Of a DNA stretch of 64,000 nucleotides, positions 1 to 64,000 are shown piece after piece (the first letter of the stretch is position 1; the number at the start of each line of letters is the position of its first letter). The stretch is from NCBI RefSeq assembly GCF_029952525.1, contig NZ_JASAOF010000017.1, positions 62,001 through 126,000 of the forward strand, read 5' to 3'. Both the position numbers and the translations under genes were made by a program. This DNA comes from Saccharopolyspora ipomoeae. Lineage in GTDB: Bacteria; Actinomycetota; Actinomycetes; Mycobacteriales; Pseudonocardiaceae. The notes below the pieces were generated by a model, which was not told the origin of the DNA, made no database searches, and saw only the letters and a list, made by a program, of their open reading frames with translations.

Positions 1-13434
<13,434 letters not shown>

Positions 13435-13537
13435 CTCCACCAAACCCATCTCGACGACGCCCGTTGTCACGGCCCACCGGGCCAGGACGCGATCACGCAG
13501 GAGGATCGACCCGCCGGGAAGTGTTGTGCAGCAATGG

Positions 13538-13552
13538 CTCAGAAACCCCTAG
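13538..13552 (-). promoter_or_regulatory. candidate LuxR-family operator before the PKS
   Basis: Read on the minus strand the site is CTAGGGGTTTCTGAG, about 100 nt upstream of the PKS start. It shares CTAGGG and the terminal GAG with the box at 17316, with one change (G for A) in the core. Binding by a regulator is inferred. Confidence 0.5.
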
Positions 13553-13595
13553 TTCTCGCCTGGCCGCTCGGGGATCGGCGCGAGCGCCGCGAAAT

Positions 13596-13610
13596 CTAGG
13601 GATTCCCCGG
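13596..13610 (+). promoter_or_regulatory. candidate PAS-LuxR (PimM-type) operator before the ABC operon
   Basis: CTAGGGATTCCCCGG lies about 55 nt before the ABC exporter start and 43 nt from the opposite-facing PKS box. It resembles the PimM operator consensus CTVGGGAWWTCCCBAG, as recalled, but is one base shorter in the middle. The first ten bases are identical to the sites at 17316 and 24438. Confidence 0.55.
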
Positions 13611-13666
13611 CACCGGGGTGAGGTCTCCTGGCGCGAGGCCCGCTGACCGCCATCGGAGAGTGCCGA

Positions 13667-15448
13667 TTGCTGATCTCCTTCTTGAAGACCCATCTCCGGC
13701 CGTACCGGCGCGCTCTGCTGGTCCTGCTGGTGCTGCAGGTCGTTCAGACGATGGCCACGCTGCTGCAGCCGACCTTCTACTCGCTGGTCGTCGACCGCGG
13801 CGTGGTGCGCGGCGACATCGACGCCATCCGCACGCTCGGCACCGCGATGATCGGGGTGGCGCTGCTGCAGATCCTCGCCGCGATCGGTGCGGCGGCGCTG
13901 GGCGCGCGGGTGGCGGCCGCGCTCGGCCGCGACCTGCGCTCGCGGGTGTTCCGCCGGGTCATGGGCGTCTCGGCCCGCGAGGTCGCCCGGTTCGGCGCCC
14001 CGTCGCTGATCACCCGCACCACCAACGACGTCCAGCAGGTCCAGGCGCTGGTGGTCACCCTGCTCGACATCGCCGTCGCCGCGACCATCACCTGCGTCGG
14101 CGGCGTGGTGATGGCGCTGGTGCAGGACGTGTCGCTGTCGCTGATCATCGTCGCGCTCGTGATGGTCCTGGTGGTCGGGCTGACGGTGATCCTGGTGCGC
14201 ATCAGCCCCACCTACGGGCGGATGCAGCGGGGCGTGGAGAGCATCAACCGGTTGCTGCGCGAGCAGATCTCCGGCATCCGCATCATCCGCGCCTTCGTCC
14301 GCGACGACCACGAGCGCGCCCGGTTCGGCGAGGCCAACACCGAGCTGTTCGGCGTCGGGATGAAGGTCGGGCGCATGATGGCCACGATCCCGGTGGTGGT
14401 CATGATGCTGATGAACACCGCGACGCTGCCGATCATCTGGTTCGCCACCCAGCGCATCGACGCGGGCCAGGCCCAACTGGGGTCGATCTCGGCGCTGCTG
14501 GGCTACGTGACGCTGATCATCACCGCGATCATCATGGCCACCGTCGTGTTCGCCGACCTGCCGCGCGCCGCGGTGTCGGTGCGCCGCGTCCAGGAGGTCC
14601 TCGACACCGGGACGAGCGTGCCGGTGCCCGAGCACCCGGTCCGCGGTTCCCGGCTGCACGGGCAGCTGCGGATCCGGGCCGCCGGGTTCCGGTACCCCGG
14701 CGCGTCGGCACCCGTGCTCCACGACGTCGAGCTCGTCGCCGAACCCGGCCAGACCGTGGCGATCGTCGGCAGCACCGGCAGCGGCAAGACGACCCTGCTC
14801 AACCTCGCGCTGCGGCTCTACGACACCACCAGCGGCAGCGTCCACGTCAACGGCATCGACGTGCGCGAGTACGACCCGGAAGCGCTGCACTCGGTGATCG
14901 GCATCGTGCCGCAGGAACCGCAGATGTTCAGCGGCACCATCGCCTCGAACCTCTGCTACGGCAGACCCATCGCCCGCGACCGCGAGCTGTGGCACGCCCT
15001 CGAGATCGCCCAGGCGCGAGACTTCGTGGAGCGGCTGCCCGGCATGCTCAGCGCACGCGTCACCCAAGGCGGCTCGAACCTCTCCGGCGGGCAGCGGCAA
15101 CGCCTCGCGATCGCCCGAGCCCTGGTGCTGCGCCCCGAGATCTACCTGCTCGACGACAGCTTCTCCGCCCTGGACCGCACCACCGAGGCGCGGCTGCGCG
15201 AAGCGCTGGGGCGCGCCGTCCCGAACGCGACCATGATCGTCGTCGCGCAGCGGATCAGCGCCGTGCAGAACGCCGACCGCATCGTCGTCCTCGACCAGGG
15301 CCGCGTGGTGGGCACCGGCACGCACGCCGAACTGCTGCACCGCAACCGGACCTACCAGGAGATCGCGCACTCCCAGGCGCTCCCGCAGGAGGTCCCGCCC
15401 CGCGACGGCCGAGTCATCCGAGGAGTCCTGCATGGTCAGCGCGGCTAG
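13667..15448 (+). CDS. ABC exporter half-transporter, degenerate-site subunit
   Basis: This 593-residue protein has six membrane segments (residues ~15-300) followed by a nucleotide-binding domain with Walker A GSTGSGKTT and signature LSGGQRQR. Walker B is followed by Asp (YLLDDS) instead of the catalytic Glu, and the switch position is Gln (VVAQR) instead of His. This is the pattern of the non-catalytic half of heterodimeric exporters of the TM287/288 kind. The next gene encodes the canonical half and overlaps it by 17 nt. The TTG start is chosen because GGAGAG sits just upstream. It probably exports or gives resistance to the polyketide, an inference from its position divergent from the PKS. 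Confidence 0.92.
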   Translation: MLISFLKTHLRPYRRALLVLLVLQVVQTMATLLQPTFYSLVVDRGVVRGDIDAIRTLGTAMIGVALLQILAAIGAAALGARVAAALGRDLRSRVFRRVMGVSAREVARFGAPSLITRTTNDVQQVQALVVTLLDIAVAATITCVGGVVMALVQDVSLSLIIVALVMVLVVGLTVILVRISPTYGRMQRGVESINRLLREQISGIRIIRAFVRDDHERARFGEANTELFGVGMKVGRMMATIPVVVMMLMNTATLPIIWFATQRIDAGQAQLGSISALLGYVTLIITAIIMATVVFADLPRAAVSVRRVQEVLDTGTSVPVPEHPVRGSRLHGQLRIRAAGFRYPGASAPVLHDVELVAEPGQTVAIVGSTGSGKTTLLNLALRLYDTTSGSVHVNGIDVREYDPEALHSVIGIVPQEPQMFSGTIASNLCYGRPIARDRELWHALEIAQARDFVERLPGMLSARVTQGGSNLSGGQRQRLAIARALVLRPEIYLLDDSFSALDRTTEARLREALGRAVPNATMIVVAQRISAVQNADRIVVLDQGRVVGTGTHAELLHRNRTYQEIAHSQALPQEVPPRDGRVIRGVLHGQRG

Positions 15449-17288
15449 CGGACCGTCGTCGAACGTGACGCGGCTGCTCGGCCTGCTGCGGCCGCACCGG
15501 TTCCGCCTGGTGCTGGTGGCGGTGCTGGGCACCGCGGCGACGGCGTTCAACCTCGCCGGGCCGAAGCTCGTCGGCAACGCCACCGACATGGCCTTCGCGG
15601 GCGTGGTCAGCCGGGGGCTCCCGCTGGGAGCGTCCAAGGAGGACGTGATCGCCGGGATGCGCGCCCGCGGTGAGGACACGCTGGCGAACGTCCTCAGCAC
15701 CGCCGACATCGTCCCCGGCCACGGCGTGGACTTCCAAGCGCTGTTCCAGCTGCTGCTGGTCATCCTCGCGCTCTACGTGGCCAGCGGGCTGTGCATGCTC
15801 GGGCAGGGGCGTCTCGTCGCGTTCATCGCGCAGCGCACCATGTTCGCGCTGCGGGACCGGGTGAGCGCGAAGCTGACCCGGCTGCCGCTGGGCTACTTCG
15901 ACCGCCACTCGCGGGGCGAGGTCCTCAGCCGGGTCACCAACGACGTCGACAACCTCCAGCGCACGCTGCAGCAGACCCTCGGGCACATGGTCAACTCGGT
16001 GTTCGCGGTGGTCGGCGTGATGACGGTGATGGTGTGGCTCTCGCCGATGCTCGCGGGCCTGGTGCTGGTGAGCGTGCTCGTCGCGGCCGCCGTGGCGCTG
16101 CGGATCAGCAGGCGGGCGCGACCGCGCTTCGCCGAGCGGTGGCAGCGCACCGGCACGCTCAACGGCTACGTCGAGGAGATCTACACCGGGCACTCGACCG
16201 TGCTGGCCTTCGGCCGCCGCGAGTTCGTCGAGCGCGTCTTCGACGTGCACAACGACGGCCTCTCCGACGCATCGTCGAAAGCGCAGACGCTGTCCGGGAT
16301 GATCGGGCCGGTCACCCGGTTCGTCACCGACCTCAACTACGTGATGGTCGCCGTGGTCGGGGCGCTGCAGGTGGCCGGCGGCTCGATGTCGATCGGCAGC
16401 GTGCAGTCGTTCATGCAGTACTCCAGCATGTTCACCCAGCCCATCATCGACATGGCGAACTTCTCCGCCCAGCTCCAGTCCGGCATGGCCTCCGCCCGGC
16501 GGATCTTCGAGGTCCTCGACGAACCCGAGCAGCGGCCCGCGCCACCCCGACCGGTGCGGCCGGGCCGGGTGCGCGGGCGGGTGGAGTTCCAGCGGGTCGA
16601 CTTCCGCTACGAGGCGCACGCGCCGCTGATCGAGGACCTGACGCTGACCGCCGTGCCGGGGCAGCTCATCGCGATCGTCGGCCCGACGGGGGCGGGCAAG
16701 TCGACCCTGGGCAACCTCCTGCTGCGGTTCTACGAGGTCGACGAGGGCAAGATCCTGCTCGACGACGTCGACGTCGCCACCATGACCCGCGAGGACCTGC
16801 GGTCCCAGATCGGCCTGGTCTCGCAGGACTCGTGGCTGTTCTCCGGCACCATCGCCGACAACATCGCCTACGGACGGCCCGGCGCGACCCGCCAGGAGGT
16901 CGTCGACGCGGCCCGGGCGATGTGCGTCGACCGCTTCGTGCGCTCGCTGCCCGACGGCTACGACACCGTCCTCGACGACGAGTCGTCGGCCGTCAGCGCG
17001 GGTGAGCGCCAGCTCATCACGCTGGCCCGGGCTTTCCTCGCCGGTCCGTCGATCCTGCTGCTGGACGAGGCCACCAGCTCCGTGGACTCCCGCACCGAGG
17101 TCCTCATCCAGCAGGCGATGGCCTCGCTGCGCGCCGGGCGCACCAGCTTCGTCATCGCCCACCGGCTGTCGACCATCCGCCACGCCGACCTGATCCTGGT
17201 CATGGACTCCGGCCGGGTCGTCGAGCGCGGCACCCACCACGAGCTCCTCGAGGCCGGTGGCCACTACGCCCGGCTGTACGCGGCCTGA
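15432..17288 (+). CDS. ABC exporter half-transporter, catalytic subunit
   Basis: This is a 618-residue fused membrane and ATPase subunit. The membrane domain occupies about residues 20-340. Walker A is GPTGAGKST, the signature is SAGERQ, Walker B carries the catalytic Glu (LLLDEATSSVD) and the switch His is present (VIAHRLS). A segment of about 45 residues between the first two helices is longer than in the partner. It pairs with the upstream gene, overlaps it and is surely co-transcribed. The heterodimer would pump a hydrophobic compound, most simply the polyketide. Confidence 0.93.
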   Translation: MVSAASGPSSNVTRLLGLLRPHRFRLVLVAVLGTAATAFNLAGPKLVGNATDMAFAGVVSRGLPLGASKEDVIAGMRARGEDTLANVLSTADIVPGHGVDFQALFQLLLVILALYVASGLCMLGQGRLVAFIAQRTMFALRDRVSAKLTRLPLGYFDRHSRGEVLSRVTNDVDNLQRTLQQTLGHMVNSVFAVVGVMTVMVWLSPMLAGLVLVSVLVAAAVALRISRRARPRFAERWQRTGTLNGYVEEIYTGHSTVLAFGRREFVERVFDVHNDGLSDASSKAQTLSGMIGPVTRFVTDLNYVMVAVVGALQVAGGSMSIGSVQSFMQYSSMFTQPIIDMANFSAQLQSGMASARRIFEVLDEPEQRPAPPRPVRPGRVRGRVEFQRVDFRYEAHAPLIEDLTLTAVPGQLIAIVGPTGAGKSTLGNLLLRFYEVDEGKILLDDVDVATMTREDLRSQIGLVSQDSWLFSGTIADNIAYGRPGATRQEVVDAARAMCVDRFVRSLPDGYDTVLDDESSAVSAGERQLITLARAFLAGPSILLLDEATSSVDSRTEVLIQQAMASLRAGRTSFVIAHRLSTIRHADLILVMDSGRVVERGTHHELLEAGGHYARLYAA

Positions 17289-17315
17289 GCCCGGTGTCCT
17301 GATCTCCCTGGGAAA

Positions 17316-17330
17316 CTAGGGATTCGCGAG
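17316..17330 (+). promoter_or_regulatory. candidate PAS-LuxR operator before the thioesterase
   Basis: CTAGGGATTCGCGAG lies 28 nt after the ABC stop codon and 75 nt before the likely thioesterase start. It shares its first ten bases exactly with the sites at 13596 and 24438. It suggests the thioesterase-DoxX pair has its own regulated promoter. Confidence 0.55.
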
Positions 17331-17390
17331 TACCGGGTCGGGTTGGATGGTGGGCGGACGAGGCCACGACCGGAAGGATCGGCGACCGAG

Positions 17391-18197
17391 TTGAACCAGG
17401 CGAATCAGTCGAACCAGTTGAACACCATCGAGGACGACGTCACCACCGCGTGGATCCGGCGGTACCGGCCGTCGGCGACGAGCACGGCGCGGCTCGTGTG
17501 CTTCCCGCACGCGGGCGGATCGGCGAGCTTCTTCCACCCGCTGGCACCGCGCTTCGCCCCCGACACCGACGTGGTGTCGCTGCAGTACCCGGGGCGCCAG
17601 GACCGGCGGAAGGAGCCGTTCGTCGAGGACATCGAGTCCCTCGCCGACCTCCTGGCCGACGAGATCGCCGCGCTCAGCGACAAGCCCACCGTCTTCTTCG
17701 GGCACAGCATGGGCGCGGCACTGGCCTTCGAGACCGCGCACCGGCTCGAACAGCGCGGCACCCGCGCACCGCGCTCGGTGATCGCCTCCGGCCGCCGGGG
17801 TCCGGCGACGGTGCGCGACGAGGAGGTGCACAAGCGCGACGACGAGGGCGTCATCGCCGAGCTGAAGAAGCTCAACGGGACCGACATGGCGATCTTCGGC
17901 GACGAGGAGCTGCTGCGGATGGCGCTGCCGGCGATCCGCAACGACTACCGCGCCATCGAGTCCTACCGCTGCGAGGAGAGCAAGGCGCTGCGCGCGCCGA
18001 TCGTCGTGCTCACCGGCGATCAGGACCCGAAGACCACCCGCGCCGAGGCCGAGGCCTGGGAGAAGCACACCGAGGGCGCGTTCCGGCTCCGCGAGTTCAC
18101 CGGCGGGCACTTCTTCCTCACCGAGCACCAGGTCGAGGTCAACCGCGAGATCGAGACCGAGCTCGCCGCAGCGCGGAGGGCTGGCGAGCATGGCTGA
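17391..18197 (+). CDS. type II thioesterase
   Basis: An alpha/beta-hydrolase of about 268 residues with the motifs of PKS/NRPS editing thioesterases: FPHAGGSASFF near the N-terminus, nucleophile GHSMGA, Asp in TGDQDP and His in TGGHFFL. Such enzymes hydrolyse stalled or wrong acyl groups from carrier proteins. It belongs with the PKS. The start is uncertain: TTG codons at 17343, 17391 and 17415 are in frame, and 17391 leaves the usual short N-terminus. Its stop overlaps the next gene. Confidence 0.9.
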   Translation: MNQANQSNQLNTIEDDVTTAWIRRYRPSATSTARLVCFPHAGGSASFFHPLAPRFAPDTDVVSLQYPGRQDRRKEPFVEDIESLADLLADEIAALSDKPTVFFGHSMGAALAFETAHRLEQRGTRAPRSVIASGRRGPATVRDEEVHKRDDEGVIAELKKLNGTDMAIFGDEELLRMALPAIRNDYRAIESYRCEESKALRAPIVVLTGDQDPKTTRAEAEAWEKHTEGAFRLREFTGGHFFLTEHQVEVNREIETELAAARRAGEHG

Positions 18198-18597
18198 GAC
18201 CCGAGCCGAGAATCCCGGAAACCGGGGCAGCATCGGCACTGCCGGCACCATCGTGCTGTGGGTGCTGCAGGCGCTGCTCGCGGTGGTGTTCGTGATGGCC
18301 GCGGTGCCGAAGTTCCTCGGCGACCCGACGATGGTGGCCACCTTCGAGGCCGTCGGCGTCGGCCAGTGGCTGCGCTACGTCACCGGGGTCGTGGAGATCG
18401 CCGGCGCGATCGGGCTGCTCGTGCCGCGGTTCACCGGCCCGGCCGCGCTGGGGCTGGTCGGCGTCATGATCGGGGCGACGGTGACGAACCTGCTGACCGC
18501 CCCGCCGATCGCGGTGGTGACGGTCGTGCTGGGCGCGCTGCTCGCCCTGGTCGCCTGGCGCCGCTGGTCCAGCGTCCGCGTGCTGCTCGGGCGCTGA
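18190..18597 (+). CDS. DoxX-family membrane protein
   Basis: A 135-residue protein with four hydrophobic helices and the DoxX pattern (FVMAAVPKFLGDP, GVVEIAGAIGLLVP). Its ATG lies 8 nt inside the thioesterase gene, so the two are translationally coupled. DoxX proteins are small integral membrane proteins of poorly known function. A role in polyketide tailoring or self-protection is only suggested by the coupling. Confidence 0.8.
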   Translation: MAETRAENPGNRGSIGTAGTIVLWVLQALLAVVFVMAAVPKFLGDPTMVATFEAVGVGQWLRYVTGVVEIAGAIGLLVPRFTGPAALGLVGVMIGATVTNLLTAPPIAVVTVVLGALLALVAWRRWSSVRVLLGR

Positions 18598-18609
18598 GAC
18601 CGGCGGGAG

Positions 18610-21405
18610 TCACCCGACCGGCCCCGCCGGGAGCACGTCGGCCAGTTCAGCGCGGCCCGCGACGCCCAGCTTCCGGTAGATCCTGGTCAGGTGCTTCTCC
18701 ACCGTGCGCGAGGTGATGCGGGCCTCGCGGGCGATCTCGTCGTTGGTGCGGCCGGTGCGCGCCAGCATCGCCACCTGGTGCTCCGACGGCGTCAGCAGCG
18801 GAGCCCTGGCCGGCATCGCAGCGGCCTGCCCGCCCAGTTCGGCGTTGGTGCGGTCGATCATCCGCTGCACCCCGCACTCGATGGCGAGGTTGCGCGCCTC
18901 CTCGAAGTGCTTCTCGGCACCCGAGCGGCCGGTGGCGCGCAGCCGCCGCCCGTACAGCAGGTGCGCGCGGGCGAGCTCCACGCGGTTGGCGGACCGGCCG
19001 AGCACCGAGATCGCCTCCCGCAGCAGCCGGAGCTCCTTGCCGCCGTCGCTGAGCACGGCGTGGGTGCGCAGCGCCCGCCCGATGGCGACCGGGGCGCCCC
19101 ACTGCTGCGCCAGCTCGTACTCCTGCTCCACGAGCTCGTTCGCCTCGTCGACGTTGCCGAGCCGGTGGTGCATCATCGCGGCCATCCCGCGCCACGGGCA
19201 CAGCGCCGGATTGCGCATGCCCCAGTGGTCGAGCTGCTGCCCCAGGTCCAGGATGCTCTGCAGCTCCGGACCGACCTCGCCGCGCTCGGTGGCCACCGAG
19301 CCCTTGAGCAGCCGCAGCGCCGCGGTGACGCACACGTTGTTCTTCGACGCCGCACCGCCTTCCAGCACGCGACCCGCCAGGTCGTGGTCGGCGGTCTCCA
19401 GCGCCAGGAACGCCACGGTGAGCAGGGTCGCGGAATTGCCGTGCTCCCAGCCCAACCCGCCGAGCTCGATGGCCTCCCGGGTCACCGACAGCGCCTGGTC
19501 GAGCCGACCGGTGGACATCAGCACCAAGCCCTTCTCGGTGCACAGCAGCGTGCGCGCGACGAGGTCGCCGTTGCGCTGCTGCCGCTCGCGAGCCCGGTCC
19601 AGCCACGCCGAGAGCTTGCCCGGGGCGTCGGCGGCGACGAGCGCGTTCGCCAGCAGCGGCAGTCCGGTGTGGACGTGGGTGGTGCGGGCCGGTTCGCGCT
19701 CCAGGACGCGGTTGGCCAGCCGGGCCACCTCGGACGCACCGATCTCGGAGGCGACGGTGGCCGCGTAGAGCAGCACCGCCAGGAGTTCGCGCTGCGCCGC
19801 GCTGTCCAGCGGCGGGTTCGCGCCGAGCGAGCGCAACCGGCGCACGTTGTCGGCCAGGCCCAGCGGGTCCTCGATCATGAGGTAGCGCCGACGCGCCTCC
19901 ATGCGCAGCACCCGGTCCGACGACGACAGGTCCTGCTCCTCCCCGAAGTCCTGGACGACCTCGCGGATCATCTCGGTGATCGGCGCGGGCGAGGTGGCCA
20001 GCATCATCGGCGACAGGCGCGAGAGCGCGGCGGCGCGCTCGTGGCTGGAGTCGAGCATCGACACCGACTGCGACACGTGCCGCACCGATGCCGACGGGTC
20101 GAAAGCCCGCTCCGCGGTGGCGAGTTCGACGAGAAGGCCGGCGCGCTGCTCCCCGTCGGGCGCGCTGTCGAGCAGCGCCCGGCGCAGGTAGGTCGCCGCG
20201 GTCTCCGGTGCGCCGCAGTCCAGTTCGTCTTCAGCGGCGTCGCGCAGCACCCGCAGCGCCCAGTCGTCGACCGGTCCCGCGACCTCGACGAGGTAGCGGG
20301 CCACTTCGCGCGGCGAGTGCCCCTGGTGGTGCAGCCACCTCGCGGCGCGCAGGTGCACTTCCTCGCGCCCCTCGCCGGCCGCGAGCTCCTCGACGGCCGC
20401 GCGCACGACCTGCCTCGCGGGCCCGAGGCACGACTCGGAGTTGAGCAGGCCCAGCTGACGCACCACCCGCACGGCGTCGACGTGCTGGCACTCGGAGAGA
20501 CCGGCGACGCGGCCCACGAGCTCGGTGTCGGCGCTCTCGCCGAGCACCGCCGCGGTCTGGAGCAGCCGGTGCACCGCCGGCGGCTGCTCGCGCAGGCACG
20601 ACACGAGCCGTTCCCGCAGACCGGCGGGACGCGGCGCGGCCTCGATCGCGGGCAGACCGGCGGTCCTGGCCTCCGAGAGCATCGACATGAGGAACAGCGG
20701 GTTGCCGGCCGAGCCGTCCCGGCACGCGGTCACCAGGTCCTCACCGACGCGCTCCCCGAGCTCGCCGCGCACCAGCGCGCGCACCGCGGCCGCCGACAGC
20801 AGCCCCGGTCTCAGGACCTGGGTGGCCGCGTCGCTGATCCGCCGGACCTGCGGGAGCTCGGCCCCGGGATCACCGTCGAGCACGGTCACCGCGAGCGTGA
20901 CCGGCATGCTCGCGACCCGTCCGCTGAGCTCGTCCAGGCAGGTCAGCGAGGCGCTGTCGGCGGCGTGCAGGTCGTCGACCAGGATCAGCAGCGGGCTCTC
21001 GGCGCTCATCCCCGCGATGTGCGACGGCACCGCTGCCGGTCCCGGATCAACAGCAGCCGGGTCCAGCAGCTGGCGCACCACGCCGAGCTCGAAGTCCCGC
21101 TCCTGCGGCGCGCACGAGGCCCGCAGCACGCGCAGCCCGCTGCGACGGGCCCGGGGCGCGCACGCGCTGAGCAGTTCCGACTTCCCGATGCCCAGCGGGC
21201 CGCTGATGACCAGCAGCGATCCGCTTCCCGCCCGGGTGGCGGCCAGCGCCGCGTCGACGGTGTCGAGCTCGTGCTCGCGCTCCCACAGCGCCCACGGCTC
21301 CCCCGCTGCGCTCGCGGTCGCCCCTGCCCTCGACGCCGACCGGTCCAGGTCCGGTGCCGCACCGCGCGTCCCGGTCATCTGCATCGCCCCCTCGATCGTC
21401 GTCAT
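18610..21405 (-). CDS. LAL-type LuxR transcriptional regulator (first of pair)
   Basis: A 931-residue ATP-binding regulator of the MalT/LAL family. Near the N-terminus it has Walker A (GPLGIGKSELL) and Walker B (LLILVDDLHAAD). The middle is a long helical region, and a LuxR helix-turn-helix closes the C-terminus (LTPSEHQVAMLARTGRTNDE, then TVEKHLTRIYRKLGV). Its ATG overlaps the stop of the upstream LAL gene (ATGA), so both are made from one transcript. Proteins of this size are common pathway activators in polyketide clusters. The box at 24423 lies before the pair. Confidence 0.93.
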   Translation of the reverse strand: MTTIEGAMQMTGTRGAAPDLDRSASRAGATASAAGEPWALWEREHELDTVDAALAATRAGSGSLLVISGPLGIGKSELLSACAPRARRSGLRVLRASCAPQERDFELGVVRQLLDPAAVDPGPAAVPSHIAGMSAESPLLILVDDLHAADSASLTCLDELSGRVASMPVTLAVTVLDGDPGAELPQVRRISDAATQVLRPGLLSAAAVRALVRGELGERVGEDLVTACRDGSAGNPLFLMSMLSEARTAGLPAIEAAPRPAGLRERLVSCLREQPPAVHRLLQTAAVLGESADTELVGRVAGLSECQHVDAVRVVRQLGLLNSESCLGPARQVVRAAVEELAAGEGREEVHLRAARWLHHQGHSPREVARYLVEVAGPVDDWALRVLRDAAEDELDCGAPETAATYLRRALLDSAPDGEQRAGLLVELATAERAFDPSASVRHVSQSVSMLDSSHERAAALSRLSPMMLATSPAPITEMIREVVQDFGEEQDLSSSDRVLRMEARRRYLMIEDPLGLADNVRRLRSLGANPPLDSAAQRELLAVLLYAATVASEIGASEVARLANRVLEREPARTTHVHTGLPLLANALVAADAPGKLSAWLDRARERQQRNGDLVARTLLCTEKGLVLMSTGRLDQALSVTREAIELGGLGWEHGNSATLLTVAFLALETADHDLAGRVLEGGAASKNNVCVTAALRLLKGSVATERGEVGPELQSILDLGQQLDHWGMRNPALCPWRGMAAMMHHRLGNVDEANELVEQEYELAQQWGAPVAIGRALRTHAVLSDGGKELRLLREAISVLGRSANRVELARAHLLYGRRLRATGRSGAEKHFEEARNLAIECGVQRMIDRTNAELGGQAAAMPARAPLLTPSEHQVAMLARTGRTNDEIAREARITSRTVEKHLTRIYRKLGVAGRAELADVLPAGPVG

Positions 21406-24290
21406 GGTCTTCCGGCGAGCGGTTCCGCTTCGACCTCGTCGTCGCGGTGCTGGCGACGGGTCCGCGCGCCGCCGAGCGCCGCGGCCAGATCCGCGCGCTT
21501 GGACACCCGCAGCTTGCGGTAGGCGTTGGTGAGGTGGGTTTCGACCGTGCGCAGCGTGACGAACAGCGCCTCGGCGATCGCCCGGTTGCTGGCACCGGCG
21601 GCCGCCATCGTCGCCACCCGGCGTTCGCTGCCGGTGAGCAGGTCAACCGGCGAGCGCAGCGGCTGCCCGACCCGGCCGCCCGCGGTCACCACCAGCGTGC
21701 GGGCGTGGTCGGCGATGGGCTTGGCCCCGCACAGGGTGGCCAGGTCGATGCAGCGCCGCAGGTGCTTGCGGGCGCCCCGCTCGTCCTCGGTGCGCAGCAG
21801 CACCTCACCGAGCCGGAAGTGGGCGCGGGCCTCGTCCAGCCAGGCCGGCGAGCCGGAGAGCACCTCCACGGCCTCGGTCAGCGAGCCCACCGCGCGCACC
21901 GGGTCCTCGGCGACCACACCGCGGGTCATCAGGTGCCGGCCGAGCGCCCGCGCGGTGCCCCAGCGCTGGGCCGCCTCCTCGTCCTGATCGAGCAGGTCCG
22001 CGGCTTCCGAGCGACGTCCGAGACCGGCCAGCAGGATGGCCGCATCGGTGCGCCACGGCACGAACACCGGGTTGGTGATGCCCGCACCGGTCATGCTCCG
22101 GCCGCAGCCCAGCAGCACTTCCGCGGCCGCCGTGAACTCCCCCCGAATCCAGTGCACGCGCGCCCGGGCGTGCAGGAAGTAGTGCCATTCGAGGGTGGCC
22201 TCGTCGAACCAGTCCCGCTCGATGCGTCCGAGCACCTCGTCGGCCTGATCGACGTCGCCGAGCTCCACCAGCGCGCTGGCCCAGGCCGTGTACTGCGCGG
22301 CGGTCGAGTCGGCGCACACGGTCTGCGCGCAGATGTCGGCCGCGGTTCGCGCCTCCTCCGCTGCACCTCGCACGTCGCCGAAGTGCAGCAGCACCCGGGC
22401 GTAGCAGGACAGCGAGTAGGAGTAGTCCCAGCGCGCCCCCATGCTCTCGACCAGCTCCACCGCGCGCTGCGCCGCGGGCAGCAGGTCCTCGGTGGCGTCG
22501 GCCAGGTGCAGGGCGAACAGCGCGCACCGCTCGGTCCACGGGTCGGCGTCGCTGGCCTGGAAGTTCAGGGCGGTGCGCGCGTGCTGCACGACCTGCGCCG
22601 ACGGTTCCCCGCGCAACGACTGCACGAACGCGGTCGCGGCGAGCATGCGGCGCTCGGCCGGGGTGCCGCCGGAGAGCAGCGGGCGCTCGGCGATGCGGTC
22701 CTGCACGAGGCCGAAGGTCGACTTCTCACCGCTGCCGATGATCAGCAGCATCGATTCGACCGACAGGCACAGCTCGCGCAACGCGGCCGAGGCGTCGTGG
22801 CGAGCCTTGAGGGTCAGCATCGCCAGCACCTCGCCCAGCGCCCGGACCGCCTCGGGGTGGCGCTGGGCGGTGACGGCGGTCATCGCGAAGTTCAGCACGA
22901 ACGACACGTAGACCGTGGGGTCGGTGACCTGGTCGAGCAGTTTCCGCAGGATCGGCAGCGCCGCGTACGGGTCGAGCTGCGCCAGGACCCGGCCGAGGTC
23001 GGCGCGCACCCGGATTCGCTGCGGCTCGGAGGTCTCGACGTCGAGCACCCGCCGCAGGTACCGCACGGCGATCTCAGGAGCGCCCTGCTGCTCGGTGAGC
23101 GCGGCGGCGTCGCGCAGCACGCCCGCCATCCACGGCTGGTTCAGCTCGGCCAGCTGCACCAGGTGCTCGGCGACCTCGATGGCGGGCCGACCGGTGTCGT
23201 TGAGGATGCGGGCGGCGCGCAGTCTGTCCTCTTCGGACACCGGGACGACGTCGAGCACCGCGGCGCGCATCCCGTCGTGGGCGAAGTCCACACCGGACTC
23301 GGCCACGACATCGCGCCTCCGCAGCACCTCGAGCGCCTCGGTGACCTGCCAGCGGGTCACCCCAGCCATCGCCGCGACGGTTTCCACGCCCGCCCCGGGC
23401 CCGAGCACGGCCACGGCCGCGGCGACCCGGGCGATGCGCCGGGGCAGCCCGGCCAACCGGCTCCGCACGGAGGCCGCAAGCACGCCCCGCCCGATCTGCT
23501 CGGCCGAGAGCTCACCCGTCTCGTCGGGCCGGACCCCGGCCTTGACCAGGGCGTCGATCAGCCGGTGCAGCAGCGCGGGGTTCCCGCCGGAGGTGCGGGC
23601 GCAGGTGTCGACGAAATCGCTTTCCGGTACGACGGGCAGCGTCGCCGTCACGACCTCGGCGACGTCGTCGCGACTCAGCGGGGCCGGTTCGATCACGGTG
23701 GTGGTCCGCTGGGCGACGAGGTCGGACATGGTGGCCCGGGCGGGGCCGTCGAGCTCGTCGCACCGGTAGCCGAGCACGACCAGCAGCGGCAGGTCGGCGG
23801 CGCGGCGCAGCAGGAAGTCCAGCCAGCGCAGCGACGCGGCGTCGCAGTGGTGGGCGTCGTCGACGACGAGCACCAGCGGACGGGTGGCCATCAGGTTCGC
23901 GGCCAGGGAGTGCAGGGCCGACAGCGTGGCGTAGTCGCTGGAGTTGCGGGCCACCGGCAGGTCGGGGAACAGCGCGGGGACCGCGGAGTCGGCGACGTCG
24001 TCGGCGCCGAGCTCCAGTGGTTCGAAGATCCGCCGCACCGCGTCGTAGCGCGGTGGACGGGGCGTGTCCGGGCAGCGCACCTGCAGGACGGCGCAGGCCC
24101 TCAGCTGCTCGCGCCGCCGGAATTCGCTCAGCAGACGGCTCTTGCCGACTCCGCTCGGCCCCCGGACGACGACGCAGCGCGCACGACTCGCCCGGGCGTC
24201 CGCGAACGCCTCCGCGAGCACGGCGCACTCACGAGAGCGACCAACCCAGGGCTGGATCGGCTCGGCGATGCGCTGTTGGTCACCCCGCAA
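21402..24290 (-). CDS. LAL-type LuxR transcriptional regulator (second of pair)
   Basis: This 962-residue protein has the same plan as its neighbour: Walker A GPSGVGKSRLL, Walker B LVLVVDDAHHCD, a long helical middle part and a C-terminal LuxR domain (LLTGSERRVATMAAAGASN, TVETHLTNAYRKLRV). The two LAL proteins are clearly related but diverged. The TTG start at 24290 has GGGGTGAG just upstream. No better in-frame start is visible, so the N-terminus is somewhat uncertain. It is translated ahead of and coupled to the other LAL gene. Confidence 0.92.
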   Translation of the reverse strand: MRGDQQRIAEPIQPWVGRSRECAVLAEAFADARASRARCVVVRGPSGVGKSRLLSEFRRREQLRACAVLQVRCPDTPRPPRYDAVRRIFEPLELGADDVADSAVPALFPDLPVARNSSDYATLSALHSLAANLMATRPLVLVVDDAHHCDAASLRWLDFLLRRAADLPLLVVLGYRCDELDGPARATMSDLVAQRTTTVIEPAPLSRDDVAEVVTATLPVVPESDFVDTCARTSGGNPALLHRLIDALVKAGVRPDETGELSAEQIGRGVLAASVRSRLAGLPRRIARVAAAVAVLGPGAGVETVAAMAGVTRWQVTEALEVLRRRDVVAESGVDFAHDGMRAAVLDVVPVSEEDRLRAARILNDTGRPAIEVAEHLVQLAELNQPWMAGVLRDAAALTEQQGAPEIAVRYLRRVLDVETSEPQRIRVRADLGRVLAQLDPYAALPILRKLLDQVTDPTVYVSFVLNFAMTAVTAQRHPEAVRALGEVLAMLTLKARHDASAALRELCLSVESMLLIIGSGEKSTFGLVQDRIAERPLLSGGTPAERRMLAATAFVQSLRGEPSAQVVQHARTALNFQASDADPWTERCALFALHLADATEDLLPAAQRAVELVESMGARWDYSYSLSCYARVLLHFGDVRGAAEEARTAADICAQTVCADSTAAQYTAWASALVELGDVDQADEVLGRIERDWFDEATLEWHYFLHARARVHWIRGEFTAAAEVLLGCGRSMTGAGITNPVFVPWRTDAAILLAGLGRRSEAADLLDQDEEAAQRWGTARALGRHLMTRGVVAEDPVRAVGSLTEAVEVLSGSPAWLDEARAHFRLGEVLLRTEDERGARKHLRRCIDLATLCGAKPIADHARTLVVTAGGRVGQPLRSPVDLLTGSERRVATMAAAGASNRAIAEALFVTLRTVETHLTNAYRKLRVSKRADLAAALGGARTRRQHRDDEVEAEPLAGRP

Positions 24291-24422
24291 CCCAACTCAC
24301 CCCGACTTACACGTTCCGACCAGGGATTTCCCAGCCGCGCTCGCGGGGTTCGTCCGCCGGTAGACCCTGCGCAGTCCACCACCGGCCCGCCTGGGAGCGC
24401 AACCATTGATCATTTTCGGAAA

Positions 24423-24438
24423 CCAGCCGAATCCCTAG
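24423..24438 (-). promoter_or_regulatory. candidate PAS-LuxR operator before the LAL pair
   Basis: On the minus strand the site reads CTAGGGATTCGGCTGG, 133 nt before the LAL start. The first ten bases match the boxes at 13596 and 17316. It suggests that the PAS-LuxR protein encoded next door switches on the LAL genes, a hierarchy known in polyene clusters. Confidence 0.5.
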
Positions 24439-24549
24439 TTCCCCTGCGGTAGCGGAGATCGTGGTCCGCGGACCGGGCTGCCCGTCCACATCGGACCGTC
24501 GCAGCCGTTCCCGCCGCACTCCGCGACCGAGAAGTGACCGGGAACTCCC

Positions 24550-25245
24550 CTACTTCACGTAGTCGCGCGGAACCCGGGGAGGCCAGCTTCCGACGCTGAG
24601 CAACCCGAGGCTGTAGGCACGGGACACCAGCGCGGCTCGGTTGGGCGCTTTGAGCTTCTTGAGCATCGCACCCACGTGGTACTCAACGCCCTGCCGGCTC
24701 AGGAACAGCCGGGAGGCCAGTCGCACGGTCGACTCCCCGGTGGCGATGCCTTCGAGGATGCGGGCGTTGAGCTCGGACAGGACCCTCTTGCGGTCGGCGA
24801 CGACCACGTTGGCCTTGTTCAGCTTCTCCGGGGACAGCAGCACCACGAACTGGGTCAGCTCACCGGAGGAGGCACCGCGCACGGCGACCCCGGTGATGTC
24901 GCCGGTGAAGGCGGTCTGATCAGCGCCGACGCCCACGAAGTACTCGGAGAACCGCTGGCTGCGTCCGTCGAGCAGTCGCTCGAAGTTCCGGCTGATCGGC
25001 TCCCGCACGCCGGGGTGCAGCAGCTCGCAGAAGTTCCGTCCCACGACCGACTCGCGGGAGCGGCCGAATTGATCGACAAAGGCGTCGTTGGCTTGGGTGA
25101 TCCGCATCTGCAGATCCAAACTCGCCAAGTGGAGCCCTGATCGCTCGAGCAGCGACTGGAACACGTCCGCGTCGGCGATATCATTTCTCAATTCATCGCC
25201 ACACGCGTTGTCGAAGAGGCGAGAATCGGCGGCAACAGGGGGCAT
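24550..25245 (-). CDS. PAS-LuxR regulator, PimM-like
   Basis: A 231-residue protein with an N-terminal PAS domain (SGLHLASLDLQMRITQANDA, VVGRNFCELLHP) and a C-terminal LuxR helix-turn-helix (ILEGIATGESTVRLASRLFL, VEYHVGAMLKKLKAPNRAAL). The same two-domain plan is found in PimM, AmphRIV and NysRIV, activators of polyene macrolide genes. The ATG at 25245 is preferred over upstream codons because AGAGGT lies just before it and homology-like sequence begins after it. It is a candidate master regulator for the CTAGGGATTC boxes in this window. Confidence 0.88.
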   Translation of the reverse strand: MPPVAADSRLFDNACGDELRNDIADADVFQSLLERSGLHLASLDLQMRITQANDAFVDQFGRSRESVVGRNFCELLHPGVREPISRNFERLLDGRSQRFSEYFVGVGADQTAFTGDITGVAVRGASSGELTQFVVLLSPEKLNKANVVVADRKRVLSELNARILEGIATGESTVRLASRLFLSRQGVEYHVGAMLKKLKAPNRAALVSRAYSLGLLSVGSWPPRVPRDYVK

Positions 25246-26200
25246 TGACGGTGTACCTCTCTCGAATCCTGAGGAATCCCGACTGCCGGGAAGATCTGTT
25301 TGTCTCCGCACGGAGACACCTCCGATCGTATGAAGCGCGCTCTTATGAGGTCAACGCGACGGAGAGCCCGCTCCCTAATGTTGTGGTTGCCGACACCAGC
25401 AGTTCGTGCACCTCTCTCAGAAAAAAATTTGAACCGCCCACCACCTGCGACGATCGGAGGGGTGCGGCCCGAACGGGCTCCTCACGTTGAACCGTTCGGG
25501 CCAATCTCATCATGCTGAGAACAGCGCATCCATACACGCGTGATCCGCGCCACTGGCACCCGGGGAGAGTATTTAGTCGCCCAAAGCCCGCCGTTCTGAG
25601 CCGGACAAGACCGAACACTCAGAGCAATTGCTCAAATGAGCCGCGTAGCCATTCGTGCTCATCTGAGCGCGTGTAAATCCCAGACTTCACAGAATTCCCA
25701 TTTTACCGAGCGACGAGCAGGAATCCTTATATTCGCGATTGGGCGCAGCGGCCAAACGGTTCATTCCATCGCGGTAACGAATTGAACCCGCTCGATCAAT
25801 TCAGCCCGCAACCGCCCGTCAACCCGCGGCTGAAGCCCGGAGCCGGATCCGGGTGGTGCTCCGCGGCTCCACCACGAGCGCGCCGGGATGCGAGCCCGGT
25901 CCGTCCCGCTCGACGTGTCCCGCCGTCCGGACCGCCGCGACCGCGCCGACGAGAGGTGCGGCCGCTCGGGACGGCCTGACGTGATCGGCCGTCCGGACCC
26001 GCCCTTTCACCGCGAGGTGAACAATCGCGACGATCGCACCGAACAATGGAAATCCCGCCGCACGCGACGATGAATACAATTGCGCCCATCCCCCCGTGGT
26101 TGCCCCGCACGCCCTCTTTCCGGCGATCATCGCGCGACCTTCACCACGCGGTCCCATCACTAGGACGCACGGGCCCCACCGGGTTCAGCGCATGAGGCGA
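25246..26200. other. intergenic region without convincing genes
   Basis: About 950 nt, less GC-rich than its surroundings between 25300 and 25800. Short open frames here lack codon bias and recognisable sequence. It presumably carries the promoter of the PAS-LuxR gene and marks the border of the polyketide cluster. Confidence 0.6.
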
Positions 26201-26407
26201 TCAGTTCTCATCGGAAGCGGGCCGCGAGGTTTCGGACTCGCGCTGATTGGCCGCTTCCTCGTCTTCGCGCAGGCCCCGCGCCTCAGCCTTGAGCACCCGC
26301 GCGGACTGCCCGAGCGAGCGCGCGACCTGCGGCAACTTGCTCGAACCGAACAGCAGAGCGACCACGATCAGCACGATCAACCAGTGCCATGCGCTCAACG
26401 ATCCCAT
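26201..26407 (-). CDS. tatA: twin-arginine translocase subunit TatA
   Basis: A 68-residue protein with one N-terminal membrane helix (WHWLIVLIVVALLFGSSKLP), the conserved FG at the helix end, an amphipathic helix (LPQVARSLGQSARVLKAEA) and a charged tail. This is the standard TatA plan. TatA multimers form the pore for folded protein export. No tatB or tatC is adjacent, as is usual for actinobacterial tatA-like genes. Confidence 0.9.
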   Translation of the reverse strand: MGSLSAWHWLIVLIVVALLFGSSKLPQVARSLGQSARVLKAEARGLREDEEAANQRESETSRPASDEN

Positions 26408-26677
26408 GCCCGCGTCCTTCCGCTACTGCCATTACCGCCCACAACCGCTCACACAGTCTACCGACCGCGCGATCGCGATCTTTCGCGGTGCGAACTTCCG
26501 CTTTCCTCACACCAAATGAATGGTTTGCCCGCTTTGATTGCATGCTGACCTGTTTCGTTTTCGCCGGATTGGGCAGCCACGCTTTCTTCCACTACCGTCC
26601 TTCGCCATGCTCACGCTCCGCACGAAGGCATCTGCGCATTGCGAATCCGCGACCCTCCGAACGAGGAGGTGGTCGTG

Positions 26678-28081
26678 GTGACCGGCAAGACGAAAGAACC
26701 CGGACTCTCCCCCGGCGTCCGGTCCGTCGGCGGCATCACCGTCGTCGATCCCTCCCTGGTGCGACGCGCGGTCGCCGCCGCGGCGGTGGGGAACGTGACC
26801 GAGTGGTTCGACTTCGGCGTCTTCGCCTACATGGCGACCACGATCGGCAAGGTCTTCTACCCGTCGTCGAGCCCCACCGCCCAGCTGCTGGCGACGTTCG
26901 GCACCTTCGCCGCGGCGTTCCTGGTCCGCCCCATCGGCGGCATGTTCTTCGGTCCGCTCGGCGACCGCATCGGCCGCACGAAGGTGCTGGCCACCACGAT
27001 GATCATGATGGCGGCCGGCACGTTCTGCATCGGCCTGATCCCCAGCCACGCCACCATCGGGCTGGCCGCCCCCATCCTCCTGCTGCTGGCCCGGCTCGTC
27101 CAGGGCTTCTCCACCGGCGGCGAGTACGGCGGCGCGATGACGTTCATCGCCGAGTACGCCCCGGACCGCAGGCGCGGTTTCCTGGGAAGCTGGCTGGAGT
27201 TCGGCACGCTGACCGGCTACATCTTCGGCGCGGTGATCGTCGCGGTGCTCACGGCAACGATGTCGGACGACGCGCTGCTGTCGTGGGGTTGGCGCATCCC
27301 GTTCCTGATCGCGGGGCCGCTGGGCGTCGTCGGCATGTACCTGCGGCTGAAGCTGGAGGAGACCCCGGCCTTCGCCCAGCTCGTCGAGACCCACGAGAGG
27401 CGCGAGGCCGAGTCGGCCAAGACCGAGTTCCGGGAGATCTTCGTCCGCCACTGGCCGGCGATGCTGATCTGCGGCGCCTTGGTCCTGGTGTTCAACGTGA
27501 CCAACTACATGCTCACCGCCTACATGCCGACCTACCTGTCGGACGAGCTGCCGCCCGGCATCAGCGACACGGAGTCGTCGGTGCTGCAGATCGTGGTCAT
27601 GGCGGTGATGCTCGTGGTCATCACGTTCATCGGCAGCGCCAGCGACCGCTTCGGCCGCAAACCGGTCATCATGACCGGCTGCATCGCCCTGGTGGTCCTG
27701 TCGGTCCCGTCGGTCCTGCTCATCCAGCAGAACACGGTCCCGACGGTCTTCGCCGGTCTGATGATCATGGGGTTGATGCTGGTGGTCTTCAGCGCCACGA
27801 TGCCCTCGACCCTGCCCGCCCTGTTCCCGACCAACATCCGCCAGGGCGGCCTGTCGGTCTCGTTCAACATCTCGGTGTCCCTGTTCGGCGGCACGGTGGC
27901 CACGGTGATGACGGCCCTGATCGCCGCGACCGGCGACCTGATGTGGCCGGGCTACTACCTGATCGGCGCCGGCGTCATCGGCGCGATCGGGATCTGGTTC
28001 GCCCAGGAGTCCGCAGGACGGCCCCTCCCGGGTTCCCCCGCTTCGGCGGCCCCGGACGAGGAGATCTCCGCATCCCGGTAG
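26678..28081 (+). CDS. MHS-family (ProP-like) proton symporter
   Basis: A 12-helix major facilitator protein of about 467 residues. Typical metabolite:H+ symporter motifs are present: GNVTEWFDFGVFAYMA in helix 1, GDRIGRTKVL in loop 2-3, GFSTGGEYGGAM in helix 4 and SDRFGRKPV in loop 8-9. The family moves osmolytes such as proline and betaine, or organic acids. The substrate cannot be told. GAGGAGG precedes tandem GTG codons at 26675 and 26678, either of which may be the start. Confidence 0.88.
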   Translation: MTGKTKEPGLSPGVRSVGGITVVDPSLVRRAVAAAAVGNVTEWFDFGVFAYMATTIGKVFYPSSSPTAQLLATFGTFAAAFLVRPIGGMFFGPLGDRIGRTKVLATTMIMMAAGTFCIGLIPSHATIGLAAPILLLLARLVQGFSTGGEYGGAMTFIAEYAPDRRRGFLGSWLEFGTLTGYIFGAVIVAVLTATMSDDALLSWGWRIPFLIAGPLGVVGMYLRLKLEETPAFAQLVETHERREAESAKTEFREIFVRHWPAMLICGALVLVFNVTNYMLTAYMPTYLSDELPPGISDTESSVLQIVVMAVMLVVITFIGSASDRFGRKPVIMTGCIALVVLSVPSVLLIQQNTVPTVFAGLMIMGLMLVVFSATMPSTLPALFPTNIRQGGLSVSFNISVSLFGGTVATVMTALIAATGDLMWPGYYLIGAGVIGAIGIWFAQESAGRPLPGSPASAAPDEEISASR

Positions 28082-28199
28082 TGCGGGCGCGTCGGGTACC
28101 GGAGCCGTTGTCCGGCACCCGACGTGGTTCCCCGGCAGATGGAGTTGTCAAACAGCAAGTGCCACGAGGGCGTGTTGGGACACCCGGCCGCGGGCCGGT

Positions 28200-29528
28200 T
28201 CAGGTGACGGGTTCGGGTTGTCGAGGTTCGGGGACGAGTTCCCGGACCAGCTGTTGGTGAACGCTCGGCCGAGCGGTTCCCCCGGGCCGTGGCGTCTGAT
28301 CCGGATCGATGCGTCGGGGTGGCGTGAACAGCGTTCTCCCTTCGTCGACGGCGATGCTCCAGTGATCACTGTGGACCGTCCGGTGGTGGAACCCGCACAG
28401 CATCACCATGTTGTCGAGGCGCGTGACTCCGCCGTTGAACCACTCGACGATGTGGTGTGCCTGCGAGGTCCCCGGCGGGTGCTCGCATCCGGGGAACGCG
28501 CAGACCCCGTCCCTCCGGAACAGCGCGGCCCGCAGTTGAGGCGGTGCGGTCCGCTCCTCCCTCCCGTAATCGAGCGCGACACCGTCGCCTCCGAGCACGA
28601 CGGGCAGGATCCCCGCATCGCACGCCAGGCGGCGCACCGCGTCAGCGCTGATCGGCTCCCCGTCGGCGAACATCCCGGGCACGACTCCCTCGGCGTCGGG
28701 GTCGAGACTGCGCACCAGGTCGTCGTAGCCGACGGTGACCTGGACCTGCACCCGCTGGCCGCCCACCCTCGGCATCCCCTCGGAGCCGACCGCGAGATCC
28801 ACCAACGTCGCCAATCCGTCGGCGTGCCGCTGAGCAGGAGTGCGCGGGTCAGGAGTCCCGTCGTAGGCGGGACACGGCTTGGACAGAGGCCGCAGCGCGG
28901 CGATGAACTTCCGCCCGACCTCCTTGTCCAGCCGTGCTTTGACCACCACGCTCCCGTCGTCGGTGGTGACGTAGTGCAGCTCTCGCGACTCGTGCTGCGC
29001 GGCCTCCTCCGACACCGCGGCCTTCCGGTCGTAACGGGCGTTGATCCCGTTGGCCAGCTGCCGCAGATCCCGGGGCCGACACCGCCGAGCCCGCTGCACC
29101 AGCACCGCTTCCACCCGAGGCGCCTCACCTGCGGCGTGATCGGGAAGCCGCTTCACGCACGAGGCGATGACCTGGGCGTGCTCCACGCTGATCGCCCCTT
29201 CGGACAACGCGCGTCGCGCCTCGCTCGCCCCACTGCTGACGGCGACCTCGACACGACCACGCGCCTGCCCCGGATCAACCCCGAGCACGTCCTGCAACCA
29301 CGCACCGGTGCTGCGCGCCCCGTGGGCACGCGCCACCTCGTACCGCTCGGCCTCGGCGATCAACTCGCTCTGCACCGAGTGCACGTACCGCGCGAGCGAC
29401 TCCAATTCTCTTATGGCACCGGCCAATTCACCGGCACGCCTCGGTGACGCCACGGCTTCCGCAACAGCGGCCCGAGCCGTGGCAACGGCATCGGCAAAAA
29501 CCTGCGTCATCGAACTCATGTTCCCCAT
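28200..29528 (-). CDS. DUF222 and HNH endonuclease domain protein
   Basis: A 442-residue protein with a long helical DUF222 region (residues ~20-330) and a C-terminal HNH nuclease motif (CAFPGCEHPPG, AHHIVEWFNGGVTRLDNMV, LCGFHHRTVH) with two Cys and the His pair for a zinc-bound beta-beta-alpha fold. Such proteins occur in many copies in actinobacterial genomes and are often linked to mobile DNA, but their role is unknown. ATG codons at residues 1, 4 and 7 all lie close together, so the start is uncertain by a few codons. Confidence 0.88.
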   Translation of the reverse strand: MGNMSSMTQVFADAVATARAAVAEAVASPRRAGELAGAIRELESLARYVHSVQSELIAEAERYEVARAHGARSTGAWLQDVLGVDPGQARGRVEVAVSSGASEARRALSEGAISVEHAQVIASCVKRLPDHAAGEAPRVEAVLVQRARRCRPRDLRQLANGINARYDRKAAVSEEAAQHESRELHYVTTDDGSVVVKARLDKEVGRKFIAALRPLSKPCPAYDGTPDPRTPAQRHADGLATLVDLAVGSEGMPRVGGQRVQVQVTVGYDDLVRSLDPDAEGVVPGMFADGEPISADAVRRLACDAGILPVVLGGDGVALDYGREERTAPPQLRAALFRRDGVCAFPGCEHPPGTSQAHHIVEWFNGGVTRLDNMVMLCGFHHRTVHSDHWSIAVDEGRTLFTPPRRIDPDQTPRPGGTARPSVHQQLVRELVPEPRQPEPVT

Positions 29529-29606
29529 TGTGCCCGCCGCCCCGCCGCGCGCACCATCGCTAGATCAGGTGATCGAACGACCAAAAACGGGAGAAACAAG
29601 CACTTT

Positions 29607-30137
29607 TCAGATTCTTCTGGGATACGGCAGGTTCCACCGGATGCGACCACCCGGTTTGTAGATCGAGAGCCAGGTGGCCGCCCCGATGGTGAGGACGTGG
29701 AACACGGCCATGCCGATGAGATTCACCTGCGCCCCGACGGACTGCGATCCGGAGGCTTGGGCGGCTGCGATCCAGCCGGGCGCGAGACTGGCGGTGATCG
29801 CGATCGTCACCACTACCAAGACCAGCTTGATCAACGGCCAGTGGTGCGCCGCGACGCCCCACTTGGTGCCGACGGAGAGGATCAGCCCGGTCCCGAGCGT
29901 GAGCAGCGAAGCGGGCCGAGCCAACCATCCGATGAGCAGTTCGTGGAACTCGTAACCGGCCCGGACGACGCCGAGCTCGGGTTCAACCAGCACCGCAGCG
30001 GTCAGCGCGAACGTCACGGCGGCAATGCCCAACCACCCGACACCCGCGACGACGTGCACCAGCAACACCGCCCGCCGAGCCCGCGCGGAGAGTCGACGAC
30101 TCCGGGACTTCGGCTGGGCCTTCTTGATCGTGATCAT
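29607..30137 (-). CDS. small integral membrane protein
   Basis: A 176-residue protein with a basic N-terminus (MITIKKAQPKSRSRR) and four hydrophobic helices (for example VLLVHVVAGVGWLGIAAVTF and LIKLVLVVVTIAITASLAPG). The layout recalls the DUF2269 group of predicted membrane proteins, but that is a weak match by eye. The ATG at 30137 is preferred over upstream codons because the preceding sequence lacks coding character. Confidence 0.7.
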   Translation of the reverse strand: MITIKKAQPKSRSRRLSARARRAVLLVHVVAGVGWLGIAAVTFALTAAVLVEPELGVVRAGYEFHELLIGWLARPASLLTLGTGLILSVGTKWGVAAHHWPLIKLVLVVVTIAITASLAPGWIAAAQASGSQSVGAQVNLIGMAVFHVLTIGAATWLSIYKPGGRIRWNLPYPRRI

Positions 30138-30336
30138 CGAGTCTCCAGGTGAGTCGGCAACCGAGCCGCGCCCGGGTGCTCGTCTGACACCGGAGATCGT
30201 GCGACGCCAACCCCACGACGTCGTCCTCACCAGCACGTCACCCCACGTACGCCTACCTGCGTACAACTCTCGACGAGCCGTGCCCCACCCCCACCACCAC
30301 ACGTCCACGCGGTGACCGAGGCGGTCGGCGCTCCGC

Positions 30337-30993
30337 TCACGGCGGTGGTAGCGCAACCGCAACGGACGCGACTCCATCTAGGAGGGTGTCCGTCGGGTGT
30401 CCGCTCACCGGTTCGGTTTCGGCGATGGTGAGCAGCGTCCCGTCCTGGTCGGAGTCGTAGTGCTCGCCGGTGAACCGGAACCCGCCGAATCCCAGGAGCT
30501 GGGTTCCGACCGGCGTCACGTCACCCGTCCCGTACTCGTCCTCGACCCGCTTCAAACCCGAAGCGGTCGCGCGAGACGGCATTCGCACCCACATGACCGA
30601 TACAGCGATGACGTTGCCCTCCGCGTCGGCGACCGGGAAGAGCTTCTGCTGCAGTTTCTTGCACGGATGGCTCAGGAAGTACTCCTGCACTTCGCCGTAG
30701 GACTGCGCGACACACGAAAGGTCACGACGCACCTCGTTCTTGATCCGTCGGAGCCCCATCCGTTTCCAGGCTTCGCGCTCGTTTCCCTTGCGAGCGGCGT
30801 TCCGGCCATTACTGGTGTTCTTGGCCTGGACCGCGCGCTGGCCGGCTGCGCTCTCCACCGAGGTACCGACGGACGCGGTGGTCCCGCCACCACCGGTGGA
30901 GAACATCAGCCCTGCCACTACCGCAGCCCCCACTGTCCCGCTGGCGGTCTTGGTCCATCTGCCTTTGCTGTCGCGAGGCTGATTGGGATTCAA
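30337..30993 (-). CDS. hypothetical exported or membrane-anchored protein
   Basis: A 218-residue protein with a polar, basic start (SKGRWTKTASG), one weak hydrophobic stretch (VGAAVVAGLMFS) and a soluble remainder with a pair of Cys. Codon use fits a real gene. The TTG start is preceded by GGAGATCC-type sequence. I do not recognise the family. An anchored extracytoplasmic role is possible. Confidence 0.55.
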   Translation of the reverse strand: MNPNQPRDSKGRWTKTASGTVGAAVVAGLMFSTGGGGTTASVGTSVESAAGQRAVQAKNTSNGRNAARKGNEREAWKRMGLRRIKNEVRRDLSCVAQSYGEVQEYFLSHPCKKLQQKLFPVADAEGNVIAVSVMWVRMPSRATASGLKRVEDEYGTGDVTPVGTQLLGFGGFRFTGEHYDSDQDGTLLTIAETEPVSGHPTDTLLDGVASVAVALPPP

Positions 30994-31154
30994 AGGCAGG
31001 ATCTCCCCTCCATCGAGTCACTGATCGACCCGATGGTCTTAAGACCCGCACGCTGCGTCCGGATAACGCAGGAGGATCACCCGAACGCCACAACCTGAGC
31101 CCGGAGATTCGCTTCGCTCTCAGCGCCCACCCCGCGCATCCGCACCGATGTCGC

Positions 31155-31568
31155 TTACGCGACGCCCTTTCCGGTGAAGCAGTAGCGTCGCGCACCGTCC
31201 GCGCCGTCCTTCAGGCACGCCTCGATCGTGACGCTCTTGCCTTCGGGGATGTTCACGTTCTTGAACTCGCACCGGTCGGGAGGGTTGGCCCCGTCGGTGT
31301 CCTCGGCCTGCACGCGATGGTTGCCGCTGGAGTCGCTCCAGCTCACCGAGCCCCAGGCACGCAGCCCGTCCTCCTGCATGTCGCAGACCTCGAGGACGTC
31401 ACCGTCGTGGAAGAAGATCGCCTTCCCGCCGGGGTTGTCGTCGAGGGTGACGGCTCCACCGTCCTCTCCCATGGCCTGGACGGGGTCCGCTTGGGCCACC
31501 GTTGCAGCCGGCCCGAGCAGGACCAGCGCCCCCAGCAGTGGAATCGCGCGAACCAGGTTCTTCCGCAT
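31155..31568 (-). CDS. small secreted protein
   Basis: A 137-residue protein with a clear Sec signal peptide (MRKNLVRAIPLLGALVLLG, cut probably after AQA). The mature part of about 110 residues contains four Cys that could form two disulfides. The ATG at 31568 has AGGAG six bases upstream. The family is not recognised. Confidence 0.7.
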   Translation of the reverse strand: MRKNLVRAIPLLGALVLLGPAATVAQADPVQAMGEDGGAVTLDDNPGGKAIFFHDGDVLEVCDMQEDGLRAWGSVSWSDSSGNHRVQAEDTDGANPPDRCEFKNVNIPEGKSVTIEACLKDGADGARRYCFTGKGVA

Positions 31569-31908
31569 CTGCATCTCCTGTTCTCGTCGTGAACACGCGA
31601 GGACCGGGCAGGAACCGTTGATCCACGGCACTGCCCATCGCGGTGAAGAGAGTTCCGGCGGCCCTCAGATCTCGCTGAAGCGAATTCGCTCCGCGTCCTA
31701 CCGGCAACTTCCAGGGCGACGCTACCAACGCGGGCACCCGCCCACCCGGCTTCGCACAAGGCTTCTTTGACCAAAGCCAATGCGCACACGGGGTGCCGCA
31801 CAAGTGTTCAAAGGGGGACCGTCTCGGCCACGGATCTCTGAAACCACGAACCCCGGTTCGCTCACTTACGATGCGGGACGTACCGGTGTCGCAGGTGAGG
31901 AGCGGGCG
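31569..31908. other. divergent intergenic region
   Basis: About 340 nt between the secreted protein and the alcohol dehydrogenase. No gene is supported. It should hold both promoters. Confidence 0.5.
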
Positions 31909-32949
31909 ATGAAGGCGTTGCAGTACCGGGAGATCGGATCCGCACCCGAGGTCGTCACCGTCCCCGATCCGGAACCCGGCCCCGGGCAGGTGCTGCTGAA
32001 GGTCACCGCCGCCGGGGCGTGCCACTCCGACATCGCCGTGATGAGCTGGCCCGCCGAGGGCTTCCCGTACGCGCTGCCGATGACCTTGGGCCACGAGGGC
32101 GTCGGCACGGTGGCCGCGCTGGGCGCGGGAGTCAGCGGCCTGGCCGAGGGCGATGCGGTCGCGGTCTACGGACCGTGGGGCTGCGGGATCTGCCTCAACT
32201 GCGCCGCGGGCAAGGAGAACTACTGCCTGCGCGCCGCCGACCTGGACATCAACCCGCCCGGACTCGGCTCCCCCGGCTCGATGGCGGAGTACATGATCGT
32301 CGACGACCCGCGGCACCTCGCCCCGCTGAACGGCCTGGACCCGGTCGACGCGGTCCCGCTCACCGACGCCGGCCTGACGCCGTACCACGCGATCAAGCCG
32401 ACGCTCCCCAAGCTCGTGCCGGGCGCGACCGCGGTGGTCATCGGCGTCGGCGGGCTCGGCCACATCGCCGTCCAGATCCTGCGCGCGCTGACCAGCGCCC
32501 GCGTCATCGCCCTGGACGTCAACGAGGACAAGCTCGCCCTCGCTCGCACCGTCGGCGCCCACGAGACCCTGCTGTCCGACGACCAGGCCGCCGCCAAGGT
32601 CCGCGACCTCACCGACGGCCGCGGAGCCCAAGCCGTCTTCGACTTCGTCGGCGCCCAGCCCACGGTGACCACCGCCGGCGCAGTGGCCTCGGTCGAAGCC
32701 GACATCACCATCGTCGGCATCGCCGGCGGCACCCTCCCCGTCGGCTTCGGCGCACTCCCCTTCGAAGCCTCCGTCACCGCGCCCTACTGGGGAAGCCGAA
32801 GCGAGTTCCACGAGGTCCTGGAACTGGCCCGAGCCGGAGCGATCTCCGTGCACACCGAGACGTACTCCCTCGACGACGCACCCCGAGCCTACGAACGCCT
32901 CCACGACGGCACGGTCAACGGCCGAGCAGTCGTGCTACCGCACGGGTGA
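31909..32949 (+). CDS. zinc-dependent alcohol dehydrogenase
   Basis: A 346-residue medium-chain dehydrogenase. Catalytic zinc ligands are visible at Cys38 (GACHSD), His62-Glu63 (GHEGVGTV) and Asp153 (LTDAG). The structural zinc site is Cys92, Cys95, Cys98 and Cys106, and the Rossmann motif GVGGLGHIA is near residue 178. It oxidises or reduces alcohols and aldehydes with NAD(H). The substrate is unknown. The ATG at 31909 follows GAGGAG. Confidence 0.9.
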   Translation: MKALQYREIGSAPEVVTVPDPEPGPGQVLLKVTAAGACHSDIAVMSWPAEGFPYALPMTLGHEGVGTVAALGAGVSGLAEGDAVAVYGPWGCGICLNCAAGKENYCLRAADLDINPPGLGSPGSMAEYMIVDDPRHLAPLNGLDPVDAVPLTDAGLTPYHAIKPTLPKLVPGATAVVIGVGGLGHIAVQILRALTSARVIALDVNEDKLALARTVGAHETLLSDDQAAAKVRDLTDGRGAQAVFDFVGAQPTVTTAGAVASVEADITIVGIAGGTLPVGFGALPFEASVTAPYWGSRSEFHEVLELARAGAISVHTETYSLDDAPRAYERLHDGTVNGRAVVLPHG

Positions 32950-33054
32950 CGCGACTCCCGCTACCTTCCGGTGAGGAAGGAACCGAGAAGGAAGGCACCC
33001 GAACCGAATCGGAAGCGCATTTCGCGTGCTCCGGGCAAGTTCAACGCCCAGTGC

Positions 33055-33375
33055 TCAGGTCTTCGGTGGGAAGCGGGTTTCGTTGCGTTCGATCTTCGCG
33101 TTGGCCGCTTCGATCAGGTCGATGCCGCACATGTCGGTCAGGCGCACCAGGTTCAGCATCACGTCCGCGGCCTCGTCGGCGAGCCGTTCCTTCAGCGGTC
33201 CCTCGGCGAGCCCGGCCTTCGTCTCATCGTCGCTGAGCCACTGCAGCTCGGCGACGAGCTCCCCGGCCTCCCCGCTCAGCGCCATCGCCAGGTTCTTCGG
33301 CGTGTGGTACTGCTCCCAGTCCCGAGCTGCCGCGAATTCCTGAAGCCGCTCACCAAGCCTCGCAACACTGTCCAT
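33055..33375 (-). CDS. MazG-like nucleotide pyrophosphohydrolase
   Basis: A 106-residue all-alpha protein with the metal-binding motifs of the MazG/dCTPase family: GEAGELVAELQW and, about 30 residues later, DEAADVMLNLVRL. These enzymes cleave non-canonical or surplus nucleoside triphosphates to monophosphates and pyrophosphate. The length is typical of the short single-domain type. Confidence 0.85.
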   Translation of the reverse strand: MDSVARLGERLQEFAAARDWEQYHTPKNLAMALSGEAGELVAELQWLSDDETKAGLAEGPLKERLADEAADVMLNLVRLTDMCGIDLIEAANAKIERNETRFPPKT

Positions 33376-33638
33376 CAGCCCACCGTATCCAGCACTGCAG
33401 CACGACTCGCCGGACCCGTGCTCACACCGTCAGGCCGCTCGGTCGAGGGCTGGCGAAGTCGGGTTCGGCCAGCACATTCGCTCCCCTCGCAGCGCCGCCC
33501 TCCGCCGCTGGTCGCGACACCTCGTGATCAGCACCGTTCCGCCGAAAGGCTTTGTACGCTTCTGCTTCGTTGACCGCGGTGGCCCTGCGGCATACGTTGG
33601 TTAGCGATCGTTCGTCAAAGGTGACGAGGGGGCGTGAG

Positions 33639-34562
33639 ATGGCCGTCGGGCCTGCGGTGGGGTCCCGGATGCGGTTGGTCGCTTCGGGATTGGAGTTCCC
33701 GGAGGGGCCCATCGCTCTGAGCGATGGTTCGGTGCTGCTGGTGGAGATCCGCGGGCAGCGGTTGTCGCGGGTGAGCCCGGACGGTCGGGTGTCGGTCGTC
33801 GCGGAGTTGGGCGGCGGGCCGAACGGGGCCGCGATCGGCCCTGATGGGGCCGTGTACGTGTGCAACAACGGTGGTTTCGAGTGGCACGACCGCGAGGGGA
33901 TCACCGCGCCGGGGCATCAGCCGGCGGACTACATCGGCGGCCGGATCCAGCGGGTGTCGGTGGACGGCGACGTCACCGACCTCTACACCGAGTGCGACGG
34001 TCGGCCGCTGCGCGGGCCGAACGACCTCGTCTTCGACGAGCGGGGCGGGTTCTGGTTCACCGACCTCGGCAAGTCCCGTGAGCGGGACAGCGACACCGGT
34101 GCCCTGTACTACGCGCAGCCGGACGGCTCCTCGATCACCGAGGTCGTGCACCCGCTGGTGCAGCCCAACGGCGTCGGCTTGTCACCGGACGGAACTCGGC
34201 TGTACGTCGCGGAGACCGGGCCCGGGCGGGTGTGGTTCTGGGATCTGGCCGGACCTGGTCGCGTCGACGGCCGCGCGCAGTTGCTGCACGGGTTCTCGGG
34301 GCTGCAGATGCTGGATTCGCTGGCGGTCGACGGGGACGGCAACGTGTGCGTGGCGACGCTGGTCACCGGGGCGGTGAGCGCGATCGCGCCGGACGGGACG
34401 CTGTTGCGGCAGGTCGCGGTGCCCGAGCCGGATCCGTTCGTCACCAACATCTGCTTCGCGGGCGCGGATTCGCGAACCGCGTTCGTCACCTCCTCGGGCC
34501 GGGGTCTGCTCTACGCGGTGGAGTGGGATTCACCCGGGCTGGATCTGGAGTTCTCGGCGTGA
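33639..34562 (+). CDS. SMP-30/gluconolactonase-family protein
   Basis: A 307-residue six-bladed beta-propeller of the SMP-30 group. Metal-site motifs are visible: an early Glu in LEFPEGP, Asn in GPNDLVFD and Asp in LDSLAVDGDGN. The family hydrolyses lactones such as gluconolactone. The ATG at 33639 follows GAGGGGG. Its stop overlaps the GTG of the next gene, so the two form an operon. Confidence 0.85.
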   Translation: MAVGPAVGSRMRLVASGLEFPEGPIALSDGSVLLVEIRGQRLSRVSPDGRVSVVAELGGGPNGAAIGPDGAVYVCNNGGFEWHDREGITAPGHQPADYIGGRIQRVSVDGDVTDLYTECDGRPLRGPNDLVFDERGGFWFTDLGKSRERDSDTGALYYAQPDGSSITEVVHPLVQPNGVGLSPDGTRLYVAETGPGRVWFWDLAGPGRVDGRAQLLHGFSGLQMLDSLAVDGDGNVCVATLVTGAVSAIAPDGTLLRQVAVPEPDPFVTNICFAGADSRTAFVTSSGRGLLYAVEWDSPGLDLEFSA

Positions 34563-35316
34563 GCGACGTCGACTACGTCGTCGACGGATACGTCGGGGTC
34601 GTGACGCTGAACCGTCCCGACGTGCACAACGCGCTTCGCCGTCAGACCTACGACGAGCTCACCGAGCTGGTGCGCGGCACGTCGGAGCGGGTCCTGGTGA
34701 TCACCGGGGCCGGTCGGTCGTTCTGCTCGGGGATGACGTCCGCGAGCTGATGCACGGCGGCGACGCCCCTCCCCGGCCGGAACCGCGGCTCACCCCGGCC
34801 GCCGGTGCGCTCCTGCGCAGCGACGTCCCGGTGATCGCCGCCGTCAACGGGCCGGCGGTGGGTTGGGGCATGGAGCTGGCGCTCATGGCGGATCTGCGGA
34901 TCGCCTGGACGCGGGCGCGGTTCGGGGAGTTGTTCGTCAAGCGCGGGCTGTGCAGCGACGTCGCGGGCATCGCTCGGCTGGCGCAGCTGGTCGGACGCGA
35001 ACGCGCCGCCGAACTGCTGCTCACCGGCGAGGTGATCGACGCCGAGCGGGCGGAGCGGATCGGGCTCGTCGGGCGGGTCGTCGACGACGAGCAGCTGCTG
35101 CCGACCGCGGTGGAGCGGGCTCAGGTGATCGCGGCCAATCCCCCGCTGGCGGTGGCCGCGCTCAAGCGCGGGCTGCGGCGAGCGCTGGACCCGGACTGGA
35201 ACGACCTCGGGGCGTGGGTGAGCACGACGCTCGGCGAGCTGTTCGCGACCGAGGACCGCCGCGAGGGCGTGCGGTCGTTCCTGGAGAGGCGCGAACCCCA
35301 CTACCGCGGCAGGTGA
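34559..35316 (+). pseudogene. enoyl-CoA hydratase/isomerase with a frameshift
   Basis: The first frame begins at GTG 34559 and encodes a crotonase N-terminus (VGVVTLNRPDVHNALRRQTY, VITGAGRSFCSG), then stops at 34750. The rest of the family sequence continues one frame over, from the GATGACGTCCGC at 34732 to 35316 (AAVNGPAVGWGMELALMAD, ARFGELFVKRGLCSD). Joining them needs one extra G in the G-run at 34729-34732. Codon bias is normal on both sides, so this is either a recent inactivation or a sequencing error. Confidence 0.8.
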
Positions 35317-35364
35317 GCGATGTTCGAGCCCGCCGGGCGCATCGCGGCCACGTCCCCGTTCTCC

Positions 35365-35530
35365 ACGCGGCGAATCAAGAGCCTCGTCTACGCCGGGGAA
35401 CCGTCGGTGGCGGGGCACGTGACCGACACGCGGGAGGCGTTTCCGGAGCGCTTCGCCGCCCGAGGACCACGCCGAGGACGTCGTCGCGTTCCCGCAGCGC
35501 AGGTCGCCGTCCGGTGAAATGGTGCGGACC
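35365..35530 (+). pseudogene. possible remnant of a crotonase C-terminus
   Basis: A short frame reads TREAFPERFAAR, and a second frame just after reads EDHAEDVVAFPQRRSPSGE. Together they resemble the final helix of an enoyl-CoA hydratase, where an E-D-x-x-E-x-x-x-A-F stretch is usual. No start region or core is present, so it looks like debris. The match is short and could be chance. Confidence 0.3.
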
Positions 35531-35657
35531 ACTGATGTTCACGTTGTGGTGATCTGCCTGTCCAGTTGTCGCAGATCCGCCCCGAGAAGCTGAGGCGCTT
35601 CTAGATTCCGGGGACCCCGACGACCTTTCGGGCGCCGACAACCTTTCGGGAGGACGT

Positions 35658-36071
35658 GTGAAGCACAACCGCATGAACCCGGTGATCAAGCTGCTCGTGG
35701 CCGCTTTCGCCGTGCTGGGGCTGCTCGGCGGCGGCAGCGCCGTCATCGCGCCGAACGCCACGGCCGCGGTCGCGCAGGCCTGCGAGGTCAAGGGCTGCGA
35801 CGAGGCCATCAGCTCGAACGCGACCTGGGCGTCGCTGAACTACCCGTCGGAGCGCGGCTGGGTGGACTGGCCGGACGGGCAGTGCAACTTCGCCGGTGGC
35901 ACCTACAACAACTACGAAGGTGAACTCCCCGAGGGCCACAGCTACCTGGAGTTCGACGTGACCCCGCGGGAGTGCGGGGCCCAGCGCCAGGCCTACCGCC
36001 TGGTCGTGGACACCACCACCAACGAGGTCTACTTCTCCCCCGACCACTACGAGACCTTCCACCTGCTCTGA
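35658..36071 (+). CDS. secreted guanyl-specific ribonuclease (T1/Sa family)
   Basis: A 137-residue precursor with a signal peptide (VIKLLVAAFAVLGLLGGG). The mature domain matches the plan of RNase Sa: YNNYEGELP, then the catalytic Glu98 (SYLEFDV), Arg114 (AYRLVV) and His130 (SPDHYETF). Cys residues at 42, 47, 76 and 106 may give disulfides. It would cut RNA after G outside the cell. No barstar-like inhibitor gene is seen beside it. Confidence 0.88.
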   Translation: MKHNRMNPVIKLLVAAFAVLGLLGGGSAVIAPNATAAVAQACEVKGCDEAISSNATWASLNYPSERGWVDWPDGQCNFAGGTYNNYEGELPEGHSYLEFDVTPRECGAQRQAYRLVVDTTTNEVYFSPDHYETFHLL

Positions 36072-36217
36072 GGCACCGGCCGGTTTCAGCTGGAGCCGCG
36101 CGGTTCCAGCTGAAACCGGCGCGCCGGGGCTCCCACGGGGCGAAAGACCTGCGCGGCAGTCCGCGAGGTGTGCTCGACTGGGCTTCGAAGCGTTCCGTAC
36201 CGGCGTGGGAGGCGGGC

Positions 36218-36607
36218 GTGGACAAGTCGACTGCGAAGTCCCCGCTGGTGGCCTGGCGCGGGTTGAGCGCCGGATTCCTGCTGATCATGGGCGGGATTCA
36301 TCTGTTCCTCGTGTTCGCCGGGACCGGGGGCCTGCTCGGTGTGCTGTTCGTGGTGAACGCGGTCGGGTCGGTCGCGCTGGCCGTGGCGCTGATGTCCGGG
36401 CGACGGCTGGTGCTGGTGAGCTCGATGAGCCTGCTGTTCATGTTGGGGACGTTGTTGTCGCTGGTGATCGCGCTGAGCCCCGTCTCGCTGTTCGGGCTGA
36501 GGTCGAGCCTCGACTACCAGCTCGCTCCCACTTCGCTGGTCGTGGAAACGGCCGGGGTGATCGTCCTCGCCGCGACCACCGCTCTCGCGCTCCGAAACCG
36601 CGCTTGA
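36218..36607 (+). CDS. four-helix integral membrane protein
   Basis: A 129-residue protein with four hydrophobic segments (GLSAGFLLIMGGIHLFLVFA, LLGVLFVVNAVGSVALAVAL, LVLVSSMSLLFMLGTLLSLV and a final one). The GTG start at 36218 follows GGGAGGCG. The function is unknown. It follows the secreted ribonuclease, but a functional link is not shown. Confidence 0.65.
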   Translation: MDKSTAKSPLVAWRGLSAGFLLIMGGIHLFLVFAGTGGLLGVLFVVNAVGSVALAVALMSGRRLVLVSSMSLLFMLGTLLSLVIALSPVSLFGLRSSLDYQLAPTSLVVETAGVIVLAATTALALRNRA

Positions 36608-36626
36608 CCACGGCCTTTCACCTAGC

Positions 36627-36646
36627 GAAGTTTTCATGAAAACTTC
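36627..36646. repeat. 20-bp perfect palindrome
   Basis: GAAGTTTTCATGAAAACTTC is perfectly self-complementary and is followed by CCCC. The 18-nt core AAGTTTTCATGAAAACTT is identical to the palindrome at 2476-2503. Position after the stop codon at 36607 would also allow a terminator role, but no T-run follows. Confidence 0.8.
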
Positions 36647-36690
36647 CCCACCCCAGTAGTCCGACACCCAGGAACCAACGTTCCGTAGGT

Positions 36691-36718
36691 GGGGACAGTT
36701 TTCATGAAAACTGCCCCC
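36691..36718. repeat. imperfect 28-bp palindrome, variant of the same repeat
   Basis: CAGTTTTCATGAAAACTG at 36696-36713 is perfect. It is flanked by GGGG and CCCC with one mismatched pair between. It lies 45 nt from the previous copy, making a two-unit cluster like bacterial REP/BIME elements. Confidence 0.75.
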
Positions 36719-37038
36719 TCTGGAGCCCGGGAGGCCGGGGTCGAGTCGGGGTAGAGCGTGTGCGGGTTCGTTCGCCTGGCGACAGTCCCGGTCGCTGGGT
36801 GAACTTCCGGAGAGCTCTCCCGCAGGTCGGTGCGCGGCTTCCCAGCGGGCTCGGCGCGAGCGCCGTCGTGGCTGGTCAGCAGCGAGGATGAGGCCGCTCG
36901 CCGAGCCCCCTCGCGAGGTCCGTTCCGGGGTGTTCGTGCCCCGCGTCACAGTTAATCCCGCTCTGACCCGTGCTTAGGATCCGCGTCACACGAAGCGCCG
37001 GTGGCGCGGTGGTCTCAACGGTGAGCGGGAGGTCGTGG

Positions 37039-38547
37039 ATGTCCGGCAGGATTCGGAATCGCCAGTGGGCGGCGAAGGTCGTCGAGGCCGAGGAGGCCGC
37101 CGGGCTGATCGGGCCGGGCGAGAACGTGGGCATGAGCGGCTTCACCGGGGCCGGGTATCCCAAGGAGGTGCCTGGGGCCCTGGCGAAGCGGGTCGCGGTG
37201 GCGCACGAGCACGGTGAGCCGATGAAAGTCGGGTTGTGGACCGGGGCGTCGACGGCACCGGAGCTGGACGGGGCGCTGGCCGAGGTCGAGGGAATCGACC
37301 TGCGGTTGCCGTACCAGTCGGACCCGGTGAGCCGGGCGAAGATCAACGAGGGCCGGCTGGACTACACCGACATCCACCTCTCGCACGTAGCGCAGCGCGT
37401 CTGGCAGGGCATCTACGGCGACCTGGACGTGGCGGTGGTGGAGGTCAGCGGCATCACCGAGGACGGCAGGCTGATCCCGTCGTCGTCGGTGGGCAACAAC
37501 AAGACCTGGCTGGAGCAGGCCGACCGGGTGATCGTCGAGGTCAACTCCTGGCAGAGCGAGCACCTCGAGGGCATGCACGACGTCTACTACGGGACCGCGC
37601 TCCCGCCGCACCGCAGGCCGATCCCGATCACGCACCCGGCCGACCGGATCGGCGTGCCGCACCTGGATTGCCCGCTGGAGAAGGTGATCGCGGTGGTGGA
37701 GACCGAATCTCCCGACCGCAACGGCGCTTTCACCCCGCCCGACGCGATCTCCGAGCAGATCGCCGGGCACGTCCTGGACTTCCTCGAACTGGAGGTCGCC
37801 GCGGGCCGGCTGCCCCGGGAACTGCTGCCGATCCAGTCGGGCGTCGGCAACGTCGCCAACGCCGTGCTCGCCGGGCTGGAGAACGGGCCGTTCCACGGGT
37901 TGACCGCCTACACCGAGGTCATCCAGGACGGGATGTTGCAGCTGATCGAGTCAGGCAGGATGGAAATGGCGTCCGCGACGGCGTTCTCGCTGAGCCCGAC
38001 CGCGGTGGAGCGGTTCAACCGGGACGCCGCCGCCTTCCGCGACAAGATCGTGCTGCGGCCGCAGGAGATCAGCAACCACCCCGAGGTGGTGCGCAGGCTC
38101 GGCTGCCTGGCGATGAACGGCATCGTGGAGGCCGACCTCTACGGCAACATCAACTCCACGCACCTGATGGGAAGCCGCATCCAGAACGGCATCGGCGGCT
38201 CCGGCGACTTCGCCCGCAACGCCTACGTGTCGATCTTCGTGACGCCGTCGCAGGCCAAGGGCGGTGACGTGTCGACGATCGTGCCGATGGTCTCGCACGT
38301 CGACCACACCGAGCACGACGTGGACGTCATCGTCACCGAGCAGGGCCTGGCCGACCTGCGCGGCCTGTCCCCGAAGCAGCGCGCCGAGCGCGTCATCGAG
38401 CACTGCGCGCACCCCGACTTCCGCCCGGCGCTGCGCGACTACTTCGAGCGGTCCCAGCGCTCGGCGTTCGGCCTGCACACACCGCACCTGCTCGACGAGT
38501 CCCTGTCCTGGCACCAGCGCTACGTCCGGACCGGTTCGATGCGGTGA
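37039..38547 (+). CDS. acetyl-CoA hydrolase/CoA-transferase family protein
   Basis: A 502-residue enzyme of the succinyl-CoA:acetate CoA-transferase/Ach1 family. The catalytic Glu is at about residue 293 in AYTEVIQDG, and the glycine-rich GIGGSGDFARNAY oxyanion segment is present. The N-terminal part has GMSGFTGAGYPKEVP. It would move CoA between short acyl groups such as succinyl and acetyl. The ATG at 37039 follows GGGAGG. Confidence 0.88.
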   Translation: MSGRIRNRQWAAKVVEAEEAAGLIGPGENVGMSGFTGAGYPKEVPGALAKRVAVAHEHGEPMKVGLWTGASTAPELDGALAEVEGIDLRLPYQSDPVSRAKINEGRLDYTDIHLSHVAQRVWQGIYGDLDVAVVEVSGITEDGRLIPSSSVGNNKTWLEQADRVIVEVNSWQSEHLEGMHDVYYGTALPPHRRPIPITHPADRIGVPHLDCPLEKVIAVVETESPDRNGAFTPPDAISEQIAGHVLDFLELEVAAGRLPRELLPIQSGVGNVANAVLAGLENGPFHGLTAYTEVIQDGMLQLIESGRMEMASATAFSLSPTAVERFNRDAAAFRDKIVLRPQEISNHPEVVRRLGCLAMNGIVEADLYGNINSTHLMGSRIQNGIGGSGDFARNAYVSIFVTPSQAKGGDVSTIVPMVSHVDHTEHDVDVIVTEQGLADLRGLSPKQRAERVIEHCAHPDFRPALRDYFERSQRSAFGLHTPHLLDESLSWHQRYVRTGSMR

Positions 38548-38599
38548 GTCGGTCCGCGGCCTGGGACGACCGAGCCGTTGCCCGCCTTCGACGACCGGC

Positions 38600-39364
38600 T
38601 CACCGGCCCGTGGAGTGGAGGCCGCCGTCCGCGTGCAGGAGGGCGCCCGTGGTGCTGGGGAGCCAGTCCGAGAGGAGGGTGCAGATCGTTCTGCCGACCG
38701 GTTCCGGGTCGGTGGTGTCCCAGCCGAGCGGGGCGCGGGATTTCCAGGCCTCCTCCAGGTCGTCCGGGCCGCCGATGGAGCGGGCGGCGACCGTGCGCAG
38801 CGGGCCCGCAGCGACGAGGTTGACGCGGATGCCGTCGGGGCCGAGCTCTCGGGCCAGGTAGCGGGTCGTCGATTCCAGGGCCGCCTTGGCGACTCCCATC
38901 CAGTTGTAGCCGGGCCAGGTGACTCGGGCGTCGAAGTCCACGCCGACGATCGAGCCGCCTCGGCCCATCAGCGGACGGCAGGCCGTGGCCAGGGATTTCA
39001 GCGAGTACGCCGAGACCTCCACGGCCGTGGCCACGTCCTGCCACGGGGTGTCGAGGAAGTCCTCGCCGAGACAGCTCGGGGGTGCGTAGGCGATGGAGTG
39101 CAGCACCCCGTCGAGGCGGTCGACGTGCTCGCGCAACCGCGGGGCGAGGTCGTCGAGCATGGCCTGGTCGGTGACGTCGAGCTCGATCACCGGGGGCGGG
39201 TCCGGGAGCCGGTTGGCGATGCGCCGCACCAGGCTGAGTCGGCCGTATCCGGTGAGCACGACCCGGGCTCCCTGCTGCTGGGCGACCTTGGCCGCGTGGA
39301 AGGCGATCGAGGACTCCGTGAGGACCCCCGTGATCAGGACCTGCTTGCCCGCCAGCAATCCCAT
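38600..39364 (-). CDS. NADH-dependent enoyl-ACP reductase, InhA-like
   Basis: A 254-residue short-chain reductase very close to mycobacterial InhA in layout: LITGVLTESSIAFHAAKVAQ at the nucleotide site, HSIAYAP, catalytic Tyr153 and Lys160 (PGYNWMGVAK), LVAAGPLRT and LLSDWLPSTTGALLHADGG. It reduces the trans-2 double bond of acyl-ACP in the last step of chain extension. It is the last gene of a six-gene minus-strand run. GAGGAG precedes the ATG. It may be a dedicated copy for the cluster or the main cellular enzyme. Confidence 0.92.
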   Translation of the reverse strand: MGLLAGKQVLITGVLTESSIAFHAAKVAQQQGARVVLTGYGRLSLVRRIANRLPDPPPVIELDVTDQAMLDDLAPRLREHVDRLDGVLHSIAYAPPSCLGEDFLDTPWQDVATAVEVSAYSLKSLATACRPLMGRGGSIVGVDFDARVTWPGYNWMGVAKAALESTTRYLARELGPDGIRVNLVAAGPLRTVAARSIGGPDDLEEAWKSRAPLGWDTTDPEPVGRTICTLLSDWLPSTTGALLHADGGLHSTGR

Positions 39365-39390
39365 CTGCTGCTCCTCGTTCGTAGTGATGC

Positions 39391-40089
<699 letters not shown>

Positions 40090-41352
40090 TCAGCCCTCCC
40101 AGGCGCCGAGGACGACGACCGCGTTGTGACCGCCGAAGCCGAACGAGTTGCTCATGGCCACCCGGACCTCGTGCTGCTGCGGTTCGTGGGCGACGAAGTT
40201 GATGTCGTCGGCCAGCGGCCGGTGGCAGTTGATCGTGGGCGGCACGATGCCGGTGCGGATCGCCTGGACCGTCGTGATCGCCTCGACGGCACCGGCCGCG
40301 CCGATCATGTGACCGGTCATGGACTTGATCGAGCAGATCGGGATCTCCGAGACCCGCGAGCCCAGGACCTCCCGCAGCGAGGCGATCTCGGAGGCGTCGT
40401 TGAGCTTGGTGCTGGTGCCGTGGGCGTTGACGTGATCCACCTGCTCCGGGGCGACCCCGGCGTCGGCGAGGGCCGCGCGCATCGCGCGCTTGGCGCCCAG
40501 GCCCTCGGGTTGCGGGGCCGTCCAGTGGTGGGCGTCGGAGGAGCAGCCGTAGCCGAGGACCTCGGCGAGGATCGTGGCTCCCCGCCGCTCGGCGTGCTCG
40601 GCGTCCTCCAGGACCAGGACCCCGGCTCCGGCGCTCATCACGAAGCCGTCGCGGTCCTCGTCGAACGGGCGCGACGCGGCCTGCGGGTCGTCGACGCGGC
40701 GGGACAGGGCTCGGGCGTTGCCGCTGCCCGCGAGGTCGACGCGGGTGACGCAGTTGTCGGCGCCGCCGACGATCGCGGCGTCGGTGATGCCGAACTGGAT
40801 CCAGCGGGCCGCCTCGCCGAGCGCGTCCGTGCCGGTGGCGCAGGCGCTGCTGATCGCGCGGCTCGGGCCCCGGGCCCCGAAGGCCATGCTGATCTCCCCT
40901 GCGGCGCTGTCGATCGCACCGGTGATCGGGGCGTAGGGGCTGATCGCGCGCGGGCCCTTCTCGCGGATGGTGACCGAGAAGCCGTCGATGGAGTTGACGG
41001 CGCCGTATCCGCTTCCGATGAGCACGCCGACCCGGTCGGCGTTGTCGTCGTCGACGTCCAGCTTGGCCATCCGGGTGGCCTGGGTCGCCGCGGCCATCGC
41101 GTACTGGGCGTAGCTGTCCATGCGTCGGGCCAGCGTGCGCGGCATGTGCTCGGCGGGGTCGAAGCCCTCGATCTGCCCGGCGATCGAGGTCGGCAGGTCG
41201 GAGGCGTCGAAGGTGCTGATCTCGGCGACACCGCTGCGCCCGGCCAGGAACGCCTCCCAGGTGTTCTCGAAGGTCAGGCCGACGGGGGTGACGGCGCCGA
41301 CGCCGGTGACGACCACGCGGCGGCGCAGGGAGCGGAGGTTCTCGGAAATCAC
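40090..41352 (-). CDS. 3-oxoacyl-ACP synthase II (FabF-like)
   Basis: A 420-residue condensing enzyme with all three active residues: Cys171 (SSACATGTD), His in NAHGTST and His in MTGHMIGAAG. It extends acyl-ACP with malonyl-ACP. The GTG start at 41352 follows GAGGAG and overlaps the stop of the ThDP gene (GTGA), which shows coupling. Unlike a type II PKS ketosynthase it has no chain-length-factor partner, so fatty acid-type elongation is the simplest reading. Confidence 0.92.
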   Translation of the reverse strand: MISENLRSLRRRVVVTGVGAVTPVGLTFENTWEAFLAGRSGVAEISTFDASDLPTSIAGQIEGFDPAEHMPRTLARRMDSYAQYAMAAATQATRMAKLDVDDDNADRVGVLIGSGYGAVNSIDGFSVTIREKGPRAISPYAPITGAIDSAAGEISMAFGARGPSRAISSACATGTDALGEAARWIQFGITDAAIVGGADNCVTRVDLAGSGNARALSRRVDDPQAASRPFDEDRDGFVMSAGAGVLVLEDAEHAERRGATILAEVLGYGCSSDAHHWTAPQPEGLGAKRAMRAALADAGVAPEQVDHVNAHGTSTKLNDASEIASLREVLGSRVSEIPICSIKSMTGHMIGAAGAVEAITTVQAIRTGIVPPTINCHRPLADDINFVAHEPQQHEVRVAMSNSFGFGGHNAVVVLGAWEG

Positions 41353-42974
41353 GGGTTCTCCTCGGGTTGGGGGCTGCCGAAGTCGCCTTCGGGTCGCAGG
41401 GCGGAGTCGTCGAGGCTCACCGGGATCTCGATCACGCAGGGGACGCCCTCGGCCGTGAGCCGGAGGGCTTCGGTGAGGGCGGCGGTGAGCTCGTCGCGGT
41501 GCCGCGCCAGCGCGTGGTGCGCGCCCGGTGTGCGCACCAGCGGTTCGTCGTCGCGGGTGAAGCGGTGCCGCGTGAGGGGCGGTTCGTGCTGGTCGGCCTG
41601 CTGCTGCAGCCAGCCGTAGCCACCGTTGCGCAGCACCAGGTAGCAGACTCCGAGGCGCTCGCGGACCAGCGTGCGCAGTTCGTTGGCGAACAGGCCGAAG
41701 GCGCCGTCGCCGACCAGCGCCAGCACAGGGCGGTCCGGCTCGGCGGCCTTCACCCCGGCCGCCGCGGCAGCGCCGAAGCCGAGGCTGGTCTGCTCCGAGG
41801 GCACCACCGAGCCGCCGTGGCGGCCGCAGCTGTAGTTCGGGAAGAAGTAGGACCACATGTCCTGCAACCCGTTCTCCTGCACCAGGATTCGCCCCTCGGG
41901 CACGATCTCCCGGACGGCGGCGAGCAGGTCGGGGATGCCGGACGTGCGGGGCCGCAGCGCCAGCCGCGTGGTCGTGACCAGGTCGGCCCACGCCGCGCGG
42001 TCGCCGCCGAGGTCACCGGCCAGCCACGACTCGACCGTCGCGGCGGCGTCGCCGACGACGCACGGGCCCGAGTGCTCGGTGGAGAGCTCCTCGGCGGCGA
42101 TGTTCAGCTGCACCACCGGGACCGAATCCCCCACGGGTTCGGGCCATTCCAGGGTCGCGGTCTCCTCCAGCCTGCTGCCCAGGGCGATCACGCAGTCCGA
42201 CGTGGACCACAGCTCGGCGGTGGCGGGTGCCGCGTAGAGACCGGAGAGCCCGAGGAAGTGCGGGTGGTCCTCGTCCACGGCGCCGCGCCCGGAGGCGGTG
42301 GTGAAGATCGCCGCGCCCAGGCGTTCGGCCAGGCGCTCCACGACGCGCTCGGCGTTGCGGTGCCGCATCCCGCCGCCGACCAGCAGGATCGGCCGACGTG
42401 CGTCCCGAACCTGCTGCGGCACACCGGTCGTCAGCTCCACACCGCTACCGCGCAGCGGGATCTCGGCCGCCGGCAGGTGGTCCGGGACCTCCAGGTACAC
42501 CGGGCCCGGCGCGCCGCGCGCCGCCACCAGCATCGCGCGGCGCAGGGCCGGGACCAGGCGGTCGGCGTGCTCGACGCGGTGCGCCCACTTCGTCAGCGGC
42601 GCCAGCGCCGCGACCTGGTCCAGCTCCTGGAAAGCGCGGGCACCGATGTGGTGCGGATCGGTGCCCGCGCCGATCAGGACCACCGGAGCGCGGGAGCACC
42701 GGGCCTCCAGCAGGCCGGTGGTGGCGTTGGTGGCCGCGGGCCCCTTGCCCACGACCGCGACCGAGGCCGAACCGGTGTGCAGGGCGTGGCCGGTGGCCAT
42801 GAACAGGGCGTTGCGCTGGTCCCGGCACAGCACCAGCCTCGGCGGGTCCTCGGCGCGCTCCAGCGCGTCGAGCAGCTTCAGGTCGTCGCCGGGCAGGCCG
42901 AACAGGGTGCTGACGCCGTGCTGCCGCAGCACTTCCAGGACCGCCGTCCAGGCTCCTTCGAGGTGATCAGACAT
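41349..42974 (-). CDS. thiamine diphosphate-dependent enzyme, acetolactate synthase superfamily
   Basis: A 541-residue protein with the three-domain plan of the family. The ThDP-binding motif is clear (VGDGAFGLFANELRTL to LRNGGYG). The usual proton-relay Glu near residue 50 (R-H-E-x-x-A) appears as Gln in RDQRNALFMATGHAL, as in a few unusual members. It may carry out a decarboxylation or carboligation with an aldehyde or 2-oxoacid. The substrate is unknown. It overlaps both neighbours. The ATG at 42974 is favoured over the GTG at 42983. Confidence 0.85.
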   Translation of the reverse strand: MSDHLEGAWTAVLEVLRQHGVSTLFGLPGDDLKLLDALERAEDPPRLVLCRDQRNALFMATGHALHTGSASVAVVGKGPAATNATTGLLEARCSRAPVVLIGAGTDPHHIGARAFQELDQVAALAPLTKWAHRVEHADRLVPALRRAMLVAARGAPGPVYLEVPDHLPAAEIPLRGSGVELTTGVPQQVRDARRPILLVGGGMRHRNAERVVERLAERLGAAIFTTASGRGAVDEDHPHFLGLSGLYAAPATAELWSTSDCVIALGSRLEETATLEWPEPVGDSVPVVQLNIAAEELSTEHSGPCVVGDAAATVESWLAGDLGGDRAAWADLVTTTRLALRPRTSGIPDLLAAVREIVPEGRILVQENGLQDMWSYFFPNYSCGRHGGSVVPSEQTSLGFGAAAAAGVKAAEPDRPVLALVGDGAFGLFANELRTLVRERLGVCYLVLRNGGYGWLQQQADQHEPPLTRHRFTRDDEPLVRTPGAHHALARHRDELTAALTEALRLTAEGVPCVIEIPVSLDDSALRPEGDFGSPQPEENP

Positions 42975-45642
42975 CGGCGGCACCGATCAGCTCACGACGT
43001 CGCGTCCCGGTCCCGAGGTGATCGGCGACGGCCTTGGACAGCAGCAGCGGCTCGGCCACCCGCTTGGTGCCCACGGCCGCGTAGTTGGCGACGATGCCCC
43101 TGCCGCCGAAGGGCTCGTTGCCGTCGTCGTGGTCGACCAGGGTGCTGTTGACCGTGACCTGGTGCCGCTTGCGCAGGAACGACACCACTTCCGGCAGGTC
43201 GCCGTAGACCGTGGCGCCCATCGCGCGGTCGATGTAGAACGGCGAGTTCAGCACCGACAGGAGCTCCTGCTCGTCGGAGTAGCGCACCACGTTGAAGATC
43301 GGCGCGAACATCTCCGTCGCCTTCTCCTTCGGGTCCAGCGGCAGGTCCAGCACCGTGGGCCGCAGGTGCATGTCGATGATGCTGACCTCGCCGCCGGAGA
43401 CGATGTGCTGCGAGTGCTTGCGCAGGTAGTCGAAGGAGTCGGCGAAGGCCTCCAGGTAGTACATCGACCCGTAGTCGCTGGTGGTGTCGCGGTTGTCGCC
43501 GTGCCGGAGCTTGGCCACGTAGTGGCACAGCGCGGGCACGAACACGTCGGCCAGCGAATCGTGCACGAAGATGCGGTCCGGCCCGAAGCAGTCCTGCCCG
43601 GAATTGATCATCCGCACGTCGATCAGCGCCGGGATCGCGCTGCGCAGGTCGGCGTCCGGGCCGAGGACGAACGGGTTGACGCCCTGCCCGAAGAACACGA
43701 ACAGCTGCTCGGAGCTCAGCTGCCCGCGCACCTTCTCGGCGTTGTGGTAGGTGCCGGTGAACACCACCAGCTCCGACTCGGCGACCGGCCCCGCGATGAA
43801 CTCGCGCTGCGCCATCGAGCAGTCGTGGATCGGCAGCTTGTGCGCCGGCGAGAGCATCTCGTGCAGCTTGCGGGTGACGTCGGCGATCTTGCTGGAGGCG
43901 CGGAAGCTGACGTGATCGCAGTACAGGCTCGGGATCAGCAGGTACAGCACGTACGAGTACAGCGGGATGTTCGAGGGCATGAACACGGCCGCGCCCTCGA
44001 CCGGCCGGGGCCGGTGCTTGAGGACCTCCTCCTGGGCGCCTTCGAGGGTCCGGATGCACAGGTCGATCTCGCCGTTGACCGTCGCGTGGTGCGAGACCTC
44101 GGTGAGCAGCTCGTGGACCTGGGCTCGCTGGGACTGCAGGAACTCGACGACCGCGCGCAACGCCTGCAGCCGCTCCGGGTGCGGGATCGACGGGGTCGCC
44201 CGGGTCCGGCCGCGGGCCATTTCGCGCAGCGCCTCGGTGTCGACCTTGCCGTTGAGGTTGAGCGGGAACTCCGGCACCACCACGACCCGGTTGGGTCGCT
44301 CGTACTCGGCGAGTTCGGCGGCGAAGCGGGCCCGCCAGTGCGCGGGGCTGCGGTCCTGCTCGTCGGCGACGACGAACACCAGCTCGCTGCCCAGCCTCTC
44401 GTGGTCGAACGGGACCACCCGCACCGGGTTGCCGCAGCGCTCCACCTTCTCGACCAGCGCGTCCGGGTAGATCGTGTGGCCGAGGCGGTGCACCGCCCGC
44501 TTGCGGCCGATCAGGGTCAGGTTGCCCTGGTCGTCGAGCCAGCCGAGGTCGTGGGTGCGGTACTCGCGGTCGGTGACCGGCACCGGTTCGCCGTCCTCGC
44601 CGAGGTAGGCGTTGAGGTAGTCGGGGGTGCGCACCACGACCTCGCCGCGCTCGCCCGGCGGCAGCGGATCGCCGTGCGCGTCCACGATCCGGATGTCGAT
44701 GCCGTCGAGCGCACGACCCACGCCGCGCGGGTCCGGTTCCACGGCCAGCGCGATGTTGCCGGCCTCGCTGCTGCCGTAGCCGTCCAGCAGCGGCTTGCCG
44801 ATGACGGTGCGGAACCGGCCGCTCAGCGCCGCCGACAGCGGCGCCCCGCCCACGCACCACATCCGGACGCTGGCCAGCGACCCGTGGTAGCGGTTGCGCC
44901 TGCCGTAGATCGACAGCATCGTGTCGTAGCTCGACGGGGTGGCGTCGACGACCGTCACGCCGTGCTCGCTGATCCGGTCCAGCGCCTGGTCGAGGCGGTG
45001 GGACGAGTTCACCACCAGCGTGAACTCCGACCACCACCACAGCAGGATGATCGACAGCCCGTACTGGTGGGAGAACGGCAGCAGCGGCATGAGCACGTCG
45101 TCGGCGACGTAGCGCATCCGGTCCTGGGTGCGTTCGATGTTGGCGCGCACCGAGGAACCGGAGCGCACGATGCCCTTGGGCGCGCCGGTGGTGCCCGAGG
45201 ACCACAGGACCAGCCCGTCGGCTCGCTCGTACCAGGCGTCGAACGACAGCGCGTCGTGCACGTCGGCGAACGCGTCGACCGGCCGGGCCAGCCGCACCTC
45301 GCTGAGCGCGTTCTCCAGCGAGATGACCTCGGCGCCGAGGTCCTCGGCCGGCACGGTGCGGTCGCGCAGCAGCCATCTCGCCCTGGCGTGATCGATGACG
45401 CGGCGGTGCTCCTTGGCCGACTGCCGGTGGTCGACGAGCACGATGGAGGCGTCCACCGCGATCAGCGCGAACAGCGCCACCACGAACTCCGCTGAGTTCG
45501 CCGCCGAGAGCACGACCCGGTCCCCGGGCCGCACGCCCCTGCCGCGCAGCCGGTTGGCCAGCAGCGCGGAGTCCCAGGCGACCTGGTCGCGGCCGACCAC
45601 GCCTTCGGTGGTGATGAGCCCACCGCGTCCGTTGTCCCCCAT
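42967..45642 (-). CDS. acyl-AMP ligase fused to aldehyde dehydrogenase-like acyl reductase
   Basis: A fusion of 891 residues. The N-terminal ~490 residues form an AMP-ligase (LVLWSSGTTGAPKGIV, LDGYGSSEAGN, YRTHDLGWLDDQGN, LNLNGKVDTE). The C-terminal ~380 are an aldehyde dehydrogenase-like domain with catalytic Cys (MINSGQDC), EMFAPIF and EPFGGRG. The usual general-base Glu motif (LELGGK) reads VFFGQG, so aldehyde oxidation is unlikely. Reduction of an activated acyl group to aldehyde, as in LuxC-type reductases, needs only the Cys. No carrier-protein Ser motif lies between the domains. The ATG at 45642 follows GGAAGGCGAGG. It overlaps the ThDP gene. Confidence 0.85.
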   Translation of the reverse strand: MGDNGRGGLITTEGVVGRDQVAWDSALLANRLRGRGVRPGDRVVLSAANSAEFVVALFALIAVDASIVLVDHRQSAKEHRRVIDHARARWLLRDRTVPAEDLGAEVISLENALSEVRLARPVDAFADVHDALSFDAWYERADGLVLWSSGTTGAPKGIVRSGSSVRANIERTQDRMRYVADDVLMPLLPFSHQYGLSIILLWWWSEFTLVVNSSHRLDQALDRISEHGVTVVDATPSSYDTMLSIYGRRNRYHGSLASVRMWCVGGAPLSAALSGRFRTVIGKPLLDGYGSSEAGNIALAVEPDPRGVGRALDGIDIRIVDAHGDPLPPGERGEVVVRTPDYLNAYLGEDGEPVPVTDREYRTHDLGWLDDQGNLTLIGRKRAVHRLGHTIYPDALVEKVERCGNPVRVVPFDHERLGSELVFVVADEQDRSPAHWRARFAAELAEYERPNRVVVVPEFPLNLNGKVDTEALREMARGRTRATPSIPHPERLQALRAVVEFLQSQRAQVHELLTEVSHHATVNGEIDLCIRTLEGAQEEVLKHRPRPVEGAAVFMPSNIPLYSYVLYLLIPSLYCDHVSFRASSKIADVTRKLHEMLSPAHKLPIHDCSMAQREFIAGPVAESELVVFTGTYHNAEKVRGQLSSEQLFVFFGQGVNPFVLGPDADLRSAIPALIDVRMINSGQDCFGPDRIFVHDSLADVFVPALCHYVAKLRHGDNRDTTSDYGSMYYLEAFADSFDYLRKHSQHIVSGGEVSIIDMHLRPTVLDLPLDPKEKATEMFAPIFNVVRYSDEQELLSVLNSPFYIDRAMGATVYGDLPEVVSFLRKRHQVTVNSTLVDHDDGNEPFGGRGIVANYAAVGTKRVAEPLLLSKAVADHLGTGTRRRELIGAADV

Positions 45643-45691
45643 GTTTCCTCGCCTTCCTGAAGTCGATGCGCGAACAGTGGTGGTGGCCGGG

Positions 45692-46633
45692 TCAGCGCGC
45701 ACCGGCGCGCTCCGCCGTCGCCGACGCGGTGGTGATCAGGTGTTCCTGGAACCCCTCGTCGACGCCGATGAGCCGCATGTGGCGGCGCAGGATGTCCAGG
45801 CTCATCCGCCGGAAGCCGCGGTTGCCCACCGCCGAGGTCTCCTGGTCGACGCGCAACGCCAACGGCACCGCCTGCTCCAGGACCTCGCAGATGTCGTCGT
45901 GGTGTCCCTCCAGGACCCCGGTGCGCAGGGCGTGCATGCCGAAACCGACGTGGCGGGACTCGTCCCGGCACATCGCGGTGAAGGCGGTCCTGATGCCGTC
46001 GAGCCCGCCGACGTCGCGCAGCGCCTGGACCAGCACCCGCTGCCCGACCAGCGCCAGCACGCCCTCGGTGATCATGTGGAACAGGGTGACCGCGCGCAGC
46101 CACTGCCCGTAGTCCAACGGCCTGCGGTGCAGGTCCCGGACGATCCCGGCCTCCAGCACGCTCAGCTCGCGGTGGGCGGGGGCGGCGAGGTTCCAGCTCT
46201 CGGCGAGCATCCGCTTCGGATCGGGGTCCATGCCCAGGATCTCCTCGCCGAGCCGGAACACCAGGTGGGTGTGCCGGGTCTCGTCGGCGATCTGGGTGCC
46301 GAGGAACACCGAGTACTGCTCGTCCGGGGAACCGCTGATGATCGGGCCGAGCATGTCGAGCCCGGTGTACTCGCCGATGATGAACGTCGCGATGGACTCG
46401 GCGACGATCGCGCGGAAGCCTGGCGTGATCGCGTGGTCGAAGTTCTCCTTGTCCGGTCCCAGCTCGACGTCGGCGGCGGACCACTGCTGGCGGTCCCACC
46501 GCTCGTAGAGCTCCCGGGGTTTGAGCCGCTGCGCGGCCATCACGTGCGCGTGCTGCATCACCTCGCTCAACGGGACCTTCGGCAGCTCGCTCAGCGAGGC
46601 CTCGTCCATGAGCAGCGGCGTCCACCGACTCAT
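45692..46633 (-). CDS. ferritin-like diiron protein, R2-like oxidase type
   Basis: A 313-residue helical protein with a full set of diiron ligands: Glu88 (IIGEYTG), Glu118-x-x-His121 (ADETRH), Glu190 (ITEGVLAL) and Glu225-x-x-His228 (RDESRH). The pattern and length fit the R2-like ligand-binding oxidase and related N- or C-oxygenases rather than true ribonucleotide reductase. It is the first gene of the lipid operon. Oxidation of a fatty acyl group or of an aldehyde is a possible role, by inference. Confidence 0.82.
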   Translation of the reverse strand: MSRWTPLLMDEASLSELPKVPLSEVMQHAHVMAAQRLKPRELYERWDRQQWSAADVELGPDKENFDHAITPGFRAIVAESIATFIIGEYTGLDMLGPIISGSPDEQYSVFLGTQIADETRHTHLVFRLGEEILGMDPDPKRMLAESWNLAAPAHRELSVLEAGIVRDLHRRPLDYGQWLRAVTLFHMITEGVLALVGQRVLVQALRDVGGLDGIRTAFTAMCRDESRHVGFGMHALRTGVLEGHHDDICEVLEQAVPLALRVDQETSAVGNRGFRRMSLDILRRHMRLIGVDEGFQEHLITTASATAERAGAR

Positions 46634-47190
46634 CTCTCACGTCCTTCGCACCACAGTGGCCGATCCGCGCGAGAGTGGTTGCGGCAGCGCGGATCGCCGG
46701 AGTTCGACACGGGTTCCGGAGGCGGGTGAAGGCGCACCGACCACCGGTGTGGAGAGACTGAAGGAGCCGTGAATCGCCGGAGAGGGCCCGAGTGAAACAG
46801 CCGTTCTGAGGCGGGTCAAGGGAATCGGGGGAATGTGGGGTTGGGGCACCCCTACCCCTATCTGGCGGGAAATGGTCAGCGCTGCGCCGAACAGACTCAC
46901 GCCTTTCCGCAGCCCGACCGAATCTGATCGTTTTGCTTGACACTTCACCAGGGCGTACTTAGCGTTCGCGCCGACCGAAGGGCCTTGCACGACGGGGCGC
47001 GGTGAATTCCGGGAATACGGTGATGAATTCGCGGGAACCGGGGAACGCCGAGCCACGTCGGACTGGGGACTGAAGCGAGCAAGGCATCGCGGGGAAACCC
47101 GAACTCCACGGGCCGAAAAGCCCATGACAACAGCGCGTACGAGCACATCGGTTCGTCGCGCTCTCGAACGCTGACCGAAAGACGGTGCCA
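46634..47190. other. divergent promoter region of the lipid and RiPP operons
   Basis: About 560 nt between the diiron gene (minus) and the acyltransferase gene (plus). No gene is supported. It includes the promoter at 46937-46965, and it must also hold the start of the minus-strand operon. Confidence 0.6.
46937..46965 (+). promoter_or_regulatory. housekeeping-type promoter for the RiPP operon
   Basis: TTGACA at 46937-46942, a 17-nt spacer, and TAGCGT at 46960-46965 match the -35 and -10 pattern of the main actinobacterial sigma factor. It faces the acyltransferase gene 225 nt downstream, which implies a long leader. Confidence 0.5.
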
Positions 47191-47856
47191 ATGCAGGGAA
47201 GACTCGTCCGCATCGAATGGGCCACCGAGGACGATTACGAGCTCATCGCGAGTTGGCTGAAGCCGCTGTCGCCGGCCGCGGCGATGACCGCCGACACCCG
47301 GGAGTTCCTGACCCCGGCGAAGGTGAAGGCCGCCAACGAGGACGGCAACGTGCGGTTCTTCATGGCCGTGGCCAACGACGGCGAGCGCGTCGGCGCGGTC
47401 AACTACCGGCCGGTGAACAGCTCCGGTTCCTACAGCCTCGGCGGTGTCGTCGGCGACTGGCAGAAGTGGAGCCGCGGCTACGGGGCCGAGGCGTTCGGCC
47501 TGGTCATCGAGCACCTGTTCAACGGGCTCAACGCGCACCGCGTCGAGTTCACCACGGCCGCCTACAACAAGGAGACGCTCAAGATCCTGACCAAGGGCGG
47601 ATTCGTGCTGGAGGGCGTGCTGCGGGACTACCACTACCTCGACGGCATGTACTACGACCGCACCGTCTGGTCGATCCTGCGCGAGGAGTTCGAGGAGTAC
47701 GCCGCGGCCAGCGCCGAGCACTTCCCGGTGGTCGACGCGATCCCCGCCGAGGACAAGGAGAAGGCGCGCGAGCTGCTGAGCAAGTTCCTGGCCAACGACC
47801 CGCCCACGTCGCTGCGCGATTTCGAGCGGCGCAGCAGCCGGACGCGCGCGTACTGA
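47191..47856 (+). CDS. GNAT-family N-acyltransferase
   Basis: A 221-residue protein with the GNAT fold of the RimJ/RimL type: VGDWQKWSRGYGAEAFGLVI is the acyl-CoA-binding segment, followed by NAHRVEFTTAAYNKETLKIL and KGGFVLEGVLRDYHYLDGMY. About 45 residues follow the domain. It sits 22 nt before the lanthipeptide synthetase gene. In goadvionin and related lipid-RiPP pathways a GNAT enzyme joins a fatty or polyketide acyl chain to the peptide N-terminus, which is the favoured role. Simple N-acetylation is the alternative. ATG 47191 is chosen over the GTG six bases earlier. Confidence 0.85.
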   Translation: MQGRLVRIEWATEDDYELIASWLKPLSPAAAMTADTREFLTPAKVKAANEDGNVRFFMAVANDGERVGAVNYRPVNSSGSYSLGGVVGDWQKWSRGYGAEAFGLVIEHLFNGLNAHRVEFTTAAYNKETLKILTKGGFVLEGVLRDYHYLDGMYYDRTVWSILREEFEEYAAASAEHFPVVDAIPAEDKEKARELLSKFLANDPPTSLRDFERRSSRTRAY

Positions 47857-47878
47857 CGCGGCGGGGAGGTGAGCGGGC

Positions 47879-50473
47879 ATGCGTGAGGACCTGGAGCTGT
47901 ACTCGCTGGCGGACCGGGTGTTCTACGAGGCGCCGTCGCGCTGGGAGGCGGCCGCGACGACCTTCGAGCTGGTCGAGGCCGCGCTCCCGGACGGCTGGGT
48001 GCGCGGCGGCAACGGCGACTGGTGCATGGTCCGGCCCGACGGACCTGACCTGCCCGACCAGGGCTGGAAGGTCCACGTGTCGGCGACGCCGGAGAACTCC
48101 TCGCGCGTGCTGGCCGAGGTGTCGCGGCACTGCTTCGCGGCGGGCGTCGCGTTCAAGTTCCTGCGCACCCGGAACCTGGTGCGCGCCTACAGCTTGAAGT
48201 ACGCGCCGCGCTCGGCGAGCGGGAAGCTGCTGACGCTCTACCCCGTCGACGACGCCCAGCTGGAGACGACGGTCAAGGCGCTGTCGACGGCCCTGGACGG
48301 GGAACGCGGCCCGTACGTGCTCACCGATCTGCGGATCGGCGGAGGACCGGTGTTCGTGCGCTACGGCGGCTTTTCGGTCAAGCACTGCTTCACCCCGGAC
48401 GGCGAGCAGCTCCTGGCCGTCGAGAACCCCGACGGTGAGCTGGTTCCCGACGATCGTCGCCCGTTCTTCACCACGCCCGAGTGGGTTTCGACGCCGGGAT
48501 TCCTCGCACCGCACCTGGACGCGCGGTCCGGGCAGTCGGCCTCGCTGGGGTACCGGATCACCGAGGCCCTGCACTTCTCCAACGGCGGCGGGGTCTACCT
48601 CGCGCGCCGCGAGGACGACGGCACCGAGGTCGTGCTCAAGGAGGCGCGCCCGCTGGCCGGGCTGGACTCGTCCGGCCGGGACGCCGTGGCGCGGCTGGAG
48701 CACGAGGTCACCGCCCTGCGCGCGCTGGAGGGCGTCGCGGGAGTGCCCCGGGTGCACGAGGTCGTCGACGTGTGGGAGCACCGGTTCGCCGTGCTGGACC
48801 GGGTTCCCGGCCGCACTCTGCAGGCGTGGGGCGCGCTGCACCACCCGCTGGTCGGACCCGAGACCAGCCCTGGAGCCGCGCGGGACTACGCCGAGCGCGC
48901 GGTGCGGGTGCTGCGTCGGGTGACCGCGGTGATCGAGCGGATCCACGAGCGCGGCGTGGTCTTCGGCGACCTGCACCCGGCGAACGTCCTCGTCGACGAC
49001 GAGGACCGGGTGGGGCTGGTCGACTTCGAGGCCGCCTCCGACATCGGCGACCAGCGGCGCCAGCACATGGGCTACGCCGGTTTCACCGACCCCGACGCGC
49101 GCGGCGCCGAGGTCGACCGGCAGGCGCTCGGCGCTCTCGCGCTGTGGTTGTTCCTGCCGCTGACCAGTCTCAACGCCCTGCACCCCGGCAAGGCGAGCGA
49201 GCTGCTCGCCGCAGTGGAGGAGCACTTCACCGTGCCCGACGACGTCCGCACCCTCATCCTCGACCGGGTCCGCCGACCCGCCCCGGCCACGTCGGTCGCG
49301 GCGGCTCCCGAGGTCCGGTTCACCGACGAGCCCGGCCGCCGGGCCGCGCGGGACTCGCTGGCCGAGGCGATCCGGGCCACCGCCGCTCCCGACCGCGACG
49401 ACCGGCTGTTCCCCGGCGACGTGCAGGGATTCCTCAACGGCGGCACCGATTTCGCGTTCGGCGCGGCCGGGGTGCTGTGGGCGCTGCGCACCGCCGGGCA
49501 CGACGTCGAGCCCGAGCACGTCGCCTGGCTGGCCGAGCGCGCCGAGCGGTCCGCCGGCAGGCCCGGGTTCTTCGACGGCGCGCACGGCACCGCGCACGTC
49601 CTCGACCTGCTGGGACACCCCGCGCGGGCGGCCGAGCTCGTCGACCGCGCCGCGCCGGACGTGGCGCGCACCCAGGACGTGAGCCTGTTCAGCGGGCTGG
49701 CCGGGATCGGGCTGAACCACCTGCACCTGGGCGAGCGCGACCCCGCGCAGCTGGCCCGAGCCCTGGAGATCGCCGACCGGGTCGCCGAGGCCGTCGAGAG
49801 CGGCCGGTCGCACGGCATCGACGCCGCCGGCCGGGTCGGCCTGCGCGACGCGGGCACGCGCGGCGGGCTGCTGCGCGGCTGGAGCGGGCCGGCGCTGCTG
49901 TTCCTGCGCTGCTACGAGGCGACCGGGCGGCGCCACCACCTGGACCTGGCGGTGCGCGCGCTGCACCGCGACCTGGACCTGTGCGTGTCCCGGCCGGACG
50001 GAACGCTGCAGGTCGACGGCGGTTTCCGGACCCTGCCGTACCTCGACGTCGGCTCGGCGGGCATCGCGCTGGTGGCCGACGAGGTGCTGCGGCACGTGCC
50101 CGACGAGCGGCTGTCGGGCAGCTCGGCCGGGTTGCACCGCAGCTGCCGCAGCACGCTGGTGGTGCAGTCGGGGTTGTTCGCGGGCCGGGCCGGGCTGCTG
50201 GCGACGCTGGCGCGGTCCTCGCCCGGTGAGCGGCTGCCGGAATCGGCGGTGGCGCACCTGTCGGTGCTGCACTGGCACGCGCTGGGCTACCACGGGCACC
50301 TCGCGTTCCCCGGGGAGGGCAACTTCCGGTTGTCGATGGATTTCGCGACCGGCAACGCGGGCGTGCTCGCGGCGCTGGCGTCGTTGGACGAGCCGGTCGG
50401 ATTCATGCCCTTCCTGGAACCACTACCAACCCCTGGTCATCATCGAAACCCATTGCTGGGGAGCAATTCCTGA
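47879..50473 (+). CDS. class III lanthipeptide synthetase LanKC
   Basis: An 864-residue trifunctional enzyme. Residues ~1-220 form the lyase region, ~230-430 a Ser/Thr kinase-like domain (FGDLHPANVLVDDED near 362, metal site LVDFEAASD near 381), and ~490-840 a LanC-like cyclase (FFDGAHGTAH, FSGLAGIGLNH, VDGGFRTLPYLDVGSAG). The cyclase lacks the Cys-Cys-His zinc ligands, which separates class III from class IV. It phosphorylates and eliminates Ser/Thr and forms lanthionine or labionin rings. GGGGAGGTGAG precedes the ATG. Two precursor genes follow. Confidence 0.93.
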   Translation: MREDLELYSLADRVFYEAPSRWEAAATTFELVEAALPDGWVRGGNGDWCMVRPDGPDLPDQGWKVHVSATPENSSRVLAEVSRHCFAAGVAFKFLRTRNLVRAYSLKYAPRSASGKLLTLYPVDDAQLETTVKALSTALDGERGPYVLTDLRIGGGPVFVRYGGFSVKHCFTPDGEQLLAVENPDGELVPDDRRPFFTTPEWVSTPGFLAPHLDARSGQSASLGYRITEALHFSNGGGVYLARREDDGTEVVLKEARPLAGLDSSGRDAVARLEHEVTALRALEGVAGVPRVHEVVDVWEHRFAVLDRVPGRTLQAWGALHHPLVGPETSPGAARDYAERAVRVLRRVTAVIERIHERGVVFGDLHPANVLVDDEDRVGLVDFEAASDIGDQRRQHMGYAGFTDPDARGAEVDRQALGALALWLFLPLTSLNALHPGKASELLAAVEEHFTVPDDVRTLILDRVRRPAPATSVAAAPEVRFTDEPGRRAARDSLAEAIRATAAPDRDDRLFPGDVQGFLNGGTDFAFGAAGVLWALRTAGHDVEPEHVAWLAERAERSAGRPGFFDGAHGTAHVLDLLGHPARAAELVDRAAPDVARTQDVSLFSGLAGIGLNHLHLGERDPAQLARALEIADRVAEAVESGRSHGIDAAGRVGLRDAGTRGGLLRGWSGPALLFLRCYEATGRRHHLDLAVRALHRDLDLCVSRPDGTLQVDGGFRTLPYLDVGSAGIALVADEVLRHVPDERLSGSSAGLHRSCRSTLVVQSGLFAGRAGLLATLARSSPGERLPESAVAHLSVLHWHALGYHGHLAFPGEGNFRLSMDFATGNAGVLAALASLDEPVGFMPFLEPLPTPGHHRNPLLGSNS

Positions 50474-50632
50474 TAGAATTCGAGTCGAACCTGGGGAAAG
50501 CGAAGAACACCCGCCAATTCGGCGACGGATTCGCTTGCGCGAAAGCACCTCCCGGGCGATTCGGTTCCCGAAGACTTCGCCGTCGACCGTTCGGCGAGGA
50601 CATCCGGATGAACAGTTAGGTGGTGAATTGAC

Positions 50633-50716
50633 GTGTCGATCCTCGACCTCCAGGCCCTGGAGACCACCGCGGCCGAGGCCTCCGTGCCGGGCAGCACCGC
50701 GAGCACCAACTGCTGA
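50633..50716 (+). CDS. class III lanthipeptide precursor 1 (27 aa)
   Basis: GTG start with AGGTGGTGA six bases upstream. The leader begins MSILDLQALE, carrying the ILDLQ recognition motif of class III precursors (compare LLDLQ in AmfS). The peptide ends VPGSTASTNC. Ser21, Ser24 and Cys27 give S-x-x-S-x-x-C, enough for one labionin ring, with Cys as the last residue. It lies 160 nt after the LanKC gene. It is too short for standard gene finders. Confidence 0.9.
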   Translation: MSILDLQALETTAAEASVPGSTASTNC

Positions 50717-50721
50717 CCTCC

Positions 50722-50742
50722 TCGCCCTCCCCAACAGGGCGA
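50722..50742 (+). terminator. hairpin between the two precursor genes
   Basis: TCGCCCT pairs with AGGGCGA around a seven-base loop, five bases after the first precursor stop. It has no T-run. It may act as a partial terminator or RNA stabiliser that sets the ratio of the two peptides. Confidence 0.45.
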
Positions 50743-50779
50743 AGGAACGGCGCGACGACGCGAGAGGAGGTGATTTCCC

Positions 50780-50863
50780 ATGTCGATCCTCGACCTGCAG
50801 GCCCTGGAGACCGCGGCCGCCGAGGCCCACGTCCCGGGCAGCACCTGGAGCAGCGGCTGCTGA
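50780..50863 (+). CDS. class III lanthipeptide precursor 2 (27 aa)
   Basis: ATG start preceded by AGGAGGTGAT (50765-50774), a perfect match to the 16S rRNA 3' end, at five-base spacing. The leader again begins MSILDLQALE. The end is HVPGSTWSSGC, keeping Ser21, Ser24 and Cys27. Only five of 27 residues differ from precursor 1 (positions 12, 17, 23, 25, 26), three of them inside the ring. It is probably the more strongly translated of the two. Confidence 0.92.
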   Translation: MSILDLQALETAAAEAHVPGSTWSSGC

Positions 50864-50899
50864 GGCGTTTCGCCTTGACCCGCTGAGCACCAGCAGGCG

Positions 50900-50937
50900 T
50901 TCCGCCGGTTCGGCCACAGGGTTCCGAACCGGCGGAA
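50900..50937 (+). terminator. strong hairpin after the precursor genes
   Basis: A perfect 14-bp stem (TTCCGCCGGTTCGG with its complement) encloses a ten-base loop, 37 nt after the second precursor stop. It should end or attenuate the transcript before the exporter genes, keeping precursor levels above those of the exporters. Confidence 0.7.
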
Positions 50938-51023
50938 TCGCCCTTTCCTCCCACCCGATGACCGGAAGATCAGCGATACTGTCCCGAGTTGATCTTTTCC
51001 CCCGATGACGGAACGGGACCGCG

Positions 51024-52202
51024 ATGACCACCAGCTCCGACCGCCCGCGATTCGGCCGCGAAGAACGAGTGCTGCACGCGTCCGCGTTCGCCAGCGGCCC
51101 GATGGAGGTCCTGGACTTCCTGCTGCCGCTCTACGCCGGAGCCGTGCTGGCCGCCGCCCCCGGCCAGTCCGGGGCGCTGGTCGCGGTGTGCGCGCTGGCG
51201 GCGCTGGTGACCCGGCCGCTGAGCGGCCACCTGGCCGACCGCCTCAACGAGCTCGTGGTCGCCGCCGCCGGAGCGGTGCTGCACGCCGCCGCGCTGGCCG
51301 GGTTCGCGCTGAGCGGCGGGCTGCCTGCGGCCTTCGCGATGGCGGCGCTGACCGGCATCGGCAGCGCCTTCTTCTGGGTCGGCGTCCGCAGCTGGATCGG
51401 CGGCCGCAGCGGCGGCGACGACGGCCGCGGCTTCGGGCGGCTGCTGTCGTTCGAGGGAACCGGCCAGCTCATCGCCTACGTCATCTGCTTCACGATGCTC
51501 GAAGACCTCGGCTACCCCGCGGTGTTCGCGCTCGGCGCCGTCTCCGCGCTCCTCGCCGCCGTGCTGCTCGGCTTCACCGCGCGCGGCGACGACCCGCGCC
51601 CCCCGGCACCGTCCGACCCGGTCTCGACGCGAGACCTGCTGCCGTTCCTGGTGATCTGCGGGGTGACCGCGGCGCTGGAGGCCGCGATGAGCCTGCTGCT
51701 GCTCCTGCACCTGCAGACCGCCCACCACTACGGCCCCTACGCGATCGCCTCCGCGCTGGCGCCGGGCTTCATCGCGTTCGTGCTGGTCCCGAACATCGCC
51801 CACCGCGTGCTCGCGCGGATCGGCAAGCGCACCGCGGTGATGGCCGCGCTGCTGGCCAGCGCCCTGGTCACCGGTGTGCTGGCCGCCGCGCCCGAGCCGT
51901 GGGTGCTCAGCGTCGTGTGGATCTTCGCCGCGGCCGCGCTGGGCATCGCGATCCCCGCCGAGCAGTCGGCCATCTCCGAGCGGGCCGGGGCCCGCATCGG
52001 CACGCGCCTCAGCCACTACGAGAGCGCCCAGCTGGCGGGCGTGGCCGCGGGCACCGCCGCGATCGGCGCGCTCTACCAGGCCGCCGGGATCGCCGTCTCG
52101 GGCGCCGTCGCGGCCGTCGCGCTGGCCATCACCGCCGCGGCCGTGCCCGTCGCCTGGCGTTCGCTGACCGCCACCACCGCGCTGCGGGACACCAGCGGGT
52201 AG
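51024..52202 (+). CDS. major facilitator superfamily transporter
   Basis: A 392-residue protein with about 12 membrane helices and the loop 2-3 motif GHLADRLNE. It follows the lanthipeptide precursors and lies 6 nt before another MFS gene, so the two work in one operon. Export of the modified peptide is likely. Class III clusters more often have ABC exporters. The ATG at 51024 follows GGAACGGGACCGCG, a weak ribosome site. Confidence 0.82.
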   Translation: MTTSSDRPRFGREERVLHASAFASGPMEVLDFLLPLYAGAVLAAAPGQSGALVAVCALAALVTRPLSGHLADRLNELVVAAAGAVLHAAALAGFALSGGLPAAFAMAALTGIGSAFFWVGVRSWIGGRSGGDDGRGFGRLLSFEGTGQLIAYVICFTMLEDLGYPAVFALGAVSALLAAVLLGFTARGDDPRPPAPSDPVSTRDLLPFLVICGVTAALEAAMSLLLLLHLQTAHHYGPYAIASALAPGFIAFVLVPNIAHRVLARIGKRTAVMAALLASALVTGVLAAAPEPWVLSVVWIFAAAALGIAIPAEQSAISERAGARIGTRLSHYESAQLAGVAAGTAAIGALYQAAGIAVSGAVAAVALAITAAAVPVAWRSLTATTALRDTSG

Positions 52203-52208
52203 CGGCCG

Positions 52209-53756
52209 ATGGGACGACACCGCGCGCACGCCGACGCACCCACGGTGCGGTTGAGGGAGCGCCCGCTCAGGCGGGGACCGTACCGGGGACTGCTCACCGG
52301 GTCGTCGATCAACGTCGTCGGCGACGTCATCGGCACCGCGGCGCTGCCGCTGTTCGTCCTGGAAACCACGCACGACCTGGCGCTGACCGGCTGGATCGCG
52401 ACGGTCAGCGTCGGCGGCTCGGTGGTCACCGGCCTGCTGCAGGGACCGCTGATCGACCGGCTCGGGTTCCGCGCCAGCATGCTGTTCTCCAGCGTCTTCG
52501 CCGCCGCCACGACCCTGTCGGTGTACCTGCTGCACGTGGCCGGCCTGCTCACGCCGCCGCTCCTGCTGCTGCTCGCGCTGGTGCGGAGCGTCGCCGACGA
52601 ACCCGGACGAGTGGCGATCTTCGGCATCGTGCCGCAGCTGGCCGGGCAGGCCGGGGTGCCGCTGGAGCGCGCCAACGCGACGCTGCGCACCGTCACGGCC
52701 TCCTCGAACCTGGTGGGACCGCTGGCGGCGGGCGGGATCGCGGCGTTCGCGGGCAGCGAGTGGACGATCCTGCTCAACGCCGTCACCGGCCTGCTCGGCA
52801 CGACCGTGCTGCTGCTGTTCGCCCGCGCCCCGCGCACCGCTGCCACCGAGCAGGTCGGCGCCGACGAGGACGGGATGAGCTACTACCGGCGGTTCCGCAT
52901 CGGGCTGCGCTACCTGTTCCAGGACAAGCTGCTGCGCACGCTGGTGGTGGCCACGATGGTGTTCGCGGCGTTCGACTCCAGCTTCGCCACGATCGGGCTG
53001 ACCGCCTACGCCGCCGAGGTCCTGCACCAGCCCGCCCTCTACGGCGGCCTGATCAGCGCGTTCGGCATCGGTTCGCTGGTGGGCACGATCGGCTACGGCG
53101 CCGTCGGGCACAAGCTGCCCAAGCGCCGCACCTACCTCACCGTCTACCTCGCGTTCTCGGCGCTGGTGCTGCTGATGTCGTTGGAGCTGGGCGTGGCTCC
53201 GGCGTTCGCGGTGATGGCCGCGGCGGGCCTGGTGACCAGCCCGCTGGACATGCTCTACATGGCCGCGCTGCAGGAACGGGTGCCGAAGCGGTTGTTCGGC
53301 CGGGTCATCAGCATCGCCAACACGGTCCTCAGCGCCCCGGCTCCGCTGGCGGTCGCCGCGGCGACCGGGCTGATCAGCAGCGTCGGCGTGCGCACGACCA
53401 TGCTCGCGCTGGGCTGCGGCTACCTGGCGCTGGCGGTCGGCCTGGTGTTCGTGCGGCACCTGCACAAGCTCGACACGACGCCGGTCGACGGCAGCGAGGT
53501 CACGCGGCGGCTGCCGCGGAAGGTGCAGGCGACGCAACCGATCCCCCGCCGGTTCGACCACCTGGCGACGCAGCCCATTCCCAGAATTCCCACTTCCCCG
53601 CCCGGACATCGGGTGTGGATGCTGTCGGCGGACGCCGGACTCACCCAACCGATTCCGCGAATCGGTGCGGCGCACCTGCCGACGGTGCAATGGCAGCGGC
53701 ACGAATTCAGCCGGGATTCCGGCGAGATCCAGCAGAACAGGATTTTCGAGTCGTGA
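52209..53756 (+). CDS. MFS transporter with repeat-bearing C-terminal tail
   Basis: A 515-residue protein. Residues ~25-420 are a 12-helix MFS domain of the macrolide-efflux (MefA-like) kind (LTGSSINVVGDVIGTAALPL, LIDRLGFRASML). The last ~90 residues are a polar tail with three copies of TQPIPR at Thr442, Thr454 and Thr479. Such a tail is not usual in the family and might be a phosphorylation or protein-docking site. It is paired with the upstream MFS gene. Confidence 0.82.
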   Translation: MGRHRAHADAPTVRLRERPLRRGPYRGLLTGSSINVVGDVIGTAALPLFVLETTHDLALTGWIATVSVGGSVVTGLLQGPLIDRLGFRASMLFSSVFAAATTLSVYLLHVAGLLTPPLLLLLALVRSVADEPGRVAIFGIVPQLAGQAGVPLERANATLRTVTASSNLVGPLAAGGIAAFAGSEWTILLNAVTGLLGTTVLLLFARAPRTAATEQVGADEDGMSYYRRFRIGLRYLFQDKLLRTLVVATMVFAAFDSSFATIGLTAYAAEVLHQPALYGGLISAFGIGSLVGTIGYGAVGHKLPKRRTYLTVYLAFSALVLLMSLELGVAPAFAVMAAAGLVTSPLDMLYMAALQERVPKRLFGRVISIANTVLSAPAPLAVAAATGLISSVGVRTTMLALGCGYLALAVGLVFVRHLHKLDTTPVDGSEVTRRLPRKVQATQPIPRRFDHLATQPIPRIPTSPPGHRVWMLSADAGLTQPIPRIGAAHLPTVQWQRHEFSRDSGEIQQNRIFES

Positions 53757-53803
53757 CCGCTGCTACGATCACGAACGGCATTTGATTCACAGACGGAGGA
53801 TTC

Positions 53804-53998
53804 ATGTCGAATGCGAAGCACATAGCCATCGGCGCGCTCATGGTGGTGGCCGGGGTCCTGCTGCGGATCTACGGTGGTGAAACCGAGGTCGGCCCGTTCG
53901 AATTGCGGACGGTGGGCAACGTCATCGCCATCATCGGTGGCATCGAGGCCGTCATCGGCGTCGCCTCCATCTTCTTCCCGGAGAAGAAGCTCAAGTAG
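53804..53998 (+). CDS. 64-residue two-helix membrane protein
   Basis: Two hydrophobic helices (IAIGALMVVAGVLLRIYGG and VGNVIAIIGGIEAVIGVASIF) and a KKLK end. ACGGAGGATTC precedes the ATG at good spacing. It lies 47 nt after the exporter gene. It may be an immunity or accessory membrane peptide, which is only a suggestion from position. Confidence 0.7.
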   Translation: MSNAKHIAIGALMVVAGVLLRIYGGETEVGPFELRTVGNVIAIIGGIEAVIGVASIFFPEKKLK

Positions 53999-54173
53999 AT
54001 CCCGGGGGATTCTGGGGGGATCGCCCGCTGACCTGGTCGGACTCGGGCAGGACGTCGGTGGTCGCGGTGGCGGCCACCGGCTTCACTCACACTTTCCGAT
54101 GAGACCCCCTACTACCCCGAAGATGGCATCGGAATCATTGCCGCACAATTTCTTCCACTGGTAGGTTCACCGC

Positions 54174-55067
54174 ATGGGACTGGGGCTGGAACTGGCGGGC
54201 ACGAATGCCACCTGGGTGTTCGAGCACGACAGAATCGAGATCAATTACTCCAGCGGACTCGGGCATCCCCGCCTGCTGCGCAAGCTCAAGCACAGGACCA
54301 TCCCGTACCACGCCATTTCCCGCGCGACCGCCGCCGGCGGCGACGGTCATCCGCAGTTGACGCTCCACTTGCGACCCGGCGCGGATCCGCTCACCGAGGT
54401 CGCCGCGGGCCAGCTCGCCGACGATTCCGAACCGAACCAGATCGAGCTGGAACCGAATCAGCAGGAACTGGCGGCCTACTACGCCGACCACATCAACGAC
54501 CACTGCGATCTCAACCCGGATTCCGACGCGCTCGCGCCGCGCTTCCTCGTCGAGGTCGACCAGTCCCCGCGACGGCTCAAGGGCTACGACGGGGAGGCGT
54601 CCTTCGACGGCTCCGCGGTCGAGTTCCAGTGGCACCCGGACGCGTCCCGGGTCAAGCACCGCTCGCCGAAGCGGCGCCACGAGCTCACCGAGCTCGTCGG
54701 CGTCGAGTGGGTCAAGCCGGGTCTGACCTCGGGCCACTTCCTGCTGGTGCCGCACGGCGATCGGGCCGAGGCCCCGCCCGCCGACAACATCCGGGCCCTG
54801 CTGTTCGGCTTCGGGTTCGGCACCACCGCCAACTCGCTGCCGTTCGCCGCCGCCGTGCTGGCCGCGATCCGGCAGGCCCAGCCCGAGCTGACCGCGCTCG
54901 GCGCCGCTCCGGAGCCGCGGATGCTGCCTGGCGCGCCGCAGCGGCCGGAGATGTCGCGGGAGGAGATCCTCGCGACGATCCGCGAGCTGGGGCAGCTGCA
55001 CGCCGACGGCATCCTCACCCAGCAGGAGTTCGAGGCCAAGAAGCGGGAACTGCTCGACCGGCTCTGA
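54174..55067 (+). CDS. DUF4429-like protein with SHOCT domain
   Basis: A 297-residue soluble protein. The first ~240 residues look like two copies of a PH-like unit of the DUF4429 type: LAGTNATWVFEHDRIEINYS near residue 5 and KGYDGEASFDGSAVEFQWHP near 140, each followed by an I-x-W/Y core. The C-terminus is a SHOCT helix pair (EILATIRELGQLHADGILTQ, EFEAKKRELL). These proteins are common in actinomycetes and of unknown function. It sits between the exporters and the acyltransferase, and its link to the pathway is unproven. Confidence 0.75.
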   Translation: MGLGLELAGTNATWVFEHDRIEINYSSGLGHPRLLRKLKHRTIPYHAISRATAAGGDGHPQLTLHLRPGADPLTEVAAGQLADDSEPNQIELEPNQQELAAYYADHINDHCDLNPDSDALAPRFLVEVDQSPRRLKGYDGEASFDGSAVEFQWHPDASRVKHRSPKRRHELTELVGVEWVKPGLTSGHFLLVPHGDRAEAPPADNIRALLFGFGFGTTANSLPFAAAVLAAIRQAQPELTALGAAPEPRMLPGAPQRPEMSREEILATIRELGQLHADGILTQQEFEAKKRELLDRL

Positions 55068-55105
55068 TCGCGCCTGCCCATCGCAAGCCAGAGAGGTGAA
55101 CACCG

Positions 55106-56032
55106 GTGCGCCGTGACGCGCTCTACTTCCCGGGCCTGGTGCCGACGAAGTTCTCCGCGATCGAGGACTTCCTGCGCACCAGCGACCACGCCCGCGCCCG
55201 GATCGAGGTCGCCGACGACGTGCTCGGCTACTCGCTGCTGGACGCCTACGCCGAGGCCGAGGTCTACGACTGGGAGGTCTACGAGTCCGGGTTCCTGGTG
55301 CTGACCCTGGCCTTGGCCGACTGGGCGCTCGACCACGTCGAGCTCGACCCGGTGCTGTGCGGCGGGCAGAGCTTCGGCGCCATCATCGCCGCGGTGTTCA
55401 GCGGCGCTCTGTCCTACGAGGACGGTCTGCGGCTGGTGCGCGCCAGCGCGGCCGTGGAACTCGACTACTTCGCGGCCGTGCCGGAACCGCTGGGCTGCCT
55501 GTTCTTCTACCGCCTGGACTCGCGGACGGTCGACGCCCTCGTGGCCGACTTCCCCGGCGAGCTGGAGGTGTCGATCTACCTCGACGATTCCGTGCACGCC
55601 GTGTCGGGCACGCTCGCCGACCTGCAGCTGTTCGAGGACCGCGTGCGCGAGTCCGGCGGCTACCCGTTCTACACGATGAACCGATCGGAGCACTGCTCCA
55701 CCGTCCGGCCGCTGCGCGATCGACTCGAAACCGAGGTGTACGACCGCGTTTCGTGGAACAGTCCGAAGTGGCCGATGCTGTCGGACGTCAGCGGGAGGCT
55801 GCTGACCGATCCGGCTGAGATCGAGGAGGACCTGCTCGACGGGTGGGTGACCCCGGTGCGCTGGAGCACCGTGGTCGAGGGCATGCGCGCCGCCCGCGCC
55901 GAGCACGCGCACATCATCGGGCCCAGGAACATGTTCGCCCGGATCACCAACAACGCGCTGCCCACCGACGTCATCACCCCCAAGAAGGTCGCCGACCACC
56001 CCTCGGCGACGGCGAAGCGAGTTCACCGATGA
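55106..56032 (+). CDS. FabD-like acyltransferase with atypical substrate site
   Basis: A 308-residue member of the malonyl-CoA:ACP transacylase family with nucleophile GGQSFGA and a His in SEHCSTVRPL, comparable to SHCALM of E. coli FabD. The oxyanion motif GQGSQ near the N-terminus reads PGLVPTKF. The Arg that holds the malonyl carboxylate is Ser (RLVRASAAV, against RMVSARASL in a PKS AT of this window). A non-malonyl acyl group is therefore likely. GTG start after AGAGAGGTG. It overlaps the P450 gene (ATGA). Confidence 0.85.
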   Translation: MRRDALYFPGLVPTKFSAIEDFLRTSDHARARIEVADDVLGYSLLDAYAEAEVYDWEVYESGFLVLTLALADWALDHVELDPVLCGGQSFGAIIAAVFSGALSYEDGLRLVRASAAVELDYFAAVPEPLGCLFFYRLDSRTVDALVADFPGELEVSIYLDDSVHAVSGTLADLQLFEDRVRESGGYPFYTMNRSEHCSTVRPLRDRLETEVYDRVSWNSPKWPMLSDVSGRLLTDPAEIEEDLLDGWVTPVRWSTVVEGMRAARAEHAHIIGPRNMFARITNNALPTDVITPKKVADHPSATAKRVHR

Positions 56033-57333
56033 GCACCCGATTACCCCCGGGCCCGACCCTTCCCGCGCTGACCCAGACCTGGCGCTACTGGCGCTCCCCC
56101 GCCGAGTTCGTGCGCCGCTGCCACGAGCAGTTCGGCGCGCGGTTCACCGTGCGGCTGTGGCCGTTCGGCACCGTCGTCGTCCTCGCCGATCCCGGTGACG
56201 TCAAGGCCCTGGTGCGCAGCGATCCGTCGGTGTTCCAGGCCGGTCGCGCCAACAGCTTCGGGGAGATGGTGCTGGGCCGCGAGTCGGTGTTCGTCATCGA
56301 CGACGAGGAGCACGCCCGCACCCGGGCCCTGATGATGCCCGCGTTCCACGGCAAGGCGGTCCGCGACCAGGTCGAGCTGATGCGCGAGATCACCGCCGCC
56401 AACCTCGCGTCCTGGCCGGTGGGCGAGCCGGTGCAGGCACTGCCGCAGATGCAGGCGATCTCGCTGGAGGTCATCTCCCGCAACGTGATGGGCATCGACG
56501 ACTCCGCGCTCAAGGAGAAGGTGCAGGAGGCCGTCCTGCGGCTGCTGCGCACCGGGTCGGTGTTCGACGTGCTGCCCGGTCACGACCGGTTCCCGTCGCT
56601 GCACCCCGGCAGGCTCAAGCGCAGGCGGATGCGCGCCCGCGCGGACGCCCTGCTGCGCGAGCAGATCGCCGCGCACCGCGCCGATCCTCGGCTCGACGAG
56701 CGCACCGACGTGCTGGCGATGCTGCTGCGCGCCTCGGAGGCCGAGGGCGGGTGGATGTCGGACGCCAACATCTGCGACCAGCTGATCACGCTGCTGCTGG
56801 CCGGGCACGAGACGACCGCGACGGGCCTCGCGTGGTGCCTGGAGCGCCTGGTGCGCCACCCGGAGGTGCTGGCCGAGGCGCAGCGCGCCGCCGACACCGA
56901 CGACGACACCTACCTGGACGCGGTGATCAAGGAGGCGTTGCGCTGCCGCCCGGTGGTGCCGGACGTGGGCCGGAAGCTGGCGCGCGACGCCGACTTCGCC
57001 GGGTACCGGCTGCCCAAGGGCACGAGCCTGTGGCCGAGCATCGAGCTGCTGCACACCTCGGCCGAGTCGTTCCCGGATCCCGGGGCGTTCCGGCCGGAGC
57101 GGTTCCTCGAACGAGGCTCGATGGCCGACTGGGTGCCCTTCGGCATCGGCAACCGGCGCTGCCTGGGCGCCACGTTCGCCCAGGTGGAGTCGCGGGTGGT
57201 GCTGCGGGAGTTGTTGCGCCACTTCGAGTTCGAGACCACCGACGCCCCGGGTGAGGCCGCCAAGGCGCGGCACGTGACGCAGGTTCCGGTGGGTTTCGCG
57301 ACGGTGACCGTGCGGCGGCGCGACGCGGCATGA
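56029..57333 (+). CDS. cytochrome P450
   Basis: A 434-residue P450 with the oxygen-binding I helix (LLAGHETTATGLAW), the K-helix E-x-x-R (EALRCRP) and the heme loop FGIGNRRCLGATFA, with the thiolate Cys near residue 377. The start GPTLPALTQTWRYWRSPAEF and substrate region resemble bacterial P450s that hydroxylate fatty acyl or polyketide chains. It is coupled to both neighbours by ATGA overlaps, so it should act in the same pathway. Confidence 0.93.
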   Translation: MSTRLPPGPTLPALTQTWRYWRSPAEFVRRCHEQFGARFTVRLWPFGTVVVLADPGDVKALVRSDPSVFQAGRANSFGEMVLGRESVFVIDDEEHARTRALMMPAFHGKAVRDQVELMREITAANLASWPVGEPVQALPQMQAISLEVISRNVMGIDDSALKEKVQEAVLRLLRTGSVFDVLPGHDRFPSLHPGRLKRRRMRARADALLREQIAAHRADPRLDERTDVLAMLLRASEAEGGWMSDANICDQLITLLLAGHETTATGLAWCLERLVRHPEVLAEAQRAADTDDDTYLDAVIKEALRCRPVVPDVGRKLARDADFAGYRLPKGTSLWPSIELLHTSAESFPDPGAFRPERFLERGSMADWVPFGIGNRRCLGATFAQVESRVVLRELLRHFEFETTDAPGEAAKARHVTQVPVGFATVTVRRRDAA

Positions 57334-59126
57334 GCGCGATCTGCGTGGTGGGCGCGGGCCCGCGCGGGACGTCGGTGCTGGAGCGGCTGTGCGCGTGGGC
57401 CGGGGACGAACCGCTGGTGCTCCACGTGGTCGACCCGTTCCCGCCCGGCCCGGGCCGGATCTGGCGGCGCGCCCAGTCGGACCTGCTGTGGATGAACTCC
57501 ACGGTCGCCGACGTCCGGATGTTCACCGGGCCGGACGCGGCCCGGCACGGCCCCGCCGGGGTGGTGCCGACGTTCGAGGAGTGGCTGGGCTCGGTCGCCC
57601 GGCACGAGCTGCCCGGGGAGTTCCCCGAGCTGACCGGGCGGTCCTTCGCGCCCCGGCCCCTGGTGGGCGCCTACTTCTCGTGGGTGTTCGAGCGCGTCGT
57701 GGCCACCGCCCCCGCTTCGGTGCGGGTGGTCGTGCACCGCACCCGCGCCGTCGAGCTGACCGACCACCCCGAGGGCCAGCTCGTGACGCTGGCCGACGGC
57801 ACCCGGCTGGTCGTGGACCAGGTGGTGCTGGCGCAGGGCAACTTCGAGGCGGAGACCACCGACGAGGAGCGGGAGCTGTCCGGGTACGCCGAGCGGCACG
57901 GCTTGAGCTACTTCCCGTCGGGCTACTGCGACGAGGACCGGTTGCGCTCGCTGCCTGCCGGGGAACCGGTGCTGCTGCGCGGTTTCGGGCTGACCTTCAT
58001 CGACTGCATGGCGCTGCTGTGCGAGGGCCGGGGCGGCCGGTTCGAACCCGACCCGGTGCACGGGTTGCGGTACCGGCCGTCCGCGCGGGAACCGGTGCTG
58101 CACGTGGGGTCCCGGCGCGGCCTGCCGCATCGCGCGAAGTTCGGCTTCGAGCTGGAATCCCCGCCGCTGCCGAAGTTCTTCACCGCCGAGGCCGCGCGGG
58201 CGCTGGGCGTTCCGCTGGAGTTCGAGCGGGACCTGCTGCCGCTGGTGTTCGAGGAGACCGCGGCCGCCTACTACCACGAGCTCTTCCGCACCCGCCCGGA
58301 TCGCGTGCGCTGCTCCTGGCCGGAGTTCAGCGCCGCGTGGGACCGGCCGGAGCGGGACCAGCTGGTCGCCGAGTGCGTGCCGGAGCCATCGGATCGGTTC
58401 TCCTGGGACCTGCTGGACCGCCACCTCACCGACCCCGGCCCGGACCTGCAGGCCGCGATCCGCGACCACATCGCCGATGACCTGCGGCGTCGCGGCGATC
58501 CGGCGTTCAGCCCGGAGCTGGCGGCGGTGCAGGGGCTGCTGTCGGCGGTGGGCGTGCTCATCGAGCTGGTGGAGGCCGAGGAGCTGTCGGCCCGTTCGCT
58601 GGTGGTGGAGCTGGAGCACGGGTTCCTGCCGTTGCTGAGCCACATCACCAGCGGGCCGCCGCCGCGCCGGTTGGCCGAGCTGCTCGCGCTGTCCCGCGCC
58701 GGCGTGGTCCACTTCCTCGGCCCCGGCACCGAGGTCCGCCCCGAGGACGGCGTCTTCCGCGCCTCGGGAGAGCTGATGCCCGAGCCGGTGGAGGCGCGCG
58801 TGCTGGTCGAGTCGCGGCTGCGCACGCCGTCGCTGCTGGACACCTCCGACGCACTGCTGCGGCGCCTGCGCGAGGCCGGCGAGTGCGTCCCGCAGACCCA
58901 TCACGACGCCGACGGCACCGAGCACACCACCGGCAAGATCAGCGTCCGCGCGGGCGACCACCGGTTGCTGCGCGCCGACGGCACGCCGCACCCGAACCGC
59001 TTCGCCATCGGCCCCTACGTCGCCGGCGTCCACACCCCCACCAGCGGCCCGGGCGCCTCCGGCTTCTTCGCGAGCAGCGACCTCCTCGCCCGCACCGCGC
59101 TCGAAGGACTAGTACCCGCGCACTAG
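57330..59126 (+). CDS. FAD/NAD(P)-binding oxidoreductase-like protein
   Basis: A 598-residue protein of the FAD-NAD(P)-binding group (PF13454-like). It starts with the dinucleotide motif ICVVGAGPRGTSVLERL, has LLWMNSTVADVRMFTG and a second nucleotide-type segment, and ends with a long C-terminal part (TSGPGASGFFASSDLLARTA). The reaction is unknown. Related proteins occur in several specialised-metabolism clusters. Its ATG overlaps the P450 stop. Its 3' end overlaps the convergent dehydrogenase gene by 18 nt. Confidence 0.82.
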   Translation: MSAICVVGAGPRGTSVLERLCAWAGDEPLVLHVVDPFPPGPGRIWRRAQSDLLWMNSTVADVRMFTGPDAARHGPAGVVPTFEEWLGSVARHELPGEFPELTGRSFAPRPLVGAYFSWVFERVVATAPASVRVVVHRTRAVELTDHPEGQLVTLADGTRLVVDQVVLAQGNFEAETTDEERELSGYAERHGLSYFPSGYCDEDRLRSLPAGEPVLLRGFGLTFIDCMALLCEGRGGRFEPDPVHGLRYRPSAREPVLHVGSRRGLPHRAKFGFELESPPLPKFFTAEAARALGVPLEFERDLLPLVFEETAAAYYHELFRTRPDRVRCSWPEFSAAWDRPERDQLVAECVPEPSDRFSWDLLDRHLTDPGPDLQAAIRDHIADDLRRRGDPAFSPELAAVQGLLSAVGVLIELVEAEELSARSLVVELEHGFLPLLSHITSGPPPRRLAELLALSRAGVVHFLGPGTEVRPEDGVFRASGELMPEPVEARVLVESRLRTPSLLDTSDALLRRLREAGECVPQTHHDADGTEHTTGKISVRAGDHRLLRADGTPHPNRFAIGPYVAGVHTPTSGPGASGFFASSDLLARTALEGLVPAH

Positions 59127-60029
59127 GTCCACGGTCCCGGCCGGCCGTCGTCCTGCGAGGTGCTCCGCGATGTTGTGGGCCAAGCGCTCGTGGAAGCCCC
59201 GGCGCAGGGTGACGGCCGGGTTGGCGATGTGCGGGGTGATGATCGCGCGCGGATGCGTCCACAGCGGGTGGTCGTCGGGCAACGGTTCGGGGTCGGTGAC
59301 GTCGAGCGCGGCACCGCCGATGCGCCCCTCGTCGAGGGCGCCGACCAGGGCGTCGGTGTCGACGACGGAGCCGCGCGCGACGTTGACCAGCCACGCTCCG
59401 GGCCGCATGCGGGAGAGCTGATCGCGACCGACGAGGTGCCGGGTGTCGCTGGTGGCGGGCGCGGCGATGACGACGTGGTCGGCCTGCGACCACACCTCGC
59501 CGGAATCGGCGGCGGCCAGGGTCCGGGCCGCTCCCGGCACGTCCCGGCCGCTGCGCGTGACCGCGACGACCTCCGCGCCCAGGGCGCGCAGCGGCGGGAT
59601 CAGCGCCCTGCCGATGCTGCCGCAACCGATGATCGCGACCGCGGCGCCGCCGAGCGTGCCCACCTGCGGCATCAGCTCGGACTTGGACCAGGTGGTGGCG
59701 CGGACACAGTCCGGCATCCGGCGCAGCCCGGCCAGCAACAGCAGCAGCGCGTGCTCGGCGACCGGGGCCGCGTAGGCACCGATGGCGGCGGTCCAGGTTC
59801 GGGCGTCGTCGATGATCCCGGCGTCGAGCCACTGCTCCACCCCGGCGGAGGGGAGCTGCACCCAGCGGATCGAATCCGGGAGAGCTGCGGGGAATTCGGC
59901 GGTGGCCGAGGTCGTCCAGGCGAGCGCCTCGGCCTCGTCGAGCCCCACCACCTCGGCCCCGGCCCGCCGAGCGACGTCGGCCGCGCTGCCGTCGGGATCG
60001 GGCAGGACCGCCATCTTGAGCTTGCTCAT
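59109..60029 (-). CDS. D-isomer-specific 2-hydroxyacid dehydrogenase
   Basis: A 306-residue NAD-dependent dehydrogenase with the Rossmann motif AIIGCGSIGRALIPPL, Arg in NVARGSVVDTDAL, Glu in DVTDPEPLPDDHPLW and His in ITPHIANPA. It interconverts a 2-oxoacid and a D-2-hydroxyacid. The substrate is unclear. The ATG at 60029 follows GGAAGAGG. It is coupled to the upstream transporter gene (19 nt gap). Confidence 0.9.
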   Translation of the reverse strand: MSKLKMAVLPDPDGSAADVARRAGAEVVGLDEAEALAWTTSATAEFPAALPDSIRWVQLPSAGVEQWLDAGIIDDARTWTAAIGAYAAPVAEHALLLLLAGLRRMPDCVRATTWSKSELMPQVGTLGGAAVAIIGCGSIGRALIPPLRALGAEVVAVTRSGRDVPGAARTLAAADSGEVWSQADHVVIAAPATSDTRHLVGRDQLSRMRPGAWLVNVARGSVVDTDALVGALDEGRIGGAALDVTDPEPLPDDHPLWTHPRAIITPHIANPAVTLRRGFHERLAHNIAEHLAGRRPAGTVDLVRGY

Positions 60030-60047
60030 GGTCAACCTCTTCCGGGG

Positions 60048-61361
60048 TCAGAATCCGAGGACCTGGGCGAATCCCTGCACCGCCGCGGCGGCGACGAGCA
60101 GCGCCACCACGACCAGGGCCAGGTTCTCCTTCCAGGTGTTGACGTGCTCGCCCATGATCCGGCGCTTGTTGAGCATCGCGATCAGGCCGACCACGATGAT
60201 CAGCAGGAACGGTGAGGTCAGCACGTGCGAGATCACCACGAGCACGACGAAACCCGGTGCGGCCGGCAGCGACCAGACGATCGCGGACAGCCCCCAGACG
60301 ACCATCACCTTGTAGAAGACGTCCTTGCGCGGATCGTCGCCGACGCGCTCGCGGCGTCCCGGCCGGACCGTGTGCAGGGCCTCGACGCTCATCTTGCTCA
60401 GCGCGAACAGCGAGCCCGCCACCGTCGTCCATGCCGCGCCCAGCAGACCCAGGTAGAACAGGTAGGTGCCGATCGGGCCGATCGCGGTGCCCAGGGCCCC
60501 GGCGATGTCGGAGGCCTCCTCCACTCCCTCCCCGCTGCTCAGGACCTCGGCGCCGAGCGCCCACACGCACACGCCGAGGAACAGCACGACCACCGAGCCG
60601 AACAGCAGGTCGTACTGCTGCACGCGCCGGTAGGCCGGGGTCACCCAGCCCTTCTCGCGCAGGAACTGCGGGTAGAACAGGTTGGCCATCGACCCGAGCG
60701 TCGCCAGCACGAGACTCGATGCCACCAGCGACGAGTCGAACAGCCCGCTCTGCGGCGGCAGTTCGAAGGCGAAGCCGCGCACCAGTTCCGGCCAGTTGAT
60801 GCCCACCATGACCACGCCGACGACGAACGCGGCGACCATCACCGCGAGCACGACCTTGAAGGTGTTCTCCAGGACGCCGTAGGCGCCGCGGAAGGTCACC
60901 GCGAACACCGACACCGCGCCGAGCACCGACCACCAGAACGGCGTCAGCCCGCCGAAGAGCCCGTGCAGCGCCACACCGACGCCGCTGAAGCTGAACGCCA
61001 GCAGCAGGTGCGTGTACAGGACGAACGAGATCAGCATCAGCCAGCCGAGAACCGGGTGCGTGCGCGCGAAACCGCGCACGATGCTGGAGTCCTGCTGCAC
61101 GTTGTACAGCGGGTACTTGGCGAGGCTGTTGACGAACAGGAACCGGAACACCAGCGACAGCGGCAGAACCCACAGCAGCGCGTACCCGTAGTTGCCGCCC
61201 GCCACGGAGTTGTCGATGAGGTCCCCGGTCCCGACCCAGCTCAACGCGATGACGATCCCCGGCCCGAACGACTTCAGGTACCCGAGGAACGAGGTGGGCG
61301 GAGGCGCCGCGACGGCCTCAGCGGAGGCGGCACCGGTCGACTTCGGCTTCGATTCAACCAC
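60048..61361 (-). CDS. Nramp-related membrane transporter
   Basis: A protein of about 437 residues with eleven or so helices and the overall pattern of the Nramp family (SFGPGIVIALSWVGTGDLID, GGNYGYALLWVLPLSLVFRF). The metal-binding DPGN of helix 1 reads GTGDLIDNS, and the helix 6 Met region reads GSMANLFYPQF rather than MPH. It belongs to the Nramp-related set that does not carry the classic manganese site. The GTG at 61361 follows AAAGGAG, and the sequence before it lacks family character. Confidence 0.8.
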   Translation of the reverse strand: MVESKPKSTGAASAEAVAAPPPTSFLGYLKSFGPGIVIALSWVGTGDLIDNSVAGGNYGYALLWVLPLSLVFRFLFVNSLAKYPLYNVQQDSSIVRGFARTHPVLGWLMLISFVLYTHLLLAFSFSGVGVALHGLFGGLTPFWWSVLGAVSVFAVTFRGAYGVLENTFKVVLAVMVAAFVVGVVMVGINWPELVRGFAFELPPQSGLFDSSLVASSLVLATLGSMANLFYPQFLREKGWVTPAYRRVQQYDLLFGSVVVLFLGVCVWALGAEVLSSGEGVEEASDIAGALGTAIGPIGTYLFYLGLLGAAWTTVAGSLFALSKMSVEALHTVRPGRRERVGDDPRKDVFYKVMVVWGLSAIVWSLPAAPGFVVLVVISHVLTSPFLLIIVVGLIAMLNKRRIMGEHVNTWKENLALVVVALLVAAAAVQGFAQVLGF

Positions 61362-61599
61362 GAGAGGCTCCTTTGCCCGAGCCAGCGAGGCCTCCCACCG
61401 CACCTCGTCAGGCGCGCCCAGGAGCCCACCGCAGCGGGGGCACCAACAACTCCCCCACCCGCTGGCGACTGTCGCAGTGCTCTGAATCACCCGGAATGAT
61501 CGCCCCTGACGCTAAGCCCCCGCCCCATGCCCGTCCAACATCAAATGAGCATCCACCGATACCCGAACAGCATGACCATCCCCCGAACCGGTCCCCTCG

Positions 61600-61646
61600 C
61601 GTCAAGAACCCCGGTTTTCGTCGCGCGAAAACCGGGGTTCTTGACG
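61600..61646. terminator. long perfect hairpin after the carboxylase gene
   Basis: A 21-bp perfect stem (arms begin and end GTCAAGAACCCCGG and CCGGGGTTCTTGAC) with a five-base TCGCG loop lies 10 nt beyond the carboxylase stop. It is well placed to end that transcript. There is no T-run, which is normal in actinomycetes. A REP-like repeat is the alternative. Confidence 0.75.
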
Positions 61647-61655
61647 TGGGAGGGG

Positions 61656-64000
61656 TCAGGACAGGTGGGTGGTGATGGCGTTGATGATGCTGGGGCGGAG
61701 TTCGGCGGCGGTGACGATGGCGTCCACCGAGCCGACCTCGACCGCCCGCTGGATGCTGTGGACGCGGTCGAACTCGGCGGCGACCTCGCTGAGCTTCTCG
61801 GCCCGGACCTCGGCGCGGACGTCGGCGAGCTTGAGGCTCTGGGCCGCGCGCTCCGGGCCTTCGGCGTTGGCCACGAGCTCGTCGAGCTCGCGCACCCGCG
61901 GGTCGTTGGCCGTGCGCTCGTTGACGTCACCGGCGAAGACCACCGCGGCCGCCGGGGCGCCGCCGATCACCGAGGCGTAGGAACCCTCCACGGCCAGCAC
62001 CGTCATGTTCGGGTTCAACGCCTTGGAGAACACCACGAACGCGCCGCCGTGGTAGCGGGAGATCACGCAGAACACGATCGGGCCGTCGAAGTTGACGATG
62101 GCGCGGCCGATCTCGGCGCCGTACTCCAGCTGCAGCTTGCGCATCGACTCCGGCGAGCCGTCGAACCCGGACAGGTTCGCCAGCACCACCAGCGGACGGT
62201 TCCCGCTGGCCGCGTTGATCGCGCGCGCCACCTTCTTCGAGGAGCGCGGGAACAGCGTGCCCGAGGTGTAGGTGTCCGGGCCGTCGGTGGGCGGGAACCC
62301 GCGACGGGCCACCGACTGCGACTCGATGCCCAGCAGGCACACCGGCTGACCGCCCAGGTGCGCGTCCTGCACGACGGCCGTGTCGGCGTCGGCCATCCCG
62401 GCCCAGCGCTCCAGCACCTCGTGGTCCTGGTCGGCGACCGCGCGCATCACGGTGCGGATGTCGAAGGACTTCTTGCGGTCCGGGTTGGCGGTGGTGGAGA
62501 AGATCTCGCCCACGGTGGTGAAGTCGCTGCCGGCCAGCTCGTGCGGGAAGCTCGAGATGTCCCGCTCGACCGGGTCGCTGGTGCCCGCGCTGCGCGGACC
62601 GGACTCGCCCGGGGCGACGTAGGTGTGCTCGTAGTGCGCCATCAGCACCTCGGCGGCCGCACCCAGGTTCGGCGCCCAGTACTGCGCCTGCCCGTTCGGC
62701 CCCATCACCCGGTCGTAGCCGCCGATGCCGAAGTTGTCCTCCGCAGAGACACCACCGGAGAAGTCCAGCGACTGCTTGCCGGTGAGCACCATCGCCGAAT
62801 CCGGCGTCATCACCAGGATCCCCTTGGTGTGCATCAACATCGTGGCCTCGGCGTTCCAATAGGGCTGAGCGCCCACGTTGATCCCGGCCACCACGACGTT
62901 GATCTCACCGCCGTCCTGGGTGAACCGCACGATGCGCTTGAGCGCGGCGGCGACCCAGTCCATGTTCTCGGTACCCGACGACATGGAGATCCGGGCACCG
63001 GCCGAGAGCGCGAACCACTCCAGCGGCACGCCCATCTCCTCGGCCAGGTCGATCGCGGCGATCACCCGCGAGCACTCCGGCTCCGACAGCGCGCCCAGCG
63101 CCTTGGTCGGATCACCCAGCAGCACAACGCGTTTCACGCCCTCGGGGTGCAGTGTCGTCGGGGTGCTGACGACGCCGGCGACGATCGCCGCCGAGTTCTG
63201 CCCCTTCGGGCGGTCCACCGGCACCAGCACGCCGGAGTCGTCGAGGTCGTGCTCGACGAACGAGCCCGAGGCACCGGCGAGCATCCCGGTCAGCTCGTAG
63301 GGGTAGGTGGTGCCGCGGTTCTCGGCGCGCAGCACCTTCTGCCGGTAGCTGTCCAGCGGCTTGATCGGCTCGGTCGAGGGCTCCTCGACCGAGATCCGCA
63401 CGCCCGAACCGGGTTTCGACCCGATGCGCACCGCGACCTCGGCGAGCTCGCCGGTCTCGGCGTCGCGCTGCCGCACCAGGAACAGGACCTCTTCCAGCCC
63501 GGCCCCGGCCGCGGTGGGCAGCACGCGCTGGGCGACGACGTCGAGCTCGTCGAGCGAGAGCTCGTTCGGCGGCCAGACGTAGACGACGATCCGGTTGGTC
63601 CCGGCGCGCTTCTTGCCGTTGGGCTTCTGGGCCTTGCGGATCGCGTCGAGGCAGGCGGTGAGCACGCCTTCAGCGGCGGGCAGCGCGACGAGCCTGCCGT
63701 CGTCCTCCCGCAGCGGGGTGAGGTCCCGCACCTGGGCCAGCGCCACCAGCCGCTCGTCGGCGGGGTTCTCCGGCGCCACGCAGCGGAACAGGTAGACCTC
63801 CTCGTCGGAGGAGGGCAGGCGGGTGAGGTCGAACTCGCGCAGCCGCTCCAGCTGCATCCGGTCGGCGATCAGCGGGTGCAGGCCGCGGATCAGCCGCTCC
63901 TCGGCGAAGCCGTCGACCGAGGGCCGGAACGTGAAGTGGTGGTGCATCACCGCACCGCTGGGACCGGCCACGGTGGTGGTGATCCGGTTGACGGCGGCGG
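61656..64000 (-). CDS. single-chain acyl-CoA carboxylase, carboxyltransferase part (5' end outside window)
   Basis: The frame is open to the right edge, so at least the N-terminal half is missing. The visible ~780 residues match the carboxyltransferase section of large fused biotin-dependent carboxylases: an N-side half with LTGKQSLDFSGGVSAEDNFG and DRVMGPNGQAQYW, and a C-side half with FPPTDGPDTYTSG, NLSGFDGSPESMRKLQLEYG and GAPAAAVVFAGDV. The missing part should hold biotin carboxylase and the biotin carrier. It would make malonyl- or methylmalonyl-CoA, useful to both clusters, though a housekeeping role is equally possible. Confidence 0.88.
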   Translation of the reverse strand, partial: AAVNRITTTVAGPSGAVMHHHFTFRPSVDGFAEERLIRGLHPLIADRMQLERLREFDLTRLPSSDEEVYLFRCVAPENPADERLVALAQVRDLTPLREDDGRLVALPAAEGVLTACLDAIRKAQKPNGKKRAGTNRIVVYVWPPNELSLDELDVVAQRVLPTAAGAGLEEVLFLVRQRDAETGELAEVAVRIGSKPGSGVRISVEEPSTEPIKPLDSYRQKVLRAENRGTTYPYELTGMLAGASGSFVEHDLDDSGVLVPVDRPKGQNSAAIVAGVVSTPTTLHPEGVKRVVLLGDPTKALGALSEPECSRVIAAIDLAEEMGVPLEWFALSAGARISMSSGTENMDWVAAALKRIVRFTQDGGEINVVVAGINVGAQPYWNAEATMLMHTKGILVMTPDSAMVLTGKQSLDFSGGVSAEDNFGIGGYDRVMGPNGQAQYWAPNLGAAAEVLMAHYEHTYVAPGESGPRSAGTSDPVERDISSFPHELAGSDFTTVGEIFSTTANPDRKKSFDIRTVMRAVADQDHEVLERWAGMADADTAVVQDAHLGGQPVCLLGIESQSVARRGFPPTDGPDTYTSGTLFPRSSKKVARAINAASGNRPLVVLANLSGFDGSPESMRKLQLEYGAEIGRAIVNFDGPIVFCVISRYHGGAFVVFSKALNPNMTVLAVEGSYASVIGGAPAAAVVFAGDVNERTANDPRVRELDELVANAEGPERAAQSLKLADVRAEVRAEKLSEVAAEFDRVHSIQRAVEVGSVDAIVTAAELRPSIINAITTHLS

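Follow-up and report, generated by a model that had tools for sequence, protein, structure and literature searches.

SapB/AmfS-type precursors of class III lanthipeptides are about 40 amino acids long and carry two rings. The lipoavitides, attributed to Ren et al. in 2024, are said to consist of a ribosomal peptide that an acyltransferase joins to a chain from a non-modular fatty acid synthase, with a KAS III enzyme reportedly supplying 4-hydroxy-2,4-dimethylpentanoyl as a short branched group and with avionin as the ring. Ribosomal lipopeptides known so far are few. The lipolanthines (microvionin, nocavionin, the goadvionins and nocaviogua A/B), of which 12 were known by a 2023 count (excerpts of PMC10435860), combine a class III synthetase, an eight-residue SxxSxxC core, avionin and an acyl chain on residue 1. 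Nocaviogua A/B, for example, are acyl-Ala-Avi-Val-Ser-Avi-Asp/Asn-Gly-Avi, eight residues with acylation of residue 1; in the available text of the same source, microvionin is active against MRSA at <0.46 μg/mL and the nocavioguas have no antibacterial effect (PMC10435860). Avionin formation needs a flavin Cys-decarboxylase (excerpts of PMC10373908, PMC12328550 and PMC9415263), and the microvionin leader is removed by M1 proteases encoded outside its cluster (excerpt of PMC10885120).

The window, a 64,000-nucleotide stretch of Saccharopolyspora ipomoeae DNA whose coordinates are used throughout, contains two short genes that appear to form one side of a conserved hybrid pathway joining a RiPP to a fatty acid. 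Their products are probably precursors of a lipolanthine-type lipidated class III lanthipeptide, with every reaction being predicted. On the best reading, the lipidated single-ring class III kind is already known and a version with discrete fatty acid synthesis (FAS) enzymes and no Cys-decarboxylase is new; no description of this cluster type was present among the literature matches listed, in a search lying outside most subscription journals.

Two short genes downstream of LanKC encode precursors with a single ring motif

A gene for a class III lanthionine synthetase, LanKC (47879 to 50473, + strand), scored 983.9 bits with model NF038151 (cut-off, 575). The precursor pair starts 159 nt 3' of this gene, in agreement with an earlier note on this DNA that had placed class III precursors downstream of LanKC. 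The first frame (50633 to 50716, +) has a GTG start with AGGTGGTGA upstream and comprises 27 codons, encoding MSILDLQALETTAAEASVPGSTASTNC with the core GSTASTNC, while the second (50780 to 50863, +) has an ATG start with AGGAGGTGA upstream and encodes another 27-residue product, MSILDLQALETAAAEAHVPGSTWSSGC, with the core GSTWSSGC. Both contain the LxLQ-type leader and SxxSx(2-5)C core by which class III precursors are defined in the literature (including excerpts of PMC7268733 and PMC11251773), and the single minimal SxxSxxC ring motif proposed in the earlier note was borne out in each. That note had set the single ring against a two-ring standard; only one ring motif is indeed present, but the comparison was incomplete, as lipolanthines provide a single-ring class III precedent. 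The two peptides share 22 of their 27 residues and, since three of the five mismatches (positions 12, 17, 23, 25 and 26) fall at ring positions 23, 25 and 26, it was fair to describe them as twins differing mainly there. Precursor 2 recurs as an identical peptide in a relative (G350). Both genes lie within a 99-nt direct repeat, the copies of which have 83% identity and are spaced 147 nt apart.

At 27 codons each, the genes are small enough to be missed by gene finders, as had been suggested. They are also shorter than the precursors retained or reported in the accessible parts of two published surveys, one of which, from 2020, dropped frames of <30 aa (PMC7268733), while the other, from 2024, covered precursors 29 to 100 aa long and gave lipolanthines as the sole characterized single-cysteine kind (PMC11251773). 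The frames would get a name once called, as their scores with the SapB/AmfS model NF033212 (28.0 bits for precursor 1 and 27.1 bits for precursor 2) exceed its cut-off of 25. A 14-bp perfect stem-loop (50900 to 50937, +; z = −5.29) is located 3' of the last precursor and 5' of the transporter genes. This structure was not flagged by a terminator scan, which requires a T run and a loop shorter than this one; the same scan found no promoter-like sites.

Conservation of the precursors and cluster types

Matches to precursor 2 at an E value of ≤0.01 were detected in 14 of the 390 host-family genomes searched, counting the own genome. Re-translation was performed for 33 of the 36 matched places, omitting the two own copies and one place at a contig end; SxxSxxC was kept in all 33, and Cys was the last residue in 31, with the remaining two precursors ending in CG and CFNA. 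An even draw of the class gave matches to the precursor alignment in 12 of 394 genomes (own included), several of which were other, longer class III precursors of 32 to 46 aa. Named genomes were also searched with an alignment of the GNAT-fold acyltransferase encoded at 47191 to 47856 (+), yielding 35 loci. LanKC was present within the fetched flanks at 17 of these loci, all of which also have one or more of these precursors, and was not found in the fetched flanks of the other 18. The LanKC-bearing loci, 10 of which coincide with genomes from the family-wide peptide search, belong to Saccharopolyspora, Prauserella, Amycolatopsis, Frankia, Crossiella, Nakamurella, Kutzneria, Streptomyces, Saccharomonospora and a single MAG; Saccharopolyspora flava (L061) was the closest relative of the window. 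No GNAT relatives were found in the viral contigs searched. The earlier note had made its proposal dependent on conservation of these frames in related clusters, and such conservation was found, both in the 14 family genomes and in Frankia, Nakamurella and Streptomyces.

Members of the ketosynthase (KS), ligase/aldehyde dehydrogenase (ALDH), GNAT and LanKC families were encoded near the precursors in each of the 14 genomes recovered solely by the peptide, a set that had not been selected for any of these four. Twelve of these genomes and six loci found via GNAT and retained for LanKC (L065, L068 and L070 to L073, in which both genes are therefore present by selection) formed a group of 18 window-like clusters, termed FAS type. 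This gene set recurs in eight genera (Saccharopolyspora, Prauserella, Amycolatopsis, Crossiella, Kutzneria, Frankia, Nakamurella and Streptomyces). Four other clusters with the same GNAT family and LanKC (G339, G340, L074 and L109) have a type I PKS instead, whereas the window cluster encodes discrete FabF, FabG, FabI and AT enzymes. The four PKS-type rows were set apart in the GNAT tree with support of 100/99; the LanKC tree was without this split. Long branches were flagged in the tree analysis for L074, L109, L112 and L068. L112, with GNAT, LanKC and flavin monooxygenase genes and no KS found, was excluded from both groups and was placed nearer the FAS type by the GNAT tree.

A profile search detected 47 precursors in the 18 FAS-type clusters, including two, in G105 and L065 respectively, that had escaped a simple pattern search. 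Cys was the last residue in 46 of the 47, although the motif is better tested by the re-translation of 33 places because peptides of this sort went into the profile. The precursors are very short and have a pooled pN/pS of 0.67 to 0.69, as might be expected of chance or decayed frames resembling class III leaders, and the case for them is consequently one of positional conservation rather than of a strong codon-substitution signal. Such an origin is nevertheless highly improbable: frames of 20 to 60 aa with an SxxSxxC end and an [ILV][LIV][DE]LQ leader occurred twice in the window and never in 40 dinucleotide shuffles, and all 18 clusters had tandem arrays of two to four copies with a conserved core. 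Both 27-residue frames are confirmed as real genes. A hairpin with z ≤ −2.3 was located 3' of the last precursor copy in 13 of 19 arrays, the values for G353, G259, G255, G105, L071 and L072 being above this threshold; 20 values had been computed, and that for L065 was void because the profile search showed a further precursor copy downstream.

Some arrays exhibited variant copies. The first precursor of each array in Crossiella (L039 to L042) had a core that has diverged (ASPISMGC or GSSFSMSC/GSSFSMHC) and was followed by a longer spacer of 131 to 142 nt. In G340 (L043; from 19664), an intact precursor is preceded by a match that scored weakly with the profile (18 bits) and has an SSASWNC end but no longer the usual leader, perhaps a decayed copy. 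The 27-aa precursors of L112 (G447), with cores LSGISSDC and LSSVSVDC, lie beside LanKC, GNAT and flavin monooxygenase genes, with no KS within 20 kb.

Gene content of the cluster

Gene counts for the 18 FAS-type clusters are lower bounds, as some loci are cut by contig ends. GNAT, LanKC, the FabF-type KS and the ligase/ALDH were each present in all 18, partly by selection. Downstream of the precursors on the + strand are genes for two MFS transporters (51024 to 52202, in 11 of 18; 52209 to 53756, in 16), a 64-aa small membrane protein without an NCBIfam match (53804 to 53998; proteins of 63 to 70 aa, similar by eye, occupy the same position in seven other clusters), a DUF4429/SHOCT protein (54174 to 55067, in 9), a malonyltransferase-like AT of the FabD/MdcH/VinK type that scored below NCBIfam cut-offs (55106 to 56032, in 15), a cytochrome P450 (56110 to 57333, in 6) for which the best NCBIfam model, ApyO, was below its cut-off, and a flavin N-monooxygenase (57330 to 59126, in 14). 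The − strand carries genes for an R2-like metal oxidase (45692 to 46609, in 15), an acyl-AMP ligase fused to an aldehyde-dehydrogenase-like domain (42967 to 45642), a thiamine-diphosphate (ThDP) enzyme of the acetolactate synthase/2-hydroxyacyl-CoA lyase superfamily (41349 to 42974, in 12), the FabF-type ketosynthase (40090 to 41352; TIGR03150, 536.2 bits; cut-off, 493.75), a FabG-type ketoreductase whose best models were below cut-off (39391 to 40086, in 6) and a FabI/InhA-type enoyl reductase (38600 to 39364, in 13; 421.4 bits; cut-off, 299). The last is the genome's second copy, the other being on contig C22 with a further SDR alongside, and could double as self-protection. A ribonuclease-domain protein gene (PF00545; 35658 to 36071) adjoins the cluster and is common to two Saccharopolyspora kin.

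No acyl carrier protein (phosphopantetheine-binding) domain was found in the cluster, and the scanned cluster proteins included no dehydratase, indicating that the fatty acid set is incomplete by itself; both functions are presumably supplied by primary metabolism. Nor was there among them a KAS III (FabH) of the lipoavitide type, the only KS being FabF type. While the proposed joining of a RiPP to a non-modular FAS product by an acyltransferase resembles that reported for the lipoavitides, the window thus differs in its ketosynthase and in the additional ligase-ALDH, ThDP enzyme and R2-like oxidase. The latter aligns with R2-like ligand-binding oxidases, in which a fatty acid is held at the metal site, and its six metal ligands are intact, being invariant in 13 aligned sequences (of 15). 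BbmA/CsmA were the best PDB kin of the ThDP enzyme, and no relevant paper on them was present among the literature matches listed. A one-carbon shortening route involving the ligase, an oxygenase, the ThDP lyase and the ALDH is an idea suggested by the superfamilies of these enzymes.

The flavin monooxygenase exhibited full-length homology (297 bits) to an L-aspartate N-hydroxylase (8cp2). Of the aspartate-binding residues given in an excerpt of PMC10404684, alignment by eye indicated that Arg13, Trp51 and Asn62 are kept, Arg266 is Lys, Arg409/Arg412/Asn413/Arg416 are Leu/Val/Gly/Ile, and Arg276 and Arg577 are gaps. As most of these residues are replaced or missing, aspartate is an unlikely substrate, and a role in nitrosuccinate formation as an aspartate N-hydroxylase was rejected. 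The Lyase_1 protein of L079 had no match in any neighborhood tested, and nothing relevant on nitro or starter-unit lipopeptides was present among the literature matches listed.

The LanKC context described in the earlier note was upheld, but the GNAT acyltransferase and fatty acid genes had been overlooked. The GNAT protein (PF13302) is the proposed N-terminal acylator; its structural model (pLDDT 78) has a GNAT fold, is nearest to SpeG and RimJ-like enzymes and also resembles S5-alanine acetyltransferase. With such neighbors, its acyl preference is unreadable from sequence and addition of acetyl alone is possible; nor need it act on a peptide, since 18 of the 35 loci of this family were without LanKC in the fetched flanks. 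These resemblances, the precursor scores above the SapB/AmfS cut-off and the location of the fatty acid genes on the opposite strand in the window would suit an ordinary single-ring SapB/AmfS-like class III peptide without lipid, the GNAT only acetylating and the fatty acid genes serving another product. We regard this as unlikely, because FabF-KS, ligase, GNAT and LanKC occur together near the precursors in 14 of 14 peptide-found genomes, because the set recurs across eight genera, and because the precursors match at most 29 of the 42 positions of NF033212, without the second ring. Thus, while an ILDLQ-type leader, LanKC and the NF033212 match are shared with SapB/AmfS, the window precursors differ in having 27 aa, one Cys and one ring, and in their association with GNAT and fatty acid genes. 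An acyltransferase and acyl-chain genes, as expected of a lipolanthine, are present in the cluster. The GNAT and fatty acid genes suggest an N-acylated lipopeptide, the acylation itself being predicted.

Members of the same GNAT family were also observed before FabG-like SDR, acyltransferase and ligase-like genes in Bacillaceae (L076, L079, L080 and L081) and Nocardiopsis (L075 and L078), the Bacillaceae loci having ALDH and ThDP enzyme genes nearby as well; LanKC was absent from the flanks of all six. L079, which additionally has KAS III, NRPS end module, ATP-grasp and lyase genes, was read as a locus for an acylated product.

Ring type

The Cys-decarboxylase family PF02441 was searched for in the own genome, 13 kin and 21 further genomes, and matches were placed relative to LanKC. 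No such gene was located inside any of the 18 FAS-type clusters, that of the window included, absence being weaker evidence for L070 and L072, which are cut by contig ends. Outside the cluster on the same contig, matches were found in G353 (a 304-aa frame ∼8 kb past the last cluster gene), G340 (>20 kb away) and G395 (66 kb away). The PKS-type cluster of Streptomyces bicolor (L074) served as a positive control, with a PF02441 gene ∼2 kb upstream of LanKC that was confirmed by hmmscan; none was found inside the other three PKS-type clusters (G339, L109 and G340, the last being also cut by a contig end and its absence there thus weaker evidence). Avionin was therefore rejected as the default ring, in contrast to the lipolanthines, and a labionin or lanthionine, in either case with a free acid, is predicted. 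The hint in the earlier note that the C-terminal Cys is what avionin formation requires was not sustained, given the lack of a PF02441 gene in the window's cluster and 17 like it and the extension of two related precursors past this Cys.

The near-invariant C-terminal Cys (31 of 33), the core spacing shared with lipolanthines and the three PF02441 proteins encoded elsewhere in the genome would fit a true lipolanthine, with Cys decarboxylated by an enzyme encoded outside the cluster to give avionin. However, all three proteins are encoded off the cluster's contig, and their frame lengths (381, 199 and 508) suit CoaBC/UbiX-like proteins. Together with the 0 of 18 clusters bearing PF02441, as opposed to its proximity to LanKC in L074, and with the two precursors having residues beyond Cys, this makes such a product improbable. 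Labionin or lanthionine with a free acid is accordingly the ring type preferred here. As natural clusters exist with and without the decarboxylase, the need of an aminovinyl end for activity becomes testable. The PKS-GNAT-LanKC cluster of L109 (G649; 356 to 15469) also has no decarboxylase gene nearby, and its two precursors, with NCG and NCGG as their last residues, do not have the ring Cys at the C terminus.

Proposed pathway

In the proposed pathway, LanKC would bind the helical ILDLQ leader, dehydrate Ser21 and Ser24 and join Ser21, Ser24 and Cys27 into one labionin ring (or a single lanthionine). A protease encoded outside the cluster would then cut off the leader at about residue 19 to give an octapeptide, X-S-x-x-S-x-x-C, with its C-terminal carboxylate retained. 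A cleavage site before residue 20 is suggested by the core spacing, which matches the S-x-x-S-x-x-C spacing of the eight-residue nocaviogua core if the window GSTxSxxC is released at this predicted site. No protease was recognized in the cluster; three M1 proteins are encoded in the genome, none of them on the cluster's contig. Cleavage after Pro would suit only some members of the family, the residues before the core being M-T in Crossiella and leucine in others.

The divergent operon (FabF, FabG, FabI, ligase-ALDH, ThDP enzyme and R2-like oxidase) and the malonyltransferase may make and oxidize an acyl chain, borrowing the carrier protein and dehydratase of primary metabolism. The GNAT would move this putative chain onto the N terminus of the octapeptide, residue 1 being also the position acylated in lipolanthines, followed possibly by tailoring by the P450 and flavin monooxygenase and by export through the MFS pumps. 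Acylation of a ribosomal peptide by a GNAT would be shared with the selidamides; in excerpts of the literature on these, fatty acylation occurs on Lys/Orn side chains, whereas the tallied cores of window-type clusters are without Lys or Arg.

We tentatively suggest, although the odds are somewhat against it, that octapeptides with one labionin ring, a free C-terminal acid and an oxidized FAS II acyl cap constitute a widespread family, not previously described, of hybrids between RiPPs and fatty acids, with an FAS II set that includes the ligase-ALDH fusion, ThDP enzyme, R2-like metal oxidase and flavin N-monooxygenase of changed specificity. The acyl tail might then have a nitrogen-oxygen or shortened-chain group, not known in RiPPs.

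About 30 kb from the lanthipeptide cluster, two carrier-protein domains were detected on the − strand (3841 to 8532) within a 9141-aa frame, which we take to belong to a modular synthase of large size that is probably of the type I PKS kind. The long + strand frames opposite this frame are probably its antisense.
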